This document shows positions 1 to 64,000 of a stretch of DNA of 64,000 nt, one piece after another. Both the position numbers and the translations under genes were made by a program. Origin of the DNA: Betaproteobacteria bacterium (GTDB lineage Bacteria > Pseudomonadota > Gammaproteobacteria > Burkholderiales > Thiobacillaceae); NCBI GenBank assembly GCA_016873935.1, contig VGVT01000008.1, forward strand, positions 1 through 64,000, given 5' to 3'. The notes below the pieces were generated by a model. The model had not been told where the DNA came from. It saw nothing but the letters and a program-made list of their open reading frames with translations, and made no database searches. Numbering within the stretch: position 1 is the stretch's first letter; each line of letters starts with the position of its first letter.

Positions 1-1423
1 GCAATTGCTTGCGTATGTCGGCTTCGGCGTTGCGGAACATGCCTTGCACCGCCTTGTTCATGTAGATGATGTTGCGACCGTTGTCCGCCATCATGACGTT
101 GGCCGAGACGTTGTCCAGGGCGATCTTTACCCGCAGATTCTCGTCGGCATGGCGCTTGGCTTCCTGAACGTCGAAGCCCAACTTGGTCTGCATGGCCTCC
201 AGTGCTTCCAGAACCCGCCCCACCTCATCGTGGCGGTCGATGGCGATGGCGTTGTCGTAACGCCCTTCGGCAATCTGGTTGAAATAGCCAATGGTGCGTT
301 CCAGCGGCCGGGCGATGGCGCGTATCAACATCCAGGCGAACCAGATGGCGAGGGCGATGCCCAGGCCCATGCCGACCAGACCGACCGTCAGCAGCTTGTG
401 ATAGCGCGCCTCGGCCGCCTGGTAGTCGGCCTGGGCCTTGTCCTGCAAGAGCGCGCGCAGAACCTCCATCTTGTCGCGGGCATCGGCGTAGAGCGGATTG
501 ACCTTGGTCAGCAGGATCTGGGTGGCGGCCCGATAGCCACCTTCCTTCACCGCCCCCATCGCAGGCTGCAAGCCTTCCTGCACATAGCGCGCGCGCGCCT
601 CGGCGAAGGCGGCGACCGCCGCGGCCGTCTCTTCCGGTAGCGGGATGGCGTTGAACTCCTCCAAGAGCGCGGTGATCTTGTCGCGGTTCGCGGCGATCGT
701 TTCGACGTGACGCTCCACCGGATGGTCGTGCTGGGCGGCGAAGGGGCTGGTGGGGTCGTGCTGTACCGTGAGCGCCACCTGGGTCTGGTTCTCGCTCATC
801 AGGCGCACGACCTGGCCCAGGATGCGGATGGGCTCCAAACGCGACTGATAGAGCGCCTGCATGTCCTTGTTGGTGATGGACACGCCGCCCATGCCGATGG
901 CCGTGCCGACCAGGATCATGGCCACCACCAGGGCCATGATGCCGGCCAGGCGCTGCTTGATGCTCAGCCGGCTCAGCCAGACGCGGATGCCGGTGGCATG
1001 CAGTGACTTGACCTTGCCCTCGTTGAGGGCCCGGTACAGGGTCTCGGCCTGGGCGATTTGGTCACGGCCGGGTTTGTATCGCACGGACAGATAGCCGGTG
1101 ATCTGGCCGCTCTGGCGGATGGGGGTGACGTGCGCCTCCACCCAGTAATGGTCGCCGTTCTTGCAACGGTTCTTCACCAGGCCCACCCAGGGCCGGCCGG
1201 CCTGGATGGTGTCCCACAAATCCTTGAAGGCGGCCGCCGGCATGTCGGGATTCCGCACGATGTTCTGTGGGGCGCCCATCAGTTCGTCTCGTGTAAAACC
1301 GCTGATGGCGACAAAAGTATCGTTGACGTGGGTGATGACCCCGCGGGTATCGGTGGTGGAAACGATGGTTTCCCCGTCCCGCATCTGGCGCTCGACGCCC
1401 GTCACGGGCATGTTCACTCGCAT
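1..1423 (-). CDS. PAS-containing methyl-accepting chemotaxis protein (Aer-like), C-terminus outside the window
   Basis: Chemoreceptor that would pass a redox or energy signal to CheA/CheW. The gene runs off position 1, so about 474 codons are visible and the MCP signalling domain is missing. In order: an N-terminal PAS domain of about 115 residues, with the Aer-like opening on TRGVITHVNDTFVAISGF and the motif NPDMP; a transmembrane segment near residues 160-182; a helical region of about 150 residues; a second membrane segment; a HAMP stretch (ARPLERTIGYFNQIAEG); and the start of a second PAS (NVMMADNGRNIIYMNKA) at the edge. The N-terminal PAS lies before any membrane segment and so is cytoplasmic, as in Aer. 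The start at 1423 gives MRVNMPVTG; ATG at 1411 is an alternative. A FliA-type promoter lies about 80 bp upstream. Confidence 0.85.
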   Translation of the reverse strand, partial: MRVNMPVTGVERQMRDGETIVSTTDTRGVITHVNDTFVAISGFTRDELMGAPQNIVRNPDMPAAAFKDLWDTIQAGRPWVGLVKNRCKNGDHYWVEAHVTPIRQSGQITGYLSVRYKPGRDQIAQAETLYRALNEGKVKSLHATGIRVWLSRLSIKQRLAGIMALVVAMILVGTAIGMGGVSITNKDMQALYQSRLEPIRILGQVVRLMSENQTQVALTVQHDPTSPFAAQHDHPVERHVETIAANRDKITALLEEFNAIPLPEETAAAVAAFAEARARYVQEGLQPAMGAVKEGGYRAATQILLTKVNPLYADARDKMEVLRALLQDKAQADYQAAEARYHKLLTVGLVGMGLGIALAIWFAWMLIRAIARPLERTIGYFNQIAEGRYDNAIAIDRHDEVGRVLEALEAMQTKLGFDVQEAKRHADENLRVKIALDNVSANVMMADNGRNIIYMNKAVQGMFRNAEADIRKQL

Positions 1424-1500
1424 GCTGTATTCCTCGACTTGTCCACAGGCTATGGCCCATCACCGGCAAGGGGGAAATCGCCTCGGGTGATGCCGAGGAG

Positions 1501-1527
1501 TTATCGGCAAGCGCCGTCGCTTCTTTA
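1501..1527 (-). promoter_or_regulatory. sigma-28 (FliA) promoter of the chemoreceptor
   Basis: On the minus strand the sequence reads TAAA, exactly 15 bases, then GCCGATAA. This equals the published flagellar sigma-28 consensus at every defined position. Transcription would start near 1494, about 70 bases before the chemoreceptor ATG at 1423. The rest of the 1424-1695 gap holds an inverted repeat (AACGGGCATG at 1600-1609, CATGCCCGTT at 1639-1648) without a T-run, and no gene. Confidence 0.85.
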
Positions 1528-1695
1528 ACGCCAAAGGCATCTTGGCGGCTCTCCAGGCTCCCCTATCACGCAAGCGCGAGAACAGCCGGGGGGGTGGGAA
1601 ACGGGCATGGCATGCATGCCCTGGCGTGCAAACAAAGACATGCCCGTTGAGCCTGCGCCCCCCTCCCGGAGCGGCCGGCGACGGACCCTGGAAAC

Positions 1696-2577
1696 TCAGC
1701 CGGTCAGCCGGCGCAGGGCTTCCCGGTATTTCTCGGCGGTGCGCGCCACCACCTCGGCGGGCAGTTCCGGACCCGGCGCCTGCTTGTTCCAGCCCGAGGC
1801 GGTGAGCCAGTCGCGCACGTACTGCTTGTCGAAGCTGGGCGGGTTCTTGCCCACCTCGTACTGGTCGGCGGGCCAGAAGCGGGAGGAATCGGGGGTCAGC
1901 ACTTCGTCGATGAGGGTCAGGGTGCCTTGCTCGTCGAGACCGAACTCGAACTTGGTATCGGCGATGATGATGCCCTTGGTCAGGGCGTATTCGGCGGCCG
2001 CCTTGTACAGGGCAATGGCGGCGTCGCACACCCGGGCGGCGGTCTCCGCCCCCAGCAGGGCCGCGCATCGGGCGAAGTCGATGTTCTCGTCGTGGGCGCC
2101 CACCGCCGCCTTGGTCGACGGCGTGAACAGCGGCTCCGGCAGCTTGTCCGCCTGACGCAGGCCGGCGGGCAGGGGAATGCCGCACACCTTGCCGGTCTGC
2201 TGGTAATCCGCCCAGCCCGAACCCACCAGGTAACCGCGCACGATGGCCTCCACCGGCAGGGCCTTGAGCCGTTTCACCACGATGGCGCGGCCGGCCACCT
2301 GGTCACGTTCCGCAGGCTGAACCACCGACTCCGGCGCGTCGCCGGTCAACTGGTTGGGCAGGATGTGCGCGAGCTTGCGGAACCAGAAATCCGCCACCGC
2401 CGTCAGCACCCGGCCCTTGTCCGGGATGGGTGTCGGCAGCACCACGTCGAAGGCGGACAGTCGGTCACTGGTGACGATCAGCATGCGCTTGTCGTCGATG
2501 GCGTAGATGTCGCGCACCTTGCCCTTGTGGATCAGGGGCAGGGACTGGATGGAGGATGCGAACAGGGTGTCGGACAT
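1696..2577 (-). CDS. purC: Phosphoribosylaminoimidazole-succinocarboxamide synthase
   Basis: ATP-dependent SAICAR synthetase of purine biosynthesis: it joins aspartate to CAIR. The product has 293 residues, the usual length of the longer PurC form. Recognisable family motifs are [13 protein letters not shown] (nucleotide-binding start), [45 protein letters not shown] and [14 protein letters not shown]. It lies downstream of the fba-pyk-pgk-gap-tkt group on the same strand, a neighbourhood common in betaproteobacteria, but here a diguanylate cyclase gene separates them. The ATG at 2577 is the family start. Confidence 0.96.
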
Positions 2578-2736
2578 GATGGGCAGGCGGCTGGAGGATG
2601 CGGCATTTTAGCGGGTGGCGGGGTGGATTGCCGTATCGGCGGGGGCGCGCCGACGACGCTCCGGCCTGCAATGGCCGCTACTTTCATGGCCTGTTCCCGC
2701 GTCGGCCATGCCTCGTGGGCTGCCGGCCGCCGCGAC

Positions 2737-4275
2737 TCAGCCGGCCAGGACGCGGTTCTTGCCGGCGCGCTTGGCCAGGTACATGGCCGCATCCGCGCGC
2801 TGATACGCATCCTCCTGGGATTCACCTGTCGCCAGTTGGGCAACCCCGGCGCTGAAGGTGATCAAGACTTTCTCATTGTTGGCGAGGAAGAAATTCCGGG
2901 TCAGTTCTCGCTGCAAACGGCTCATGGCCGTCATCGCCTCATCCAGGGGTGTGTCCGGCATGAGAACGACGAATTCCTCCCCCCCATATCGAGCGAGGGA
3001 ATCCGATAGACGTATGCAGGCGCGCACCACCCCAACCAGATGGACGAGTGCCTCGTCACCGGCGGCGTGCCCCAAACGGTCATTGAGCTGCTTGAAGTTG
3101 TCGATATCGAGCAAGGCAAGGGACAGTGATGTGCCTTTTCTCTGCATGGCCGCGATCTCGCGCACCATGACTTCGTCCAGGCCCTTGCGGTTCAGGGTGT
3201 TGGTCAAAGGGTCGTGGCGCGCCATCGCGCTGGCGTTGTTGAGCTCCAGATGCAGCTTGGCGATTTCAGATTCCGTCGCCTGCACCTTTTCGCGCAGCGC
3301 AGCGAGTTCCTCCCGTGACCTCTCGGTATCCTCGGCCATGGTACGTGTCGCCTGGATCACCTCGCTCAACAGGGGAGCCATGTCTTCCAGCGTCTTCACC
3401 TGTTCAAGTTTGCGCGCGCCATCCTCCAGCCGACCATGGAATCGGGTACTCGAATCGTTCATGGCCGCGAGCCGCTCGATGAACGTGCCCAGCATCTCGC
3501 GAATTTCCGCCTGGGCCTCGATGGCCCGTTCCTTGGCCGTCGCCTGCTTGTACATCACATCGCGGATGCGACGTTCCACGTCATCCAGGCGACGCAGGCT
3601 CAGAGGGGGACTCACCGCTTCGATCAACGCGGCAACCTGACCCTCAAGCCAGGAGTCTTCCATGATCAGTTTGCTGATGTTCTCGATGATGACATGCAGC
3701 AACTTCAGCAAGGCGTGCTTGATTTGCCCCTGTTCCTCGGCCGCGAAGGCGAGGCGCCGGCAGAAGAGGTCGAACTCGTCGCGGACCACCTGGATATCCG
3801 CCATGGGGTCGCGCAGGGTATGCACTACCCCGCCCATCTGCTCCGCGAAGCCCTCATCTTCGTCGGCCAAAGCGGGACGCATGCTGTCGATGAGGCCGGC
3901 GACCTTCGAGAAACAGTCGCGGGCGTAGGCGCTGGCGTCCGCCGCCGCCGGCGGAGCGACCCCGCCGCCCTCGCTGGATTCGGATCCGATCCCCTGTTGG
4001 ACATACTCCTGCAAGGCGAGCCCGACGCCTTTCCAGCTGTGTTTTCTGATCGCGAGATCGAGCTGGTCCAGCTGTTCCTGCTGGGCGACGTTATGCGCCT
4101 TGAGGGCAAGCGCGATCTGCCGCAACTGGTCTTCGGGAAAGCCCTGCATGTGGGGCTTTTCCGCGATCTCGTAGTAACACTCCTGGTAGTTGGCCGGGGT
4201 CGGCGACAGCTTGCGCGCCGATAGCAGCTTAAGCGCCTCGCGGGCAATTTCGGAGGGATGTTGGATGGGCTTCAT
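2737..4275 (-). CDS. GGDEF-domain diguanylate cyclase, cytoplasmic
   Basis: Predicted to make cyclic di-GMP from two GTP. The chosen start (MKPIQHPSEIAREALKLL) gives 512 residues; the frame stays open upstream to 4350 but those residues look non-coding. Residues 1 to about 340 carry no membrane segment or signal peptide. They begin with a short region ending in TPANYQECYYEIAEKP and continue as long helices, probably a coiled-coil sensor or dimerisation region. The C-terminal third is a complete GGDEF domain (HDPLTNTLNRKGLDE, LDIDNFKQLND, YGGEEFVVLMPD) with an RLSD inhibitory site just before the active loop, so product inhibition is expected. It stands between fba and purC and probably has its own transcription, because a strong terminator follows fba. 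Confidence 0.9.
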   Translation of the reverse strand: MKPIQHPSEIAREALKLLSARKLSPTPANYQECYYEIAEKPHMQGFPEDQLRQIALALKAHNVAQQEQLDQLDLAIRKHSWKGVGLALQEYVQQGIGSESSEGGGVAPPAAADASAYARDCFSKVAGLIDSMRPALADEDEGFAEQMGGVVHTLRDPMADIQVVRDEFDLFCRRLAFAAEEQGQIKHALLKLLHVIIENISKLIMEDSWLEGQVAALIEAVSPPLSLRRLDDVERRIRDVMYKQATAKERAIEAQAEIREMLGTFIERLAAMNDSSTRFHGRLEDGARKLEQVKTLEDMAPLLSEVIQATRTMAEDTERSREELAALREKVQATESEIAKLHLELNNASAMARHDPLTNTLNRKGLDEVMVREIAAMQRKGTSLSLALLDIDNFKQLNDRLGHAAGDEALVHLVGVVRACIRLSDSLARYGGEEFVVLMPDTPLDEAMTAMSRLQRELTRNFFLANNEKVLITFSAGVAQLATGESQEDAYQRADAAMYLAKRAGKNRVLAG

Positions 4276-4434
4276 GCAAGCGAGAGTATGCCCCAGGTCC
4301 TTGTCATGCTGGCAGATCCAATCGGTGCCCTGCCGCAGGCCTTGTCTCACTCCGATCGAGACCTTCCTGCCCGGCCTTCGTCATGGCGATGGCCTGTCAG
4401 CCAGGAACAGCCTGGGGCAGGTGGACTTCGACGC

Positions 4435-4466
4435 AAAAAAATGGCGGCCTGTGGCCGCCATTTTTT
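4435..4466 (-). terminator. Rho-independent terminator after fba
   Basis: A near-perfect palindrome: a run of A, TGGCGGCC, loop TGT, GGCCGCCA, then TTTTTT. It sits 18 bases after the fba stop codon. It is symmetric enough to work on either strand, but only the minus strand has a gene ending into it. Confidence 0.9.
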
Positions 4467-4484
4467 CGTGCATCCGCCAGGTGT

Positions 4485-5552
4485 TCAGTTGACCTTGGGA
4501 TCCAGCTCGCCCTTGTCGTAGCGCTTCTGCATGTCTTCCAGGCTGTAGACCTTGGTGATCTTGCTGGCCATGCCGGCGGCGCCGAAGGCTTCGTAGCGGG
4601 CGGCGCAGATGCCGCTCATGGCCTTGGTGGCTTCCTTGAGGAACTTGCGCGGGTCGAAGTTCGACTTGTTCTCCGCCAGATGCTTGCGGATGGAACCGGT
4701 CGAGGCCATGCGCAGGTCGGTGTCGATGTTGACCTTGCGCACGCCGTTCTTGATGCCTTCGACGATCTCGCTGACGGGCACGCCGTAGGTCTGGCCCATG
4801 TCGCCGCCGTAGCTGTTGATGATGGCGAGCCAGTCTTCCGGCACCGAGGAGGAGCCGTGCATGACCAGGTGGACGCTGGGGATGCGCTGGTGGATTTCCT
4901 TGACGCGGTCGATGCGCAGCACCTTGCCGGTGGGCTTCTGGGTGAACTTGTAGGCGCCGTGGCTGGTGCCGATGGCGATGGCGAGGGCGTCGACGTGGGT
5001 CTTGCTGACGAAGTCGGCGGCTTCGTTGGGGTCGGTCAGCAGGGCGGAGTGGTCCAGCACGCCTTCGGCGCCGTGGCCGTCTTCCTCGCCGGCCTTGCCG
5101 GTTTCCAGGGAACCCAGGCAGCCCAGCTCACCTTCCACGGAGACGCCGCAGGCATGCGCCAGTTCCACCACGTGGCGGGTGGTATCCACGTTGTATTCAT
5201 AGGTGGAGGGGGTCTTGCCGTCGGTGCCCAGGGAGCCGTCCATCATCACCGAGCTGAAGCCGGACTGGATGGAGCGGAAGCAGATGCTGGGGGAGGCGCC
5301 GTGGTCCTGGTGCATGCACACCGGGATGTGCGGGTAGGACTCGATCGCAGCGATGATCAGGTGGCGCAGGAAGGGCTCGCCGGCATAGGAGCGGGCGCCG
5401 GCGGAACCTTGCAGGATCACCGGGCTGTTGGTCTTGTCGGCGGCCTGCATGATGGCCTGGACCTGTTCCATGTTGTTGACGTTGAAGGCGGGCAGGCCGT
5501 AGCCGTTCTCGGCGGCGTGGTCGAGCAGTTGACGCAGGGATATCAGAGCCAT
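4485..5552 (-). CDS. fba: Class II fructose-bisphosphate aldolase
   Basis: Zinc-dependent aldolase that cleaves or forms fructose 1,6-bisphosphate in glycolysis, gluconeogenesis and the Calvin cycle. It has 355 residues, full length for the class IIB (CbbA-like) enzymes. Visible motifs: the N-terminal [22 protein letters not shown], the zinc-ligand region [28 protein letters not shown], and the second metal and phosphate site [12 protein letters not shown] followed by [14 protein letters not shown]. It ends the tkt-gap-pgk-pyk-fba series and is followed by a strong terminator. Confidence 0.96.
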
Positions 5553-5579
5553 CTGGAGTTCTCCTGTAGGGTTGAACGG

Positions 5580-7016
5580 TTATGTGACTTTACGTTCGCC
5601 GATGCGAACGATCTTCATGGTGTTGGTGCCGCCCGAGCGGCCGATCGGCTCGCCGATCGTGAGCAGGATCAGGTCGCCGTTACGGACCGCGCCGCGCCGG
5701 CGAAGTTCATCCTGGGCCTCGGCGAGGAGCTGATCGCGGTCGTTGCTGGAAGGTTTGAAGTTGACCGGATAGACGCCGCGGAACAGGGTGACCTTGCGCC
5801 GCGTCTCCACCTCGGGGGTGAGCGCGTAGATCGGTACGTGCGTGCTGATGCGGCTCATCCACAGGGCGGTGGAGCCGGACTGGGTCATCGCGGCGATGGC
5901 CTTCACGTTGAGGTTCAGCGCCGTGTAGGCCGCCGACTTGGCGATGGCCTCGTCCACCCGCAGGATGCCTTCCTTGCTCTGGAAGTCGTTGAAATCGGGC
6001 GTATCCACCTCTTTTTCCGCCTCGATGCAGATGCGGTTCATGGCGGCAATGGTCTCGATGGGGTAGTCGCCCACCGCCGTCTCCGCCGACAGCATCACCG
6101 CGTCGGTGCCGTCCAGCACGGCGTTGGCCACGTCGGAAACCTCGGCGCGGGTGGGGATCGGGCTGGAGATCATCGACTCCATCATCTGCGTGGCGGTGAT
6201 GGCCAGCTTGTTGTGCAGCCGGGCGAGCCGGATCATGCGCTTCTGCAGGGAGGGCACGGCGGCATCGCCGACCTCCACGCCGAGGTCGCCGCGCGCCACC
6301 ATGATGGCGTCGGCCGCCTTGACGATGGCCTCCAGGCCCTCCACCGCCTCGGCGCGCTCGATCTTGGCGACGATCCAGGACCTGCCGCCGTGCGCCTGCA
6401 GGATTTCGCGGGCCTGCTGGATGTCCGCCGCCGAGCGCGGGAAGGACACCGCCAGATAGTCCGCCTTGAGGGCGGCGGCGGTCTTGATGTCCTCGATGTC
6501 CTTGTCGGTCAGGGCCGAGGCGGAGAGGCCGCCGCCCTTGCGGTTGATGCCCTTGTTGTTGGAGAGCACGCCGCCCTGCACCACCTTGCAGATGACCTGG
6601 GTGCCCTGCACGTCCTCGACCCACATCTCGATGCGGCCGTCGTCGAGCAGCAGGGTGGAACCGCGCGAGACGTCGTAGACCAGATCGACATAGTCGAGGC
6701 CGACACGCTCCTGGTCGCCCAGCTCGCATTCCGCGTCGAGGATGAACTTGTCGCCATTGTTCAGGGTGATCTTGCCGTCCTTGAACTTGCCGATGCGGAT
6801 CTTCGGGCCCTGCAGGTCGACCAGCACACCGACGGCGCGGCCGCGGGTCTTGGCCAGGGAGCGCACGAGGTCGGCGCGCTGCGTATGTTCTTCGGCCGAA
6901 CCATGGGAAAAGTTCAGGCGGACGACATCGACACCGGCCTCGATCATGCGATCCAGAACCTTGGGATCGGTGCAGGCGGGGCCGAGGGTGGCGACGATCT
7001 TTGTTCTACGTAGCAT
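5580..7016 (-). CDS. pyk: Pyruvate kinase
   Basis: Converts phosphoenolpyruvate and ADP to pyruvate and ATP. The product is about 478 residues from MLRRTKIVATLGPACTD, the canonical family N-terminus. An ATG 12 bases further upstream (7028) is possible but coincides with the edge of a palindromic repeat and would add only four residues. Key motifs: VVRLNFSHGSAEEH, DLQGPKIR, the catalytic stretch IMVARGDLGVEV, MIRLARLHNKLAITATQMMESM and the C-terminal regulatory domain beginning near VDEAIAKSAAYTAL. It sits 28 bases upstream of fba. Confidence 0.96.
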   Translation of the reverse strand: MLRRTKIVATLGPACTDPKVLDRMIEAGVDVVRLNFSHGSAEEHTQRADLVRSLAKTRGRAVGVLVDLQGPKIRIGKFKDGKITLNNGDKFILDAECELGDQERVGLDYVDLVYDVSRGSTLLLDDGRIEMWVEDVQGTQVICKVVQGGVLSNNKGINRKGGGLSASALTDKDIEDIKTAAALKADYLAVSFPRSAADIQQAREILQAHGGRSWIVAKIERAEAVEGLEAIVKAADAIMVARGDLGVEVGDAAVPSLQKRMIRLARLHNKLAITATQMMESMISSPIPTRAEVSDVANAVLDGTDAVMLSAETAVGDYPIETIAAMNRICIEAEKEVDTPDFNDFQSKEGILRVDEAIAKSAAYTALNLNVKAIAAMTQSGSTALWMSRISTHVPIYALTPEVETRRKVTLFRGVYPVNFKPSSNDRDQLLAEAQDELRRRGAVRNGDLILLTIGEPIGRSGGTNTMKIVRIGERKVT

Positions 7017-7027
7017 CGTTATTTCCA

Positions 7028-7084
7028 TGTAGGAGCGCCCTCGGGCGCGAACGCATCGAAATCGCGGCCAAGGCCGCTCCTACA
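7028..7084. repeat. REP-like palindrome between pgk and pyk
   Basis: TGTAGGAGCG at 7028-7037 pairs exactly with CGCTCCTACA at 7075-7084. Inner GC-rich arms (GCGCCCTCGGGCGC; GCGGCCAAGGCCGC) form two small hairpins. The GTAGGAGCGGCCTTGGCCGCGA type of sequence is a common extragenic palindrome in beta- and gammaproteobacteria. The element fills the whole pgk-pyk gap and may shape the mRNA between the two genes. Confidence 0.75.
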
Positions 7085-7086
7085 GA

Positions 7087-8271
7087 TCAACCGGCCGCCC
7101 GCTTTTCCAGGATGTCCACGGCGGGCAGGACCTTGCCCTCCAGGTATTCCAGGAAGGCGCCGCCGGCGGTGGAGATGTAGGACACCTTGTCGTAGATGTC
7201 GTACTTCTGGATGGCGGCGATGGTGTCGCCGCCGCCGGCGAGGGTGAAGGCCTTGGTTTCGGCGATGGCCTTCGCAATCGCTTTGGTACCGTCGCCGAAC
7301 TGGTCGAATTCGAACACGCCGACCGGGCCGTTCCAGACCACGGTGCCGGCTTTCATGATGATGTCCACCAGCTCCTGGGCGCTCTTCGGGCCGATGTCGA
7401 AGATCATGTCGTCGTCGGCCACCTGATCGGCGGCCTTGCCGACGGCGGGCTCGTTGGCGTCGAATTGCTTGCCGCAGACCACGTCGACGGCGATGGGGAT
7501 GGTGGCGCCGCGCGCGGTCATCTTGGTGATCAGTGCCTGGGCGGTGGGGATCAGGTCATGCTCGCACAGGGATTTGCCCACGTTCTTGCCGGTGGCGGCG
7601 AGGAAGGTGTTGGCGATGCCGCCGCCGACCACCAACTGGTCGCACTTCTCGGACAGGGCCTCGAGCACGGTCAGCTTGGTGGAGACCTTGGAGCCGCCGA
7701 CGATGGCGACCATGGGCCGGGCCGGCTTGGCCAGGGCCTTGGCCAGGGCATCCAGTTCCTCGGTGACCAGCATGCCGGCGCAGGCGGTGGGGGCGAACTG
7801 GGCGATGCCGTAGGTGGAGGCCTCGGCGCGGTGTGCGGTGCCGAAGGCGTCCATGACGAAGACGTCGCAGAGGGCGGCGTACTTCTTCGCGGTGTCTTCC
7901 TTGTTCTTCTTCTCACCGGTGTTGACGCGGCAGTTCTCGAGCAGCACCACTTCGCCCTCGGCGATGTCGAAGCCGCCGTCGACCCAGTCCTTGATCAGGC
8001 GCACGGGCTTGCCCAGCTTGGCGGCCATGACGTCGGCCACGGGCTTCAGGGACACCTCCTCCGACCACTCGCCCTCGGTGGGACGGCCCAGGTGCGAGGT
8101 GACCATGACCTTCGCGCCCGCCTTCATGGCGAACTCGATGGTGGGCATGGAAGCGGTGATGCGGGCGTCGGAGGTGACCTTGCCTTCCTTGACAGGCACG
8201 TTGAGGTCGGCGCGGATGAAGACGCGCTTAGCCCTAAGATCGAGGTCGGTCATGCGGAGGAATTTGGACAT
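7087..8271 (-). CDS. pgk: Phosphoglycerate kinase
   Basis: Interconverts 1,3-bisphosphoglycerate plus ADP and 3-phosphoglycerate plus ATP. It has 394 residues, normal for bacterial PGK. Motifs: [32 protein letters not shown], the substrate-binding histidine/arginine region ([11 protein letters not shown]), [17 protein letters not shown], and the nucleotide loop [13 protein letters not shown]. It is the third gene of the glycolytic series and is separated from gap by a heptad repeat tract. Confidence 0.97.
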
Positions 8272-8340
8272 TTGGGTTCTCCTTGGAGCGTTAAGCGGTA
8301 AGGGTTGGGTGGGCCCAGGCCTTACGGCTCACAGGGGGCG

Positions 8341-8404
8341 AGTGGCAAGTGGCAAGTCGCGAGTGGCAAAACCGCGCCACTTGCCGCTTGCCACTCACTA
8401 CTTG
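8341..8404. repeat. Heptad-periodic inverted repeat between gap and pgk
   Basis: Tandem 7-base units (GTGGCAA, GTGGCAA, GTCGCGA, GTGGCAA), a short spacer, then the complementary units (TTGCCGC, TTGCCAC, TCACTAC, TTGCCGA). AGTGGCAAGTGGCAAG at 8341-8356 is the reverse complement of 8380-8395 at 15 of 16 positions. The tract ends next to the gap stop codon. Confidence 0.85.
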
Positions 8405-8408
8405 CCGA

Positions 8409-9532
<1,124 letters not shown>

Positions 9533-9533
9533 A

Positions 9534-11522
9534 TTACAAAATGCCCTTGACCGTAGCGACGACGTTCTCCACGGTGAATCCGAACTCCTTGAACAGCTGC
9601 GGCGCGGGGGCGGACTCGCCGAAGCGGTCGAGGCCGATGACGGCGCCGCGCAGGCCGACGTACTTCCACCAGGCGTCGGTGACGCCGGCCTCGATGGAGA
9701 CCTTGTGCACGGTGGGCAGCAGGACGCTGTCCTTGTAGGCCTTGTCCTGCTTGTCGAAGGTGTTGGTGCAGGGCATGGACACCACGCGGGCCTTGATGCC
9801 ATCGGCCTTCAGGGCCTCCTGGGCCTTCATGGCCAGTTCCACCTCGGAGCCGGTGGCGATCAGCACCACCTTGGCCTCACCCTCGCAGTCGGACAGCACG
9901 TAGCCGCCCTTGCGGATGTCGGCGATCTGGGCTTCGGAACGGGCCACGAAGGGCAGGTTCTGGCGGCTCAGGATCAGGCTGGTGGGGCCGTCCTTCTTCT
10001 CCACGCCGGCGGCCCAGGCCACCAGGGTCTCGGTGGTGTCGCAGGGACGCCAGACCGACATGTTGGGGATCATGCGCAGGGTGGCGGTCTGCTCGACCGG
10101 CTGGTGGGTCGGGCCGTCCTCGCCCAGACCGATGGAGTCGTGCGTGAACACGTAGACCACGCGCTGCTTCATCAGGGCCGACATGCGCAGGGCGTTGCGG
10201 GCATATTCCGAGAACATCAGGAAGGTGCCGCCGAAGGGGAACAGGCCGCCGTGCAGGGCCATGCCGTTCATGATGTGGCTCATGCCGAACTCGCGCACGC
10301 CGTAGGAGATGTAGTTGGCCTTCTCGTGGCGGTGGATCGGCTGGCAGTTGGGCCAGTTGGTCAGGTTGGAGCCGGTCAGGTCGGCGGAACCGCCGACGCG
10401 CTCGGGCAGGGTGGAGACCAGGCGCTCGATGGCGAGTTGGGACGCCTTGCGGGTGGCCACGGTCTCGGCCTTGTCCAGGGTGGTCTTCATGGCGGCGGCG
10501 ACACGGTCGGACCAGTCGGCCGGCAGGTCGCCGTTCATGCGGCGGGTGAATTCGGCCGCTTCAGCGGGGAACTGGGCGGCGTACTCGGCGAACTTGTTGT
10601 TCCACAGCTTTTCCAGACCTTCGCCCTTGGTCTTGGCGTTCCAGCCCTCGTACACGTCGGCGGGAATCTCGAAGGGAGGATGCGGCCAGCCGATGGTCTC
10701 GCGGGCGGCGGCGATTTCCTTGTCGCCCAGGGGAGCGCCGTGGCAGTCATGGCCGCCCTGCTTGTTGGGCGAGCCCTTGCCGATGATGGTCTTGGCCTGG
10801 ATCAGGGTGGGTTTGTCGGCAGACTGCTTGGCCTGCTGCACGGCGGCTTCCAGGGCGGCGAAGTCATGGCCGTCGACGTTGCGGATCACGTTCCAGCCAT
10901 AGGCCGCGAAGCGACCGCAGACGTCCTCGGTGAACCAGCCCTCGGTGTGGCCGTCGATGGAGATGCCGTTGTCGTCCCAGAACGCCACCAGCTTGTTCAG
11001 CTTCCAGGTGGCGGCCAGTGCGCAGGCCTCGTGCGAGATGCCTTCCATCATGCAGCCGTCGCCCAGGAACACGTAGGTGTGGTGGTTGACGATGTCATGG
11101 CCGGGCTTGTTGAACTCGGCGGCCAGCAGTTTCTCGGCGAGGGCCATGCCGACGGCGTTGGTGATGCCCTGGCCGAGCGGGCCGGTGGTGGTCTCGACGC
11201 CGGCGGTGTAACCATATTCGGGGTGGCCGGGGGTGCGCGAGTGCAGCTGACGGAACTGCTTGATGTCGTCGATGGTGACGTCGTAGCCGGTCAGGTGCAG
11301 CAGGGAATAGATCAGCATGGAGCCGTGGCCGTTCGACAGCACGAAGCGGTCGCGGTCCGGCCACTTGGGATTGGCCGGGTTGTGACGCAGGTGGTGGTTC
11401 CACAGCACTTCGGAGATTTCCGCCATGCCCATGGGGGCGCCAGGGTGGCCGGATTTGGCCTTTTCGACTGCATCCATCGCCAGGGCGCGGATCGCGTTCG
11501 CGAGGTCGGTGCGGGTTGCCAT
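9534..11522 (-). CDS. tkt: Transketolase
   Basis: Thiamine-diphosphate enzyme that moves two-carbon units between sugar phosphates in the pentose phosphate and Calvin pathways. It has 662 residues, full length. Motifs: N-terminal [39 protein letters not shown], the thiamine site [13 protein letters not shown], and the pyrimidine-domain stretch [15 protein letters not shown]. It heads the tkt-gap-pgk-pyk-fba series. A candidate housekeeping promoter lies about 60 bases upstream. Confidence 0.97.
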
Positions 11523-11580
11523 GTCTTTGTTTCCTTGGAGAAAAAAACGAAATCTTGGCCCGAGGGGGCGGAAAGCTTGG

Positions 11581-11610
11581 ATTATGTCGTACCGCGCGAG
11601 CCACCGGCAA
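11581..11610 (-). promoter_or_regulatory. Candidate sigma-70 promoter of the tkt operon
   Basis: On the minus strand TTGCCG is followed after 18 bases by CATAAT, about 60 bases before the tkt ATG. The -35 box matches TTGACA at four of six positions and the -10 box matches TATAAT at five of six. This is a visual match only. Confidence 0.45.
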
Positions 11611-11978
11611 GCTGACGCGGGACTGACAAACGCCTGCCAAGGCCCGTGAAATCAGGGAAGAAGCCTTGTATTCCGCGGCTTCTCGGGACTTCCAGAGGGT
11701 TCCGGTGAAAAAATTAAAATATTTTTATATTCGGCCATCCGGTTCTTATGGAGTCCGCTGTTGGTGCGGCGCACAAGCCGATTGAGGCCCTCTTTCCGTA
11801 TTCCCCGACGGCGTTCCACCCGTTCAGCCGCTGCTCTCAAGTCGTTCCCCGGACCGCCCCAAGAACGACTTGGCCCCGAGCGGAGTCGTTGGCGGCTTTG
11901 CCGTCTTACGAATCCGGCCTGCCCCTTGCGGGTACTCGGGGGGCGGCTCGGGCACTTTATCCGAGCCGGGGGCTCAGA
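11611..11978. other. Non-coding stretch with strong hairpins and one AT-rich tract
   Basis: No convincing gene is seen between tkt and the next gene. It holds a small hairpin (GAAGCC at 11660, GGCTTC at 11677), an AT-rich run near 11707-11733 that stands out from the GC-rich surroundings, a perfect 10-bp inverted repeat (CAAGTCGTTC at 11838-11847, GAACGACTTG at 11863-11872), and a 7-bp hairpin just after the following gene (GGCTCGG at 11945, CCGAGCC at 11961). None of the hairpins has a T-run, so intrinsic termination is not evident. Confidence 0.5.
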
Positions 11979-12764
11979 TCACACCCCCACCCAGGCGCGC
12001 CACTGGCTCAGCAGCTCCGGCGTCAGGGCGGCCAGCACGGAACGGTTCCATGGGTCCACGACACGGAAATCGCCGCCGTCCAGGGCGCAGACGGCGCCCC
12101 CCGCCTCCCGCAGGATCAGGCAACCCGCCGCGTAATCCCACAACTTCTGGCCGCCGTGCAGATAGACGTGCAGGCGGCCGGCGGCCAGGTAGCACCAGTC
12201 CAGGGTGCTGGCGCCGAGGTTGCGCTGGGAACTGAAGGGATGTTCGAAGGCCAGGCGGCCGGCCAGCTCGCGGTCGATGCGCTTGAGCTCGATGCCGGCC
12301 ATGCAGCGGCGCAGTTCGGTGGGCGCGGTCTTGATGGGCAGGCGCTCGCCGTCGAGGAAGGCGCCCTGCCCCTCGATGGCATAAAAGGCTTCGTCCGCCG
12401 CCGGATCGTAGACCACGCCGAGGACGCTCCTGCGGTCCCGGATGAGGGCCACGGAAATGGCGAAATAGGGCAGGCCGTTGACGAAATTGCTGGTGCCGTC
12501 GATCGGGTCCACACACCAGAAGGCCTCCTCGCCCAGGTCCCAGACCGCGCGCTGTTCCGCCTCGGTCATCTCCTCGCCCAGCACGGGGTAGGCGGCGATG
12601 GCCTGGAGGCGGCGGCACAAGGCGTTCTGCGCGGCGACGTCGGCCTCGGTGAGCAGGCTGCCGTCGACCTTGCGCTGGTGCGCCACCTTCAGGTAGCGCG
12701 GCATGACCTCTTCCCGCCCGACGTCCCGGCAGGCGGCGATGACCTGGTCGAGGATGGTGCGCAT
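11979..12764 (-). CDS. Inositol monophosphatase family protein (CysQ/SuhB-like)
   Basis: Magnesium-dependent phosphatase of the inositol monophosphatase superfamily, 261 residues from MRTILDQVIAAC. The metal-binding signature is intact: GEEMTE (first carboxylate region), CVDPIDGTSNFVNGLP and the C-terminal LWDYAAGCLIL. The family includes SuhB, CysQ (PAP phosphatase) and fructose-1,6-bisphosphatases, and the sequence alone does not decide the substrate. The reading frame is open far upstream through repeat DNA and the next gene, but the family N-terminus fixes the start at 12764. Confidence 0.85.
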   Translation of the reverse strand: MRTILDQVIAACRDVGREEVMPRYLKVAHQRKVDGSLLTEADVAAQNALCRRLQAIAAYPVLGEEMTEAEQRAVWDLGEEAFWCVDPIDGTSNFVNGLPYFAISVALIRDRRSVLGVVYDPAADEAFYAIEGQGAFLDGERLPIKTAPTELRRCMAGIELKRIDRELAGRLAFEHPFSSQRNLGASTLDWCYLAAGRLHVYLHGGQKLWDYAAGCLILREAGGAVCALDGGDFRVVDPWNRSVLAALTPELLSQWRAWVGV

Positions 12765-12765
12765 G

Positions 12766-12855
12766 TGCAGCGGGTAGCTTGTAGCGGGTAGCTTGTAGCT
12801 CGGTTTCCGCGCCTGCGGCGCGCTGAAACAAGCGACTCGCCACTCGCTACTCACC
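12766..12855. repeat. Heptad-periodic repeat between two minus-strand genes
   Basis: Units GCGGGTA, GCTTGTA, GCGGGTA, GCTTGTA on the left. On the right are units GCGACTC, GCCACTC, GCTACTC, ACCACTC, with a GC palindrome (CCGCGCCTGCGGCGCG) between them. The right half overlaps the stop codon of the upstream gene at 12847, so its last residues appear to be encoded by repeat DNA. Confidence 0.8.
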
Positions 12856-13404
12856 ACTCCACTTGATTGAACAGCCCATGCTGGGAATCTGCTCGGCCGG
12901 ACCGCGCTGGGTCTCGGCGACCTGCCGCATGGCCTCGAACAGGTCGCGGCGCACGCCCTCGGGGGCGGCCTCTTTGCGCGACTCGTCGAGACGGCCGCGG
13001 TACTGCAACTCCAGATCGCGGTTGAAGCCGAAGAAATCCGGCGTGCACACCGCGCCGTAGGCCTTGGCGACGTCCTGGCTCGCGTCCAGCACGTAGGGCA
13101 TGGGGAAGCCCAGGCGGGCAGCCACTTCCCGCATGTTGTCGAAGCTGTCCTCGGGATACTCGGTGGCATCGTTGGCCATGATGGCGACGGCGCCGATGCC
13201 CAGGGCCTTGAGTTCCCTGACGTCGCGGACGATGCGATCGATGACCGCCTTCACGTAGGGGCAGTGATTGCAGATGAACATCACCAGCAGGCCGTTCGGG
13301 CCGGCCACGTCCTTCAGGCTGTAGGTCTTGCCATCGACGCCGGGCAGGGCGAAATCCAACGCCTTCCAGCCGAAATCGCAGACCGGGGTTTCCATGCGCA
13401 CCAT
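12847..13404 (-). CDS. Thioredoxin-fold (AhpC/TSA-Redoxin type) protein
   Basis: A protein of 185 residues with a peroxiredoxin/TlpA-like fold: FALPGVDGKTYSLKDVAG, then LLVMFICNHCPYVKAVIDRIVRD with the active-site-like CNHCPYVK motif. This pattern is characteristic of a widespread family of cytoplasmic thioredoxin-like proteins whose substrate is not established. There is no signal peptide, so it acts in the cytoplasm. GGGAGA seven bases upstream supports the start at 13404. The C-terminal WSGE is encoded by the adjoining repeat. Confidence 0.8.
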   Translation of the reverse strand: MVRMETPVCDFGWKALDFALPGVDGKTYSLKDVAGPNGLLVMFICNHCPYVKAVIDRIVRDVRELKALGIGAVAIMANDATEYPEDSFDNMREVAARLGFPMPYVLDASQDVAKAYGAVCTPDFFGFNRDLELQYRGRLDESRKEAAPEGVRRDLFEAMRQVAETQRGPAEQIPSMGCSIKWSGE

Positions 13405-13465
13405 CGTGTCTCTCCCGACGAAATCAATGCGTTAAAGTTTATCATCCGGACCGAGGACTCCCCCC

Positions 13466-14197
13466 ATGCCCCGCTTCTTTTGCGACCTGCCCCTGGCCCC
13501 CGGCCGCCTCGTCGAACTGCCGGCCGAAACGGCCCGGCACGCGACCGGCGCCCTGCGCCTGCGCGAGGGCGACGCGCTCACCCTGTTCAACGGCGCCGGC
13601 GGCGAATACCCCGGCACCCTGGAGTTGCGCGGCAGGCTGGCCTTCGCACGGATCGCCGGGCACGACGCGACGGAGCGGGAGTCCCCCCTGCGCATCGTCC
13701 TCGCCCAGGGCATCTCCGCCGGCGAGCGCATGGACCTGACCCTGCAGAAGGCCGTGGAACTGGGAGTCAGCGCCATCCAGCCACTGATGATGCGGCGCAG
13801 CGTGGTGCGGCTCGATGCCGAGAAGGCCGCACGGCGCCTGAAGCACTGGCGCGGCATCGTCGTCGCCGCCTGCGAACAGTGCGGCCGCAACCAGCCGCCG
13901 GCGCTGGCGGAGATCCGCGACGGCCTGCAATGGCTGGGCACCGAGGCCGCATGCAAGGGGTCGCACCGCTATCTGCTGGATCCGGAAGGGGCGCGGGGCC
14001 TGGGTGGCAGCCCCGTCCCGGACGGTCCCGTCCTCTTGCTCGCCGGGCCGGAAGGCGGCTTCGACCCGGTCGAACGGCAGGCCGCCCTGCGCGCCGGCTT
14101 CCAGCCGCTGCGCCTGGGTCCGCGCATCCTGCGCACCGAAACCGCGGCCCTGGCGGCGCTGGCCGCCATGCAGGCCGTCTGGGGAGATTTCCGATGA
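13466..14197 (+). CDS. rsmE: 16S rRNA (uracil-1498-N3)-methyltransferase
   Basis: SPOUT-class methyltransferase that makes m3U1498 in 16S rRNA. It has 243 residues. Motifs: PRFFCDLPLAPGRLVELPAE (PUA-like N-terminus), HATGALRLREGDALTLFNG, QGISAGERMDLTLQKAVELGV, and the knotted SAM-binding end LLLAGPEGGFDPVERQAA followed by LRLGPRILRTETAALAALAAMQ. It is the first gene of a plus-strand run and divergent from the thioredoxin-like gene. Confidence 0.95.
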   Translation: MPRFFCDLPLAPGRLVELPAETARHATGALRLREGDALTLFNGAGGEYPGTLELRGRLAFARIAGHDATERESPLRIVLAQGISAGERMDLTLQKAVELGVSAIQPLMMRRSVVRLDAEKAARRLKHWRGIVVAACEQCGRNQPPALAEIRDGLQWLGTEAACKGSHRYLLDPEGARGLGGSPVPDGPVLLLAGPEGGFDPVERQAALRAGFQPLRLGPRILRTETAALAALAAMQAVWGDFR

Positions 14198-14272
14198 CAC
14201 CGACGATTCAAGTTTTTCCCCGGCGCGCCGTAACCCGCGCCAATCAAGCAAGTAAAACGGAGGGCTAGGGCC

Positions 14273-15589
14273 ATGGCGAAATCGGGGGAACACAACGCCG
14301 CCGCCTACGTGGACTGGTTCCGCGCGGCAGCACCCTACATCCACGCCTTCCGCGGCAAGACCTTCGTGCTGGCCTTCGGCGGCGACGCCATGCTGCGCGA
14401 GGACTTCGTCGATCTGGTCTACGACATCAATCTGCTCAACGCCCTCGGCGTGCGCCTGGTCCTGGTGCACGGCGTGCGTCCGCAGGTGGAGGAACGCCTG
14501 GCCGGCGAAGCCCAGTACGTGCGTGGCCGCAGGGTCACCGACGCCGAATCCCTGGAACACGTGAAGGACGCCGTGGGCTCGGTGCGGGTGGACATTGAAA
14601 GCCTGCTCTCCGTGGGCCTGCCCAACACCCCCATGGCCGGTGCCGACATCCGCGTCGCCTCCGGCAACTACGTCACCGCCCAGCCCGCTGGCGTCGTCGA
14701 CGGCGTCGATCTGCTGTTCACCGGCGAGGTGCGCAAGATCGCCGTAGCCGCGATCCGCGACCGTCTTGACGGTGGCGAGATCGTGCTGCTCTCGCCGATC
14801 GGCTATTCCGCCACCGGCGAGGTCTTCAACCTGACCCTGGAGGAGGTGGCGACGCACGCCGCCATCGACCTGGGGGCGGACAAGCTGATCTTCATCCTGG
14901 ACCACGGCGACGACGCGGCCGACAAGCCCATCAGCCGGCTCACCGCCAGCCAGGCGCAACGGCTGCTGAAGGAACTGCCGGACGGCGACATGAAGCTGTA
15001 CCTGCCGCACGCCATCCAGGCCTGCAAAAAAGGGGTGGCCAAGGTCCATCTGGTCAACGCCGAGGTCGACGGCGCGCTGCTGCTGGAGCTGTTCACGCAC
15101 GAGGGCGTGGGAACCATGGTCACCCGCCAGTCGGTGGAGAACCTGCGCCCGGCCGGCATCGACGATGTCGGCGGCATCCTCTCGGTCATCGAGCCGCTGG
15201 AACACGACGGCGTCCTGGTGCGCCGCTCGCGCGAGCGTCTGGAACAGGAAATCGGCCAGTTTTTCGTCGATGAGCTGGACGGCCTCATCGTCGGCTGTGT
15301 CGCCCTCTACCCCTTCCCCGAAGCTGGCGCCGCCGAGATGGCCTGCCTGGCGGTGGCCCCCGAGTTCCGCCGCGGCGGTCGCGGCGACGCGCTGCTCGCG
15401 GCGGTCGAGGAGGCGGCGCGGGCGCAGGGGCTCGCCCGCCTGTTCGTGCTCACCACGCGCACCACCCACTGGTTCATCGAGCGCGGCTTCGTCGCGGCCG
15501 GTCCCGACGATCTGCCGGCACCGCGCAAGGCCATGTACAACTGGCAGCGGCGTTCCAAGGTGCTGGTGAAAAGCCTGGGGGTGGCCTGA
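14273..15589 (+). CDS. argA: N-acetylglutamate synthase (classical ArgA)
   Basis: Catalyses the first step of arginine synthesis, acetylation of glutamate by acetyl-CoA. It has 438 residues with the two ArgA domains. The first is an N-terminal amino-acid-kinase-like domain (residues about 20-280; FVLAFGGDAMLREDF, LVLVHGVRPQVEERL) that binds the arginine inhibitor in this family. The second is a C-terminal GNAT acetyltransferase domain (about 295-435; EMACLAVAPEFRRGGRGDALL, LFVLTTRTTHWFIERGF). A GGAGGG sequence precedes the ATG. The next gene begins immediately at its stop codon. Confidence 0.95.
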   Translation: MAKSGEHNAAAYVDWFRAAAPYIHAFRGKTFVLAFGGDAMLREDFVDLVYDINLLNALGVRLVLVHGVRPQVEERLAGEAQYVRGRRVTDAESLEHVKDAVGSVRVDIESLLSVGLPNTPMAGADIRVASGNYVTAQPAGVVDGVDLLFTGEVRKIAVAAIRDRLDGGEIVLLSPIGYSATGEVFNLTLEEVATHAAIDLGADKLIFILDHGDDAADKPISRLTASQAQRLLKELPDGDMKLYLPHAIQACKKGVAKVHLVNAEVDGALLLELFTHEGVGTMVTRQSVENLRPAGIDDVGGILSVIEPLEHDGVLVRRSRERLEQEIGQFFVDELDGLIVGCVALYPFPEAGAAEMACLAVAPEFRRGGRGDALLAAVEEAARAQGLARLFVLTTRTTHWFIERGFVAAGPDDLPAPRKAMYNWQRRSKVLVKSLGVA

Positions 15590-16408
15590 ATGGGCCTGGC
15601 GCGCGCCGCGCTCGCCCTCTTCCTGGCGGCGCTGCCGGGCCTGGCCCTGGCCTTCACCATCGGCGTCCTGCCGATCCACAGTTCACGCGTGCTGGTGGAA
15701 CGCTACGAGCTGCTACGCGCCTACCTACAACGTCATCTGAAACAACCGGTGCGCATCGAGAGCGCGGCGGATTTTGCCCGCTTCCATGCCCGCAGCCTGC
15801 GCGGCGACTTCGACCTCACCATCACCGCCGCCCATTTCGCGCGTCTCGCCCAGAAGGAAGCGGGTCTGCAACCCCTGGTGCAGTTCATGCCCGACCATGA
15901 CGCCCTGCTCATCCACCACGCCGAGCGCCCCCTGGCAGTATCTGGCGACCTGCGCGGCGGGCAGTTGGCGGTCATCGACCGCCTCGCGATCACGGTCACC
16001 GCCACCCTCAGCCACCTGCGCGAGCAGGGCCTGGAAGAGGGACGCGATTTCATCGCCAACGAACACCGCACTCATGCCAGCGTGGCACACGCACTCGCTT
16101 CCGGCGTCGCCCGCGCGGCGGTGACCACCAGCCAGGGACTGCTGCAGATTCCCGAGGATCTGCGCGGCAAGCTGCTGGTGCTCAAGCACATCGCCGACAT
16201 TCCCGCCTTCGTGTTCCTCGCCAAGGCCGATCTGGGCAAGCCCGAAGCCGAGCGTCTGCGTGACCTGCTACTGGCGTTCCCGCGCCAGGAAGAGGGCAAG
16301 AATTTCCTCGCTCAGACCGGTTACAGCGGACTGCACCCGGCCGGCGAGAAAGCGATGAAGCGCGCCGATGCCTATCTGAAAGACACCCGGAAAGCGCTCA
16401 AGCCTTGA
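15590..16408 (+). CDS. Periplasmic phosphonate-binding-like protein (PhnD family)
   Basis: A 272-residue protein with a signal peptide (MGLARAALALFLAALPGLALA) and a type 2 periplasmic binding fold of the PhnD family: FTIGVLPIHSSRVLVERYELLRAYLQ, DFDLTITAAHFARLAQ, ALASGVARAAVTT. No ABC permease or ATPase is nearby. The gene starts directly after argA and overlaps by four bases the next gene, a membrane GGDEF-EAL protein with a periplasmic loop. It therefore probably works as a ligand-binding partner of that sensor and not in transport. The ligand is unknown. Confidence 0.8.
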   Translation: MGLARAALALFLAALPGLALAFTIGVLPIHSSRVLVERYELLRAYLQRHLKQPVRIESAADFARFHARSLRGDFDLTITAAHFARLAQKEAGLQPLVQFMPDHDALLIHHAERPLAVSGDLRGGQLAVIDRLAITVTATLSHLREQGLEEGRDFIANEHRTHASVAHALASGVARAAVTTSQGLLQIPEDLRGKLLVLKHIADIPAFVFLAKADLGKPEAERLRDLLLAFPRQEEGKNFLAQTGYSGLHPAGEKAMKRADAYLKDTRKALKP

Positions 16409-19221
16409 ATGCGCCCGCGTTTACTCACGACCGCCCACGCTTCCCGCTTTGGATCAAGCTGACCCTGGCCGGCGTCCTGGTCGAGGCTGTCATGCTGGCG
16501 GTGCTGGTGGCCAGCAATGCCCGGCTCACCGAACAGGAACTCAGCGAAAAGGCCTACCAGCGCATCAGCAGCACCGTGCCCCTGCTCAACGCGGCACTGG
16601 CCGGCCCCCTCATGCAGCGGGACTACAGCGCCCTGCAGGAAATCCTAGACGAAGCGCGGCGGGACGACAGTTACGCCTATCTCCTGCTGCTGGACGTGGA
16701 CGGGCGCCGCGTCGCGCAGACCGGCCTGGATATCGATACGCCGCTGCCGGAACTCGACCAGGAGATCTCCACGCGCAATCACGACCTCGTGTACGACACC
16801 GAGATCGCCATCAATCTCTCGGGCAGGATATACGGCCACCTGCGCTTCGGCATCCCCACCGAATTCCTCATCCAGGCGCGCGAGCGGGTGCTGCGCCAGG
16901 GCACCTACATCGGCGTCGCCGCACTGGCCCTGACCCTGGTCACCCTGGCCCTGATCGGCTACCTGCTGACGCGCCGCCTGAAGCAGCTCACCCTGGCCAG
17001 CCAGGCCATCGCCGACGACAACTTCGACGCCCTGCTGCCCGCGCACGGGCGCGACGAGGTGGGCCAGCTCACCACCGCCTTCCGGCAGATGTCCGAGCAG
17101 CTCAAGGCGCGGCTGTCCGAGCTCAGGCAGAGCGAGCAACGCTTCTTCGCCATCGCCCATTACACCTACGACCTGGAACTGTGGATCGAGCCCTCCGGGC
17201 GCACCATCTGGGTCAACCCATCGGTGCAACGCATGACCGGTTACACGCCCGAGGAGTGCCTGGCCATGCCGGGATTCCCCCTCTGCCTGATCGACCCGCA
17301 AGCTCAGGAGGAAGCCGGCCAGCGCTTCCGCCGAGCCCTGGGCGGCGACTCGGGAGAGGGGTATCAGTTCCGCATGCTGCGCAAGTCCGGCAACAGCTTC
17401 TGGGCGGCGGTGAACTGGCTTCCCATCTATGACCGTGAAGGCCAGTCCCTCGGCATCCGCGCCAGCATCCGCGACATTTCCGAACTGAAGGACTCGGAGG
17501 AACGCGCCCTGGAGTACCTCGCCGGCACCGAGGCCGAGCGCGCGCGCCTCAAGGCCCTGCTGTCGGCGATGAACCTGGGCATCCTGTTCATCGGCGCCGA
17601 CGGGCGGGTGATCTACCACAACCCCGCCTTCAGCCATATCTGGCGCATGCCGGATCACAGTTCGCTGATCGACCTGGACTGCGACACCTGCTTCACCTTC
17701 TCGGCCTGCGAACTGGCCGACGCCGCCGGCTTCCGCGCCCATCTCGGCCAGGTCCTGGTGCACCGGGAGGAGGCCGACAGCCACGAGATCCAGATGAAGG
17801 ACGGCCGCGTGGTGACGCAACTCAGCTACGCGGTGCGCGACCGCGAACACCGCTTCCTCGGTTATCTGTGGATCTACGAGGACGTCACCAGCGAGCGCCA
17901 GACCGCCGAACAGATGCTCTACCTGGCCGAGCGCGACTCGCTTACCGGCCTCTACAACCGCCACCGTTTCCAGGCCGAACTGGAACGCATGCTGGCCGAA
18001 TCAGGGCGGCACCGCTCAAGTTCAGCGTTGCTCTATTTCGACCTGGATGAATTCAAGACCATCAACGACCATTTCGGCCACAAGGCGGGCGACGCCCTGC
18101 TCATCCGCGTGGCCGGTGAGGTCTCGGGCATGACCCGGCGCAACGAGATGCTCTTCCGCCTGGGGGGCGACGAGTTCGCGGTGCTCCTGCCCGGCGCCGA
18201 TCGCGCGCAGTCCGAGGCCCTGGCGGAGCGCATTGTGCGCGCCATCGCGCAGATCCCGTTCAGGCTGGAAGGCCAGACCCTGCACGTCTCATCCAGCCTG
18301 GGCATCGCCCTCTACCCCGAGCACGCGGCCGACCAGGACCAGTTGGTGGCCTGCGCCGACACCGCCATGTACCAGGCCAAGCAGGCCGGCAAGAACGCCT
18401 GGCGGGCCTATCGCGCCGACCTCGACACGACGCCGGAAATGGTCAGCCGCCTGTCCTGGAACGAGCGTCTCGCGCACGCTCTCGAACACGACCTGTTCGA
18501 ACTGCATTACCAGGGGGTCTACGTAATCCGCGACCGCAAGCTGGCGCACCTGGAGGCCCTGATCCGCATGCGTGACGAGAGCAGCGGCGACCTGGTCTCG
18601 CCGGGGCTGTTCATACCGGTGGCGGAAAAGAGCAACAAGATCCTGGCGATCGACCGCTGGACCCTGCGCCGGGTGGTGCGCCTGCTCGCCGAACAGCCCG
18701 AGTCGCCACCCATCGCCGTCAACCTGTCCGGGCGTTCCTTCGACGATCCCGCCCTGCCCGGCTTCATCGCCGATCTGCTCAGGGAACACCGTGCCGACCC
18801 GGCGCGGCTGATCGTAGAGATCACCGAAACCGCCGCCGTCTCCGACCTCACCGACGCGGAACGCTTCATCGAGGCCCTCAAGCTGACCGGCTGCGGCGTC
18901 TGCCTCGACGATTTCGGCGCCGGCTTCGCCTCCTTCGCCTACCTCAAGCACATCCGCGTCGACACCATCAAGCTGGACGGCATGTTCATCCGCGACCTGC
19001 CGCACGACCACGACAACCAGGTGTTCGTGCGCGGCATGGTCGAAGTGGCGCGCGGCCTCGGCAAGGTCACCGTCGCCGAATGCGTGGAGGACGAGGCCAC
19101 CCTGAACCTGCTGGCCTCCCTGGGCGTGGACAAGGCGCAGGGCTTCCATCTCGACAAACCCCAGGCCCATCACCCCGCCCTGCTGTCGCAACCCCCGGAG
19201 GGACGCCATGAACCAGGCTGA
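16405..19221 (+). CDS. Membrane HAMP-PAS-PAS-GGDEF-EAL c-di-GMP protein
   Basis: A 938-residue sensor that makes or breaks cyclic di-GMP. The start is TTG at 16405, overlapping the previous stop; no ATG precedes the first membrane helix. Order: helix at about 12-38 (PLWIKLTLAGVLVEAVMLAV), a periplasmic domain to about 165, a second helix (VAALALTLVTLALIGYLL), HAMP to about 245, PAS at about 245-360 (FWAAVNWLPIYDREGQSLG), PAS at about 375-490, GGDEF at about 500-660 (FRLGGDEFAVLLP), EAL at about 680-930 (AHLEALIRM, VCLDDFGAGFASFAYLK). The GGDEF loop is canonical; RRNE stands where an RxxD inhibitory site would be. Both catalytic domains look intact. Confidence 0.92.
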   Translation: MNAPAFTHDRPRFPLWIKLTLAGVLVEAVMLAVLVASNARLTEQELSEKAYQRISSTVPLLNAALAGPLMQRDYSALQEILDEARRDDSYAYLLLLDVDGRRVAQTGLDIDTPLPELDQEISTRNHDLVYDTEIAINLSGRIYGHLRFGIPTEFLIQARERVLRQGTYIGVAALALTLVTLALIGYLLTRRLKQLTLASQAIADDNFDALLPAHGRDEVGQLTTAFRQMSEQLKARLSELRQSEQRFFAIAHYTYDLELWIEPSGRTIWVNPSVQRMTGYTPEECLAMPGFPLCLIDPQAQEEAGQRFRRALGGDSGEGYQFRMLRKSGNSFWAAVNWLPIYDREGQSLGIRASIRDISELKDSEERALEYLAGTEAERARLKALLSAMNLGILFIGADGRVIYHNPAFSHIWRMPDHSSLIDLDCDTCFTFSACELADAAGFRAHLGQVLVHREEADSHEIQMKDGRVVTQLSYAVRDREHRFLGYLWIYEDVTSERQTAEQMLYLAERDSLTGLYNRHRFQAELERMLAESGRHRSSSALLYFDLDEFKTINDHFGHKAGDALLIRVAGEVSGMTRRNEMLFRLGGDEFAVLLPGADRAQSEALAERIVRAIAQIPFRLEGQTLHVSSSLGIALYPEHAADQDQLVACADTAMYQAKQAGKNAWRAYRADLDTTPEMVSRLSWNERLAHALEHDLFELHYQGVYVIRDRKLAHLEALIRMRDESSGDLVSPGLFIPVAEKSNKILAIDRWTLRRVVRLLAEQPESPPIAVNLSGRSFDDPALPGFIADLLREHRADPARLIVEITETAAVSDLTDAERFIEALKLTGCGVCLDDFGAGFASFAYLKHIRVDTIKLDGMFIRDLPHDHDNQVFVRGMVEVARGLGKVTVAECVEDEATLNLLASLGVDKAQGFHLDKPQAHHPALLSQPPEGRHEPG

Positions 19222-20125
19222 ACAAGCGCATGCCGCCACGCTGGCCCGTCTGCATGATCTCGACCGCGCCATCGTCAATCATTCACAGTGGATGGCGCGC
19301 CTCAACCGCCAGCTCATCTGCGGTGGCCAGGACACCCGCGACGACCTCGCCGACGATGCCCACCTGCGCTGCGGCCTCGGCGGCTGGCTGCACGGCGCGG
19401 GCAAGGCCGACCTGGAACAGGAACCGGGCTACGCGGCCATCGAGATCGCGCACCGCTCCATGCACGGCATCGCCCGCCACCTCCTGGAGACCCAGGCCGC
19501 CGGCCACTCCATCGCGCCGGCCGATTACGATGCCCTGGTGGCGGTGGCCGCGCGTCTGCGCCAGTTGTTGCGGCGCATGGAACAGGAGCTCATGGAACGC
19601 CTGGGCGCGGTGGACAAGCTCACCGGCGTCTGGAACCGCCAGGCCGTGCACCTGCGCCTGGCCGAGGAAATCGAGCGCGTGCAGCGCACGCGCCAGCCCT
19701 GTGTGGTGTGTTACGTCGATCTCGACGATTTCGCCCGCATCAACGAAAACCACGGCCAGCGCGCCGGCGACCAGGTGCTGAAGGCGGTGGCCGCTTTCTT
19801 CGCCGCCCACCTGCGCGGTTACGACACCATCTACCGCCTGGGCGGCGAGGAATTCCTGCTCTGCCTGCCCACCACCGACCTGGATCAGGCCGGCGTCCTG
19901 CTCAACCGCCTGCGCGAGGAACTCGCCGCCACGCCCTTCCCATTCGAAGACCGCGACATCCGCCTCACCGCCTCCTTCGGCGTGGTCACCCTCGACCCCA
20001 TCTTCTTCATCGACGAAACCCTCGAGCGCGTCGAACGCGCGCAACTCATCGCCAAGACCGAGGGCGGCAACCGCGTCTGCCTGTGGCACGACGAGTTGAG
20101 CCTGTTCGACCCTGGGACCGACTGA
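19208..20125 (+). CDS. CZB-GGDEF diguanylate cyclase (DgcZ-like)
   Basis: A cytoplasmic diguanylate cyclase of 305 residues with an N-terminal zinc-binding chemoreceptor (CZB) domain. The four expected ligands are visible: His25 in NHSQW, Cys55 in RCGLGGWL, and His82 and His86 in AHRSMHG. The same arrangement in E. coli DgcZ binds zinc, which inhibits the cyclase. The GGDEF domain follows from about residue 135: DKLTGVWNRQAV, YVDLDDFARINENHG, YRLGGEEFLLCLP, with an RGYD inhibitory site. The gene overlaps the GGDEF-EAL gene by 14 bases, so the two are translated from one message and may act on the same c-di-GMP pool. Confidence 0.93.
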   Translation: MNQAEQAHAATLARLHDLDRAIVNHSQWMARLNRQLICGGQDTRDDLADDAHLRCGLGGWLHGAGKADLEQEPGYAAIEIAHRSMHGIARHLLETQAAGHSIAPADYDALVAVAARLRQLLRRMEQELMERLGAVDKLTGVWNRQAVHLRLAEEIERVQRTRQPCVVCYVDLDDFARINENHGQRAGDQVLKAVAAFFAAHLRGYDTIYRLGGEEFLLCLPTTDLDQAGVLLNRLREELAATPFPFEDRDIRLTASFGVVTLDPIFFIDETLERVERAQLIAKTEGGNRVCLWHDELSLFDPGTD

Positions 20126-20150
20126 GCGCTCAAAGCATCCGCGCGCGGTT

Positions 20151-22109
20151 TCAGCGCAGTTTCAATTCCCCCCGTCGGAATGCGCGGAAGGCGGTCTGGT
20201 AGTAGGCCACCGCCTCGTCGCGCAAGATTGGGTCGACAGTCGTGGCGGCGGCGGTACCGTCCGCCTCGATCCGGTAAGCCTCCACGCGCCGTCTTGGCCC
20301 CAGCACGGTCAGACTATCCCCCTTGAGATAACCCAGTTCCTGGTAGTTGCTGATGAAGGCACGTGGCTTCGTGCCGGCCTGCTCGAACAGGGAGATACCG
20401 AAAAAGTGGTCGTCCCCGGGCAGGCCGAGGACATCCAGCAGGGTGGGCGGGACGTCGATCTGGCTGGCCAGGCGGTCGTCACGGCCCGGCGGCAACAGCC
20501 GCGGTGCATACAGGATGAGGGGGATGTGGTAGCCGGCCACCGGCAGTCTGGTCTTGCCCGCGGCGGAAGCGCAGTGGTCGGCGACGATGACGAACAGGGT
20601 GTCGGCAAACCAGGGCCTGCGCCTGGCCTGCTCGATGAAGCGGCCGATGGCGTAGTCGCTGTATTTCACGGCGCCTGCCCGCCCACCGGGGGATGGAATG
20701 TCGATGCGTCCGGCCGGATAGGTGAACGGCCGGTGGTTCGAGGTGGTCATGAGCTGCGCCAGGAACGGCCTGCCCGCCGCGTGCGCCCGATCCAGGCGGA
20801 CCAGGGCGTTGTCGTAGAGGAATTCATCCGCCACACCCCAGACGTTCTCGAAGCCCACCGACCCCTTGATGAAATCGGTGCGGTCGATGACCTGGTAGTC
20901 ATTGCCCGCGAAATAGGCGTTCATGTTGTCGAAGTAACCGTAGCCGCCGTAGATGAAATAGATGTCGTAGCCCTGCCGGCGCAGGATTTCCCCGACCGTC
21001 GCCAGGTGTTCGTTGCCGGGGCGGCGCACGATCGCCTGGCCCGGGATGGGCGGCGTGCCCAGGGACAGGGCCTCCAAGCCCCGCACGGTGCGGGTGCCGG
21101 TGGCGTAGATGCGGGTGAACAGCAATCCTTGATCCGCCAGCGCGTCCAGGTTGGGGGTCAGGCCCCGGCTGTCGCCGAAGGCGCCGAGGAAGCCGGCCGA
21201 CAGGCTCTCCACCGTGATCAGCACCACATTGCGGGGCGCCTTGCGGAATGGCAGGCGCCGGGCGTCGAAGGCTTCGTCTTCGTCGGCGCCCGCGCCCAGC
21301 GCCTCGTCCGCTGTTTTCCGCTCGACGCCGAGCCGGGCCAGGATGCGGGCGGCCGCGTCCTCGGGCAGGGTGGCGTAGAAGCGGTCGTAATCCAGCTCGT
21401 TGCGGCGCAGGGCGGCGGCGAAGGTCATCAGGCCGTTGCCCGCCAGTTCGTTGGCGTAGGCGTTCTCGGAGAAGCGCATGCCGTCGAGGTCGGCCAGCTG
21501 CCAGGCCGTCCACGGCAGGAGCAGGGCCAGCAATGCGGGAATCGCGCGTCGCGCCCCATGTGGCGGCAAGACATCGGTTCGCCCGATGCGGCCGCGCGCA
21601 AACCAGGTGATGCAGGCCGCCAGGGCGGCGATGCCGGTCAGCAGCCAGCCCAGGGGATAGGACTCGACGATGTTGCCGATCACCTCGTGGGTATAAATCA
21701 GGTAATCCACGGCGATGAAATTGAAGCGGCTGGAGAATTCCGCCCAGAACGTCCACTCCGCCAGCGCCAGGAACAGCCATATCGCGGTGGCCAGCCAGAA
21801 CATCAGCAGGCGGACGCGGCCGCGCCAGGGTGGCGTCCGCTCCCGCCGGATGCGCAGTGCCTCGAGCAACAGCAAAGGCGCCAGCAGCCAGGACAGCACC
21901 GCCAGGTCGAACCCCATCCCCCGCACGAAGATGCCTGGCCACAAAGCGGGCGGCACCTCGCTCGGACCCATCGCCAGGGTCAGGGCAAGACGCGTCAGGC
22001 CGGCAATGCCGAGATAGACCACCGCGAACAGGGCGGTGGGATGCGGCGATAGAAAAAAACCTGCCGGGAGTAAGCGCAAGGCGGCGACCGTTTGGGGGGA
22101 AAAAACCAA
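20151..22109 (-). CDS. LTA-synthase/EptA-superfamily membrane sulfatase-fold transferase
   Basis: A protein of up to 652 residues with about five N-terminal membrane helices (AVVYLGIAGLTRLALTLAMG, LAVLSWLLAPLLLLEAL, LLMFWLATAIWLFLALAEW) and a periplasmic alkaline-phosphatase-superfamily domain. That domain begins at NVVLITVESLSAGFLGAFG, with the usual metal and nucleophile region followed by TRIYATGTRTVRGLEAL, and ends near TLFVIVADHCASAAGK. Family members transfer phosphoglycerol or phosphoethanolamine to lipids or glycans, and the exact donor and acceptor cannot be told. The open frame starts at a TTG (22109) just 15 bases from a two-component-type box; the true start may be a little further in. 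It ends convergently with the c-di-GMP operon. Confidence 0.8.
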   Translation of the reverse strand: MVFSPQTVAALRLLPAGFFLSPHPTALFAVVYLGIAGLTRLALTLAMGPSEVPPALWPGIFVRGMGFDLAVLSWLLAPLLLLEALRIRRERTPPWRGRVRLLMFWLATAIWLFLALAEWTFWAEFSSRFNFIAVDYLIYTHEVIGNIVESYPLGWLLTGIAALAACITWFARGRIGRTDVLPPHGARRAIPALLALLLPWTAWQLADLDGMRFSENAYANELAGNGLMTFAAALRRNELDYDRFYATLPEDAAARILARLGVERKTADEALGAGADEDEAFDARRLPFRKAPRNVVLITVESLSAGFLGAFGDSRGLTPNLDALADQGLLFTRIYATGTRTVRGLEALSLGTPPIPGQAIVRRPGNEHLATVGEILRRQGYDIYFIYGGYGYFDNMNAYFAGNDYQVIDRTDFIKGSVGFENVWGVADEFLYDNALVRLDRAHAAGRPFLAQLMTTSNHRPFTYPAGRIDIPSPGGRAGAVKYSDYAIGRFIEQARRRPWFADTLFVIVADHCASAAGKTRLPVAGYHIPLILYAPRLLPPGRDDRLASQIDVPPTLLDVLGLPGDDHFFGISLFEQAGTKPRAFISNYQELGYLKGDSLTVLGPRRRVEAYRIEADGTAAATTVDPILRDEAVAYYQTAFRAFRRGELKLR

Positions 22110-22124
22110 GAATAGGCCGCGTGC

Positions 22125-22141
22125 CTTAACCCTTGCTTAAC
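22125..22141 (-). promoter_or_regulatory. PmrA/QseB-type box before the membrane transferase
   Basis: CTTAAC, five bases, CTTAAC: an exact hexamer direct repeat with 11-bp period. On the other strand it reads GTTAAG-N5-GTTAAG. It fits the CTTAA-N6-CTTAA pattern known for QseB/PmrA-type regulators and is related to the hexamers in the arrays at 31716-31754 and 35090-35128. A sequence resembling a -10 box follows toward the gene. Confidence 0.55.
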
Positions 22142-22227
22142 ATCGAGTCCGCGTGGCGATTTCCCTTCGACCAGGCGCGCCACCAGCCGCGCGGCAGCCT
22201 CCGGAGCGGCCGTCGGGTCGGGGCGGT

Positions 22228-22680
22228 TCAGGGACGCGCGCGCAATGCCTCGACCCGCTTCGCCTCCTCCGCGCGGATCGCCGCCAGCATCGGCGCGTCC
22301 GGATTCTGCCAGTCGCCGCCGGCGCTGCGCGCCATCCAGGCCGTGGCGCGGGCGAAATCCTCCAGGGAGAGATCGGCGCGACCGCCCCTGGGCGGCATGC
22401 CGCGCACCCCGACCCAGCCGTGCGCGGTAACGATGGCCTGTCCTTCAGCGAGCAACTTGGCCCAGGCCGCGGCGTCGCCCACCTTGGGCGCGTTGATGAC
22501 TCCGGTCTCGTGGCAGGCTTTGCAGACCTGCTGGTAGGTCCGTTCACCGTCATCGGCGGCAGCAAGCTTCGGCGCCGCCGCGGGCGGCGTGTCCTCACCG
22601 GCGGCGGGCGGACTCGCGCGCTGCTCACAGGCGGCAAGCGACATGGCAAGAACAAGTGACAGGTAACTGGTGTGTTTCAT
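22228..22680 (-). CDS. Lipoprotein monoheme cytochrome c (c5-like)
   Basis: A 150-residue cytochrome from MKHTSYLSLVLAM with a lipoprotein signal ending in LAAC, so it is probably anchored in a membrane facing the periplasm. A proline/alanine linker follows. The class I heme domain has CKACH (heme attachment) and GVRGMPPRGG with the likely axial methionine, typical of cytochrome c5-type proteins that carry electrons to terminal reductases. Its upstream DNA is a decayed fragment of a reductase gene, so its promoter region may be recently rearranged. The function within a pathway is not shown by its neighbours. Confidence 0.85.
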   Translation of the reverse strand: MKHTSYLSLVLAMSLAACEQRASPPAAGEDTPPAAAPKLAAADDGERTYQQVCKACHETGVINAPKVGDAAAWAKLLAEGQAIVTAHGWVGVRGMPPRGGRADLSLEDFARATAWMARSAGGDWQNPDAPMLAAIRAEEAKRVEALRARP

Positions 22681-22696
22681 GGTGGCAATCCTTGTG

Positions 22697-22796
22697 TTCA
22701 GGTCGGTACGACAACTCAAATTAGAGCCCTCTCAGGACACTAATATTTCATAGCAGGCGGGAGATCCATTGTCCTCGTAGCCGGCGGCATCGGCAT
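22697..22796 (+). pseudogene. Remnant of the FAD/2Fe-2S reductase gene
   Basis: These 100 bases align without gaps to 32805-32904 inside the reductase gene, matching at about 75 positions counted by eye. In the same frame the copy reads QVGTTTQIRALSGH, a stop (TAA at 22741), then YFIAGGRSIVLVAGGIGM. The intact gene reads QVGTTLQIRAPSGHFYLE and IVLIAGGIGI. The copy covers part of the FAD and start of the NAD(P)-binding region and is dead. No similarity was seen on either side of it. Confidence 0.85.
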
Positions 22797-23139
22797 GATT
22801 GCTTACGGTAACTGAACCACGTGCTGTGCATGCGGGTGCTGTCCAGGGAGGCCAGATCGGCCTCGCCGCCGCGGACTTGGGGCCGGTAGATGCGCAGCAC
22901 TTTGTGGAATTCACCGCGGCAGGCGTCGGTAAAGCGGCACCCATCGCTCCAGCTACCCCTCTACAAGGTGCCGTTCAGTGGGATTTGAGTGTTGTAGGGC
23001 TCTAGACGAGTGAGAGCCGTTGTTTCCACAGTCCCCCGGGGGGCGGAGTGGTCACTGATTCCTGGCTAGTACAGGCGCCTAGCAGGGCGAAGAGAGTCAG
23101 GGAGATCAATGGCTTTATGGAGAGACCTCGATCAAGGGG
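22797..23139. other. Intergenic stretch without a recognised gene
   Basis: Short open frames occur here on both strands but none resembles a known family. A minus-strand reading near 22830-22930 (EFHKVLRIYRPQVRGGEADL) looks somewhat protein-like but has no start or clear boundaries, so it may be another decayed piece. A GC palindrome (CCCCCGGGGGG) lies near 23032. Confidence 0.4.
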
Positions 23140-24399
23140 TCAGTGGAGTTCGTCACCGTATCCGAGGGGCCAGAGCCGGTGGGCATCCAGCATGAGTCGG
23201 GCGGTGGCCTCGTTGGCGGCAAGGCGGGCCTGGCCCGCAGCCAGTTGTGCTTCCAGGGCGGTGCGCTGGGCCAGCATGGTCTCGGACAGGCCGATTTCGC
23301 CCAATTCCATGGCGCGGCGTGCCAGGTCGGCATGGCGGGCCAAAGCTTGGGCAGCCTCTTCCAGGCGCTGCCAGCTTTCCACGCCGGCGGCGGCCCGCTG
23401 CCAATTGGCGGCGGCCTCGGCGGCCAGACGCCGGCGGGTTGCCGCCTCCATCTCCGCCAGGGCCTCGGCCTGAGCCAGGCGAAGCCAGGACTGGGAGTGG
23501 CGTGCCTCGCCGGGCAGAGGGATGGAGATGCTCACGCCGACGATCTTTTCGTTGCCCCCCTGTTCGTTTGCGAAATGCAGGCCCAGTGTGGGGTCGGGCA
23601 TGCGGTTGGCCTCGGCCCGACGGGTCTGCAGGCGAGCCTGCTCCAGAGTCCGCTGGGCCATGAGCAATTCATGGTTGTGCTCAAGGGTTTGTGCTAGCCA
23701 GGCGGCTTCGTCGCCTTCCGGGACCATGGGTTGAGCTGCGCTATCGTCCGGCGGCGGCAATTCCGGGAAGCGAGCCTTGAGTTCGGCCAGGGCCGCCTGT
23801 TCCCGTGCCGCAGCCGCCGTGGCTTGAGACCCGGCCTGGGCGAGGGCAGCATCGGCCTGGAGCAGGTCGATGCGAGCGGCATCGCCCCGCTTCACCCGGG
23901 TGCTCACGACGCGCTGCTGCTCGCGGTAGAGGTCCGCCTGCTTGCGCCAGAGAACGGCTTCCAGCCTCGCCTGGCGGACAGCGTACCAGAGGCCCAGGAG
24001 TTGGCGGGCGGTTTCGTGACGAGCGTCTCCGATGCGCTCCACCGCCGCCAGCACGCCCTGGGCGCCGATCTGCTCGTCCAGCCTGGCCTTGCCGGGCAGG
24101 CGCAGGCCCCGCTCCACGGCCAGGCCCCATTCTGTGTGGTCCGGGCCGCCGCTGACATTGCGCCGCTGGGTGGTAAGACTCAGGCCGTATTCGTGCTCCC
24201 CGGCCTTGAGCGCACCATGCTCCGCCCGTGCACTCCGCATGCCGGCGTGGGCAGCGCGCACCTGCGGGCTGGAGGAGATGGCTCGCTCCACGGCTTCAGA
24301 CGGCGGCAGGTCAGCCGGCGCCGCCATGCCCTGGGCCATGGCAAGTGAAGCCCAGGCCAAGCCGGCGCCCAGGCAACCATGCAACAACAGTTTCTTCAT
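23140..24399 (-). CDS. Outer-membrane channel protein of the metal efflux system (CzcC/TolC family)
   Basis: A 419-residue outer-membrane efflux protein with signal peptide MKKLLLHGCLGAGLAWASLAMAQ. It has the repeated helical layout of the OEP family (SEAVERAISSSPQVRAAHAGMRSARAE; LALAQAG-type coiled coils; MPDPTLGLHFANEQGGNEKIVGVSISIPLPG). It would form the exit duct for the RND pump encoded upstream. Its ATG overlaps the stop of the DUF3240 gene by four bases, so it is the last gene of the operon. Confidence 0.9.
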   Translation of the reverse strand: MKKLLLHGCLGAGLAWASLAMAQGMAAPADLPPSEAVERAISSSPQVRAAHAGMRSARAEHGALKAGEHEYGLSLTTQRRNVSGGPDHTEWGLAVERGLRLPGKARLDEQIGAQGVLAAVERIGDARHETARQLLGLWYAVRQARLEAVLWRKQADLYREQQRVVSTRVKRGDAARIDLLQADAALAQAGSQATAAAAREQAALAELKARFPELPPPDDSAAQPMVPEGDEAAWLAQTLEHNHELLMAQRTLEQARLQTRRAEANRMPDPTLGLHFANEQGGNEKIVGVSISIPLPGEARHSQSWLRLAQAEALAEMEAATRRRLAAEAAANWQRAAAGVESWQRLEEAAQALARHADLARRAMELGEIGLSETMLAQRTALEAQLAAGQARLAANEATARLMLDAHRLWPLGYGDELH

Positions 24400-24701
24400 G
24401 CGAATCTCCCGAATTGAATCACCGGTTCCAGCCACCAGGCCACGTCACGCTTGGGAAAACGGTGTTTCAGATGGGCCAGCAGGGCCTGGGCGTTGTCCGC
24501 TTCCAGGACGATCTGCACCATCATGCGTTGTGTACGCCCTCGCACCAGTTCCTGGGCGCTGAGGGTTTCATGGTGGCGGCTGTAGCCTTCCGCCTTGAGG
24601 AGTGTGAAGCCGGAGGCCCACTCGGGGCGTTCCAGGAACTGTTCCACCAGTTCCTCTTCCAGGTGCAGGGGCGCCGCCAGGGAAAGTTTCACAAGAGTCA
24701 T
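24396..24701 (-). CDS. DUF3240 family small protein of RND efflux operons
   Basis: A 101-residue soluble protein with a ferredoxin-like, PII-like look (MTLVKLSLAAPLHLEEELVEQFLE; RMMVQIVLEADNAQALLAHLKHRFPKRDVAWWLEPV). It matches my memory of DUF3240, a family regularly encoded beside CzcA/CusA pumps. The role is unproven; a cytoplasmic regulatory or metal-sensing part is plausible. It lies between the pump and the outer-membrane protein, joined to both by overlap or near-overlap. Confidence 0.7.
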   Translation of the reverse strand: MTLVKLSLAAPLHLEEELVEQFLERPEWASGFTLLKAEGYSRHHETLSAQELVRGRTQRMMVQIVLEADNAQALLAHLKHRFPKRDVAWWLEPVIQFGRFA

Positions 24702-24702
24702 G

Positions 24703-27700
24703 TCATTTCCCTTTAAGAATCAGGCGACGATAAAGAACCGGCAGCATCAGCAGGGTCAGGGCGGTGGAACTGAACAGGCCACCCACCACGACGATAGCCA
24801 GGGGCTTCTGGATCTCGGATCCGGGGCCGGTGGCCAGCAGCAGGGGGATGAGGCCAAAGGCGGTGATGCTGGCGGTCATGAGCACCGGCCGCAGCCGGCG
24901 CAAGGCCCCTTCCCGCACCACCTGGTCCGGCGCCATGCCCTGGCTGGCCAGCTGGTTGAAGTAGGTCACCAGCACCACGCCGTTGAGCACGGCGATGCCC
25001 AGCAGGGCGATGAAGCCCACCGAGGCCGGCACCGACATGTATTCCCCGGTGACGAACAGGGCGGCGATGCCCCCCACCAGGGCGAAGGGCACCATGGCGA
25101 TGACCAGGCCGGCCTGGCGCAGGGATTTGAAGGTGGCGAACAGCAGGGCGAAGATCAGGGCCAGGGCCACGGGCACCACCACCGCCAGGCGGGTGGCGGC
25201 CCGTTGCTGGTTCTCGAACTGGCCGCCGTAGACCACGGAATAGCCATTGGGCAGCTTCACCTCCTGGGCGACCTTCGCCATCACCTCCTCCACGAAGCCC
25301 ACCAGGTCGCGGCCGGCCACGTTGCACTGGATGGTGACATAGCGGGCCGCATTCTCACGGCTGACCACCACGGGACCTTCGGTGCGCACCAGCCTGGCCA
25401 CCTCCCGCAGGGGAATGGCGATGCCGTTTTCCGTGGGAATGCGCAGGGCCTCGAATAGGGCCGGGGATAGGCGCACGTCCTCCCCGGCGCGCAATACCAG
25501 GGGGGTGCGCTTCACGCCCTCCTGGACCGTGCCCAGCTGCAGCCCCTCCAGGTTGGCCCGCAGGAAAGCAGACACGTCGTCCATGGACAGGCCGTAACGG
25601 CCGGCCGCCAGGCGGTCCACTTCCACCTTGAAGTACTGCACGCCGTCGTTCTTCAGGCTGAACACGTCCTGGGCCCCGGTCACCTTGCCCAGCAGCGTTT
25701 CCACCGAACCCGCCAGGGTGTTGAGGGTGTTGATGTCCGTGCCGAATACCTTGATGGCCAGGTCGCCCCGGGAGCCGGTGAGCATCTCCGAAACCCGCAT
25801 GTCGATGGGCTGGGTGAAGCCGTAGGTCACGCCGGGGAAGTCGTTCATGACCGTACGGATTTCCTCCATGAGCCATTCCTTGTCCGGCTTGCGCCATTGT
25901 TCCCGGGGCTTCAGCACCAGGAAGGAGTCGGTCTGATTCAGCCCCATGGGGTCCAGGCCCAGCTCGTCGGAACCGGCCCGGGCCACCACGCCCGCCACTT
26001 CCGGCACCCGCTTGAGCAGGGCGCGCTGGACAGACTGGTCCAGGGCCAGGCTTTCCTCCAGGCTGATGGACGGCAGCTTTTCCAGCTGGATCAGCAGGTC
26101 TCCCTCGTCCAGGGTGGGCATGAAGGACTTGCCTATGAGAGGGAATAGGCCTACGGCCACCACCAGCAGGACCACGGCGGAGGCCATCACGAGCTTGAAA
26201 CGGCCCAGGGCGAAGTCCAGCAGGGGGGTATAGAGGCGCAACGCAGTGCGTACCAGCCAGGGTTCGCCATGCTGACCTTCCTTCAGCAGCCAGGAAGCGA
26301 TGACCGGCACCACCGTCAGGGCCAGCAGCATGGCCGAGCCCAGGGCGAAGACGATGGTCAGGGCCACGGGAATGAACAGCTTGCCTTCCAGGCCTTCCAG
26401 GGTGAGCAGGGGCAGGAACACGATCATGATGATGAGCACCCCGGCGGAGGTGGGTGTGGCCACCCCGCGTACCGCGCGGAAAACCCGGTGCAACTTGGAC
26501 TGCCCGCCCTGGTCATGGGCCAGGTAGGTGACCACGTTCTCCACCACCACCACCGCGCCGTCGACCAGCATGCCGATGGCGATGGCCAGTCCCCCAAGGC
26601 TCATGAGGTTGGCGGAGAGGCCGAACTGGCGCATGAGAAGGAAGGTGGCCAGGGCCGCCAGGGGAAGGCTGATGGCTACGGTCAGGGCCGCGCGCACGTT
26701 GCCCAGGAAGAGGAACAACAGCACCAGCACCAGCAGGATAGCCTCTGCCAGGGCCTTGGTCACGGTGTTGACGGCCCGTTCCACCAGGGCGGAACGGTCG
26801 TAGAAAGCCTTTACCGTCACGCCCTTGGGCAGGGTGGGCTGGATCTCCGCAAGGCGTTGCTTCACCACCTTGACCAGCGCCTGGGCGTTTGCACCGCGTA
26901 GGCCCAGAACCAGGCCTTCCACCGCCTCGCCCCGTCCGTCCTTGCTGACGCCACCATAGCGGGTGAGGCTGCCCAGGCGCACCTGGGCCACGTCGGCCAC
27001 CCGCACCGGAATGCCGCCCACGTTCTTGACCACGATGTTGGCCAGGTCGTCCAGGCTCTTCACCGCCCCTTCCACCCGCACCAGCCAGACTTCCTCGCCT
27101 TCCGTCAGGCGGCCGGCGCCGTCGTTGCGGTTGTTGGCCTGGATGGCGTCCCGCAACTGGGTCAGGGTGACGCCCCGGGCGCTCATGGCGGCGTTGTCCG
27201 GAACCACTTCAAAGGTCTTGACGTGGCCCCCCAGGGCGTTCACGTCGGCCACGCCGGGCAGGGTGCGCAGCTTGGGCCGGATCACCCAGTCCAGCAGGGC
27301 ACGGCGTTCGGCCAGGCTGAGGTGATCCCCTTCCACGGTGAACATGAACATTTCCGACAGGGGCGTGGTGATGGGGGCCAGGCCACCACTCGTGCCCTCG
27401 GGCAGATCCGCCAGCACGGCGTTGAGGCGCTCGGCTACCTGCTGGCGGGCCCAGTAGATGTCGGTGCCATCCTCGAAATCGATGGTCACGTCCGTGAGGC
27501 CGTATTTTGAGGTGGAACGCAGGATGCGCTGCTTGGGAATGCCCAGCATCTCCATCTCTATGGGGGCCGCGATGCGGGTTTCCACCTCTTCCGGTGTCAT
27601 GCCCGGGGCCTTGAGGATCAGTTTGACCTGGGTGGTGGAGACATCCGGAAAGGCGTCGATAGGCAACCCGCGCCAGGCCTGGATACCCGCCGCCAACAGC

Positions 27701-27765
27701 AGCAGGGTCAGGCCGATGACCAGAAGGCGCTGGGTCAGGGAGAATTCAGTCAGCTTGCTTAACAT
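24703..27765 (-). CDS. Heavy-metal efflux RND pump (CzcA/CusA family)
   Basis: A proton-driven inner-membrane transporter of 1020 residues with the usual two sets of membrane helices and two large periplasmic domains. N-terminal LPIDAFPDVSTTQVKLILKAPGMTPEEVE is a heavy-metal RND signature. The helix-4 motif reads AIGMLVDGAVVVVENV: the DGAxxxVEN part used to sort metal RND pumps is kept, but the leading DFG of the CzcA/CnrA types is AIG. The metal is therefore uncertain. The C-terminus PLLLATGPGSEIQKPLAIVVVGGLFSSTALTLLMLPVLY is typical. It works with the adaptor and outer-membrane proteins on either side. Confidence 0.93.
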   Translation of the reverse strand: MLSKLTEFSLTQRLLVIGLTLLLLAAGIQAWRGLPIDAFPDVSTTQVKLILKAPGMTPEEVETRIAAPIEMEMLGIPKQRILRSTSKYGLTDVTIDFEDGTDIYWARQQVAERLNAVLADLPEGTSGGLAPITTPLSEMFMFTVEGDHLSLAERRALLDWVIRPKLRTLPGVADVNALGGHVKTFEVVPDNAAMSARGVTLTQLRDAIQANNRNDGAGRLTEGEEVWLVRVEGAVKSLDDLANIVVKNVGGIPVRVADVAQVRLGSLTRYGGVSKDGRGEAVEGLVLGLRGANAQALVKVVKQRLAEIQPTLPKGVTVKAFYDRSALVERAVNTVTKALAEAILLVLVLLFLFLGNVRAALTVAISLPLAALATFLLMRQFGLSANLMSLGGLAIAIGMLVDGAVVVVENVVTYLAHDQGGQSKLHRVFRAVRGVATPTSAGVLIIMIVFLPLLTLEGLEGKLFIPVALTIVFALGSAMLLALTVVPVIASWLLKEGQHGEPWLVRTALRLYTPLLDFALGRFKLVMASAVVLLVVAVGLFPLIGKSFMPTLDEGDLLIQLEKLPSISLEESLALDQSVQRALLKRVPEVAGVVARAGSDELGLDPMGLNQTDSFLVLKPREQWRKPDKEWLMEEIRTVMNDFPGVTYGFTQPIDMRVSEMLTGSRGDLAIKVFGTDINTLNTLAGSVETLLGKVTGAQDVFSLKNDGVQYFKVEVDRLAAGRYGLSMDDVSAFLRANLEGLQLGTVQEGVKRTPLVLRAGEDVRLSPALFEALRIPTENGIAIPLREVARLVRTEGPVVVSRENAARYVTIQCNVAGRDLVGFVEEVMAKVAQEVKLPNGYSVVYGGQFENQQRAATRLAVVVPVALALIFALLFATFKSLRQAGLVIAMVPFALVGGIAALFVTGEYMSVPASVGFIALLGIAVLNGVVLVTYFNQLASQGMAPDQVVREGALRRLRPVLMTASITAFGLIPLLLATGPGSEIQKPLAIVVVGGLFSSTALTLLMLPVLYRRLILKGK

Positions 27766-27767
27766 GC

Positions 27768-28880
27768 TTATTCACCCTGCCAGGCGGCCTTCAGGGCGGC
27801 CACGCCTTCAATGGCGATCTTTTCCTCGCCACTGAAGCGACCGTCGATGGCCGCCCACTCGGCGGATTGGCTCAAGACCTTTATCTGCTCGGGCTCAAAG
27901 CCGCCGGGGCGCTCCACGAACACCCAGTTCTGGCCTGCCTGGCGCACGATAGCCTTCACCGGCACGCGCCATTGTTTGTCGCCCGCCACGCCCTCGATGC
28001 GGGCGGATACACTCTGGTTCAGGCGCAGCAGGTTGCCACGGTTGCTCACCCGGGCGCGGATGGGCACGGTCTGGGCCTCGCTCACACTCCGGCCCACGGA
28101 GATCACCTGGCCGGTGGCGTCGGTGCCGGGCACGCTGACCTGCTGTCCGGCCTTCACCCGGGCCGCCATTTCCGCCGGTGCCTGTATCTCCAGCCAGAGG
28201 GGATCGAGCCTACCCACCTTGAACAGCATGCCGGCCGTGTCCATGCGGGCGCCGATGACGGCACCCTGTTCCAGCACCACGCCACTGATGGGGCTGGCCA
28301 GGGCGATGCTGTCCGTCAGCCGTTCTCCCCGCTCCGCGGCCTTGATGGCACCCTGGCCCAGGCCCATGAGGCTCAGCCAGGCACGGCGTTCGTTGAGCAC
28401 GGCGGCGGCCTGGGCCTGGTTGGCCCGGCTGTTCTGCAGACGGGACTCGGGGATGATGCCTTCCTTGAACAGGGCTTCGTCGCGATGTACCGATTCCTCG
28501 GCCAAGCGGGCCTGGACTGCCGCCTGGGCAATGTCCTTTTGGGCACCGATGAGGCTTTCGCCCCGCAACACCGCCAGGGTCTGGCCTACCTTCACGGTAT
28601 CGCCTGCGGCCACCCTGACCTCGCTGACGATGCCCGCCATGGGGGCGGCCAGCAGCCGTTCCTGGGTGGGGGGGATGGTGACCCGGGCGGGCAGGCTCAC
28701 GGTGACGGCGCCGGCATGGGCGGCCAGGGGGACGGTGCCCACGCGCAGGGTGGTGCGCTGGGCGGGGGTCAGGGGGATGAGCTTGTCGCCGGCCAGGGCG
28801 GGCAGCGTAAACAGTGTGGCGAGGCCGGCCAGGGTGATGGCCAACGGCAGGACAAAGGGGCGGAGGGGCATGGTGGGCAT
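27768..28880 (-). CDS. Membrane fusion protein of the metal efflux system (CzcB family)
   Basis: The periplasmic adaptor linking the RND pump to the outer-membrane channel; 370 residues with a signal peptide (FVLPLAITLAGLATLFTLPALAG). It has the split biotinyl-lipoyl motif (GIVSEVRVAAGDTVKVGQTLAVLRGESL and ASPISGVVLEQGAVIGARMDTAGMLF) flanking a helical hairpin, then beta-barrel segments. No histidine-rich N-terminal metal-binding tail, as found in some CzcB proteins, is present. The stop codon lies two bases before the pump's ATG. Confidence 0.92.
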   Translation of the reverse strand: MPTMPLRPFVLPLAITLAGLATLFTLPALAGDKLIPLTPAQRTTLRVGTVPLAAHAGAVTVSLPARVTIPPTQERLLAAPMAGIVSEVRVAAGDTVKVGQTLAVLRGESLIGAQKDIAQAAVQARLAEESVHRDEALFKEGIIPESRLQNSRANQAQAAAVLNERRAWLSLMGLGQGAIKAAERGERLTDSIALASPISGVVLEQGAVIGARMDTAGMLFKVGRLDPLWLEIQAPAEMAARVKAGQQVSVPGTDATGQVISVGRSVSEAQTVPIRARVSNRGNLLRLNQSVSARIEGVAGDKQWRVPVKAIVRQAGQNWVFVERPGGFEPEQIKVLSQSAEWAAIDGRFSGEEKIAIEGVAALKAAWQGE

Positions 28881-28952
28881 GGATATTCTGTAATGGCGTC
28901 AACATGGAAGAACGGCGCGGAGACCGCGTCGTTCACCGGGCGTCAGGCTGGG

Positions 28953-29279
28953 TCAGCGGTTGCGCCCCCCGCCCGGGCCCATGCCACCGCCGCCGGGGCC
29001 GCTGCCCGGCCCCATGCCGCCGCCCAGGGCGGGAGGTGTGTCCGGGAGGCTCTTGCCCTGGGCCTTGGCCCGTGCCTGCATGGCCTGGTGATGTTCCAGG
29101 CGGATTTGTTCGCGTTCCTGGGCCGTGGTGGCCGCGCGCATCTTGTTGCGGTGTTCGATGCGTTCCTGGGCCGTCATCAACTGGCTGCCGTAGATGACTT
29201 CATCAGCCGGGTAAGCCGTCCCGGCACCCACGGTGATGGCCATGGCCAGCGCCGTCATGATCAGTTTGGTGGTGCGCAT
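28953..29279 (-). CDS. Small secreted protein with Gly/Met-rich tail, first gene of the efflux operon
   Basis: A 108-residue protein with signal peptide MRTTKLIMTALAMAITVGAGTAYPA, so periplasmic. The middle is helical and charged (LMTAQERIEHRNKMRAATTAQEREQIRLEHH), with scattered His and Met. The tail is a low-complexity Gly/Met/Pro repeat (GGGMGPGSGPGGGGMGPGGG). I do not assign a family. Position at the head of the metal-efflux operon and the Met/His content suggest a periplasmic metal chaperone or sensor. The upstream frame to 29492 is not likely to be coding. Confidence 0.65.
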   Translation of the reverse strand: MRTTKLIMTALAMAITVGAGTAYPADEVIYGSQLMTAQERIEHRNKMRAATTAQEREQIRLEHHQAMQARAKAQGKSLPDTPPALGGGMGPGSGPGGGGMGPGGGRNR

Positions 29280-29395
29280 GATGTACTCCTTCAAATAAGG
29301 TTCCAGTCCCGGCCGCCCGGCCGGAATGCCTGTGCTCAACCTCGATTTGATTAGAGCAAGGGGATGTAACCGGCCTGCAACCCTGAAAGGCGGTT

Positions 29396-29444
29396 TTTGT
29401 AAAGCGATATGACAGGACCGGAGCTTGTTACATGGATTTACAAA
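29396..29444. promoter_or_regulatory. Candidate operator between the efflux operon and its two-component genes
   Basis: TTTGTAAA at 29396-29403 and TTTACAAA at 29437-29444 form a perfect 8-bp inverted repeat in the divergent gap 29280-29503. Sites of this sort are typical for OmpR-family metal-response regulators such as CopR/CusR/CzcR. The placement fits a shared control region; no binding evidence is available. Confidence 0.4.
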
Positions 29445-29503
29445 GTGGTCCATGCGGGTCCGGTGGCCGGAAAATAATGGGCGATCGGTCAAGGGTGTGA
29501 GAC

Positions 29504-30220
29504 ATGAAGCAGGACCATTTGCTGGTGGTGGACGACGATGCGGAATTGCGTGTCCTGCTCCAGGACTACCTGGGGCAGGCGGGTTTCCGCATCACCGCCG
29601 TGGCCGACGGGCGACAGATGCAGCGGGCTCTGGAGGCTGCGCCTTTCGACCTGGTGATTCTGGACATCATGTTGCCCGGAGAAGATGGCTTGTCCCTTTG
29701 CCGCAAGCTGCGGGCGGAGAGCCGCATCCCCATCCTCATGCTCACCGCCCGGGGTGACGAGGTGGACCGCATCGTCGGCCTGGAGATGGGCGCGGACGAT
29801 TACCTGCCCAAGCCTTTCAACCCACGGGAGCTGCTGGCCCGGGTAAAAAGTATCCTGCGGCGGGCCGGCAGCCTGCCGGAGAACCTGGCGGACGAGGACG
29901 TGCGCCGGTTCCGCTTCGAGGGGTGGACGCTGGATACCCGTACCCGGCAGCTACTTTCCCCCGCCGGGGTGGTGGTGGACCTGTCTGGGGCTGAATACAA
30001 GCTGCTGCGCATGCTGCTGGAGCACCCAAACCGGGGGCTATCCCGGGACCAGATGCTGGAATTCACCCAGGGCCGGGAGGCCAACGTGTTCGACAGGGCC
30101 GTGGACGTGCAGATCGGCCGCCTGCGCCGCAAGCTGGGGGACGACCCCCGGGAACCGCGACTGATCAAGACGGTACGCAACGAGGGCTACGTGCTTTCAG
30201 TACCCGTGGAGCGGCAGTGA
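29504..30220 (+). CDS. OmpR-family response regulator, likely controlling the metal efflux operon
   Basis: A 238-residue DNA-binding regulator. The receiver domain has the acidic pair VVDDD, phospho-acceptor in LVILDIMLPGEDG and the conserved lysine in YLPKPFNPRELLARVKSILRR. The winged-helix output is from about residue 135 (LSGAEYKLLRMLLEHPNRGLSRDQML, VDVQIGRLRRKLGDDPREPRLIKTVRNEGY). The PKPFNPREL form resembles OmpR itself. It is divergent from the RND operon and followed by its kinase at a spacing of seven bases. Confidence 0.92.
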   Translation: MKQDHLLVVDDDAELRVLLQDYLGQAGFRITAVADGRQMQRALEAAPFDLVILDIMLPGEDGLSLCRKLRAESRIPILMLTARGDEVDRIVGLEMGADDYLPKPFNPRELLARVKSILRRAGSLPENLADEDVRRFRFEGWTLDTRTRQLLSPAGVVVDLSGAEYKLLRMLLEHPNRGLSRDQMLEFTQGREANVFDRAVDVQIGRLRRKLGDDPREPRLIKTVRNEGYVLSVPVERQ

Positions 30221-30227
30221 GGTGGCC

Positions 30228-31538
30228 ATGAAGCACATCGATTCCATCTATTTGCGGGTGGCCGGGGTGCTGCTTATCGGCCTGCTGGCGGCCCAGTGGG
30301 TATCCGAGCAGCTTTACCAGGAAGAGCGGGAACGGCTCCTTTCCCACCTCATCGCCGGTCCCCTGGTGCAACGCCTGGGGGCGGTGGCGGACCAGCTGGA
30401 CCGGACCCCGGCGGCGGAACGCCCGGCCTTGCTGCGGGCCTTCACCTCGCCGCGCATCACCTTCAGCCTGGCGGACCGGCCGGCGCAGGGCATCCACGAC
30501 GGCGCCCTGGACAAGCTCCAGGCCCGTCTTCGCCAGGAGATGGGCGTCCTGCGCCGGGTCACGGTGGCCAGCGGGCCCCACGAAACCGCCGATGGAGTGC
30601 CCATCCTGACCCGCATCTCGTTCGTGCTGCGGGATGGACAGATCATCCTGGCCACCCACCATTTCCCCGGCGACGAGCAGGTGGTCCCCAGCCGCCACCT
30701 GCCCTTGCTGACGGGATATTTCCTCGCCATCGCCCTGCTGGCTCTGTTGGCCATGCGCTGGGCGATGGATCCCCTGCGCCGCATGGCGGCGGCGGCTGAC
30801 GCCCTGGGCCGGGACCTCAGCGGCCCGTCCCTGCCGGAAACCGGCCCCCGGGAGGTGCGCCAGGCCGCCCACGCCTTCAACACCATGCAAAGCCGCCTGG
30901 CCAGTTATCTGGATGACCGCCTGCGCATCCTGGCCGCCGTGTCCCACGACCTCAAGACGCCCATCACCCGCCTGAAGCTGCGCGCCGAGATGCTGGCGGA
31001 CGAGATCCAGCGTGAGAAATTCCTGCGGGACCTGGAAGACATGGAGACCATGATCGGTGCCACCCTGGATTTCCTGCGTGGTGAAGCGGACAAGGAATCC
31101 GGCGTCCCCTTGGACATCAACGCCCTCCTCTCCACCCTGCAGGACGACATGGCCGCCCTGGGTGAGCAGGTGGAAGTGGAGGGCGAGGCCTCCAAGCCGC
31201 TCCAGGCCAGGCCCCAGGCCCTCAAGCGCTGTCTGGCCAACCTACTGGAGAACGCGGTGCGCTACGGAGGCAATGCCCGGATCAGGGTGGAAGACAGCCC
31301 CACGGAGTTGGCCTTGCATATCGACGACGATGGTCCGGGCATCCCCGATGACAGGCTGGAGCAGATGTTCCAACCCTTCCGCCGGGGCGAGGATTCGCGC
31401 AACCGAACCACCGGAGGGGTCGGCCTTGGTCTGGCCATCGCGCGCAACCTGGCCCGAGCCCATGGTGGCGAGGTGACTTTGTCCAACCGCCGAGAAGGCG
31501 GTTTACGGGTTACTGTGGTTCTGCCCCGGGAGACCTGA
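30228..31538 (+). CDS. Sensor histidine kinase, partner of the preceding regulator
   Basis: A 436-residue EnvZ-like kinase from MKHIDSIYLRVAG; a GTG two codons earlier is possible. It has a membrane helix at about 8-25, a periplasmic domain of about 130 residues, a second helix (LPLLTGYFLAIALLALLAM), HAMP (DPLRRMAAAADALGRDL), phospho-acceptor box VSHDLKTPITRLKLRAEML, and the ATPase end with [22 protein letters not shown] and GVGLGLAIARNLARAHGG. The sensed signal is probably a periplasmic metal, from context only. Confidence 0.92.
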   Translation: MKHIDSIYLRVAGVLLIGLLAAQWVSEQLYQEERERLLSHLIAGPLVQRLGAVADQLDRTPAAERPALLRAFTSPRITFSLADRPAQGIHDGALDKLQARLRQEMGVLRRVTVASGPHETADGVPILTRISFVLRDGQIILATHHFPGDEQVVPSRHLPLLTGYFLAIALLALLAMRWAMDPLRRMAAAADALGRDLSGPSLPETGPREVRQAAHAFNTMQSRLASYLDDRLRILAAVSHDLKTPITRLKLRAEMLADEIQREKFLRDLEDMETMIGATLDFLRGEADKESGVPLDINALLSTLQDDMAALGEQVEVEGEASKPLQARPQALKRCLANLLENAVRYGGNARIRVEDSPTELALHIDDDGPGIPDDRLEQMFQPFRRGEDSRNRTTGGVGLGLAIARNLARAHGGEVTLSNRREGGLRVTVVLPRET

Positions 31539-31694
31539 CTGCGGGCAACCCCTCCCGCATGCGCCTCGTAGTCGCGGACACAAGCGAAGCGCTTTGCCAT
31601 GCCAACGTCCAGCAACACGTCGTGTCGTCTCAGAACATGGTTTTCGTCGATAGCAGCGGCCGGTATGGCAGGGGACTCCTACGTGGGCGGCGCA

Positions 31695-31791
31695 CCACCT
31701 TCACCGTTATCCGCTCTTAAGCCTCGCCAAAGCTTCGCCTCAGATTTCCTTAAGCTTTCCGCCTCAAGCTGTGGTCGTGTTCACCCCTCAC
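31695..31791 (+). promoter_or_regulatory. Four-hexamer regulatory array in front of the redox operon (copy A)
   Basis: Hexamers CTTAAG (31716), CCAAAG (31727), CCTCAG (31738) and CTTAAG (31749) start exactly 11 bases apart, one helical turn each. The whole 97-bp element matches 35069-35165 with 10 mismatches and no gaps. CTTAA-N6-CTTAA-like spacing is known for QseB/PmrA-type regulators, and such a regulator is encoded at 36708. The last hexamer ends 60 bases before the cytochrome start codon. The remaining gap from 31539 to 31694 shows nothing recognisable. Confidence 0.75.
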
Positions 31792-31813
31792 ATTCCCTCT
31801 GAGGAGAGAATCG

Positions 31814-32293
31814 ATGAAACGCAAATTGCTGGCCGTCACCCTCTGCGCAACCATGATTGCCCCAGCCATTGCTCAAGAGGAAATCACTTACCGACAACAC
31901 ATCGAGCCCATGCTGAAGAAGTACTGCAACGAGTGCCACGCCGCACCCGATGCTCCCACCATGGCTGACTTCAAGCTGGACGAAGAAAAGTGGAAAAAGG
32001 CCAAGGTTGGCCCGCGCCTGGACACCTATGAACACCTGGTGATCCTGGTGGCCTACCCGTCCACCGGCGCGATCATGCGTCGCCTTGACGATGGCACCAG
32101 CCAATACGCCAATGGCAAGCCAGGCAACATGTACAAGTACCTGGGGAAAACCGACGAGGAACGCCAGGCCAACCTGGCCATCATGAAAGCGTGGGTAGGC
32201 GAAGGTGGCTGGAACCTGAACCGCATGAAAGCCCGCGGAGACGTGCCTGCCCTGACCAAAGAGCAGTTCGACAAGCTCGAACTCAAGTACTGA
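31814..32293 (+). CDS. Secreted monoheme cytochrome c, first gene of the redox operon
   Basis: A 159-residue periplasmic cytochrome with signal peptide MKRKLLAVTLCATMIAPAIAQ and one heme site, CNECH, shortly after (YRQHIEPMLKKYCNECHAAP). The likely axial methionine is in the region KPGNMYKYLG. The rest is charged and helical and I do not recognise a named family. GAGGAG stands seven bases before the ATG. It is co-directional with the reductase, membrane cytochrome b and octaheme cytochrome that follow with short gaps, and should carry electrons in the same chain. Confidence 0.85.
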   Translation: MKRKLLAVTLCATMIAPAIAQEEITYRQHIEPMLKKYCNECHAAPDAPTMADFKLDEEKWKKAKVGPRLDTYEHLVILVAYPSTGAIMRRLDDGTSQYANGKPGNMYKYLGKTDEERQANLAIMKAWVGEGGWNLNRMKARGDVPALTKEQFDKLELKY

Positions 32294-32320
32294 ACAAATT
32301 GCCAGGGAATCCCCTGCGTC

Positions 32321-33589
32321 ATGACCTCTCTCGGCTTGCTGCTTTGGATTGTTCTTGGCATCGTTTTGCAGGTGGGGCTGTTCCTGGGCATCAGTTTCTG
32401 GCAGCACTGGCAGACCTACAGCCGTCTCAAGCACGGACAACCCGAAGCAGACGAATCACTACCCGCAGCCAGCCTGCCAAAAGCGGAAGTGGCTGGCTGG
32501 TCGGGCTTTCGCCCTTTCAAGGTTGCCCAGCGCGTTATAGAGGACAGCGCAGGGCAAATCTGTTCTTTTTACCTGGAGCCCGAAGATAGGCAGGCACTTC
32601 CGTCATACAAGCCCGGCCAGTTCCTGACCTTCCGTTTGGACGTTCCCAAGGCCGACGGCAGCGGTACCGAGCAAATTACCCGCTGCTACTCCCTGTCGGA
32701 TGCCCCCCAGTCCGACCATTACCGTGTTTCGATCAAGCGGGTGCCGCCCCCGCCGAAGAGCGACCACCCTCCGGGGCGCTCATCGAACTTCTTCCATGAC
32801 CATATTCAGGTCGGTACGACACTTCAAATCCGCGCGCCCTCTGGACATTTCTATCTCGAACCGGGCAGCAGTCCCATCGTCCTGATCGCCGGTGGCATCG
32901 GCATTACGCCCATGCTCAGCATGCTCAACTGGTGCCAGGCGCATCAACCCGAGCGCGAAGTCTGGTTCTTCTACGGCGTGCGCAACAGCGCGGAAACCGC
33001 TTTTGCAGCACATCTGGGCGCAATCGCCGCGGTCAACCCGAACGTCCATCTGCGCCTGTGCTTCAGTAACCCTCTGCCGGAAGATCGACTGGGCCAAGAC
33101 TTCCATCACCACGGTCGCGTGGATGTGCATCTGTTCCGCATGGAATTGCCGCTGAAGCCCTACCACTACTACATCTGCGGGCCCACGCCGATGATGGAAT
33201 CCCTGGTGCCGGCACTGGACGACTGGGGCGTGCCCGATGCGCACATCCACTTTGAAGCCTTCGGTCCCGCCTCGATCAAGCGTCGCAAACCGGAGACCGC
33301 AGCTACCGGGAGTGCCATTGCAACCCCTGCAATCGACATCACGGTGACGTTCGCCAAATCGGGCAAACAGGCCCGGTGGTCACCGCAGTCGGGCAGCCTG
33401 CTGGAATTCGCAGAATCCCAGGGGATTGCCATCGATTCGGGCTGCCGCGCAGGCGGCTGCGGCACCTGCCAGACCACGATACGTTCCGGCGAAGTGTCCT
33501 ATCAGCAATCTCCGGACTTCGATCCCGAACCCGGCACCTGCCTGATGTGCGTCAGCATCCCCAAGACCCATGTGACGCTGGAGGCCTGA
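32321..33589 (+). CDS. Membrane-anchored FAD/NAD(P)H/2Fe-2S oxidoreductase
   Basis: A 422-residue reductase. A membrane helix at about 5-27 anchors it, with the rest presumably cytoplasmic. The FAD domain carries YKPGQFLTFRLD and the flavin motif RCYSLS (about 121-126). The NAD(P) domain begins at IVLIAGGIGITPMLS (about 187-201) and ends at YYICGPTPMMES. The C-terminal plant-type ferredoxin domain (about 335-422) has cluster cysteines at about 375, 380, 383 and 407/410. It resembles flavodoxin/ferredoxin reductases such as Hcr, but with the added helix. It should pass electrons from NAD(P)H to the downstream heme proteins, or the reverse. A decayed 100-bp copy lies at 22697. Confidence 0.9.
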   Translation: MTSLGLLLWIVLGIVLQVGLFLGISFWQHWQTYSRLKHGQPEADESLPAASLPKAEVAGWSGFRPFKVAQRVIEDSAGQICSFYLEPEDRQALPSYKPGQFLTFRLDVPKADGSGTEQITRCYSLSDAPQSDHYRVSIKRVPPPPKSDHPPGRSSNFFHDHIQVGTTLQIRAPSGHFYLEPGSSPIVLIAGGIGITPMLSMLNWCQAHQPEREVWFFYGVRNSAETAFAAHLGAIAAVNPNVHLRLCFSNPLPEDRLGQDFHHHGRVDVHLFRMELPLKPYHYYICGPTPMMESLVPALDDWGVPDAHIHFEAFGPASIKRRKPETAATGSAIATPAIDITVTFAKSGKQARWSPQSGSLLEFAESQGIAIDSGCRAGGCGTCQTTIRSGEVSYQQSPDFDPEPGTCLMCVSIPKTHVTLEA

Positions 33590-33590
33590 C

Positions 33591-34181
33591 ATGACATCAC
33601 CCGGCACCGCTTCCCTCTGGCGCAACCACATCCTGCCCTTCACGCTGTTGGTGACCCTGCTCGGGGTGGCGACGGTCCTCGGCGACTACCTGCTGCATCG
33701 TCTCGATATGGTCTGGGTGGGCCGCTATCTCGGCATCCCCGGCACCTTGCTGATCATCGGATCGCTGACCTATTCCCTGCGCAAGCGGAAAGTCATCGCG
33801 TCCGGGAACGTCAAATCCTGGCTCAGCATGCACGAGATCGGCACCTGGCTGGGTTCCTGGATGGTGCTGCTGCATGCCGGGGTCCATTTCAATGCCATCC
33901 TGCCCTGGCTGGCCACAATCGCCATGGGGGTCAATGTCATCAGCGGCATGGTCGGCAAGATGCTGCTGAAACGCTCGCGCGAACATGTCCAGGCCCGGCG
34001 CGAACAGTATCAGTTGCGCGGGTTGCCCAAGGCGGAGGTCGAGCAGACGGTGTTCTGGGAATCGGTAACTTTTGACGCCATGGCCAAGTGGCGCAAGGTC
34101 CACATACCGATCTTCATTGCCTTTGCCGTGCTGGCCCTGGGGCACATCGTCAGCATCTTCCTGTTCTGGGGATGGCGATGA
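33591..34181 (+). CDS. Membrane protein, probable b-type cytochrome
   Basis: A 196-residue protein with about four to five membrane helices: LPFTLLVTLLGVATVLGDYLL, YLGIPGTLLIIGSLTYSL, GTWLGSWMVLLHAGVHFNAIL, TIAMGVNVISGMVGKML and IPIFIAFAVLALGHIVSIF. Histidines lie in or next to helices (SMHEIGTW, LLHAGVHF, KVHIPIF, LGHIVSIF), a pattern expected for two bound b hemes. No named family was identified with certainty. It starts two bases after the reductase gene and its stop overlaps the next start, so it very probably connects the cytoplasmic reductase with the periplasmic cytochromes. Confidence 0.7.
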   Translation: MTSPGTASLWRNHILPFTLLVTLLGVATVLGDYLLHRLDMVWVGRYLGIPGTLLIIGSLTYSLRKRKVIASGNVKSWLSMHEIGTWLGSWMVLLHAGVHFNAILPWLATIAMGVNVISGMVGKMLLKRSREHVQARREQYQLRGLPKAEVEQTVFWESVTFDAMAKWRKVHIPIFIAFAVLALGHIVSIFLFWGWR

Positions 34182-34927
34182 ATAACATCCTCAAGATCGT
34201 TCTGGCGGTCAACCTGATCGCCCTGGCCATACTGGCCTTTGTCTATCCCCATTTGATGGTCAGCCCCGGCAAGCTGATTCCCGGCCACAGCAAGCTTGAA
34301 ACGGACTGTTTTGCCTGTCACGCACCGTTTTCAGGAGCCACGACCGAACGCTGCACGAACTGTCACAAGCCGGAAGAGATCGGCAAACTCACGACCCTTG
34401 GGCAGCCGATCCAGAAACCGCTCACCAGCACACCCTTCCATCAGAAGCTCGTCAAGCAGGAATGCCTTGCGTGCCACAGTGATCATGCCGGAGTGAAACG
34501 CTTCCGCAGCGCAGGCCGGTTCAACCATGCCTTGCTCCAGGCAGATGCCCGCAAGGAATGTCAGTCCTGCCACAAGTCACCCAAAGATTCGCTCCATCAG
34601 CAGATCACCGGGAATTGCAGCCAGTGCCATAGCCAGGAGAAATGGGCACCCGCGAACTTCGATCACGGCAAGTATTTCGTTCTGGACCGTGATCACAACG
34701 TGAAATGCGCAACTTGTCACGTGCGTAACGACTACAGCCGCTACACCTGCTACGGCTGCCATGAGCACTCCCCCGAGAAGATCCGGCGCGAGCATATCGA
34801 AGAAGGAATTCGCGACTTCAAGAACTGCGTTGAATGCCACCGAAGCGCCGATGAGCACGACATTCGGATACCGAGGCGCGGGAGAGTGCGCGAACAAGGA
34901 CAAGGCGTGGCGCGGGATGACGACTGA
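34178..34927 (+). CDS. Membrane-anchored octaheme cytochrome c (c3/c7-like)
   Basis: A 249-residue protein that starts at an ATG overlapping the previous stop (ATGA); ATG at 34172 is an alternative. An uncleaved-looking helix (ILKIVLAVNLIALAILAFVYP) is followed by eight CxxCH heme sites: CFACH, CTNCH, CLACH, CQSCH, CSQCH, CATCH, CYGCH and CVECH. Many extra histidines (for example FNHALL, FDHGKYF, EHSPEK) suit bis-His ligation. The layout is that of the multiheme cytochrome c3 family, used as electron wires between membrane redox enzymes and periplasmic or outside acceptors. It is the last gene of the operon. Confidence 0.88.
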   Translation: MNNILKIVLAVNLIALAILAFVYPHLMVSPGKLIPGHSKLETDCFACHAPFSGATTERCTNCHKPEEIGKLTTLGQPIQKPLTSTPFHQKLVKQECLACHSDHAGVKRFRSAGRFNHALLQADARKECQSCHKSPKDSLHQQITGNCSQCHSQEKWAPANFDHGKYFVLDRDHNVKCATCHVRNDYSRYTCYGCHEHSPEKIRREHIEEGIRDFKNCVECHRSADEHDIRIPRRGRVREQGQGVARDDD

Positions 34928-35068
34928 CGGCGATCAAAACACACCCAGCCTGTATTGCCATGCCGGGATTTTCATCGGCTGGCGCGAACACCTGCCATAC
35001 GCCGCCTTGGTCATGGCAAACGACACTGGATGCCATCACACGACTTGACTTGCCTGGCTCCCGGCGAG

Positions 35069-35165
35069 CCACCTTCACCGTTATTCGGTCTTAAGCCTCG
35101 CCTAAGCTTCACCTCAGATTTCCTTAAGCTTCCCGCATCAGGCTGTGGCCATGTTCACCCCACAC
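35069..35165 (+). promoter_or_regulatory. Four-hexamer regulatory array in front of the SHP/DHC operon (copy B)
   Basis: CTTAAG (35090), CCTAAG (35101), CCTCAG (35112) and CTTAAG (35123) start at exact 11-bp steps. The element matches copy A over 97 bp with 10 mismatches. It ends 12 bases before the SHP start codon. The other part of the 34928-35177 gap shows no gene. Confidence 0.75.
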
Positions 35166-35177
35166 AGGAGCATGACC

Positions 35178-35582
35178 ATGAAAGCACTGATTCCCGTATT
35201 GATTGGCCTATTCGCCGTGACGGCGCAGGCCGCCACGCCCAACGAAATTCTCGCCGGCTATCGCGCCGAGGCGGCGAAGAGCAACCCCCGTTACCAGTCA
35301 TCGGCGGAGCTCGGTGCGCAGTTGTACACGCACCCGTTCGGCGTGTCCGCCAAAATGCCGTCGTGCAGCAGTTGCCACAGTGACGACCCCGCCCGTGGCG
35401 GCAGTCACGTGGTGACCGGCAAGGCGATCCAGCCCCTGGCGCCCGCCGCCAATGCGGAGCGCTTCAGCGACCTGGCCAAGGTGGAGAAGTGGTTCCGCCG
35501 CAACTGCGGCGAAGTGCTCGGCCGAGAATGCAGCGCCGCCGAAAAGGCCGATTTCATCAGCTTCGTGATGCGGGGGCGCTGA
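35178..35582 (+). CDS. shp: SHP-type monoheme cytochrome c (DUF1924)
   Basis: A 134-residue periplasmic protein with signal peptide MKALIPVLIGLFAVTAQAA and one heme site in MPSCSSCHSDDPARGGSH. The flanking TGKAIQPLAPAANAERFSD and KVEKWFRRNCGEVLGRECS match the sphaeroides heme protein (SHP)/DUF1924 family. SHP binds oxygen through a displaceable asparagine ligand and takes electrons from a diheme cytochrome. AGGAG seven bases before 35178 favours this start over the ATG at 35172. The two extra cysteines (NCGEVLGREC) could form the family disulfide. Confidence 0.88.
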   Translation: MKALIPVLIGLFAVTAQAATPNEILAGYRAEAAKSNPRYQSSAELGAQLYTHPFGVSAKMPSCSSCHSDDPARGGSHVVTGKAIQPLAPAANAERFSDLAKVEKWFRRNCGEVLGRECSAAEKADFISFVMRGR

Positions 35583-35583
35583 G

Positions 35584-36078
35584 ATGAACGCCACGCACAT
35601 GCTCGCCCCGTTGTTTTCGATCTTCCTGGCCTGCGCGGCACAGGCCGACGACCTGCGCCTGCCCGCCGGCGCGCCGCCGGCCTTCCAGAGCGAATGCGGC
35701 GCCTGCCACCTGGCCTTCCCGCCGCGACTGCTGGCGGCCGAAGACTGGCGCCGGGTCATGGCCGGCCTCGACCGGCACTATGGCGACAACGCCAGTCTCG
35801 ACGCGCCGACGCGCCGCGCCATCGAGGCGTATCTGGTCGAAAACGCCGGCAAACCGAGAAAGCTCGGCCCCGGCGGGACGGCGGCGCCGGGCGAAGCACC
35901 GCGTTTGACCGCCACCGCCTGGTTCAAGCGCAAGCACCACGAGGTGCCGCCGGCCTCCTGGCGACATGCCGAAGTGCGCAGCCCGGCCAACTGCGCCGCC
36001 TGTCACAAACAGGCGGCAAGCGGCAGTTACCGCGAGCGCGAGATCGTCATGCCCGGCGGCCGTCGCTGGCAAGACTGA
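35584..36078 (+). CDS. dhc: Diheme cytochrome c (DHC family)
   Basis: A 164-residue secreted cytochrome with a signal peptide (LAPLFSIFLACAAQA) and two heme sites: CGACHLAFPPRLL in the N-terminal half and CAACHKQAASGSY in the C-terminal half. PPAFQSECGACHLAFPP, WRRVMAGLDRHYGDNASLD and WFKRKHHEVPPASW are DHC family features. DHC is the known electron donor to SHP and is normally encoded with it and with a b-type cytochrome, as here. It starts one base after the shp stop codon. Confidence 0.9.
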   Translation: MNATHMLAPLFSIFLACAAQADDLRLPAGAPPAFQSECGACHLAFPPRLLAAEDWRRVMAGLDRHYGDNASLDAPTRRAIEAYLVENAGKPRKLGPGGTAAPGEAPRLTATAWFKRKHHEVPPASWRHAEVRSPANCAACHKQAASGSYREREIVMPGGRRWQD

Positions 36079-36088
36079 GGAGAGGACG

Positions 36089-36694
36089 ATGAACAGGATT
36101 CTGGTCTGGGGCTGGCCGGTGCGCATCGGCCATTGGCTGCTGGCGGGCGCCTTCGTCCTGGCCTGGCTCACCGGCGACAGCGAAACCTGGCGCCTGGTGC
36201 ATGTCTGGGCCGGCGGCACCGTCGTCGGCGTGGTGTTGTTCCGCCTGCTCTGGGGCCTGGTGGGAACGCGCTACGCGCGCTTCACCAGCTTCGTGCGCGG
36301 CCCCGGCGCGGTGAAGGCGTATCTGCTCGGGTTGTTCACGCAGCCGCGCGTCGAACAGCACGGCCACAACCCCGCCGGCGGCTGGGCCATCGTCGCGCTG
36401 CTGGCGCTGGGCCTGCTCACCGGCCTCAGCGGCTGGCTGACCTATCAGGAAATCAGCGGGGAGTGGTTCGAGGAACTGCACGAAACCCTGGCCTCGACCA
36501 TGCTGGCGGTGGTCCTCCTCCATCTCGTCGGCGTGCTCACCGGCAGTCTGGCGCATGGCGAAAACCTGGTGCGCGCCATGTTCACCGGCATGAAGCGCGG
36601 CGATGCCGATGCCGCCATCGCCGGCGCGCGGCCGCTCGCCATACCGCTATTGCTTGCCTGCGCGGCGACCTGCGCCTGGTGGCTGGCCCGGTAG
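36089..36694 (+). CDS. Cytochrome b561-type membrane protein
   Basis: A 201-residue inner-membrane diheme cytochrome b from MNRILVWGWPVRIGHWLLAG, with four helices and histidines in RIGHWLL, LVHVWAGG, ELHETLAS and LLHLVGVL, the expected heme-ligand pattern. It would take electrons from the quinol pool and give them to DHC. GGAGAGGACG upstream supplies a ribosome-binding site. An in-frame extension upstream overlaps dhc and is not expected to be used. Confidence 0.9.
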   Translation: MNRILVWGWPVRIGHWLLAGAFVLAWLTGDSETWRLVHVWAGGTVVGVVLFRLLWGLVGTRYARFTSFVRGPGAVKAYLLGLFTQPRVEQHGHNPAGGWAIVALLALGLLTGLSGWLTYQEISGEWFEELHETLASTMLAVVLLHLVGVLTGSLAHGENLVRAMFTGMKRGDADAAIAGARPLAIPLLLACAATCAWWLAR

Positions 36695-36707
36695 AATCCC
36701 GCCCATC

Positions 36708-37367
36708 ATGCGCATCCTGCTCGTCGAAGACGATCCGCACCTGGGCGACGCGCTCATGGTCGGCCTGCGCCAGCACGGCCATGCCGTGGACTGGCTGCGC
36801 GACGGCGTAGCCGCCGATCTCGCGCTGAAGAGCGAACCTTTCGATCTGCTGGTGCTGGATCTCGGTTTGCCGCGCCTCGATGGCGTCGAGGTGCTGCGGC
36901 GGCTGCGCGGGCGCGGCCAGGTCCTGCCGGTGCTGATCCTCACCGCGCGCGACGCCACCGGCGACAAGGTAGCCGGGCTGGATGCCGGCGCCGACGATTA
37001 TCTGGTCAAGCCCATCGATCTCGACGAACTGGTGGCGCGCGCCCGCGCCCTGACCCGGCGCGCGGCGGGTCATGCCAGTCCGCGCCTGAGTGTCGGCGAC
37101 CTGTCGATCGATCCCGCCGCGCGCCAGGCGACGCTGCGCGGCGCACCGGTCGAATTGACCACGCGCGAGTTTTCCCTGCTGCTGACGCTGGCGGAAAACG
37201 TCGGCCGCGTTCTGACCCGCGCCCAGCTCGAAGCCTCGCTCTATGGCTGGCGCGACGAACCGGACAGCAATGCGCTGGAAGTGCACATCCACAATCTGCG
37301 CAAGAAGCTGGGCAGCGAGCGCATCAAGACCCTGCGCGGCATCGGCTACGGCATGGCGAAACCATGA
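36708..37367 (+). CDS. QseB/PmrA-type response regulator
   Basis: A 219-residue OmpR-family regulator from MRILLVEDDPHLGDALM. The receiver has LVLDLGLPRLDG and VKPIDLDELVARARAL. The output domain has LTTREFSLLLTLAENVGRVLTRAQLE and ends with the characteristic QseB/PmrA stretch GWRDEPDSNALEVHIHNLRKK. Regulators of this group bind CTTAA-N6-CTTAA-like direct repeats. Two such arrays lie upstream within 5 kb (31716, 35090) and one box at 22125, which makes it the likely regulator of the redox genes. Its stop overlaps the kinase start. Confidence 0.92.
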   Translation: MRILLVEDDPHLGDALMVGLRQHGHAVDWLRDGVAADLALKSEPFDLLVLDLGLPRLDGVEVLRRLRGRGQVLPVLILTARDATGDKVAGLDAGADDYLVKPIDLDELVARARALTRRAAGHASPRLSVGDLSIDPAARQATLRGAPVELTTREFSLLLTLAENVGRVLTRAQLEASLYGWRDEPDSNALEVHIHNLRKKLGSERIKTLRGIGYGMAKP

Positions 37368-38746
37368 CCACGCGCTGGTTTTCCCTGCGCCGGCGCCTGT
37401 TCGCGCTGCTGCTGGGCGGCGTCAGCGCCGGCTGGCTGGTCACCATGGTGTTCTCCTATGTCGACGCCCACCACGAAATCGACGAGTTGTTCGACGCGCA
37501 ACTGGCGCAGGCCGCCCAGACCCTGCTCGCGCTCGCCGGCGAATATGACGATGACGACGATGTCGTCGAACTGACGGGGGATGGCCACCCCTACCAGAAG
37601 AAACTGGTGTTCCAGCTCTGGGATGACGAGGGCCGCCTGCTGTTGCGCTCACGCGACGCGCCGACCCAGCGGCTGACCGATGCGCTGGGTTACTCGGAAC
37701 GGGTGGATGCCCGGGGGCAACGCTGGCTGTACTACAGCCAGTGGGATGCCCAGCGGCAATTGCGCGTCGAGGTCGGAGAGAACCACGCGGTGCGCGAGGA
37801 GCTTTCGCGCTACATCGCCATGCGCCTGCTGGCCCCGGCCGTGCTCGGCCTGCCGCTGCTCGGTCTGTGGGTGTGGTTCGCCATCCGCCGCGGTCTGGCG
37901 CCCATCGCCACGGTCACCGATCAGGTCAGCCGGCGCGCGCCGGAACACCTCGATGCGCTGACACCGGAGCGCGCGCCGGAAGAAATCCGTCCCCTGGTCG
38001 AGGCGCTCAACGCGCTGTTCGCGCGCGTCGACCGCGCCTTCGACCACGAGCGCCGCTTCACCGCCGACGCCGCCCATGAGTTGCGCACGCCGCTGGCGGC
38101 GTTGGCCGCGCAGGCGCAGGTGGCGCTGCGGGCGGATGACGCGCGGCAACGCGAGCAGGCCCTGGCGCGGATCGTCGCCGGCAGCCAGCGCGCCGGCCGG
38201 CTGGTCGGGCAGTTGCTGACCCTGGCGCGGCTGGACCCGGCAAGCCGGCCCGCGCTGCAGGCGGTTGCGCTCGATGTCCTCGCCACCGAGGCATGCGCGG
38301 AGCTCGGCCGGATCGCCCTGGAGCGGCATATCAGCCTGGAACTGGAGGCGCCCGAAGCCGTGGTGGTGGACGCCAACGCCGACCTGCTGCGCGTCCTGCT
38401 GCGCAACCTGATCGACAACGCCCTGCGCTACACGCCGGAGGGCGGCAGGGTCGAAGTGGCGGTGAGCATGACGGATGCGGGCGCCAGCCTGGTGGTCGGC
38501 GATGACGGACCCGGCATCCCGGAAGGCGAACGTGATGCCGCCCTGCTGCGCTTCCATCGCCTGGCGGGGCAGGAAGTCGAAGGCAGCGGTCTCGGCCTGT
38601 CCATCGTCGCGCGCATCGCCGAGTTGCACGCGGCGCGGCTGACCTTGGGCGACGGCCCCGCCGGCAAGGGATTGACGGTACAGGTGCTGTTTCCCGCGCC
38701 GGCCACGCGCCAAGGCGATCCCTCAGCCGATTGCGAATACCCGTAA
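37364..38746 (+). CDS. QseC-type sensor histidine kinase
   Basis: A 460-residue kinase from [20 protein letters not shown]. It has a membrane helix at about 10-30, a periplasmic domain of about 120 residues with an acidic run ([10 protein letters not shown]), a second helix ([20 protein letters not shown]), and phospho-acceptor [47 protein letters not shown] and [16 protein letters not shown] form the ATPase site. It is the classic QseC layout. The acidic stretch might bind metal ions, as in PmrB, but this is speculation. Confidence 0.92.
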
Positions 38747-38775
38747 AATCACGCCTGATCTTTCAAGGCGCTTTC

Positions 38776-40395
38776 ATGCTCACCGCTTCCAACCTCACCA
38801 TCCAGTTCGGCGCCAAGCCCCTTTTCGAGAACGTCAACGTCAAGTTCGGCGACGGCAACCGTTACGGCCTCATCGGTGCCAACGGCTGCGGCAAGTCCAC
38901 CCTCATGAAGATCCTGGCCGGCGTGCTGGAACCCTCAGCCGGCAACGTCGCCATCGATCCGCACGAGCGCATGGCCTTCCTGCGCCAGGACCAGTTCGCC
39001 TTCGAGGACGAGCGGGTGCTGGACGTGGTGCTCATGGGCCACGCCGAGCTGTGGGCCTGCATGCGCGAGAAGGATGCCATCTACATGAACCCGGAGGCGA
39101 CGGAAGCGGACTACATGCGCGCCGCCGAGCTGGAGGCCCACTTCGGCGAGATGGGCGGTTACGACGCCGAGGCCCGCGCCGGCGAACTGCTGCTGGGCCT
39201 GGACATCCCTTCCGACAAGCATCAGGGCCCCATGCGCGAAGTGGCGCCGGGCTGGAAGCTGCGCGTGTTGCTGGCGCAGGTGCTGTTCGCCAACCCGGAC
39301 ATCCTGCTGCTCGACGAACCCACCAACAACCTCGACATCAACACCATCCGCTGGCTGGAGGACGTGCTCAACGCGCGCGACTCCACCATGATCATCATCT
39401 CTCACGACCGCCACTTCCTGAACCAGGTCTGCACCCACATGGCCGACCTGGACTACCGCACCCTGAAGGTCTATCCGGGCAACTACGACGACTACATGGA
39501 AGCCTCCACCCAGGCCCGCGAGCGTCAGTCCGCCGCCAATGCCAAGGCCAAGGAACGGGTCGCCGAATTGCAGGAGTTCGTGCGCCGCTTCGCCGCCAAC
39601 AAGTCCAAGGCCAAGCAGGCCACCAGCCGCATGAAGCTGATCGAGAAGATCAAGCCGGAGGATGTGAAACCCTCCAGCCGGCAATATCCCTGGATCCGCT
39701 TCGAATACGACGAGAAGGAAAAGCTGCACCGCCTGGCCGTGGAGATGGAGAACCTGAGCTTCGGCTACGAGCCCGGCCAGAAGGTGATCGACAAGCTCAA
39801 CGTGCACATCGCCGCCGGCGACCGGGTCGCCATCATCGGCGAGAACGGCGTCGGCAAAACCACCCTGCTGAAGCTGCTGGTGGGCGAGTTGCATCCCGAG
39901 CGTGGCAGCGTCAAATGGGCGGAAAAAGCCAAGCCGGGCTATTTCGCCCAGGACCATTCCGCCGATTTCGACAGCGACCAGTCCCTCACCGACTGGATCT
40001 CCGAATGGGTGCGGGCCGGCGGCTACGAGGGCGAGGATCTCATCACCCTGGTGCGCGGCACCCTGGGCCGCCTGCTCTTCTCCGGCGACGAGGTGAAGAA
40101 GCCGGTGCGCGTCATCTCCGGCGGCGAGCAAGGCCGCATGCTGTTCGGCAAGCTCATGCTGCTGCGCCCCAACGTGCTGGTCATGGACGAGCCCACCAAC
40201 CACCTGGACATGGAATCCATCGAGTCGCTCAACAACGGCCTCGACGCCTTCACCGGCACCCTCGTCTTCGTCTCCCATGACCGCCAGTTCGTGTCCTCGC
40301 TCGCCAACAAGATCATCGAGCTCAAGCTGGACGGCAGCCACGTGGTCTACGAGGGCGGCTACGAGGACTACCTGGCCAGCCAGGGGCTGGAGTAA
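38776..40395 (+). CDS. ybiT: ABC-F family translation factor ATPase (YbiT type)
   Basis: A 539-residue cytoplasmic protein with two ABC ATPase domains and no membrane part. Walker A motifs are GANGCGKST and GENGVGKTT; signatures [11 protein letters not shown] and [10 protein letters not shown]. The linker between domains contains SANKSKAKQ-like [22 protein letters not shown]. The opening [27 protein letters not shown] and the segment [14 protein letters not shown] agree closely with E. coli YbiT. Members bind the ribosome and modulate translation. An upstream in-frame extension to 38731 overlaps the kinase gene end and is unlikely. Confidence 0.93.
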
Positions 40396-40468
40396 CAGGC
40401 GCCGCGCGGAGCACGGTACACTGCGTGGCATCGGCTGAAACCAGCGCCCCACCCGTGAACGCGACGCC

Positions 40469-40894
40469 ATGATCAAGCCCGCCTTCCGCCCGTTATTCGT
40501 CCTGCCGCTCGCCCTCGCTCTCGCCGGCTGCATGCAGGACTCCGCCTCCTACACCTTCCCGGAGAAGGACCACGCCATCACCCTGATCCGTATGCAGGAC
40601 TGGCCTTGGCAAAGCAGTCTGAGCCTCGACGTGATGGCGGTCCGCATGCCCGACTGCAACGGTGGCCTGCGCATCCGCGATGTGCCGCGCAAGGCCGAGT
40701 TCGTCCTGTTCCAAGCACCGGATACCTACGCCGAACCGATCTTCATCCTGCGCGTGGATCGGCGGAATTTCGCGGTGAGCACGGCATCCTGCCGGGTGCA
40801 GGAATTCAAGGAAGCCCCCGAGGATGCCGGTCGCATGCTTGGCCATTTCCGCGAGCGGGACGGCGGCTTCGCCTTCGTGCCGGCCGGTGACTGA
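40469..40894 (+). CDS. Small predicted lipoprotein of unknown function
   Basis: A 141-residue protein with a lipoprotein signal (FVLPLALALAGCMQDS; Cys at about residue 20). The mature part is a small beta-rich domain (HAITLIRMQDWPWQSSLSLDVMAVRMPDCNGG) with two cysteines that could pair. No family was recognised. It lies nine bases before ubiD on the same strand. Confidence 0.7.
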   Translation: MIKPAFRPLFVLPLALALAGCMQDSASYTFPEKDHAITLIRMQDWPWQSSLSLDVMAVRMPDCNGGLRIRDVPRKAEFVLFQAPDTYAEPIFILRVDRRNFAVSTASCRVQEFKEAPEDAGRMLGHFRERDGGFAFVPAGD

Positions 40895-40903
40895 AGCACG
40901 CCC

Positions 40904-42370
40904 ATGCGCTACGCCGACCTGCGCGATTTCATCGCCCAACTCGAAGCCCGCGGCGAGCTCAAGCGCATCCGCGCGGAGATCGACCCCAGGCTGGAAATGA
41001 CCGAGATCGGCGACCGCGTGCTGCGCGCCGGCGGGCCCGCCCTGCTGTTCGAAAAGCCGAAGGGCTTCGCCATGCCGGTGCTGGCCAACCTGTTCGGCAC
41101 GGTCGGGCGGGTGGCCCTGGGCATGGGCGAGGAGGACCCGGCCAAGCTGCGCGAGATCGGCAGGCTGCTCGCCTACCTGAAGGAACCGGAGCCGCCGAAG
41201 GGCCTCAAGGACGCCTGGGACAAGTGGCCGGTGCTGAAGCAGGTGCTCAACATGAGCCCGAAAGAAGTGCGTTCCCCCGCCTGTCAGGAAGTGGTGTGGG
41301 AGGGCCGGGACGTCGACCTCTCGCGCCTGCCCATCCAGACCTGCTGGCCCGGCGATGCCGCGCCGCTGCTCACCTGGGGCCTGGTCATCACGCGCGGGCC
41401 GCACAAGCCGCGGCAGAACCTGGGCATCTACCGGCAGCAGGTGATCGGCCCCGACAAGCTGATCATGCGCTGGCTCGCGCATCGCGGCGGCGCCCTCGAT
41501 TACCGCGAATTCCAGGCGGCACATCCGGGCCAACCCTTCCCCGTCTGCGTGGCGGTCGGTGCCGACCCCGCCACCATCCTGGGGGCGGTGACGCCGGTGC
41601 CGGACTCCCTCTCCGAATACCAGTTCGCCGGCCTGCTGCGCGGCGCCAAGACGGAAGTGGCGAAGGCGTTGGGTTCCGACCTGCAGGTGCCGGCTAGCGC
41701 CGAGATCGTCCTGGAAGGCGTCATCCACGCCGGTGAAACCGCCCTCGAAGGCCCCTTTGGCGACCACACCGGCTACTACAACGAGCAGGAGACCTTTCCG
41801 GTCTTCACGGTCGAGCGCATCACCATGCGCCGCGACCCCATCTACCACTCCACCTACACCGGCAAGCCGCCGGACGAGCCTGCCATCCTCGGCGTCGCGC
41901 TGAATGAGGTGTTCGTGCCCCTGCTGCAGAAGCAGTTCCCAGAGATCACCGACTTCTACCTGCCGCCGGAAGGCTGCTCCTACCGCATGGCGGTGGTGAG
42001 CATGAAGAAGCAGTACCCCGGCCACGCCAAACGGGTGATGTTCGGCATCTGGAGCTTCCTGCGCCAGTTCATGTACACCAAGTTCATCCTGGTGACCGAC
42101 GAGGACGTCAACGTGCGCGACTGGAACGACGTCATGTGGGCGCTCACCACCCGCGTCGATCCGGCGCGCGACACCCTGCTGGTGGAGAACACGCCGATCG
42201 ACTATCTCGATTTCGCCAGCCCGGTCTCCGGCCTCGGTTCGAAGATGGGCATCGACGCCACCAACAAGTGGCCGGGCGAGACCAGCCGCGAATGGGGCAC
42301 CCCGATCCGCATGACGGACGCGGTGAAGCAGCGCGTGGACGAACTCTGGCGCGAACTCGACCTGGATTGA
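40904..42370 (+). CDS. ubiD: 4-hydroxy-3-polyprenylbenzoate decarboxylase
   Basis: A prenylated-FMN-dependent decarboxylase of ubiquinone synthesis, 488 residues, the length of E. coli UbiD. Motifs: [52 protein letters not shown] (prFMN/metal region), [27 protein letters not shown] with the catalytic Glu/Asp/Glu set, and [15 protein letters not shown]. It needs UbiX for its cofactor, which is not encoded in this window. Confidence 0.96.
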
Positions 42371-42375
42371 CGCGC

Positions 42376-43410
42376 ATGGCCTTGGATTACCTCCGCTTCG
42401 TCCCGCTCAACGGCCTCTCCGAGGAGGGCCTGTCGGCGGCCGCCGGCCTCGCGCGCCGCATCCATCTGGAAGCCGGACAGATTCTGTTCCAGCAGGGCGA
42501 GCACGACGACACGCGCTATTACCTGCTGTCCGGCGAAATCCTCCTGGAGGCTGGCGACGAAGGCGCGCCACTGCTGATCCGCGCCGACAGCGAGGCGGCC
42601 CGTCACCCCCTGGCCCGTCTCAAGCCGCGCCGCTATTCGGGCCGGGCACGCGTCGCCTGCGAACTGCTCGGCTTCCCCGAGGCCGCGCTGGAGAATCTGG
42701 TCGCCCGCGATCAGGCCACCGCCTACGAAGTCACCGAGTTCGAGGGTGACGATCCCGTCTGGATGTTCGACCTGCTGCGCAACCCCGCCTTCGCGCGGGT
42801 GCCGCCGGCCAACCTGCACACCCTGTTCGCCCGCTTCCAGTCCATGCCGGTGACCGCCGGCCAGGTGGTCATCCGCCAGGGCGACGCGGGCGACTACTAC
42901 TACCTGATCCGGAAAGGTCGCGCCCGCGTCGAGCGCCTGACCGGCGCCGGCACACCACTGCGCCTGGCCGAACTGGAAGCCGGCCAGGGTTTCGGCGAGG
43001 AGGCCCTGATTTCCGGCGAAGCCCGCAACGCCACCGTCACCATGCTCGACGATGGTCAACTCATGCGTCTGGCGGCCGACGACTTTCACGCGCAATTGCA
43101 GGCGCCTCTGGTTCGTCTGGTGGACGAGGCCGAGGCGTTGCGGCTGCTGCGCGAGGGCGGCGCGCAAACCGTGGACGTGCGCCTGGAAGATGAATACCGG
43201 CACGGCAGCCTGCCCGGCGCCCTCAACATTCCCCTCTACCTGCTGCGTGTGAAGGCCGCCGCCCTGCCCCGCGACCGCCTCTACATCCTCTTCGGCCACG
43301 GCGAGCGCCGCGCCAGCACCGCCGCCTTCCTGCTCGCGCAGCGCGGTTTCGAGACGCGCGTGCTGCGCGGCGGTCTGGCCGGCCTGAAAAAACCGCTGGC
43401 ACCCGGCTAA
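42376..43410 (+). CDS. Tandem cNMP-binding domains fused to an inactive rhodanese domain
   Basis: A 344-residue cytoplasmic protein. Residues about 10-120 form a reduced cyclic-nucleotide-binding-like domain (AGQILFQQGEHDDTRYYLLSGEILL). Residues about 130-245 form a full one (QVVIRQGDAGDYYYLIRKGRARV, GQGFGEEALISGEARNATVTML). Residues about 250-340 are rhodanese-like (TVDVRLEDEYRHGSLPGALNIPL). Where rhodaneses have the catalytic Cys, this has Gly (ILFGHGERRAST), so no sulfurtransferase activity is expected. There is no DNA-binding domain. It follows ubiD by five bases. Confidence 0.85.
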   Translation: MALDYLRFVPLNGLSEEGLSAAAGLARRIHLEAGQILFQQGEHDDTRYYLLSGEILLEAGDEGAPLLIRADSEAARHPLARLKPRRYSGRARVACELLGFPEAALENLVARDQATAYEVTEFEGDDPVWMFDLLRNPAFARVPPANLHTLFARFQSMPVTAGQVVIRQGDAGDYYYLIRKGRARVERLTGAGTPLRLAELEAGQGFGEEALISGEARNATVTMLDDGQLMRLAADDFHAQLQAPLVRLVDEAEALRLLREGGAQTVDVRLEDEYRHGSLPGALNIPLYLLRVKAAALPRDRLYILFGHGERRASTAAFLLAQRGFETRVLRGGLAGLKKPLAPG

Positions 43411-43454
43411 TAGTTGATTACAATACTCGGGTATTGATTTTCCCGGAGATGCCC

Positions 43455-44042
43455 ATGTCCACCGAACTTCACATCGCCGCCCAGGCCGGAGACCACGCCG
43501 AGCTGCGTCGCCTGCTGGCCGCCGGCGCCGCCCCCGACAGCCGCGACCAGGAAGGTCGCACCGCGCTGCACCTGGCCGCCCAGGGCGGACATCTGGAAGC
43601 CGCGCGCGCCCTGCTCGAAGGTGGCGCCGACGTCAACGCGCGCGACGCCAACGACTGGACCCCGCTGTTCAAGGCCGCCTACAACCATGAGCTGGATTGC
43701 GGCTTCGCCCCGGTGGTGCGGGCCCTCGCGGAGGCCGGCGCCGACGTCAACGCGCGCATCTTCTACGGTCTCAGCCCCCTCATGCTGGCGGCCGGCGCCG
43801 GCGAGGCGGCGGTATGCGAGGTGCTGCTGGAAGCCGGCGCCGACGTGAAGGCCGCCAACGACGGCGGCCGCACCGCGCTGGCCATGGCCAAGGAGCGCTT
43901 CTTCGTCGACGTCATCAATCTCCTGCACGAAGCCGAGGGTTTCGTCATGGAGACCGAGGGCGGCGGCAGCTGCTCCAGTTCGCGCAAGGGCCCGCCCTCC
44001 GAGGCCAAGGTCGTGAATTTCATGAAGCGGCCCATGCACTGA
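43455..44042 (+). CDS. Ankyrin repeat protein
   Basis: A 195-residue protein made of about four ankyrin repeats: TELHIAAQAGDHAELRRLLAAGA, RTALHLAAQGGHLEAARALLEGGADVNARD, WTPLFKAAYNH and LSPLMLAAGAGEAAVCEVLLEAGADV. After these comes a C-terminal tail with SCSSSRKGPPSEAKVVNFMKRPMH. CGGAG seven bases upstream supports ATG 43455. There is no signal peptide, so it is a cytoplasmic protein-binding module with unknown partner. It ends facing the large penicillin-binding protein gene. Confidence 0.85.
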   Translation: MSTELHIAAQAGDHAELRRLLAAGAAPDSRDQEGRTALHLAAQGGHLEAARALLEGGADVNARDANDWTPLFKAAYNHELDCGFAPVVRALAEAGADVNARIFYGLSPLMLAAGAGEAAVCEVLLEAGADVKAANDGGRTALAMAKERFFVDVINLLHEAEGFVMETEGGGSCSSSRKGPPSEAKVVNFMKRPMH

Positions 44043-44218
44043 GTTCCCGCCCGCCGCGGGGGAGCCGCGTAGGGTGTATAGGCAGCAAGGTGTTATGCGC
44101 CGGATGGATCCGCGCAATGCGCGGAGTCTACCCCCGCATCGCGGGGGCCTATTGCGACCTACTGTTCAGCGTGGGAGCGCTACACGGAGCCACTTGCGCG
44201 GCCCTCGTCTTATCTAGA
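44043..44218. other. Convergent gap with short palindromes
   Basis: No gene. It contains small perfect hairpins (GCGCAATGCGC near 44113; CCCCGCATCGCGGGG near 44131) in a sequence resembling the GTAGGGTGG-type extragenic repeats of proteobacteria. They could help stop transcription from both sides, though no T-run is present. Confidence 0.4.
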
Positions 44219-47200
44219 TCAACCACCGCGCGAAAAGCTCCAGCCTTCGCCCTCGGCTGGGCTCCACGGGCCGCCGCGCTTTTCCCTGGGCGGCGGCGCC
44301 GGGTTCTTGGGTGTGGGTGCCTGCGGCGGTGGCGGCGGATCCAGCCGGTCCACCTGCGGCGGCGGCGGTGCCTGCACGGGCTCCTGTTCCACCGGCTTCA
44401 CCGGCGCCGTCGGCACGGGCTTGGGCTTCAACGCGGCCGGCACCGGGGTAGATGATGGCACCGGCTGCGCCTGCTTGGGCGCCGCCTGCCGGGCGGCCAG
44501 CGGTTTGCCGGAAACGGTGGCGGCCGGCGTGGCGGGCTGCGTCGAAGCCGCCGCGGTGGTTTCGGTCGACAGCGGGACGGCCTGCGGGGCTGCCGCGCTG
44601 GGCGGCATCGACTCTGCATCGAAAGCCGCCAGTGTCTCCGCCCAGGTCGGTTCCAGGACCTCGCTGCCCAACACCAGCCCGCGCAGGGCGGGCTCGATGT
44701 TCTTCATGATCTGCACCGCGATGCCGCTGGTGAAGCGGTAGTCGGCCGCCGCCTCGCCGGGCACGAATACCGTCATCACCCCGAAGAAACGCTCGCCCAG
44801 GAAGAAGGCGAAGGTGGCGGTGCGGTTCATGACCTTGGATTCCAGCACCTGGCCGCTGGCCGAATACACCTCGTAGCGGTGATCGCCGGTGCCGGTCTTG
44901 CCACCGATGGTCAGAAACTCGCCGCCGCCGAGCGGATAGGCACCGCGCAGGCGGCGGGCGGTGCCCTGTTGCACGACGTCGACGAGGGCGCGGCGCACCA
45001 CCCCGGCCACCTCGGCGGAGAAGATGCGCGTGGCCTCCGGTTGCTCGCGCTTGAGCACGCTGTGATAGGGCGTGCCCGCGGCAAACTCGATGCGGGTGAG
45101 GGTGACGGGCTGCAGCTTGACGCCGTCGTTGAGGATCACGCCCATCATCTCCGCCAGGGCGGCGGGCCGGTCGGCCGAGGAACCGATGGCGGTGGCATAG
45201 GAGGGCACCAGCGTGCCGAACGGATAGCCGAGCTGACGCCAGCGCCGGTGGACTTCCTGGAATGCCTCGATCTCCAGCAGGGAGAGGATGCGCAAATCCT
45301 GCGCGTTCTTGTGACTGGTCTGCAACAGCCAGCCGTACACGTCCTGGCGCTCCTTCTGGCTGGCCTTGGTGATGTCGTTCCAGCCGGCCTGCGGACTCGC
45401 GCGCAGATACGCCACCAGCCACAGTTCCAGGGGATGTATCTGGGCGATGTAGCCGCGGTCGGAGAGGTCGAATTTGTCCGGGCCGTAGGTTTCGTAGAGG
45501 AACTGGTAGTCCCCCTCGTTCAGGCTGGCGGGATTGTTCAGGCGCTGCCGGATGAAGGCGCTGAAGCTGGCGACGTCGGCCTGGGGTTCCAGGTAGCGGT
45601 GCACGGCGGCAAGCCGCCGGGGGTTGGCGGTGAGGTGGTTGAGCAGGGCGCCGCTGGCTTCCTCCGGCTTCAGCCCCTTGTACTTCTTGTGGAAGCGGGC
45701 CAGATAGGACTTGCCCTCCTTGTCCGCGAAGCGCCGCAGGTATTCGGCCCGCCGCGGATCCCCGGGGTCGGCCAGGATCTGCGCCGCGCCCTTCGGGTCG
45801 CGATACATGAAATGCCGCGCGATGTCGCGCATCAGGCGGATGAAGGGCAGGTTCACCGAGTTGCGCGTGGCCTCCCACATGTCCATGACCTTGTGGTCGT
45901 CCTCGCGGTTGAAGTTGGCGAACTGGTGCACGCCGCCGCCGGTGAGGAAGGATTCCGCCGGGCTGGCCGAATAGGTTCGCGCCATGGCCGCTTCCAGCAT
46001 GGGCGTGAGCGACTTGCCGCTGGCTCCGGCCAGATAGTTGAGCGCCCAGCGCAGCAGCAGATCCTTGTCCGCAACCTTGACCCTGAGCAACTCGCCACGC
46101 GACATGCCGGCGTATTGTTCATGCAGCTCCGCCACCAGTTGCAGGTAGGTGAGGAGGGTGCGCAGCTTGGCCGAGGACCCCATGTCCAGCTTGGCACCCT
46201 TGTTGATATCGAAGGGCTGGTTCAGGTTGTCGGCCTGCACCCTGAGCAGGGCGCCTTCCTCGGTGTTCTCGTACAGGGTGAAACTGTAGATCGGTTTGCT
46301 CAGGTCATTCTCGGGGGACAGCAGGTACTGTCCGTAGAGGCCGGCGGCTTCCACCACGAGCGGATCGGACAGGCGCCGCAGAAAGGCCGAGATGGCGCGC
46401 TGGGTGGGACCGTGCAGGGTGGCGCGGGCCTTCACGTCGAGACGGTCGAGGTCATACAGGCGCGGCACGCCGAGGCGGCCGGAGAGCTCGACGCGCAGGG
46501 CGCTGGCCGCCTTGTCCTCGAACTGCTCGGCGTCACCGTTGCGCCGCGTCTTGCCATTCACACGAAAGGCGATGCGCTCACGCAGGGCCGCGTCGCGCAG
46601 TTCCGGGCTGATCACCCGCGCCTCCGCCAGGAGGCGCAGGTGCGCGTCGGCATGGGCATTCAGTTGGTCGCGGCCGGACAGCAGGTAATAGGACGGCTTG
46701 CGCTGGGAAATCAGCAGACCGAGCACGTGCTTGTAGGCACGCGCAGTTTCCGACGTCGGTTTCGGCGCGCGCAGCAGACGGTTGGCCTCCTCGAAATCCA
46801 GACCGAACCAGGCATGCAGGCCATCGCCCACGCCGTTCACCTCGCCGAAGCCCGGCGCCGCGGCGAGCGGCACCGAGTTCAGGTAATCGAGCACGATGCG
46901 GCGCCGCGTGGCGCGCGTGTCCTCGCCATCGAGATAGGCGCGCAGCGAGGCCGACACCATCTGCCGCAGCTTGTCGGCCGGGGTCATGGTCAGGCCATCC
47001 GGGGAATGCCGGTATTTCTCGATCTGGGTGGCCAGGGTGGAGCCGCCGGGCACGTTGCGTGAGGGATCCACCGCCTGCAGCATTTTCTCCAGCAGCGCCG
47101 CGCCGAGGCGATCCCACTCCACCGCAGGATTGCGTTGCGGGTGATTGGGATCGAGCAGTTCGCGGTTCTCGATGAACAGCAGGGTGTTCGCCACCACCGC

Positions 47201-47698
47201 CGGCACCCCGTTGAAATCGGCGTAGGCGTGGCGGGGATGGCGCGCGCTGTAGAGCGGTTCGCCGCGGCAGTCGAGGATGTCGAGACCCGCCACGGACTTT
47301 TCCGCGTAGGGCATGAACAGACCGAAGTCGTGCACGCGCGTCATTTCCGGTGACAGGCGCGCCTGCTCGGTGACCAGGAAGCCTTGCTGCTTCAGGCGCT
47401 GCAGGTATCCGGGCAGGCCCACATACCCCAGGCGGATGTCATAGGGTCCGGCCTCCGGGGTACGCAGATCCGGGTTCTCGCCGGCCTCGGTCTGGAAGGT
47501 CAGTCGCTTGCCGTAGCCCGCCAGCACCATGGCCTGGAACGGCGAGGCGATCAGTTCATAGGCGGCGACGAGGGCGCCGACCAGCATCGCCGCGAAGATG
47601 AAAATCCAGAAGCCAGGCCCCAGCTTGCGCGGTCTTCTCGGCGGCAGCGCGCCGGGTGGCACGCGGATAGGCGTCTCGGACACGGACGGGCTGGTCAT
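44219..47698 (-). CDS. Large divergent class A penicillin-binding protein
   Basis: A 1159-residue bifunctional peptidoglycan synthase, larger than usual PBP1 proteins. It has a membrane helix at about 30-50 (GFWIFIFAAMLVGALVAAYELI), then a transglycosylase domain in which the usual EDRxFxxHxG is FIENRELLDPNHP and GGSTITQQ is GGSTLATQIEKYRHS. The transpeptidase domain has SSAK (active serine), RNSVNLP and IGGKTGTGDH. The last 130 residues are rich in Pro, Ala and Gln (VPSSTPVPAALKPKPVPTAPVKP) and may span or bind the cell wall. Catalytic residues are present in both domains, though their surroundings are altered. Confidence 0.85.
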   Translation of the reverse strand: MTSPSVSETPIRVPPGALPPRRPRKLGPGFWIFIFAAMLVGALVAAYELIASPFQAMVLAGYGKRLTFQTEAGENPDLRTPEAGPYDIRLGYVGLPGYLQRLKQQGFLVTEQARLSPEMTRVHDFGLFMPYAEKSVAGLDILDCRGEPLYSARHPRHAYADFNGVPAVVANTLLFIENRELLDPNHPQRNPAVEWDRLGAALLEKMLQAVDPSRNVPGGSTLATQIEKYRHSPDGLTMTPADKLRQMVSASLRAYLDGEDTRATRRRIVLDYLNSVPLAAAPGFGEVNGVGDGLHAWFGLDFEEANRLLRAPKPTSETARAYKHVLGLLISQRKPSYYLLSGRDQLNAHADAHLRLLAEARVISPELRDAALRERIAFRVNGKTRRNGDAEQFEDKAASALRVELSGRLGVPRLYDLDRLDVKARATLHGPTQRAISAFLRRLSDPLVVEAAGLYGQYLLSPENDLSKPIYSFTLYENTEEGALLRVQADNLNQPFDINKGAKLDMGSSAKLRTLLTYLQLVAELHEQYAGMSRGELLRVKVADKDLLLRWALNYLAGASGKSLTPMLEAAMARTYSASPAESFLTGGGVHQFANFNREDDHKVMDMWEATRNSVNLPFIRLMRDIARHFMYRDPKGAAQILADPGDPRRAEYLRRFADKEGKSYLARFHKKYKGLKPEEASGALLNHLTANPRRLAAVHRYLEPQADVASFSAFIRQRLNNPASLNEGDYQFLYETYGPDKFDLSDRGYIAQIHPLELWLVAYLRASPQAGWNDITKASQKERQDVYGWLLQTSHKNAQDLRILSLLEIEAFQEVHRRWRQLGYPFGTLVPSYATAIGSSADRPAALAEMMGVILNDGVKLQPVTLTRIEFAAGTPYHSVLKREQPEATRIFSAEVAGVVRRALVDVVQQGTARRLRGAYPLGGGEFLTIGGKTGTGDHRYEVYSASGQVLESKVMNRTATFAFFLGERFFGVMTVFVPGEAAADYRFTSGIAVQIMKNIEPALRGLVLGSEVLEPTWAETLAAFDAESMPPSAAAPQAVPLSTETTAAASTQPATPAATVSGKPLAARQAAPKQAQPVPSSTPVPAALKPKPVPTAPVKPVEQEPVQAPPPPQVDRLDPPPPPQAPTPKNPAPPPREKRGGPWSPAEGEGWSFSRGG

Positions 47699-47735
47699 AG
47701 CGGGTGCTCATCCACCGCCGGGCGGCGGGGCTGCA

Positions 47736-48650
47736 TCACGATTGCGCGAACTCCCCCAGCCAGTCGCGAGGCCGCAGGAAATCGCTGTACAGCCGGGCCT
47801 CCGGCGTTCCCGGCTCGGGTTTCCAGTCATAGCGCCATTTCACCAGCGGCGGCATGGACATCAGGATGGATTCGGTGCGGCCGCCGGATTGCAGGCCGAA
47901 CAGGGTGCCGCGGTCGAACACCAGATTGAATTCCACGTAACGGCCGCGGCGATAGAGCTGGAAATCCCGCTCCCGCTCGCCGTAGGGGGTGTCGACGCGG
48001 CGCTCGAGGATGGGCACGTAGGCGGAGAGGAAGTGATCGCCCACCGACTCGGTCAGGTTGAAGCACTGTTCGAAGCCTCCCTCGGAGAGGTCGTCGAAGA
48101 AGATGCCGCCGACGCCGCGCGGCTCGTTGCGGTGCTTGAGGAAGAAGTACTCGTCGCACCACTGCTTGAAGCGCGGGTAGAGGGCCGGGTCGAAGGGGTC
48201 GAGCGACTTGCGGCACATGCTGTGGAAGTGCACCGCGTCCTCCTCGAAACCGTAGTAGGGAGTAAGGTCCATGCCGCCGCCGAACCACCACACCGGTGCC
48301 TCGCCGTCCTTCTCGGCGACGAAGAAACGCACGTTCATGTGCGAGGTGGGAGCGTAGGGATTGCGCGGGTGCATGACCAGCGACACGCCCATCGCCTGCC
48401 AGCGCCGGCCAGAGAGTTCCGGCCGGTGCGCCGAGGCGGAGGGCGGCAGTTTGGCGCCCATGACGTGGGAGAAGTTGCAGCCGCCCCGCTCCAGGACGTT
48501 GCCCTCCTCCACCAGGTAGGAATAGCCGCCGCCGCCCTCGGGCCGCTCCCAGCCGTCGCGGCGGAAGGTCTTGCCGTCCACCTGCTCCATGCGTTCGACG
48601 ATGAGCTCCTGCAACTCCAGGAGGAATTCCTTGACGCGTTCCGTGTTCAT
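47736..48650 (-). CDS. hemF: Oxygen-dependent coproporphyrinogen III oxidase
   Basis: Converts coproporphyrinogen III to protoporphyrinogen IX with oxygen in heme synthesis. It has 304 residues, full length. Motifs: [67 protein letters not shown] and [31 protein letters not shown]. The encoded step requires oxygen, so the organism lives aerobically at least part of the time. Confidence 0.97.
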
Positions 48651-48746
48651 AGCAATCGAGGCGGACCCAAACGGCCGGATTCTACCCAGAAAAACGGCGC
48701 GGGCTGCGCACTTCGAGATTGCGCCGACCCATGCTCGCGGGAATTC

Positions 48747-49403
48747 TCAAGTCCACAGGCTCAGGGGCGGATCCGCCACCACCGCGCGCAGGAGGTCGCC
48801 ACGGCTGACGAAGCCGACCAGGGTGCCGTCGTCGTTCACCACGGGCACGCCGGGCAGGTCATCATCCAGCAGGACACGGGCGATGCGGCGGATGTCGGTG
48901 ACCGGATCGGCGGTGATCACCGGCGTAAGCATCACCTCGCCGACATGGCGCACCAGGGGCATGCGACCGTGCTTTCTTTGCAGGTCGAACGTGATCAGCA
49001 GATCACGTTCCGTCACCAGGCCGACCAGCTTGCCGCCGGCATCCAACACCGGTGCCTGGCGCACGCCGCGCGCCAGCAGGCGGCGCCAGGCCGCGGCAGT
49101 CTGTTCCTCCGCCGACAGCGTGAAGACCGCGCGGCTCATGATCTGGTAGGCGTGATACAGGGGACCGCGATCCTGCTCGGGCGCTTGCAGGGTTTCCTGG
49201 TAGGCGCGGGCGGCGGCCTCGTAGCCTGCGGTCTGGCCGCCCGTATCCCGGTTCTGCGTCCGCTCGACGAAAGTCGGCAGCGCTTCCTCGCCCTCCTGGC
49301 CGATCGCCCTGCCACTGCGGGCGCGGGTCACCCCGGTCAATTCCGAAAGTTGTTCCAGGGTGCCGCGAAAATGCTGGCCCGAAAGGCCATAGAGAGAAAA
49401 CAT
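48747..49403 (-). CDS. CBS-domain pair protein
   Basis: A 218-residue cytoplasmic protein. The first 80 residues are a helical region without a known domain (GTLEQLSELTGVTRARSGRAIG). Then come two CBS motifs forming a Bateman module (QIMSRAVFTLSAEEQ, QAPVLDAGGKLVGLVTERDLL; VMLTPVITADPVTDIRR, GVPVVNDDGTLVGFVSRGDLL). Such modules bind adenosine nucleotides and regulate partners. The partner is unknown. Confidence 0.85.
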   Translation of the reverse strand: MFSLYGLSGQHFRGTLEQLSELTGVTRARSGRAIGQEGEEALPTFVERTQNRDTGGQTAGYEAAARAYQETLQAPEQDRGPLYHAYQIMSRAVFTLSAEEQTAAAWRRLLARGVRQAPVLDAGGKLVGLVTERDLLITFDLQRKHGRMPLVRHVGEVMLTPVITADPVTDIRRIARVLLDDDLPGVPVVNDDGTLVGFVSRGDLLRAVVADPPLSLWT

Positions 49404-49472
49404 GGCGGGTCTCCGGCGGGAAACGCGGCCAGCATAACCCAGGTCGCCGCCCTGACCACCGTCACCCGCGAA

Positions 49473-50027
49473 TCAGGGCCGCACCACGCCGCCGTTGTAG
49501 GGATCGAGGATGGTGGAGGGGCGCTTGCGGCGGCCGACGCGGCCTTCCAGCACGAGCACGCGGGCACCGAACTGGCGCCGGCACTCGGCGGCCGTCTTCA
49601 GGGGGCGCCGGCCGGCCAGGTTGGCGCTGGTCGATACCAGGGGCATGCCCAGGAAATGGCAGAGGCGCGAGGCCTCGGCATGGGCGGTTACACGCACCGC
49701 CATCTTCTCGTGCCGTCCGAGTAGCCAGCGCGGACAGCGCCGGCCTTTGGGCAGCAGCAGAGTGGTCGGTCCGGGCCACCAGTCGCCGAAGCGGCGCAGG
49801 ATCTCGCGGGGATTGGGAGCGAGGTAAGGCTTGAATTGGTGACAGTCGGAGCCGATGAGGATAAGGCCCTTGTTGCGCGGCCTCCCCTTGAGCCGCAGGA
49901 TGCGGGCCACCGCCCCGGCGTCGCGCGGGTCGCAACCCAGGCCGTAGCAGGACTCGGTGGGATAGGCGAGGACCCCTCCACGCCTGAGGAAGGCAAGAAT
50001 GCGGCGGATCGGCGGCAGCGGGGTCAA
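49473..50027 (-). CDS. tsaC: L-threonylcarbamoyladenylate synthase (short type)
   Basis: Makes threonylcarbamoyl-AMP for t6A modification of tRNA. It has 184 residues of the YrdC/TsaC type without the Sua5 tail. Motifs: LRRGGVLAYPTESCYGLGCDPRD, RILRLKGRPRNKGLILIGSD, WPGPTTLLLPKG and PLVSTSANLAGRRPLKT. The start appears to be TTG at 50027, 13 bases after the purD stop. Confidence 0.93.
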   Translation of the reverse strand: MTPLPPIRRILAFLRRGGVLAYPTESCYGLGCDPRDAGAVARILRLKGRPRNKGLILIGSDCHQFKPYLAPNPREILRRFGDWWPGPTTLLLPKGRRCPRWLLGRHEKMAVRVTAHAEASRLCHFLGMPLVSTSANLAGRRPLKTAAECRRQFGARVLVLEGRVGRRKRPSTILDPYNGGVVRP

Positions 50028-50040
50028 GGTTGCGGCGCGG

Positions 50041-51318
50041 CTAGGATTTCTTGCGCCGGATGGCGCGCCAGCCGATGTCGCGGCGCATCTGGCGGCCGGC
50101 GAAGTCGATGCCCTCCGCCACCTCGTAGGCGCGCGCCTGGGCGATCTTCACCGTGTCGCCGAGGGCGGTGACGCAGAGCACGCGGCCACCGGCGGTCACC
50201 ACCTGGTCGTCCTCGATCGCGCTGCCGGCGTGGAACACGTGGAAATCCTCGCCCTTCGCGTCGAGGCCGGTGATGGCGTCGCCCTTGCGCGGGCTGTCCG
50301 GATAACCGGCCGCGGCCATCACAACGCCCAGGGCGCAACGCCGGTCCCACTCGGCATCGACCCGGTCCAGGGTGCCGTCGATGGCGGCCTCGAGCAGGGT
50401 CACCAGGTCGGACTTGAGCCGCATCATGATGGGCTGGGTTTCCGGGTCGCCCATGCGGCAATTGAATTCCAGCACCCCCAACTTGCCGCGGGGACCGATC
50501 ATCAGGCCGGCATAAAGGAAGCCAGTGAAGGGCGTGCCTTCGGCCTGCATGCCGGCCACCACCGGACGGATCACCTCGCGCATGACCTTGGCGTGGACTT
50601 CCGGCGTCACCACCGGTGCCGGGGAATAAGCGCCCATGCCGCCGGTGTTGGGGCCCTCGTCACCGTCCAGCAGGCGCTTGTGGTCCTGGCTGGTGGCCAG
50701 CGCGAGGACGTGCTCGCCGTCGACCATGACGATGAAGCTGGCCTCCTCGCCCACCAGGCATTCCTCGATGACCACCCGGTGGCCGGCCTCGCCCATGCTG
50801 TTGCCGGAGAGCATGGCCTCGACGGCGGCGTGGGCCTCCTCGGCGGTTTGCGCCACCACCACGCCCTTGCCGGCGGCGAGGCCGTCGGCCTTGACCACGA
50901 TGGGCGCACCCTTGTCCTGGATGTAGGCGTGGGCGGCGGCGGCCTCGGTGAATGTGGCGAAGGCAGCGGTGGGAATCTGGTGCCGGGCCATGAACTGCTT
51001 GGCGAAATCCTTGGAGGATTCCAATTGGGCCGCCGCTTGCGTGGGGCCGAAAATCTTCAGTCCGGCGGCGCGGAAGGCGTCCACCACGCCGGCGGCGAGA
51101 GGCGCCTCGGGACCGACCACGGTGAGCTGGACGCCCTCGTTCTTGGCGAACTCGATCAGGTCGGGGATGGCGCTGACGGCCACGTTCTCCACCCCCTCCT
51201 CGCGGGCCGTGCCGCCGTTTCCGGGCGCCACGAACACTTTCTGCACGCGGGGGGATTGCTTGAGCCGCCAGGCCAGGGCGTGTTCACGCCCGCCGGAGCC
51301 GATCACCAATAATTTCAT
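50041..51318 (-). CDS. purD: Phosphoribosylamine-glycine ligase
   Basis: ATP-grasp enzyme of purine synthesis that makes GAR from phosphoribosylamine and glycine. It has 425 residues. Motifs: [96 protein letters not shown] and [16 protein letters not shown]. It lies downstream of purH, which performs the last two steps of the same pathway. Confidence 0.97.
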
Positions 51319-51343
51319 GTTTGTCTCGGGATCCTTGTCGGGG

Positions 51344-51432
51344 AAAAGCGAAACGAGAAACGGGAAACGCCGGCAGGACAGTCATCCTGAGCGCGGGTTT
51401 GTCGTTTCCCTTTTGCCATTTCTTTTTTTCCG
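51344..51432. repeat. Heptad-periodic inverted repeat between purH and purD
   Basis: GCGAAAC, GAGAAAC, GGGAAAC on one side, and GTTTGTC, GTTTCCC, TTTTGCC, ATTTCTT on the other, each in steps of seven bases. It fills the purH-purD gap and ends six bases before the purH stop. The T-rich end may also act as a weak terminator on the plus strand. Confidence 0.75.
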
Positions 51433-51438
51433 CCTGAA

Positions 51439-52995
51439 TCAGTGCCGGAAATGCCGCACGCCGGTGAACACCATGGCGATGCCATGCTCGTTGGCCGCTG
51501 CGATGACTTCGTCGTCGCGCATCGAGCCGCCGGGCTGGATCACAGCGGTGATGCCGGCGGCGGCGGCGTTGTCGAGGCCGTCGCGGAAGGGGAAGAAGGC
51601 GTCGGAAGCCATCACCGAGCCGGGCACCACCAGGCCGGCCTGCTCGGCCTTGATGCCAGCGATGCGCGCCGAGTTGACGCGGCTCATCTGGCCGGCGCCG
51701 ACACCGATGGTCATACGGTCCCTGGCGTAGACGATGGCGTTGGACTTGACGAATTTGGCCACGCGCCAGGCGAACAGCAGGTCTTCCATTTCCTTCTCGC
51801 TGGGGGCGCGGCTGGTGACTACCTTGAGGTCGCCGTGCAGCAGGATGTCCGCGTCCTGCACCAGCAGGCCGCCGGCCACCCGCTTCATGTCCATCTGGTT
51901 GACCGGGCCGGCCCACCGGCGGCATTCCAGCAGGCGCACGTTCTTCTTCGCGGCCACGGCTTCGGAGGCCTCGGGGCTCACCTCGGGAGCGATGATCACC
52001 TCGACGAACTGGCGCTCGACGATGGTCTTCGCCGTCTCGCCGTCCAGGCGGCCGTTGAAGGCGATGATGCCGCCGAAGGCGGATTCTGGATCGGTCTGGT
52101 AGGCCCGGTTGTAGGCTTCCAGCAGGTTGGCGCCGTAGGCCACGCCGCAGGGGTTGGCGTGCTTGACGATGACGCAGGAAGGCGCGGCGTCGAACAGCTT
52201 GACGCACTCCAGGGCCGCGTCGGTGTCGGCGATGTTGTTGTAGGACAGTTCCTTGCCCTGGATCTGGCGGGCGGAGGCGATGGTACCGGCCGGGGCGTGG
52301 GCTTCCACGTAGAAGGCGCCGTTCTGGTGCGGGTTCTCGCCGTAGCGGCAGGTCTGCGCGCGGCTGAATTGCAGGGTCAATTTTTCGCCAAACGCGCCAC
52401 GCTCGCCAGTCTCGTTGAGGGAAGTCAGATAGTTGCTGATGTGGCCGTCGTACTGGGCGGTGTGGGTGAAGGCCTTCTTCGCCAGACTGAAGCGGGTGGC
52501 GTCGCTCAAGGCGCCGCCGTTTGCCTGCATTTCCGCAACCAGCCCCGCATAGTCGGCCGGGTCGGTGACGATGGCCACGTGCCTGTAGTTCTTCGCCGAG
52601 GAGCGCACCATGGCCGGGCCGCCGATGTCGATGTTCTCGATGGCGTCCTCCAGGGTGTGGGGTTTGGAGACGGTCTGCACGAAGGGGTACAGGTTCACGC
52701 AGACCAGATCGATGTAGCCCAGGCCGTGCTCGGCCATGGTCGCCGCGTGGGCCGGGTTGTCGCGCACCGAGAGGATGCCGGCGTGGACTTTGGGATGCAG
52801 GGTCTTGACCCGGCCATCCAGCATTTCCGGGAAGCCAGTGAACTCGGACACGTCCTTGACCGGCAGGCCGGCGTCGCGGATGGCCTTGGCGGTGCCGCCG
52901 GTGGAGAGCAGTTCAACGCCGGCGGCCGACAGCGCGCGGGCGAAGTCGATGAGACCGGTCTTGTCGGAAACGGAGAGGAGGGCGCGTTTGATCAT
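51439..52995 (-). CDS. purH: Bifunctional AICAR transformylase/IMP cyclohydrolase
   Basis: Catalyses the last two steps of IMP synthesis. It has 518 residues. The N-terminal cyclohydrolase domain has [34 protein letters not shown] and [17 protein letters not shown]. The transformylase domain has [33 protein letters not shown] and the ending [33 protein letters not shown]. It follows fis and dusB in the usual betaproteobacterial order. Confidence 0.97.
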
Positions 52996-53002
52996 GATTT
53001 CC

Positions 53003-53068
53003 AGGCGAGTGGCAAGTGGTTAGTAGCAAGTGGCGCGAGTGTTTTCACTTGCCACTAGCCACTCGCTA
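53003..53068. repeat. Heptad-periodic inverted repeat between fis and purH
   Basis: GCGAGTG, GCAAGTG, GTTAGTA, GCAAGTG, a short loop, then CACTTGC, CACTAGC, CACTCGC. It reaches the fis stop codon. The units resemble those in the gap-pgk and dusB-nrtD tracts. Confidence 0.8.
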
Positions 53069-53311
53069 TTTGATTCCATGCTGCTGCATCTTCTTGCGCA
53101 GCGTGTTGCGGTTGATGCCCAGCCATTCTGCGGCGCGGCTCTGGTTGCTGCCGGCCCGGTCCAGGATCACCTCCAGCAGCGGCTTTTCCACGCAGTTCAG
53201 GACCATCTCGTAGATGCCGGCGGGCGGCTCCCCATCGAGGTCCTTGAAGTACTGTTCCAGCTCCCGGCGCACGCAGGCGGCCAGTTCGCTTTCGTTGAAG
53301 TGGGTCTCCAT
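53066..53311 (-). CDS. fis: Fis family nucleoid/DNA-binding protein
   Basis: An 81-residue DNA-bending regulator. The C-terminal helix-turn-helix is complete and typical: PLLEVILDRAGSNQSRAAEWLGINRNTLRKKMQQHGIK. The shorter N-terminus of betaproteobacterial Fis lacks most of the Hin-activating arm of E. coli Fis. It lies 17 bases after dusB, the conserved dusB-fis pair. Confidence 0.94.
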   Translation of the reverse strand: METHFNESELAACVRRELEQYFKDLDGEPPAGIYEMVLNCVEKPLLEVILDRAGSNQSRAAEWLGINRNTLRKKMQQHGIK

Positions 53312-53328
53312 CCATCACACCTTGTTGT

Positions 53329-54354
53329 TCAGGCTGCTTCACGCCGCGCGGGCGGCATGTCCAGGTAAATCAGTCGGCTGGCGCGTTCGCGCGCGCGCCA
53401 GAAGAAATCGTTGACGGCCTCGAGCTGGGCGCCGGGGCTTTCCAGTTGGTTCATGGCATGGCGGAAATGGGCGGAATCCGCCAGGCCCCGCGTGTACCAG
53501 GCGATGTGCTTGCGCGCCATGCGCAGGCCGGCGGGCTGGCCGTAGAAGGCGTAGAGGTCCTCCAGGTGGGCCAGCAGCACGTCGTGGATTTCCGCGACTT
53601 CCGGCGCCGGCAGCTTCTCTCCGCTGGCGAGGAAATGGCCGATCTCGCGAAACAGCCAGGGCCGGCCCTGGGCGGCGCGACCGATCATGACGGCGTCGGC
53701 CCGGGTCGTTTCCAATACGTACTTCGCCTTCTCCGGCGTGGTGATGTCGCCGTTGGCGATGACCGGAATGCGGGCTGCTGCCTTCACCGCCGCGATGGTT
53801 TCGTACTCCGCCTCGCCGGAATACCCACAGGCGCGGGTGCGGCCGTGGATGGCCAGGGCCTGGATGCCCGCTTCCTGGGCGATGTGCAGGATGGCGAGCG
53901 CGTTCCTGTGCGATCGGTCCCAGCCGGTGCGGATCTTCAGGGTCACCGGCGTGCCCGGCACCGCCCGCACCACCGCCTCCAGGATGCGACCCACCAGGGG
54001 CTCGTCCTGCAACAGGGCGGAGCCGGCCATGACGTTGCACACCTTCTTCGCCGGGCAGCCCATGTTGATGTCGATGATCTGGGCGCCCTCGCCCGCGTTG
54101 TAGCGGGCCGCCTCGGCCATCATGGCAGGATCGCTGCCGGCGATCTGCACCGAGATCGGCTCCACCTCGCCCGCGTGGTTGGCCCGGCGCCGGGTCTTGG
54201 CGGAGCCGTAGAGCAGGGAATTGGATGTGACCATTTCCGACACCGCCATGCCGGCGCCCATCTTCTTGCACAGCTGGCGGAACGGCCGATCGGTGACACC
54301 CGCCATGGGCGCGACGATCAGGTTGTTCTTGAGCTGGAAGGGACCGATGCGCAT
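53329..54354 (-). CDS. dusB: tRNA-dihydrouridine synthase B
   Basis: Flavoenzyme that reduces uridines in the tRNA D-loop. It has 341 residues from MRIGPFQLKNNLIVAPMAGVTD. Motifs: MTSNSLLYGS-like region, DINMGCPAKKVCNVMAGSALL with the catalytic Cys, LKIRTGWDRSHRNAL, AIHGRTRACGYSG, IPVIANGDITTPEKA and VMIGRAAQGRPWLF. The open frame upstream reaches 54408 but the family start is at 54354. Confidence 0.96.
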   Translation of the reverse strand: MRIGPFQLKNNLIVAPMAGVTDRPFRQLCKKMGAGMAVSEMVTSNSLLYGSAKTRRRANHAGEVEPISVQIAGSDPAMMAEAARYNAGEGAQIIDINMGCPAKKVCNVMAGSALLQDEPLVGRILEAVVRAVPGTPVTLKIRTGWDRSHRNALAILHIAQEAGIQALAIHGRTRACGYSGEAEYETIAAVKAAARIPVIANGDITTPEKAKYVLETTRADAVMIGRAAQGRPWLFREIGHFLASGEKLPAPEVAEIHDVLLAHLEDLYAFYGQPAGLRMARKHIAWYTRGLADSAHFRHAMNQLESPGAQLEAVNDFFWRARERASRLIYLDMPPARREAA

Positions 54355-54424
54355 GAAAGAAACGGGGAGGGAACGGCGGACGAAAGTTGCGCATTTTATA
54401 CGCAACACCCCGTATACAAAAGAC

Positions 54425-54569
54425 AGGACTGAGGACTGAGTAGCGAGTGCCGAGTATACCCACTCGCTACTCGCTACTCGCTACTCGCTACTCACTACTC
54501 ACTACTCACTACTCACTACTCACTACTCACTACTCACTACTCACTACTCACTACTCGCTACTCAGTCCT
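54425..54569. repeat. Fourteen-unit CTACTCA/CTACTCG heptad array with inverted flanks
   Basis: 54467-54564 is 14 uninterrupted 7-base units: CTACTCG three times, CTACTCA nine times, then CTACTCG and CTACTCA. A 16-base sequence, GGACTGAGTAGCGAGT at 54433-54448, is the exact reverse complement of 54553-54568. The left side also steps by seven (AGGACTG, AGGACTG, AGTAGCG, AGTGCCG). The array fills the dusB-nrtD gap and touches the nrtD stop codon. There are no spacers, so it is not a CRISPR array. Confidence 0.92.
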
Positions 54570-55359
54570 ATGCCGCCTTCTTCATGTGCTTCTGGTAGAG
54601 GAACTCCAGCACCTGACCGCGCAGATGGTGGTAGTGGGCGTTCTCCGCCAGCTTCAGGCGGTCGCGCGGACGCGGCAGGTCGACGTCCAGGACTTCGCCG
54701 ATGGTGGCGGCCGGACCGTTGGTCATCATAACGATGCGGTCGGAGAGCAGCACCGCCTCGTCGACGTCGTGGGTCACCATCAGGGTGGTGGCGTGGGTCT
54801 CCTGGACGATGCGCATGAGTTCGTCCTGGAGACCGGCCCGGGTCAGCGCGTCGAGCGCGCCGAAGGGCTCGTCCAGCAACAGCACCTTGGGTTCCATGGC
54901 CAGGGCGCGGGCGATGCCCACCCGCTGCTTCATGCCGCCTGATATCTCGCCGGGATGCTTGTGCATGGCGTGGGCCAGGCCCACCAGCTCCAGCGCGGCC
55001 TGGGTACGTTCCTTCAGTTTGGCCTTGGCTTCCCTGGCGCCGAACACCCGTTCCACCGCCAGATAGACGTTGCCGAAGCAGGTCAGCCAGGGCAGCAGGC
55101 TGTGGTTCTGGAACACCACCGCCCGCTCCGGGCCGGGACCGCTGATTTCCCGCTCCGACAGCAGCAGGATGCCGTCGGTGGGGGTGGTCAGGCCCGCCAC
55201 CAGATTCAGCAGGGTGGACTTGCCGCAGCCCGAGTGACCGATCAAGGCGATGAACTCGCCCTGCTTCACGGTCAGGTTGATGTCGGTCAGGGCCGTGAAC
55301 TTGCCCTTCTTGGTGTCGAACACCATCTTGGCGTTCTCGATGTGCAGGTAGTTGTGCAT
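54568..55359 (-). CDS. nrtD: Nitrate ABC transporter ATPase (NrtD/NasD type)
   Basis: A 263-residue ATPase that powers nitrate (or cyanate/bicarbonate-type) import. Walker A GHSGCGKST, signature EISGGMKQRVGIARAL, Walker B VLLLDEPFGALDALTR and switch histidine VTHDVDEAVLLSD are all intact. The segment VKQGEFIALIGHSGCGKSTLLNLVAGLTTPTDG is typical of the NrtD/SsuB/TauB group; association with an NrtA-like protein and the nitrate genes favours nitrate. It is the last gene of the nrtA-B-D operon. Confidence 0.9.
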   Translation of the reverse strand: MHNYLHIENAKMVFDTKKGKFTALTDINLTVKQGEFIALIGHSGCGKSTLLNLVAGLTTPTDGILLLSEREISGPGPERAVVFQNHSLLPWLTCFGNVYLAVERVFGAREAKAKLKERTQAALELVGLAHAMHKHPGEISGGMKQRVGIARALAMEPKVLLLDEPFGALDALTRAGLQDELMRIVQETHATTLMVTHDVDEAVLLSDRIVMMTNGPAATIGEVLDVDLPRPRDRLKLAENAHYHHLRGQVLEFLYQKHMKKAA

Positions 55360-55365
55360 GGGTTT

Positions 55366-55462
55366 CTCCGTGAAGGGGGAAGGGTAAAGGGAGAAGGGTG
55401 GGGGGGCGGGGCCTTCACCCTTCCCCCTTGAGCGCCCCAGGCGCGGACCCTTTACCCTTCAC
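55366..55462. repeat. Heptad-periodic inverted repeat between nrtB and nrtD
   Basis: GAAGGGG, GAAGGGT, AAAGGGA, GAAGGGT on one side, and CCTTCAC, CCTTCCC, CCTTGAG and CCCTTTACCCTTCAC on the other, all in steps of about seven bases. It overlaps the last codons of nrtB. Confidence 0.75.
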
Positions 55463-56379
55463 TCATAGTTGAACCGCTTCGCGATCAGCATCAGGGACTG
55501 CTCCAGCATCAGGCCGACGATGCCGACGATGAAGATGGCGATGAGGATATGCTCGACGTTCAGGTTGTTCCATTCGTCCCATACCCAGAAGCCCAGGCCG
55601 GTGCCGCCGGTGAGCATCTCCGCCGCGACGATGACCAGCCAGGCGACGCCCATGGACAGGCGGATGCCGGTCATCAGGTGGGGCAGGACGGAGGGGAACA
55701 GGATGCGGGTGAAGATCTTCCACTCGGACAGGTTCAGCACCCGCGCCACGTTCAGGTAGTCCTGCGGCACCCGCGACACGCCGGCGGCGGTGTTGAGGAT
55801 GATGGGCCAGATGCTGGAGATGAAGATCACCCACAGCGACGCAGGCTCGGTCTCCTTGAACACGTACAGGCCGATGGGCAGCCAGGCGAGCGGAGAGACC
55901 GGGCGCAGCAGGCTGATGATGGGCGCCATCATGCCGGACAGGAAGGCGAAGCGCCCGATCATGAAGCCCAGGGGGATGCCCACCAGGGCGGCCAGGCCGA
56001 AGCCGGCACCGACCCGGTAGAGGGAGTGCAGGATGTTCCAGCCGATGCCCTTGTCGTTGGGACCGTTGTCGTAGAAGGGATCCGCGAACAGCGCCTTGGC
56101 CGCCTCCCAGGTCTTGGCCGGGCCGGGCAGGCCGCTGTCGCCGCCGCTGGCGGAGACGATCTGCCAGAGCAGGATGAACAGGGCGATGCCGATCACCGGC
56201 GGCACGCCGGCTCGGAAGAAGTTGCCGAATGATTCCAGCAGGGCGCGGCCCCGCTCGGTCTCGAAGTAAGGGGTGGGCCGCAGCTTCGCCGGGGCTTCGG
56301 CGGGCGCACTGGCGGGCACGGTTTCTGGCTTGTTCATGATGTCCTTCAAACTGCCTTCGTTGAATGTCACTGCGCTCAT
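55459..56379 (-). CDS. nrtB: Nitrate ABC transporter permease (NrtB/NasE type)
   Basis: A 306-residue inner-membrane permease with about six helices (PPVIGIALFILLWQIVSA, GAGFGLAALVGIPLGFMIG) and the permease loop AAGVSRVPQDYLNVARVLNLSEWKIFTRILFPSVLPHL, which contacts the ATPase. The extended cytoplasmic N-terminus (KPETVPASAPAEAPAKLRPTPYFETERGRALLE) is usual for NrtB. AGGAG precedes the ATG. Confidence 0.9.
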   Translation of the reverse strand: MSAVTFNEGSLKDIMNKPETVPASAPAEAPAKLRPTPYFETERGRALLESFGNFFRAGVPPVIGIALFILLWQIVSASGGDSGLPGPAKTWEAAKALFADPFYDNGPNDKGIGWNILHSLYRVGAGFGLAALVGIPLGFMIGRFAFLSGMMAPIISLLRPVSPLAWLPIGLYVFKETEPASLWVIFISSIWPIILNTAAGVSRVPQDYLNVARVLNLSEWKIFTRILFPSVLPHLMTGIRLSMGVAWLVIVAAEMLTGGTGLGFWVWDEWNNLNVEHILIAIFIVGIVGLMLEQSLMLIAKRFNYE

Positions 56380-56398
56380 GGCGGACTCCTGGTTTGCT

Positions 56399-56476
56399 CG
56401 TAGGGCGGATTAGCCGCATCGCGGCGTAATCCGCCAGGATTGGCGGGTTACGGCCTACGGCCTAACCCGCCCTACG
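56399..56476. repeat. GTAGGGCGGATTAG-type palindrome between nrtA and nrtB
   Basis: CGTAGGGCGGATTAG at 56399-56413 pairs with CTAACCCGCCCTACG at 56462-56476 (14 of 15). An inner palindrome (GGCGGATTAGCCGC / GCGGCGTAATCCGCC) lies between. It is a known kind of extragenic repeat in proteobacteria and fills most of the gap between the two transporter genes. Confidence 0.75.
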
Positions 56477-56489
56477 CTCACTTGAACCC

Positions 56490-57767
56490 TCAAGCCTTCA
56501 CCTTGAACCCGTCCGCGTACGCCTTCGGGTTCTTGCCGTCCCACACCACGCCGTCGATGAGCTTGTGGCTGCGCATCTCCGACTTGGGCACGGCCACGCG
56601 GGCCTGCGCGGCGGCATCCTTGTAGAGGGCGACCTGGTTCACCGCCCTGGCCACGGCCAGGTAATCCGGATGGTCCTTGAGCAGGCCCCAGCGCTTGTGC
56701 TGGGTGAGGAACCACATGCCGTCCGACAGGTACGGGAAGTTGACGCTGCCGTCGGCGAAGAACTTCATGTAGTTCTTGTCCTGCCACTTCCTGCCGATGC
56801 CGTTGTCGTACTGGCCCAGCATGCGGTCCTCGATGACGTCGAACTCGGTGTTGACGTAGGACTTGGCGGAGATGATCTTCGCCACTTCCGAGCGGTTGCC
56901 CATGGTGTCGATGTACTTCGAGGCTTCCAGGATGGCGGCCACCATGGCGCGCGCGGTGTTGGGGTACTTCTGCACGAACTCCAGAGTGGTGCCCAGCACC
57001 TTCTCGGGATGGTCCTGCCAGATGTCCTGGCTGGTGACGGCGGTGAAGCCGATCTTGTCGTGGATGGCACGGGCGTTCCAGGGCTCGCCGACGCAGTAGC
57101 CGTCCATCTTGTCGACGCGCATGTTGGCCACCATCTGCGGCGGCGGCACGGTGATCACCTTGACGTCCTTGAACGGGTCGATGCCATACGTCGCCATCCA
57201 GTAGTACAGCCACATGGCGTGGGTGCCGGTGGGGAAAGTCTGGGCGAAAGTCCATTCCTTCGGCTCCGCCTTCACCAACTTGGCCAGACCGGCACCGTCG
57301 GTGACGCCCTTGGCCTTGAGCTGGTTGTTGAGGGTGATGGCCTGACCGTTGTTGTTGAGGTTCATGAGCACGGCCATGTCCTTCTTCGGCCCGCCCACGC
57401 CCAATTGCAGGCCGTAGATCAGGCCATAGAGCACGTGCGAGGCGTCGAGCTCGCCGTTCACCAGCTTGTCGCGCACGCCGGCCCAGGAGGCTTCCTTGCT
57501 GGGGGTGATCTTCAGGCCGTACTTCTTGTCGAAGCCCTTCTCGGCGGCGATGGCCACGCTGGCGCAGTCGGTCAGCGGGATGAAGCCGATCTTCACCTCG
57601 GGCTTCTCGGGGGCGTCGGAACCCGCCGCCCAGGCGGCGCTGCGCACACCCGGAGGGACGAGGGACATGAGGGCGGCGGCGGCGGACATGCTGGCGGCTT
57701 TCTTCAAGAAGTCACGTTTTCCATCGTTGACGGCGGGCTGTTCACTGCTGGGCGGGAGGCTATCCAT
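56490..57767 (-). CDS. nrtA: Nitrate-binding periplasmic protein (NrtA/NasF type)
   Basis: A 425-residue nitrate-binding protein from MDSLPPSSEQPAVNDGKRDFLKKAA. The N-terminus resembles a Tat signal (KRDFLKKAASMSAAAALMSLVPPG) although the twin arginine is Lys-Arg. Family motifs: VKIGFIPLTDCASVAIAAEKGFDKKYGL, GELDASHVLYGLIYGLQLG, NNNGQAITLNNQLKAKGV, PTGTHAMWLYYWMATYGIDP and DGYCVGEPWNARAIHDKIGF. The operon is preceded by a sigma-54 promoter and an antitermination leader. NrtA also resembles the sensor NasS; the signal sequence and the transport neighbours favour a transport role. Confidence 0.92.
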   Translation of the reverse strand: MDSLPPSSEQPAVNDGKRDFLKKAASMSAAAALMSLVPPGVRSAAWAAGSDAPEKPEVKIGFIPLTDCASVAIAAEKGFDKKYGLKITPSKEASWAGVRDKLVNGELDASHVLYGLIYGLQLGVGGPKKDMAVLMNLNNNGQAITLNNQLKAKGVTDGAGLAKLVKAEPKEWTFAQTFPTGTHAMWLYYWMATYGIDPFKDVKVITVPPPQMVANMRVDKMDGYCVGEPWNARAIHDKIGFTAVTSQDIWQDHPEKVLGTTLEFVQKYPNTARAMVAAILEASKYIDTMGNRSEVAKIISAKSYVNTEFDVIEDRMLGQYDNGIGRKWQDKNYMKFFADGSVNFPYLSDGMWFLTQHKRWGLLKDHPDYLAVARAVNQVALYKDAAAQARVAVPKSEMRSHKLIDGVVWDGKNPKAYADGFKVKA

Positions 57768-57780
57768 TGCATTACTCCAG

Positions 57781-57871
57781 AAAAAAGCGGCGTCCAACTC
57801 CGAAGGAGCGGGACGCCGTTGTCCAAGTAAATCCGATAAGGAGCGACATGGCCGACGCGCCTTTGCGCCGG
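57781..57871 (-). promoter_or_regulatory. ANTAR-type antitermination leader with intrinsic terminator before nrtA
   Basis: On the minus strand: hairpin 1 (57871-57852) has a 7-bp stem, CCGGCGC/GCGTCGG, and a hexaloop AAAGGC. Hairpin 2 (57824-57811) has GGAC/GTCC and a hexaloop AACGGC. Both loops have A at position 1 and G at position 4, the hallmark of ANTAR-protein targets. The 3' part of hairpin 2 (GGCGTCC) is also the 5' arm of the terminator (57818-57781: CGGCGTCC/GGACGCCG followed by TTTTTT), so the two folds exclude each other. NasT, encoded 1.3 kb away, is the expected ligand. Confidence 0.85.
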
Positions 57872-57884
57872 TCAGCTACTGTTT

Positions 57885-57900
57885 AGCAACCTCCGTGCCA
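57885..57900 (-). promoter_or_regulatory. Sigma-54 promoter of the nrtABD operon
   Basis: TGGCACGGAGGTTGCT on the minus strand agrees with the -24/-12 consensus, with the GG and GC at the proper spacing. Transcription would begin near 57874, just before leader hairpin 1. This implies RpoN and, most likely, NtrC control by nitrogen supply. Confidence 0.85.
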
Positions 57901-58003
57901 GCTCCGAGGAGATGCCGTCAAGCCTTGATTTCACTGGGGTTTATGGGTGGCCGAGGGATTCCCGGGCAAGCGGGCGGCCACAGCCTGCACCGTCAACGGG
58001 CGC

Positions 58004-58030
58004 AAAAAACCGGGAATTCTCCATTTCCGG
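58004..58030 (-). terminator. Rho-independent terminator after the DUF302 genes
   Basis: On the minus strand a 7-bp stem (CCGGAAA/TTCCCGG, one G-U pair) with a 7-base loop is followed by TTTTTT, 18 bases after the DUF302 stop codon. It separates that operon from the nrt promoter. Confidence 0.75.
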
Positions 58031-58047
58031 GCACGCCGGGAGCGGCC

Positions 58048-58491
58048 CTACTGCCAGGCGTAGTCGTCCAGCACCTCGCGCAGCTCCACCCGCCAGGCCT
58101 TGAGCAGGCGCTGCGCGGGCTCCTCGGGAAAATCCCGCAGCCACGGCTCGAAATCGTCGGTCATCACGGTGACCATGCCGTCCGCCTCGACCAGGGTCAG
58201 ACGCAGCGGCAACAGGTTGAGCAGCAGCGGATCGGCCGCCTCCGCCCAACGCACGGCGGTCTCGCTGCCGATGAACAACACGCGTACGTGGGGGTTGCCG
58301 AAGCCCCGCTTCTGCAGGGCGGTATCGATGGGCTGATCCTTCACCAGCACCATGTCATGGTTGGCGGCGGCCAGGGTGATGTCTTCCACCGCACGGAGCA
58401 TGGTAGCCGGCTTGCTCGCCGTCAGCGGTTCGGCGGCCGTAACCGGCGCCAGCAGGCAGGCGGCGAGGAAAAGCAGGCCGGCGCCCCTCAC
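58048..58491 (-). CDS. Secreted DUF302 family protein, second copy
   Basis: A 147-residue protein starting at a GTG that overlaps the stop of the previous gene, with signal peptide VRGAGLLFLAACLLAPVTAAE. The mature part has the DUF302 look: LRAVEDITLAAANHDMVLVKDQPID, HVRVLFIGSETAVRWAEAADPLLLNLLPLRLTLVEADG. It is distantly similar in layout to the gene before it. The function of the family is unknown. It lies between the nrtABD operon and nasT. Confidence 0.7.
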   Translation of the reverse strand: MRGAGLLFLAACLLAPVTAAEPLTASKPATMLRAVEDITLAAANHDMVLVKDQPIDTALQKRGFGNPHVRVLFIGSETAVRWAEAADPLLLNLLPLRLTLVEADGMVTVMTDDFEPWLRDFPEEPAQRLLKAWRVELREVLDDYAWQ

Positions 58492-58946
58492 AGCGTCACC
58501 TCGTCGAGGATGGACAGGAAATCCCGCTTCAGCGCCTCGGCCTCCGGCCACAATTCAGGATTGCCGATGCCGAGCGCGACCCAGGCCGGGTTCACCGCCA
58601 TCAGGTCGACCCCGGTGGGGGTTTCGACCAGGGTGATGCGATAGGGAATCCACTGCGCGGCACGCGGATCCAGGCGCAGCGCGCGGTCCATCTTCTCCAT
58701 GTTGCAGAAGTAGAACAGGCGCACCGAGCGCACCTCCTGGCCATAGGGCACCAGACGGCTGTCGATGGCCTGCTGCCGCACGTAACTGTAGTTGTGCCCC
58801 GCCGCCGCCCGATGCAGCGCGACCAGGGTCTGGTTGATGTCGCGTCCCTCGATGGTGACGGTGAGTATCGGCGGCTCCGTCGCGGCCGCCGTTCCGGCGG
58901 CGAGTCCGGTGGCCAGCGCGAGTCCGCGCAGGAAGCGGATGAACAT
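58488..58946 (-). CDS. Secreted DUF302 family protein, first copy
   Basis: A 152-residue protein from MFIRFLRGLALATGLAAGTAAAT (signal peptide). DUF302-like core: ALHRAAAGHNYSYVRQQAIDSRLVPYGQEVRSVRLFYFCNMEKMDRALRLDPRAAQWIPYRITLVETPTG. One cysteine (FCNM) is in the position where many DUF302 proteins have a conserved C/Y motif. It is followed by a second DUF302 gene with overlapping start. Whether the pair serves nitrate metabolism is only suggested by position. Confidence 0.7.
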   Translation of the reverse strand: MFIRFLRGLALATGLAAGTAAATEPPILTVTIEGRDINQTLVALHRAAAGHNYSYVRQQAIDSRLVPYGQEVRSVRLFYFCNMEKMDRALRLDPRAAQWIPYRITLVETPTGVDLMAVNPAWVALGIGNPELWPEAEALKRDFLSILDEVTL

Positions 58947-59078
58947 GCAAGCTCCTGACCGTATCGTTTCGTTTCTCATGGGGAACCATGCTCCCACACG
59001 AGCATCACGGCAAATTCAGGTCTTTCATGTCGGAGGGAATCCGCGCGCGTGTCGATGCGGGCCCGCCACAGCGCCGCT

Positions 59079-59657
59079 TCAGGTCGACTCCATGAGCCGC
59101 CGCGCCACGTCCGCCAGGCGCAGCCGCTGCGCCATGGCCTCGCGGCGCAGGGCCTGGTAGGCGGCCTCCTCGGATAGCTTGTGCGCCTTCATGAGGCGGC
59201 GCTTGGCCTGCTCGACGAGCTTGTGCTCCTGCAGCTCCTGGCGCGCCCGCAGCACGTCGTCGCGCAGCGCCTGCCAGGCCTCGAACTGCACCTGGGCGAG
59301 TTGCAGGATGGGTTGCAGGCGCTCGCTCTTGACGCCATCCACCAAGTAGGCCGCGACGCCCGCCGACACCGCGGAATGCATGGCCTCACGGGAATCGTCC
59401 TGGCTGAACATGACGATGGGCCGGGGCGAGGATTCGCTCATCACCACGATCTGTTCCAGGGTGTCCCGGCTGGGGGAATCCACATCCATGATGATGGCGT
59501 CCGGTTCGATCTCCTCCACCCAGTCCGGCAGGTTGATGGCCCGGTCGAGCCGGCCCACGAGATGATGTCCGGGCGCGTTCTCGGACAGGCTGCCCAGCAA
59601 GGCCTCCAGCCGCCGCTTGGACGGGCTGATGACCAGGATCTTGAGCGCCTCGCCCAT
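59079..59657 (-). CDS. nasT: NasT-type response regulator with ANTAR RNA-binding domain
   Basis: A 192-residue transcription antiterminator. The receiver-like part is LKILVISPSKRRLEALLGSL with PDAIIMDVDSPSRDTLEQI. The C-terminal ANTAR helices (about 130-190) are LVEQAKRRLMKAHKLSEEAAYQALRREAMAQRLRLADVARRL, with the conserved AK/LM and A-rich pattern. NasT proteins bind two-hairpin leaders and prevent termination when nitrate is present. The leader before nrtA fits exactly. The usual partner NasS is not encoded in the window. It starts five bases after the CBS gene. Confidence 0.92.
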   Translation of the reverse strand: MGEALKILVISPSKRRLEALLGSLSENAPGHHLVGRLDRAINLPDWVEEIEPDAIIMDVDSPSRDTLEQIVVMSESSPRPIVMFSQDDSREAMHSAVSAGVAAYLVDGVKSERLQPILQLAQVQFEAWQALRDDVLRARQELQEHKLVEQAKRRLMKAHKLSEEAAYQALRREAMAQRLRLADVARRLMEST

Positions 59658-59661
59658 GCCG

Positions 59662-60114
59662 CTATGGCCTGGCTCTGGAAACGTTGGCGTGGAACAGGGC
59701 CTTGTGGACGTCGCCCAGGGACACCATGCCTTCCAGCTTGTCGCCGGTAGCCACGGGGATGCGGCGCAGGTGATGGCGCACCATGGTGGACGCTGCCTGC
59801 ATGGCGGGCATGTCCGGCCCCACCGAGAGCACCCGGGTCGCCATGACATCGGCGGTCTTCAGGTGCATCACATCCTTGTACTGGGCCTCCATGGCATCGA
59901 AGTCCATGCCCAGCATGCCGTCGCGGAAGTCGCCCAGGCTGGGGAAAAGGCGCGAGAGCACGTCCTTCTCGGCAATGAAGCCCACCAGCTTGCCTTCCCG
60001 GACCACCGGCAGGCCGGACAGGCGGTAAAGACACATGACGGAAGAAACTTCCAGGAGGGAGGTGTCCGGGTCTACGACGCGGACGTTCGTGGTCATGATT
60101 TGCTTGACGATCAT
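59662..60114 (-). CDS. CBS-domain pair protein in the nitrate cluster
   Basis: A 150-residue protein made almost only of two CBS motifs (MIVKQIMTTNVRVVDPDTSLLEVSSVM, GLPVVREGKLVGFIAEKDVL; DVMATRVLSVGPDMPAMQAASTM, RIPVATGDKLEGMVSLGDVHKAL). It binds an adenine nucleotide by analogy. It sits between the PP2C/kinase gene and nasT with short gaps, and so may link energy or nucleotide state to nitrate uptake. Confidence 0.85.
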   Translation of the reverse strand: MIVKQIMTTNVRVVDPDTSLLEVSSVMCLYRLSGLPVVREGKLVGFIAEKDVLSRLFPSLGDFRDGMLGMDFDAMEAQYKDVMHLKTADVMATRVLSVGPDMPAMQAASTMVRHHLRRIPVATGDKLEGMVSLGDVHKALFHANVSRARP

Positions 60115-60141
60115 GGTGGCTCCGATCAGCTCGTTGAGAGG

Positions 60142-61860
60142 CTAGCCCGCAAGCAGCAGGTAGACAAGAAGCAGGTTGAACACCAGGGAAACGAAGGCCA
60201 CCGCCTGCCAGAAACGCAACGGATCCCGCTCCAGGGCCGGCGTCGGCCGGGGGCGGGAAAGGCGGGTAGCCTCGCCCCGTTCCAGGGCGATGAGGAATTC
60301 CTCGGCGGTTTCGAAGCGCTGCTCCGGAGTCCGGGCGCAGGCCTTGAGCAGCACGTTATCCAGCCAGGGGGGAATGTCCGGGCGGTAGCGACTGGGGGGC
60401 GCCGGCTCGCCGAACCGGGGATGCTGAAAGGGCTCCACCTCGCCATAGGGATACTTGCGGGTGAGGAGGTGGTAAAGGGTGACGCCCGCCGCGTACAGGT
60501 CCGTTCCCGGCCCGGCCTTGCCTTGGCCGAACAATTCCGGCGCCAGGAAGCTGGGCGTGCCCGGCACCCCGTCGGCCTCGCTGGCCGGGCAGGCGGGACA
60601 CCAGGCCACCCCCAGGTCCAGCAGGCGCAGCTTGCCGGCGCTATCCAGGTGCAGGTTGCCGGGCTTCACGTCCCGATGCAGCACGTCCAGCCGATGCAGC
60701 GCCCCCAGCGCCTTCATGAGGCGGATGCCCAGGCCCGTCACCTCGGCGCTGGTGAAATGGTGGCCGGCATCCAGGCGCTGCTGCAGAGAGGCACCCTCGT
60801 GCCAGCTCTGCACAAAATACAGGTAGTTCCGGGCCTGCAAGGGAAGGATTTCCGGCAGGTAATGGGAGCGCACCCGCTTGCCCAGCCACTCCTCCATCAA
60901 TAGCCGCTCGGCCGCCTCCCGATCCCCTTCCAGCAGGGGCTGGAGCGTCTTCAGGAGCCAGGTCTGGCCGGTGTCGGCGTGGCGCACTCGATACAAGAGG
61001 GTGGCGCTGGATTCGTGGGCCTTCTCCTCAATGAGGAAATCGTCCAGGCGGGCGCCGGCGTGAAGGTTGCCCGGCAGGGGCAGGTCCCGGGCATCGGCGG
61101 CGGGGACGCGGTCCACCTCTTCCAAAGCCAGCACCCGCGCCACCAGGGCGGTGGCATTGTCCTGGCCACCCCGGACATGGGCCTCCCGTACCAGGGCGGG
61201 CGCCGCGAATTCCGGCTGATCGTGCAATTGCAGGAGTCGGTGCAACTCCTGTTCTCCCAGTGGTTCCCAGACGCCATCGGACACCAGCAGGAAGCGGTCC
61301 CCCACCGCCAGTTCTCCATCGCCAAAGTCGGGCATGACATGGGTGTCCAGGCCCAGGGCGCGCTTCAGCACGTGGGACATGCCCGGCGTCTCCCAGACGT
61401 GGTCCCGGGTGAGCTGCTCCAGCCGCTCGCCGCGCAGTCGATAGAGCCGGCTGTCCCCCACGTGGGCGTAGTGGTAGCGGCGGCCCCGGAAAACCAGGGC
61501 GGTGAGGGTGGTGGCCATGCCACCAGCCTCGTGGCGGGAGGACACCTGGCCCACCAGCCAGCGGTTGATGGCGGAAAGCACCACGCCGAAGGAATGGGGA
61601 ATCTCCCAGGTTTCCGGCGTGGCGTAGAAATCCGCCAGCAGGTTGCGCACCGCGGTTTCCGCCGCCTCCCGGCCGTGGACGCCGCCGGAGACGCCGTCAG
61701 CGACCACCGCCAGCACGCCCCGGGCCGCGGCCTGGGCCGCGTCCGGCGTGACGAAGCCGCCGAAGTCCTCGTTGCGTTCCCGGGGCCCCGTCTCCGAGGC
61801 GTAACCGAATTCGAGCTGCATGGGCATGTTGGGGAAGTCCTTGGCGGGGAACGGGGACAT
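60142..61860 (-). CDS. PP2C phosphatase-Ser/Thr kinase fusion with C-terminal membrane anchor
   Basis: A bifunctional protein of 572 residues from MSPFPAKDF; starts at 61827 or 61821 are also possible. A PP2C domain at about 15-240 keeps its metal motifs: VADGVSGGVHG, HVGDSRLYRL, LVSDGVWEP and GGQDNATAL. A Hanks-type kinase domain at about 275-530 has WLLKTL (ATP lysine), HRDVKPGNLHLD (catalytic loop), LLDLGVAW (DLG instead of DFG) and FLAPEL. Its glycine loop is degenerate. A final helix (FVSLVFNLLLVYLLLAG) anchors it to the membrane. A similar fusion is found next to the nitrate transporter gene in Pseudomonas. The frame extends upstream inside narK but that part is not coding. Confidence 0.9.
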   Translation of the reverse strand: MSPFPAKDFPNMPMQLEFGYASETGPRERNEDFGGFVTPDAAQAAARGVLAVVADGVSGGVHGREAAETAVRNLLADFYATPETWEIPHSFGVVLSAINRWLVGQVSSRHEAGGMATTLTALVFRGRRYHYAHVGDSRLYRLRGERLEQLTRDHVWETPGMSHVLKRALGLDTHVMPDFGDGELAVGDRFLLVSDGVWEPLGEQELHRLLQLHDQPEFAAPALVREAHVRGGQDNATALVARVLALEEVDRVPAADARDLPLPGNLHAGARLDDFLIEEKAHESSATLLYRVRHADTGQTWLLKTLQPLLEGDREAAERLLMEEWLGKRVRSHYLPEILPLQARNYLYFVQSWHEGASLQQRLDAGHHFTSAEVTGLGIRLMKALGALHRLDVLHRDVKPGNLHLDSAGKLRLLDLGVAWCPACPASEADGVPGTPSFLAPELFGQGKAGPGTDLYAAGVTLYHLLTRKYPYGEVEPFQHPRFGEPAPPSRYRPDIPPWLDNVLLKACARTPEQRFETAEEFLIALERGEATRLSRPRPTPALERDPLRFWQAVAFVSLVFNLLLVYLLLAG

Positions 61861-61889
61861 TGTCCCGCCCCCATTCCCTCCCGGAAAGC

Positions 61890-63104
61890 TCAGACCCGGG
61901 CGCCGGAGACCGCCGCCGCGCCCCAGGTGGTGCGCCAGCGGGTCTTCACCGAGGTGAGGCCCAGCAGGGCCACCACGCAGAGGCCGGCGAAGATCAGCAG
62001 GCCCATCTGGTAGCTGCCGGTGGCGCCTTTGACGTAGCCCAGGCTGGCCGCCAGGTAGAAGCCGCCGATGCCGCCGGCCATGCCGACGAAGCCGGTCATG
62101 ACGCCGATCTCCTTGCGGAAGCGCTGGGGCACCAGCTGGAACACCGCGCCGTTGCCGACGCCCAGGCTGCCCATGCCGAGGATGAACCAGAACAAAGCGA
62201 CCCAGCGGCTTTCGGCGCCGAAGCTGACGATGGTGATGAAGACCGCCGCCAGCACGTACATGGCGAGCAGGGTGCGGATGCCGCCGATGCGGTCCGCCAG
62301 GGCGCCGCCGATGGGCCGCACCAGGGAGCCGGCGAAGACGCAGGCAGCGGTGAAATAGCCCGCCTGGACCGGGGGCATGCCGTACTGGTCGTTGAAGTAG
62401 ATGGTCAGGCTGGAAGCCAGCCCCACGAAGCCACCGAAGGTGCAGAAGTAGAAGAACATGAACCACCAGGCGTCCTTGTCCTTGAGCACGTGCAGGTACT
62501 GGTGCAGGGACTTGGGCGGCGGGCAGTCCGGCGCGTCCTTGGCGAAAACCGTGTAGACCAGGAGAGCCAGGCCCAAGGGGATCAGGGCCAGGCCGAAGAC
62601 ATTGTTCCAGCCGAAGGCCACCGCCAGTCCCGGCGCGAGCAGGGCGGCCAGCACGGTGCCCGAGTTGCCGGCCCCGGCTATCCCCAAGGCGGTGCCCTGG
62701 TGCTGGGGTGGATACCAGCGTGAGGCCAGGGGCAGGGCCACGGCGAAAGCGGCGCCGGCGAAGCCCAGGGCCACGCCCAGCACCATGATCTCGCGGAAGC
62801 TGTGGATGCCCGCCAGCCAGGCCCATGCCAGGGCAGCAATGACGATGCCCTGGCCGATCCAGCCCGCCGCCTTGGGCTTCAGATGGTCCACCAGGACCCC
62901 CATCACCACCCGCAGCAAGCCGCCCGCCAACACCGGGGTGGCTACCATCAGGCCCTTCTGGGAGGAGGTCAGCTCCAGGCTGGTGGCGATCTGCACCGCC
63001 AGGGGGCCCAGCATCACCCAGGTCATGAAGGCGATGTCGAAATACAGGAACGCCGATAACAGCGTGGGGGTATGGCCGGACTGCCAGAATCCCTTGTTCA
63101 TCAC
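61890..63104 (-). CDS. narK: NarK/NasA-type nitrate/nitrite MFS transporter
   Basis: A 404-residue transporter with 12 predicted helices. Signature segments are FDIAFMTWVMLGPLAVQIATSLELT at the start, GLMVATPVLAGGLLRVVMGVLVDHL, and two NarK nitrate signatures, AGAGNSGTVLAALLAPGLA and GFVGMAGGIGGFYLAASLG. The short single-unit form resembles assimilatory NasA. It directly precedes the PP2C/kinase gene (29-base gap). Confidence 0.94.
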   Translation of the reverse strand: MMNKGFWQSGHTPTLLSAFLYFDIAFMTWVMLGPLAVQIATSLELTSSQKGLMVATPVLAGGLLRVVMGVLVDHLKPKAAGWIGQGIVIAALAWAWLAGIHSFREIMVLGVALGFAGAAFAVALPLASRWYPPQHQGTALGIAGAGNSGTVLAALLAPGLAVAFGWNNVFGLALIPLGLALLVYTVFAKDAPDCPPPKSLHQYLHVLKDKDAWWFMFFYFCTFGGFVGLASSLTIYFNDQYGMPPVQAGYFTAACVFAGSLVRPIGGALADRIGGIRTLLAMYVLAAVFITIVSFGAESRWVALFWFILGMGSLGVGNGAVFQLVPQRFRKEIGVMTGFVGMAGGIGGFYLAASLGYVKGATGSYQMGLLIFAGLCVVALLGLTSVKTRWRTTWGAAAVSGARV

Positions 63105-63144
63105 AAACTCCAGGTCGCAAAAATATTCGCCGATTGTTATTTCG

Positions 63145-63167
63145 CCGCGCCGGTCATGCCGGCGCGG
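63145..63167 (-). repeat. Stem-loop before narK
   Basis: CCGCGCCGG (63145-63153) and CCGGCGCGG (63159-63167) form a perfect 9-bp stem in the gap between the anchor protein gene and narK. No T-run follows, so it may stabilise or process the mRNA. Confidence 0.55.
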
Positions 63168-63187
63168 TCGGGTACTACGGGCAAAAC

Positions 63188-64000
63188 TCAGTGGCTGTCG
63201 GGCACCACCCCCAACTGGGGCATCTCGGCCAGCCCCACTTCCCGGGCGTGCTCGACGAAGCCCTTGTTGCGCCAGAAGAAGGCGCCGGGCAGGGTGGTCG
63301 GAATGACCAGCACATAGAACAGCGCCCGGCCCAGGATGGCGGCGGCCAGGGCCATGAGGCCCAACAGGGCGAAGGCGACGGGGCTCGCCGCCCCCAGCAG
63401 GGCGATCACCAGGGCCAGGACACCACTCAAGGCCAGCAGGGTGTTGCGCAGGCCGTAGGCGTGGCCGTAACGGGTGGTCTGCTCGTAGTGGGAGGCGGCC
63501 CCCTCGTCGCCCCGGGCCTTCATGTCCCGGGCGTGGAAGAAGAGGCCCAGGCTTTCCAGGGCAAAGCCCAGGGCCATGAGCGCGCCCAGCAAAGTGGCCT
63601 GCTCGCTGGTCAGCGCACCTTGCGCCAGGCCCGTGAGGCCCAGCAACAGACCGCCCAAGGCCAGGCCGGTGCCGGCGAAGCTGGAACCGGTCTGCCAGTG
63701 GTCCCAGAAAGGCCGCGCCTTGATGCGGTAGAGCTTGTACATGTAGTAGCCGCCGAAGACGATGCCCAGCATCCCCGCCAGCATGGCCGCCGGCTTCAGC
63801 AGGTCCGCGAAAGGGAAACCCGGAAACAGGGTGAAGAAGGCGGTGCCCGCCAGGCCGACGAAGAACAGGGACACCCCGGCGATCTCCCGGCTCACCGGCG
63901 ACAGCCGCCAGTTGTTGAAGCCCCGGTAGAAGCGGTGGGGCTTGCCCAGGTGCATATTGAGCTTGAACAGGCCGAAGCTCATCAGGGCCAGCATGACGAT
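63188..64000 (-). CDS. DmsC-family membrane anchor subunit, N-terminus outside the window
   Basis: At least 270 residues with about eight helices; the beginning is past position 64000. The DmsC motif NMHLGKPHRFYRGFNNWRLSPVSREIAG (His and Arg near the quinol site) is clear, as are GGYYMYKLYRIKARPFWDHWQ and YGLRNTLLALSGVLALV. DmsC proteins anchor molybdopterin oxidoreductases and take electrons from quinol. Next to narK it probably serves a nitrate reductase whose catalytic genes would lie just outside the window. Confidence 0.8.
   Translation of the reverse strand: MVMLALMSFGLFKLNMHLGKPHRFYRGFNNWRLSPVSREIAGVSLFFVGLAGTAFFTLFPGFPFADLLKPAAMLAGMLGIVFGGYYMYKLYRIKARPFWDHWQTGSSFAGTGLALGGLLLGLTGLAQGALTSEQATLLGALMALGFALESLGLFFHARDMKARGDEGAASHYEQTTRYGHAYGLRNTLLALSGVLALVIALLGAASPVAFALLGLMALAAAILGRALFYVLVIPTTLPGAFFWRNKGFVEHAREVGLAEMPQLGVVPDSH

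Follow-up and report, generated by a model that had tools for sequence, protein, structure and literature searches.

Twin class-II-type promoters before an SHP/DHC operon and an octaheme cytochrome operon: a predicted regulon of one PmrA/QseB-like two-component system

We propose that the two nearly identical blocks preceding the PccH/octaheme operon (operon A) and the SHP/DHC operon (operon B) of a Betaproteobacteria bacterium belong to one two-component regulon as its class-II-type promoters, with the response regulator encoded at 36708 as its putative activator, a reading that we consider likely. It rests on the hexamer repeats, their fixed spacing to the -10 element, their recurrence in other genomes, their linkage to the regulator gene and the DNA-contact residues of the regulator, all established here. 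An earlier note on this DNA had suggested that a single two-component system switches on both operons, and the comparative data support this suggestion, with binding and regulation as its predictions. The two operons are linked by a shared, precisely defined promoter, from which transcription starts can be predicted within a few bases.

The window, i.e. the whole stretch of DNA that was analysed, comprises 64,000 nucleotides (positions 1 to 64,000 of contig VGVT01000008.1, assembly GCA_016873935.1), and its relevant features are collected in Table 1. The ungapped match between the blocks was reproduced as claimed, with 87 of 97 positions identical (blastn gives 90% over 98 bp). Identity falls off steeply beyond the block edges, and the genome itself (2.70 Mb, 121 contigs) contains the block in two copies only, with no third. 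The four hexamers stand exactly at +0, +11, +22 and +33 in each block, as the earlier note had stated, and both blocks contain two CTTAAG-like hexamers in direct repeat with a 5-bp spacer. With up to three mismatches allowed, the four-hexamer pattern has two matches in the window and the same two in the whole genome, and none in 100 shuffles of the window or with the reversed pattern as a control. The statement that the genes behind the blocks are unrelated stands insofar as a Pfam search revealed no homology between them, yet c-type and membrane electron carriers are among the products of both operons.

Table 1. Features of the twin promoters and of the two operons (positions in the window)
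Feature	Position	Strand	Basis or remark
Promoter A, duplicated block before PccH/octaheme operon	31695..31791	+	87/97 identity to 35069-35165
Array A, CTTAAG-n5-CCAAAG-n5-CCTCAG-n5-CTTAAG	31716..31754	+	four half-sites, 11-bp steps, two PmrA/QseB-type boxes
Array A hexamers	CTTAAG 31716, CCAAAG 31727, CCTCAG 31738, CTTAAG 31749	+	
-10 element A, CAAGCT	31765..31770	+	10 bp past last hexamer; constant position in the alignment of 75 promoters
PccH-type c-type cytochrome, first gene of operon A	31814..32293	+	Pfam PF22297, 200 bits
FAD/NAD/2Fe-2S reductase (FNR)	32321..33589	+	PF00970, PF00175, PF00111
Membrane protein (Mem), conserved histidines	33591..34181	+	without Pfam or NCBIfam match
Membrane-anchored octaheme c-type cytochrome, 8 CxxCH	34172..34927	+	PF02085/PF14537/PF14522, alignment
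Promoter B, block before SHP/DHC operon	35069..35165	+	87/97 identity to 31695-31791; genome-wide blastn
Array B, CTTAAG-n5-CCTAAG-n5-CCTCAG-n5-CTTAAG	35090..35128	+	pattern search
Array B hexamers	CTTAAG 35090, CCTAAG 35101, CCTCAG 35112, CTTAAG 35123	+	
-10 element B, CAGGCT	35139..35144	+	position fixed across 75 promoters
SHP (sphaeroides heme protein, DUF1924)	35178..35582	+	PF09086
DHC, diheme cytochrome c	35584..36078	+	PF09626
b561-type cytochrome b	36089..36694	+	PF01292
PmrA/QseB-like response regulator, putative activator of operons A and B	36708..37367	+	PF00072+PF00486
QseC-like sensor kinase	37364..38746	+	best NCBIfam model QseC, 285 bits, cut-off 475

Each block is a complete promoter, as the -10 element, overlooked in the earlier note, also lies inside it. 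This element (YAnnnT) emerges when 75 non-redundant SHP and octaheme promoters, whose hexamers were picked blind to it, are aligned on the last hexamer; in both operon types it appears at a single offset, 16 bases from where that hexamer begins, i.e. 10 bp downstream. Its A and T are in place at offset +16 in 43/48 SHP and 25/26 octaheme promoters and at the other listed offsets in at most five promoters, in a set from which near-duplicates were removed and in which the remaining related sequences are still not fully independent. The box lies at the fixed short distance from the -10 element that characterizes class-II-type promoters, at offset +16 only, an activator-type geometry shared by both operon types. 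In promoters activated by PhoB or PmrA the half-sites likewise lie at an exact distance from the -10 element with no separate -35 element, and the tandem pho boxes of PhoB-activated promoters are 11-bp direct repeats that replace the -35 element, with more than one box per promoter. The twin promoters share with the latter the 11-bp repeats in place of the -35 element and differ in hexamer sequence and regulator.

According to the mechanism we propose, the phosphorylated 36708 regulator would bind the 11-bp-spaced CTTAAG-type half-sites as head-to-tail dimers. The proximal box (about -39 to -23), with 10 bp between its last hexamer and the -10 element, would replace the -35 element, and the second box (about -61 to -45) could accommodate a second dimer. 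Activation of promoter B would yield SHP, DHC and cytochrome b together with the regulator's own genes, and activation of promoter A would yield PccH, FNR, Mem and the octaheme cytochrome. Repression by the regulator, rather than activation, is quite unlikely. A position overlapping the -35 region, such as that of the box, could suit a repressor as well, but a single exact distance separates the half-sites from the -10 element, and next to them a separate -35 consensus cannot be seen.

Predicted activation by a 36708-like regulator agrees with the distribution of the boxes in SHP neighbourhoods, drawn from the family and order of the window. The full four-hexamer array occurs in 18 SHP promoters and a single pair in many more, mostly 40-90 bp upstream of the start codon. 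In these 18 promoters each hexamer column carries 1.61 bits of information and each spacer column 0.30, so conservation is far from being confined to the non-hexamer bases. Four hexamers are not required, because a single box of two hexamers is present in the majority of the other SHP and octaheme promoters. A pair box (score of at least 13) precedes SHP in 43/67 loci with a 36708-like regulator (at least 53% identity to 36708) within 3 kb, in 2/14 loci with a more distant regulator and in 9/49 loci without such a regulator within 3 kb, compared with 0.6% of control windows (Fisher test for the SHP comparison, 8e-7). In four of the nine box-bearing exceptions (L147, L158, L105, L079) a 36708-like regulator is located slightly further off. 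If the whole fetched locus is searched for a composite promoter (box plus -10 model, score of at least 15), it is found in 66/72 SHP loci with a 36708-like regulator versus 8/45 without. The second SHP gene of the genome itself (contig C84) has neither a 36708-like regulator beside it nor a box. The motif weights were set by hand, with the window and the PmrA box of the literature as templates; counted without a motif model, exact hexamer repeats peak at a period of 11 before both SHP operons (27/63 loci with adjoining regulator) and octaheme operons (11/64). Signals at a period of 10 in two loci (L077, L078) were dismissed as AT-rich repeats located away from the octaheme promoters.

The joint recurrence of the array before SHP/DHC and octaheme operons with the QseBC-like pair, which the earlier note had proposed to look for in related genomes, extends to the octaheme side. 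A scan of GTDB genomes with an alignment of Mem yielded 419 relatives, and the 80 best loci among them, mostly from Betaproteobacteria, were kept. Among these best 80, a box precedes FNR in 37/76 octaheme operons of other genomes (null 0.6%), a composite promoter scoring at least 15 lies within 300 bp of the operon in 41/76, and about half of these operons have no recognisable box near FNR. For most octaheme operons that have a box, the one before FNR is the best pair in the entire locus. Within the same 80 loci (mean 13 kb), 23 contain SHP, 12 a 36708-like regulator and 28 either of them. Three loci (L304, L317, L280) have the twin layout of the window, with a box at both operons and unrelated promoter sequence. 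In two others the genes form a single run that has its one box ahead of SHP and lacks one ahead of FNR (SHP-DHC-CytB-RR-HK-FNR-Mem-Octa in L314 and SHP-DHC-CytB-FNR-Mem-Octa in L318), and in L294, which has the same gene order as these single-run loci, the SHP start is too close to the contig end for the box to be judged. In L273 the regulator gene and FNR are divergently oriented, and the box lies near the FNR start. The FNR-Mem-octaheme genes of other bacteria are either provided with a single box of their own or situated in one run behind the SHP box. The presence of an octaheme box is weakly associated with that of a 36708-like regulator linked to SHP at another place of the same genome (about 12/19 versus 3/10 in a hand tally). 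Co-occurrence with SHP (49/50 octaheme genomes versus 82/300 in the order sample, not matched by taxon) was set aside as weak evidence, since these 50 genomes are those of the closest relatives, among which base rates can be high; SHP is present in 95/117 genomes of the window's family and accompanies just 4/9 strong Mem matches in an unbiased order sample.

One could argue that operon A is controlled by the OmpR/EnvZ-like pair 29504/30222, which lies directly upstream on the same strand, and that the array is left over from the copying of a promoter. In two gammaproteobacterial assemblies (L292, L297) the octaheme operon is indeed directly preceded by a similar pair (48-51% and 40%), but both assemblies keep CTTAAG boxes with the fixed -10 element, and their genomes encode 36708-like regulators near SHP. 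Such a pair adjoins only 3/80 octaheme loci (best 80 of 419), and the recognition helix of 29504 is OmpR-like (R at 188, VQIGR) rather than that of PmrA (N188, VHIHN). We regard this explanation as improbable.

The QseB/PmrA pattern, to which the earlier note had assigned the hexamers, holds for the box, the spacing and the DNA-contact residues of 36708. The latter comprises a receiver and a Trans_reg_C domain, as required for the PmrA/QseB family, and its closest solved chains are PmrA/BasR (8jo2 and 4s04). In an ungapped alignment with PmrA, it keeps N188, V192, H193, H195, N196, R198 and R210, and has S in place of the contact residue T187; these residues of PmrA were reported as DNA contacts by crystal structure or docking. 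However, 36708 stays below the cut-offs of the curated NCBIfam equivalogs (PmrA 239 versus 330, QseB 236 versus 345), and judged by such scores, it and its kinase are family-like, not PmrA, QseB or QseC proper. The box of enteric PmrA in the pbgP promoter (CTTAAT-n5-CCTAAG, PMC3973317; crystal structure of PmrA with DNA, PMC4660055) resembles those described here in hexamer sequence, 5-bp spacer, head-to-tail half-sites and the base-contacting residues of the regulator. It differs in that here two boxes adjoin, hexamers 2 and 3 are degenerate (CCAAAG/CCTAAG, CCTCAG), the target genes encode cytochromes and the sensor is QseC-like.

It is rather unlikely, in our opinion, that another PmrA/QseB-like regulator of the genome uses the boxes, alone or via cross-talk. 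At least two further regulators have similar helices, one on contig C67 (56%, N188, VYVHH), with a kinase gene and an ORF reading like an LTA-synthase/sulfatase behind it, and one on contig C58 (54%, VYVHR). Moreover, the CTTAAG-type box is generic for PmrA/QseB-like regulators, and three more composite promoters of the genome precede apparently unrelated genes (sulfatase-family, methyltransferase-like and one other). On the other hand, the location of the box tracks the SHP-linked 36708-like regulator across loci. SHP promoters beside a second class of SHP-linked regulators, with the recognition helix VF[IV][AG]R, have CTGAAC...GTTCAG hexamers in mirror order instead. Hexamer and recognition helix change together, and therefore the neighbouring regulator, here 36708, is favoured as the binder. 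This pairing across two regulator classes provides a ready-made test of specificity. In a group of loci (L265-L272), octaheme operons with a CTTAAG box stand beside SHP genes whose adjoining regulator belongs to the second class.

Duplication of the SHP promoter, not independent constraint, best accounts for the near-identity of the twin blocks, in which the spacers take part; gene conversion between the copies is a conceivable alternative. In comparison with the nearest relative of the window (G311), each promoter is 96% alike to its counterpart (A-A' and B-B'), versus 90% between A and B, and therefore the duplication predates the split from G311. The SHP promoters of two members of the genus/family sample (G291, G317) show 76-81% likeness to either copy. 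Of the two, the SHP promoter was probably there first, with promoter A as its derivative, because related SHP operons without octaheme genes have the array; promoter A would have been placed before PccH in the common ancestor of the window and G311. That the twin blocks reflect nothing but a recent duplication of DNA without regulatory meaning is very hard to believe. Their 90% identity over 97 bp does extend to the spacers, and the copies are still very alike though older than the G311 split, but across families the hexamers are conserved and the spacers are not, and independent octaheme promoters with unrelated flanks have the box with the fixed -10 element.

The likely regulon gives an uncharacterised electron-transfer system a probable partner. 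As the earlier note had claimed, the second operon ends with the regulator and its kinase, so that SHP, DHC, cytochrome b, the response regulator and the QseC-like kinase form one run. The same cluster with a QseC-like sensor class (SK2), proposed to regulate SHP, was described by Meyer et al. 2010 (PMC2909971), and the link between SHP and QseC genes is already published there. That paper shares with the present case the SHP-DHC-cytochrome b genes plus sensor kinase and response regulator, but gives no operator, and the words "octaheme" and "multiheme" are absent from its text; no mention of an operator or of an octaheme-SHP link was found in the literature searched. The box described here supplies a candidate operator for this regulator class. 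In the SHP branch, electrons are believed to pass from quinol via cytochrome b and DHC to SHP, for which NO dioxygenase activity was reported (PMC2909971). From linkage and shared control we infer that both operons may belong to one electron-transfer pathway, in which the reductase-membrane-octaheme branch could feed or drain the SHP system. It is tempting, though decidedly speculative, to consider SHP-DHC-cytochrome b (quinol) and FNR-Mem-octaheme (NAD(P)H) as entry branches of a single, as yet undescribed and mainly betaproteobacterial system for periplasmic electron transfer, with O2 or NO chemistry at SHP and the QseBC-like sensor reading the state of the system. The AlphaFold model of Mem is helical, at low confidence (mean pLDDT 60). 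The product of the leading gene of operon A is a full-length match to the model of Geobacter PccH (PF22297), but a PccH-type gene is present in just 2/80 octaheme loci, one of them that of the nearest relative of the window.

At loci in which the regulator and SHP genes are divergent (L121, L110, L128 and L188), matches to the composite box and its -10 element are also found on the strand that faces the regulator gene, which suggests that a single array serves the promoters of both genes. The SHP genes that lie beside the other regulator class, whose recognition helix reads VF[IV][AG]R, are preceded by a mirror-symmetric set of hexamers (at L127, L130, L091, L092, L206 and others), e.g. CTGAAC-n5-ATGAAC-n5-GTTCAG-n5-GTTCAG. 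At the second SHP locus of the window's own genome (L073), neither a regulator similar to 36708 nor the box was found.

A composite box with a -10 element precedes a sulfatase-family gene of the window, and both elements are retained in G311, the nearest relative; this gene is a possible further target of a PmrA/QseB-like regulator. Two more exact composite promoters occur in the window's own genome, at C24:31757 and C83:2943. They precede, respectively, a methyltransferase-like ORF and an unassigned ORF followed by an AMP-ligase-like ORF.

The OmpR/EnvZ-like pair 29504/30222 may regulate the RND-type efflux genes that it adjoins. In two gammaproteobacterial assemblies (L292 and L297), the octaheme operon is directly preceded by such a pair, as in the window.

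Coordinates of the promoter and genes discussed
Feature	Location	Strand	Remarks
Composite box and -10 element	window 22109-22141	-	GTTAAG-n5-GTTAAG, TATTCT; upstream of sulfatase-family gene
Sulfatase-family gene	window 20151-22109	-	PF00884
RND-type efflux genes	window 24703-28880	-	read from sequence only
Second SHP gene	C84:3089-3361		with DHC

Follow-up and report, generated by a model that had tools for sequence, protein, structure and literature searches.

We propose that three adjacent genes, here called RED, CYB and OCT, encode an inner-membrane module that would export electrons from NAD(P)H to the periplasm. We give this reading a probability of about 0.6. A wire from NAD(P)H to the periplasm had been put forward in the first-pass annotation, and the domain content, the gene order and the candidate heme ligands make it the best reading of these sequences. 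RED–CYB–OCT is a real gene unit, as judged from its conservation in other genomes.

Organization of the operon

The genes lie on the + strand of a 64,000-nt stretch of betaproteobacterial DNA (positions 1 to 64,000 of contig VGVT01000008.1; the window), in the following order.

31814..32293, +, PccH-family periplasmic monoheme cytochrome c (P0001), accessory; PF22297 E 1.7e-59, sole PDB relative 4rlr (E 9e-36)
32321..33589, +, RED (P0002), N-terminal membrane anchor followed by FAD, NAD(P) and C-terminal 2Fe-2S domains; from Pfam and the nearest solved relatives
33591..34181, +, CYB (P0003), five-helix membrane protein with H81-X13-H95 (TM3), H171-X13-H185 (TM5) and SGXXG on TM4, predicted di-heme b; from the invariant His and SGXXG and hhalign to PCC3
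34178..34927, +, OCT (P0004), octaheme cytochrome c with N-terminal anchor, eight CXXCH, start ATG at 34178; from Pfam

The first-pass annotation had placed the same four genes with the same parts at these positions, and the open reading frames, CXXCH counts and Pfam matches bore this out. It had also described the last three genes as overlapping or nearly so. The junctions agree: RED and CYB are separated by 1 nt, and CYB and OCT overlap by 4 nt (ATGA). The gap between the PccH gene and RED is 27 nt. A promoter and terminator scan gave no signal above shuffles.

Conservation of RED–CYB–OCT

Relatives were sought in a genome collection with an 11-row CYB alignment, and the best 80 of 546 were retained. 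RED, CYB and OCT were neighbours in that order in 80/80 of these loci (OCT in L045 is cut by a contig end). The RED-to-CYB spacing was 0–4 nt in 74 of the 80. The loci are best matches and mutually related, and some record series contribute two of them; they therefore do not represent 80 independent events. Pairwise distances of RED, CYB and OCT correlated with r 0.70–0.80 (78 of the 80 loci), a value also expected from the common ancestry of the loci.

The unit does not extend to the fourth gene. A neighbourhood survey of the four-gene set had been called for in the first-pass annotation, which regarded all four genes as one operon system. The survey returned the three-gene core at every one of the 80 best loci, and the full set was rare: the PccH gene lies near the core solely in this lineage and in L118 (2/80), and PccH occurs in 4/200 genomes of the order. 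The four-gene unit was therefore rejected. In L118 the PccH gene lies ≈ 1 kb downstream of the core, with genes for a monoheme c and for a NapC-type tetraheme cytochrome in between; G027 has PccH in the same company. P0001 matched PF22297 with 200.1 bits (cut-off 24.4) over the whole domain (1–133/133) and has a signal peptide and one CXXCH. From this match we judge it to be a true PccH relative. PccH is most plausibly a periplasmic carrier that can be exchanged for others and has joined the core in this lineage.

The hosts of the best 80 loci were mostly Betaproteobacteria (Thiobacillus, Accumulibacter, Dechloromonas, Azonexus, Zoogloea, Gallionellaceae) with some Gammaproteobacteria. Cultured species with a name that carry the three-gene unit include the Betaproteobacteria Dechloromonas agitata is5, Zoogloea oleivorans and Aromatoleum toluvorans. 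Within the order, 13/399 genomes had a CYB match, two of which (L042 and L043) are decayed. At the genus level, strong matches were obtained in G000, G007 and G015 among 23 genomes searched. Wider surveys at 1e-6 gave 26/369 genomes for the class and 28/398 for the phylum. The G+C content of the core, 59.4%, ranks in the bottom 0.7% among windows of its length here. This low value, together with the patchy occurrence of the core even within the genus, suggests that the core was acquired laterally.

To look beyond the close relatives, we annotated 29 strong distant loci (L206–L234). CYB and OCT were side by side in all 29. RED was present in 17 and absent from 11 of the 28 informative loci (L227, at a contig edge, is omitted, and L224, with an N-terminal RED remnant only, is scored as lacking). 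L040 likewise has CYB–OCT without RED. These loci indicate that CYB–OCT can manage without RED. CYB–OCT thus looks like the older pair, to judge from gene content, and RED like its usual but not universal partner.

RED and OCT

RED matched the Pfam domains FAD_binding_6, NAD_binding_1 and Fer2 and carries the motifs RCYS, GGIGITP, CGPTPM and CX4CX2C plus Cys. Its nearest solved relatives are the reductase domains of flavohemoglobins and NqrF, to which RED adds an N-terminal helix and a C-terminal 2Fe-2S domain. Membership of the flavohemoproteins was rejected: RED resembles the reductase half only, and Pfam gave no globin match.

OCT matched cytochrome c3/c7 types (class III/c7) in Pfam. Eight CXXCH motifs were present in 45 of 46 aligned rows and ten in the remaining one. 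The OCT profile gave marginal c3-type matches only among solved structures, and the AlphaFold model of OCT was unusable.

CYB, a predicted transmembrane heme b protein

No Pfam family matched the CYB of the window. H36, H81, H95, H99, H171, H185, W167 and SGXXG were invariant in 54/54 close rows and in 11/11 more diverse rows. The two invariant HX13H motifs, on helices 3 and 5, agree with the b-type look ascribed to the protein in the first-pass annotation. In the extended pattern WX3HX13H, the first W is not conserved (10/54) and the second is present in 54/54. The loop before helix 3 has a mean K+R of 5.4 and the loop before helix 5 one of 8.4–9.4, with 2.0 or less in the other loops. By the positive-inside rule, this charge would place H81 and H171 at the cytoplasmic end and H95 and H185 at the periplasmic end. 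The predicted arrangement of the histidines is that of two b hemes in series, which would span the membrane.

CYB has the five helices, two HX13H motifs and SGXXG of the PCC3/PCC4 inner-membrane proteins. HX13H on helices 3 and 5 and SGXXG match the description of these proteins in the sections of He et al. (PMC5566968) covered here. Alignment of CYB with PCC3 inner-membrane proteins by hhalign gave Prob 97.4 and E 9e-12 over 140 columns, with only three sequences on the PCC3 side. On this profile comparison with three PCC3-type sequences, CYB is taken to be homologous to the PCC3 inner-membrane protein.

The same method detected no homology of CYB with FRD/MsrQ (hhalign Prob 0.5 versus 25 PF01794 proteins), and Ferric_reduct (PF01794) matched 0/11 CYB members. 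Membership of the FRD superfamily is thus unsupported. No solved structure was found with the CYB profile. The AlphaFold model of CYB was poor (pLDDT 62.5, pTM 0.43); Foldseek with this model gave no match, and we attach no weight to a NOX5 chain at E 6.2.

Divergent relatives of the CYB loci

Of the weak, PCC3-like or other matches, 11 were annotated (L235–L245) in addition to L015–L019 from the first survey. They were mostly of two kinds. In 12 loci (nine of L235–L244 plus L016, L017 and L019), a longer CYB adjoins cytochromes with 21 to 43 hemes, as in PCC3, and 9/12 also encode a Pyr_redox protein with two 4Fe-4S motifs. The second kind comprises two loci (L236 and L245), in which a 700-aa protein with TM, FAD, NAD and 2Fe-2S parts is followed by CYB and then by a 6- or 7-heme cytochrome c. 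By its domain order, this far more divergent second form appears to repeat the same RED–CYB–multiheme logic. L015 and L018 represent a further HX13H type.

A duplicated promoter region suggests a link to the SHP operon

The operon is preceded by a two-component gene pair and followed by genes for SHP (sphaeroides heme protein) and its partners. A 105-nt sequence upstream of the PccH–RED–CYB–OCT operon is duplicated upstream of the SHP operon.

29504..31538, +, RR1/HK1, response regulator and histidine kinase directly upstream of the operon; from Pfam
31688..31792, +, promoter-region repeat A, 105 nt, upstream of the PccH–RED–CYB–OCT operon; 89% identical to repeat B
35062..35166, +, promoter-region repeat B, 105 nt, upstream of the SHP operon; 89% identical to repeat A
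35178..35582, +, SHP (DUF1924), possible terminal partner; PF09086 E 5.5e-35 for ORF 35145–35582, start set at the ATG following the repeat
35584..36078, +, DHC diheme cytochrome c; PF09626 E 3.6e-35
36086..36694, +, cytochrome b561-type subunit of the SHP operon; PF01292 E 5e-24
36708..38746, +, RR2/HK2, response regulator and histidine kinase of the SHP operon; from Pfam, recurrent near the core elsewhere

The repeat has just two copies in the whole genome. In both, half-sites follow each other at a period of 11 with CTTAAG first and last; repeat A contains CTTAAG-N5-CCAAAG-N5-CCTCAG-N5-CTTAAG (about 31716–31754). We take such a period-11 direct repeat to be of the kind bound by OmpR/PmrA-type regulators, and YTTAAK-N5-YTTAAK to be the PmrA-box consensus. 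With up to 2 mismatches allowed, 45 of 77 upstream regions had a PmrA-like box in the 250 nt before RED; the rate was 2.2% in 6918 background windows and 6.3% in 447 upstream regions of other ORFs. The 77 regions are from the 80 loci; those shorter than 150 nt were excluded, and L116, where RED is in two pieces, is counted twice. Upstream of SHP genes the box was found in only 7/22. The 105-nt repeat with its PmrA-like direct repeats before both operons suggests, at the level of sequence, that the two are co-regulated. RR1/HK1 homologues lie directly upstream of RED also in L082 and L087.

Recurrent neighbours of the core among the best 80 of 546 loci were a cation-diffusion transporter (30), SHP (22, in at least six arrangements), DHC (21), a Ferric_reduct NAD(P)H protein (15) and PepSY (13). 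At the level of whole genomes, co-occurrence of SHP with the core was not significant (6/13 versus 101/386, p 0.12). The link to SHP is thus local and partial. According to the sections of Meyer et al. 2010 (PMC2909971) covered here, SHP is found in the company of two-component genes, accessory Orf1 and CzcD, and binds oxygen and NO.

Proposed mechanism and alternatives

We propose that RED, held by its one-helix anchor with the catalytic domains in the cytoplasm, would oxidise NAD(P)H and pass single electrons from FAD via 2Fe-2S to CYB. CYB would carry two b hemes, one pair of ligands (H81/H171) lying near the cytoplasmic face and the other (H95/H185) near the periplasmic face, and would deliver the electrons to OCT, the octaheme cytochrome anchored on the periplasmic side, presumably within a complex of the three proteins. 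OCT may then reduce soluble periplasmic carriers or enzymes: PccH here and/or, probably, SHP/DHC under a shared regulator. Operation of such a module would cost membrane potential and store none. A protective or detoxifying supply to the periplasm fits better than respiration, because membrane potential would be spent, SHP binds oxygen and NO, and metal transporters are encoded nearby.

A less probable reading is that CYB is quinone-active, with quinol feeding CYB–OCT and RED being accessory or a quinone or flavin reductase. The distant loci that lack RED (11/28) are as this reading expects, as is L234, where a cytochrome b561 gene lies just upstream of CYB–OCT in place of RED. CYB members also gave weak matches to DUF4405 (5/11) or to the cytochrome b561 model (1/11), and He et al. 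(PMC5566968), in the sections covered, propose quinol feeding for PCC3/PCC4 inner-membrane proteins. However, RED adjoins CYB in every one of the close loci (best 80 of 546), mostly at 0–4 nt; the divergent RED–CYB–multiheme triple recurs in L236 and L245; and the membrane anchor of RED makes sense if RED docks on a membrane partner.

It is improbable that OCT serves respiration of metals or electrodes by passing electrons to a conduit in the outer membrane. In favour, CYB and OCT are homologous to the PCC3 inner-membrane protein and to large multiheme cytochromes, respectively, but no porin gene was recognised at the window locus (flanked by HK1 and SHP) or among the recurrent neighbours of the 80 loci (best of 546), and He et al. 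2017 (PMC5566968) judge, in the sections covered, that porin-less clusters are less likely to serve extracellular transfer.

Least probable of all is inward flow, in which PccH would feed OCT–CYB–RED to make NADH: P0001 is related to PccH, which in Geobacter is reported to be a cytochrome needed for electron uptake from a cathode, and the relatives include MAGs named Gallionella and Sideroxyarcus, but PccH is absent from 78/80 loci (best of 546) and its potential, reported as about −24 mV, is far above that of NAD+/NADH. NAD+ reduction by inward flow would have to proceed against the membrane potential and, in all likelihood, uphill in redox potential; for this reason reverse flow to NAD+, also raised in the first-pass annotation, is unlikely.

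Comparison with known systems

NADPH oxidase/ferric reductase and Fre–MsrQ pass electrons from NAD(P)H through flavin to two b hemes across the membrane. The export module resembles them in this logic only, CYB having no detectable sequence homology; unlike them, it has a separate 2Fe-2S reductase and an exit through an octaheme cytochrome.

A literature search on HX13H and the octaheme/2Fe-2S/NADH set yielded two papers only: He et al. 2017 (PMC5566968) and a pangenome study of the Gallionellaceae (PMC10734462). In the sections covered, He et al. describe porin-less clusters of a multiheme c, a short HX13H protein and "another redox protein", and state that most of the short proteins have no significant homology to PCC3/PCC4 inner-membrane proteins. 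RED–CYB–OCT has in common with them the multiheme c, the further redox gene, the missing porin and a short protein of five helices, the third and fifth of which carry HX13H. The inner-membrane gene is often downstream of the cytochrome gene in those clusters, whereas it is upstream here; PccH and a shared promoter repeat, both present here, are unmentioned in those sections. As far as these sections go, the RED–CYB–OCT kind is thus already in print, with no mechanism given there. The view that no named system has this set holds insofar as the cluster was left unnamed; such a cluster had nevertheless been described.

PCC3 shares a homologous CYB, and OCT aligns to parts of its large multiheme proteins, best to the N-terminal part. 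The present locus differs in having neither a porin nor large multiheme proteins, and its reductase is of the FNR/2Fe-2S type versus Pyr_redox/4Fe-4S in PCC3. With the SHP–DHC–cytochrome b operon (Meyer et al. 2010, PMC2909971, in the sections covered), the proposed module shares the notion of feeding a periplasmic heme protein, two-component regulation and an association with CzcD. That operon is a neighbour with the duplicated promoter region, yet it is a separate operon and is quinol-fed in the model of Meyer et al.

Tentatively, and with considerable doubt, HX13H inner-membrane proteins in general, those of PCC3 of iron oxidisers included, might form a family of transmembrane heme b wires coupled to pyridine nucleotides, and not be quinone enzymes. 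Their cytoplasmic reductases would be interchangeable, of the FNR/2Fe-2S type here and of the Pyr_redox/4Fe-4S type in PCC3. If so, the NAD(P)H pool would have a direct connection, through multiheme cytochrome systems, with the periplasm or with the outside. For the inner-membrane crossing in PCC3-type and related multiheme systems, the published guess, in the sections of PMC5566968 covered, is the quinone pool. A compact three-gene unit with its own NAD(P)H reductase in cultured Betaproteobacteria makes an alternative to the quinone pool directly testable. With this operon, both a PccH homologue and the SHP operon, which is poorly understood, would also gain a link to a defined source of electrons.

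Variation of the core and of its neighbouring systems

The core comprises RED, a membrane-anchored FAD/NAD(P)/2Fe-2S reductase, CYB, a five-helix HX13H membrane protein, and OCT, an anchored octaheme cytochrome c. In the window, the response regulator and histidine kinase pair directly upstream of its operon (RR1/HK1) is flanked by the following set:

23143-28880, minus strand: RND efflux genes, encoding an OEP, a CusB-like fusion protein and a member of the AcrB family, divergent from RR1/HK1

Some genomes seem to carry two core copies, since five pairs of core loci share a record prefix (L054/L096, L058/L093, L067/L104, L074/L079 and L083/L109). The RED of genome G007 (L014 6911-8110; also L110) lacks ≈ 20 residues in frame, including the RCYS flavin motif, and stands beside intact CYB and OCT. 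At L042 and L043, from two genomes of the order, CYB and OCT are present as broken remnants, which suggests loss.

At L016, L019 and L239-L243, CYB of the type found in PCC3 porin-cytochrome clusters and giant multiheme genes are adjoined by a Pyr_redox protein bearing two 4Fe-4S motifs; we found no mention of this protein in the sections consulted of PMC5566968 and PMC10734462.

The genome of the window (G000) has a second gene for sphaeroides heme protein (SHP; DUF1924), on contig C84 at 3089-3361. At L054 (5010-6332), L060, L101 and other loci, a Ferric_reduct/FAD protein and PepSY adjoin SHP and diheme cytochrome c, replacing cytochrome b561. This arrangement is apparently an NAD(P)H-fed form of the SHP operon.
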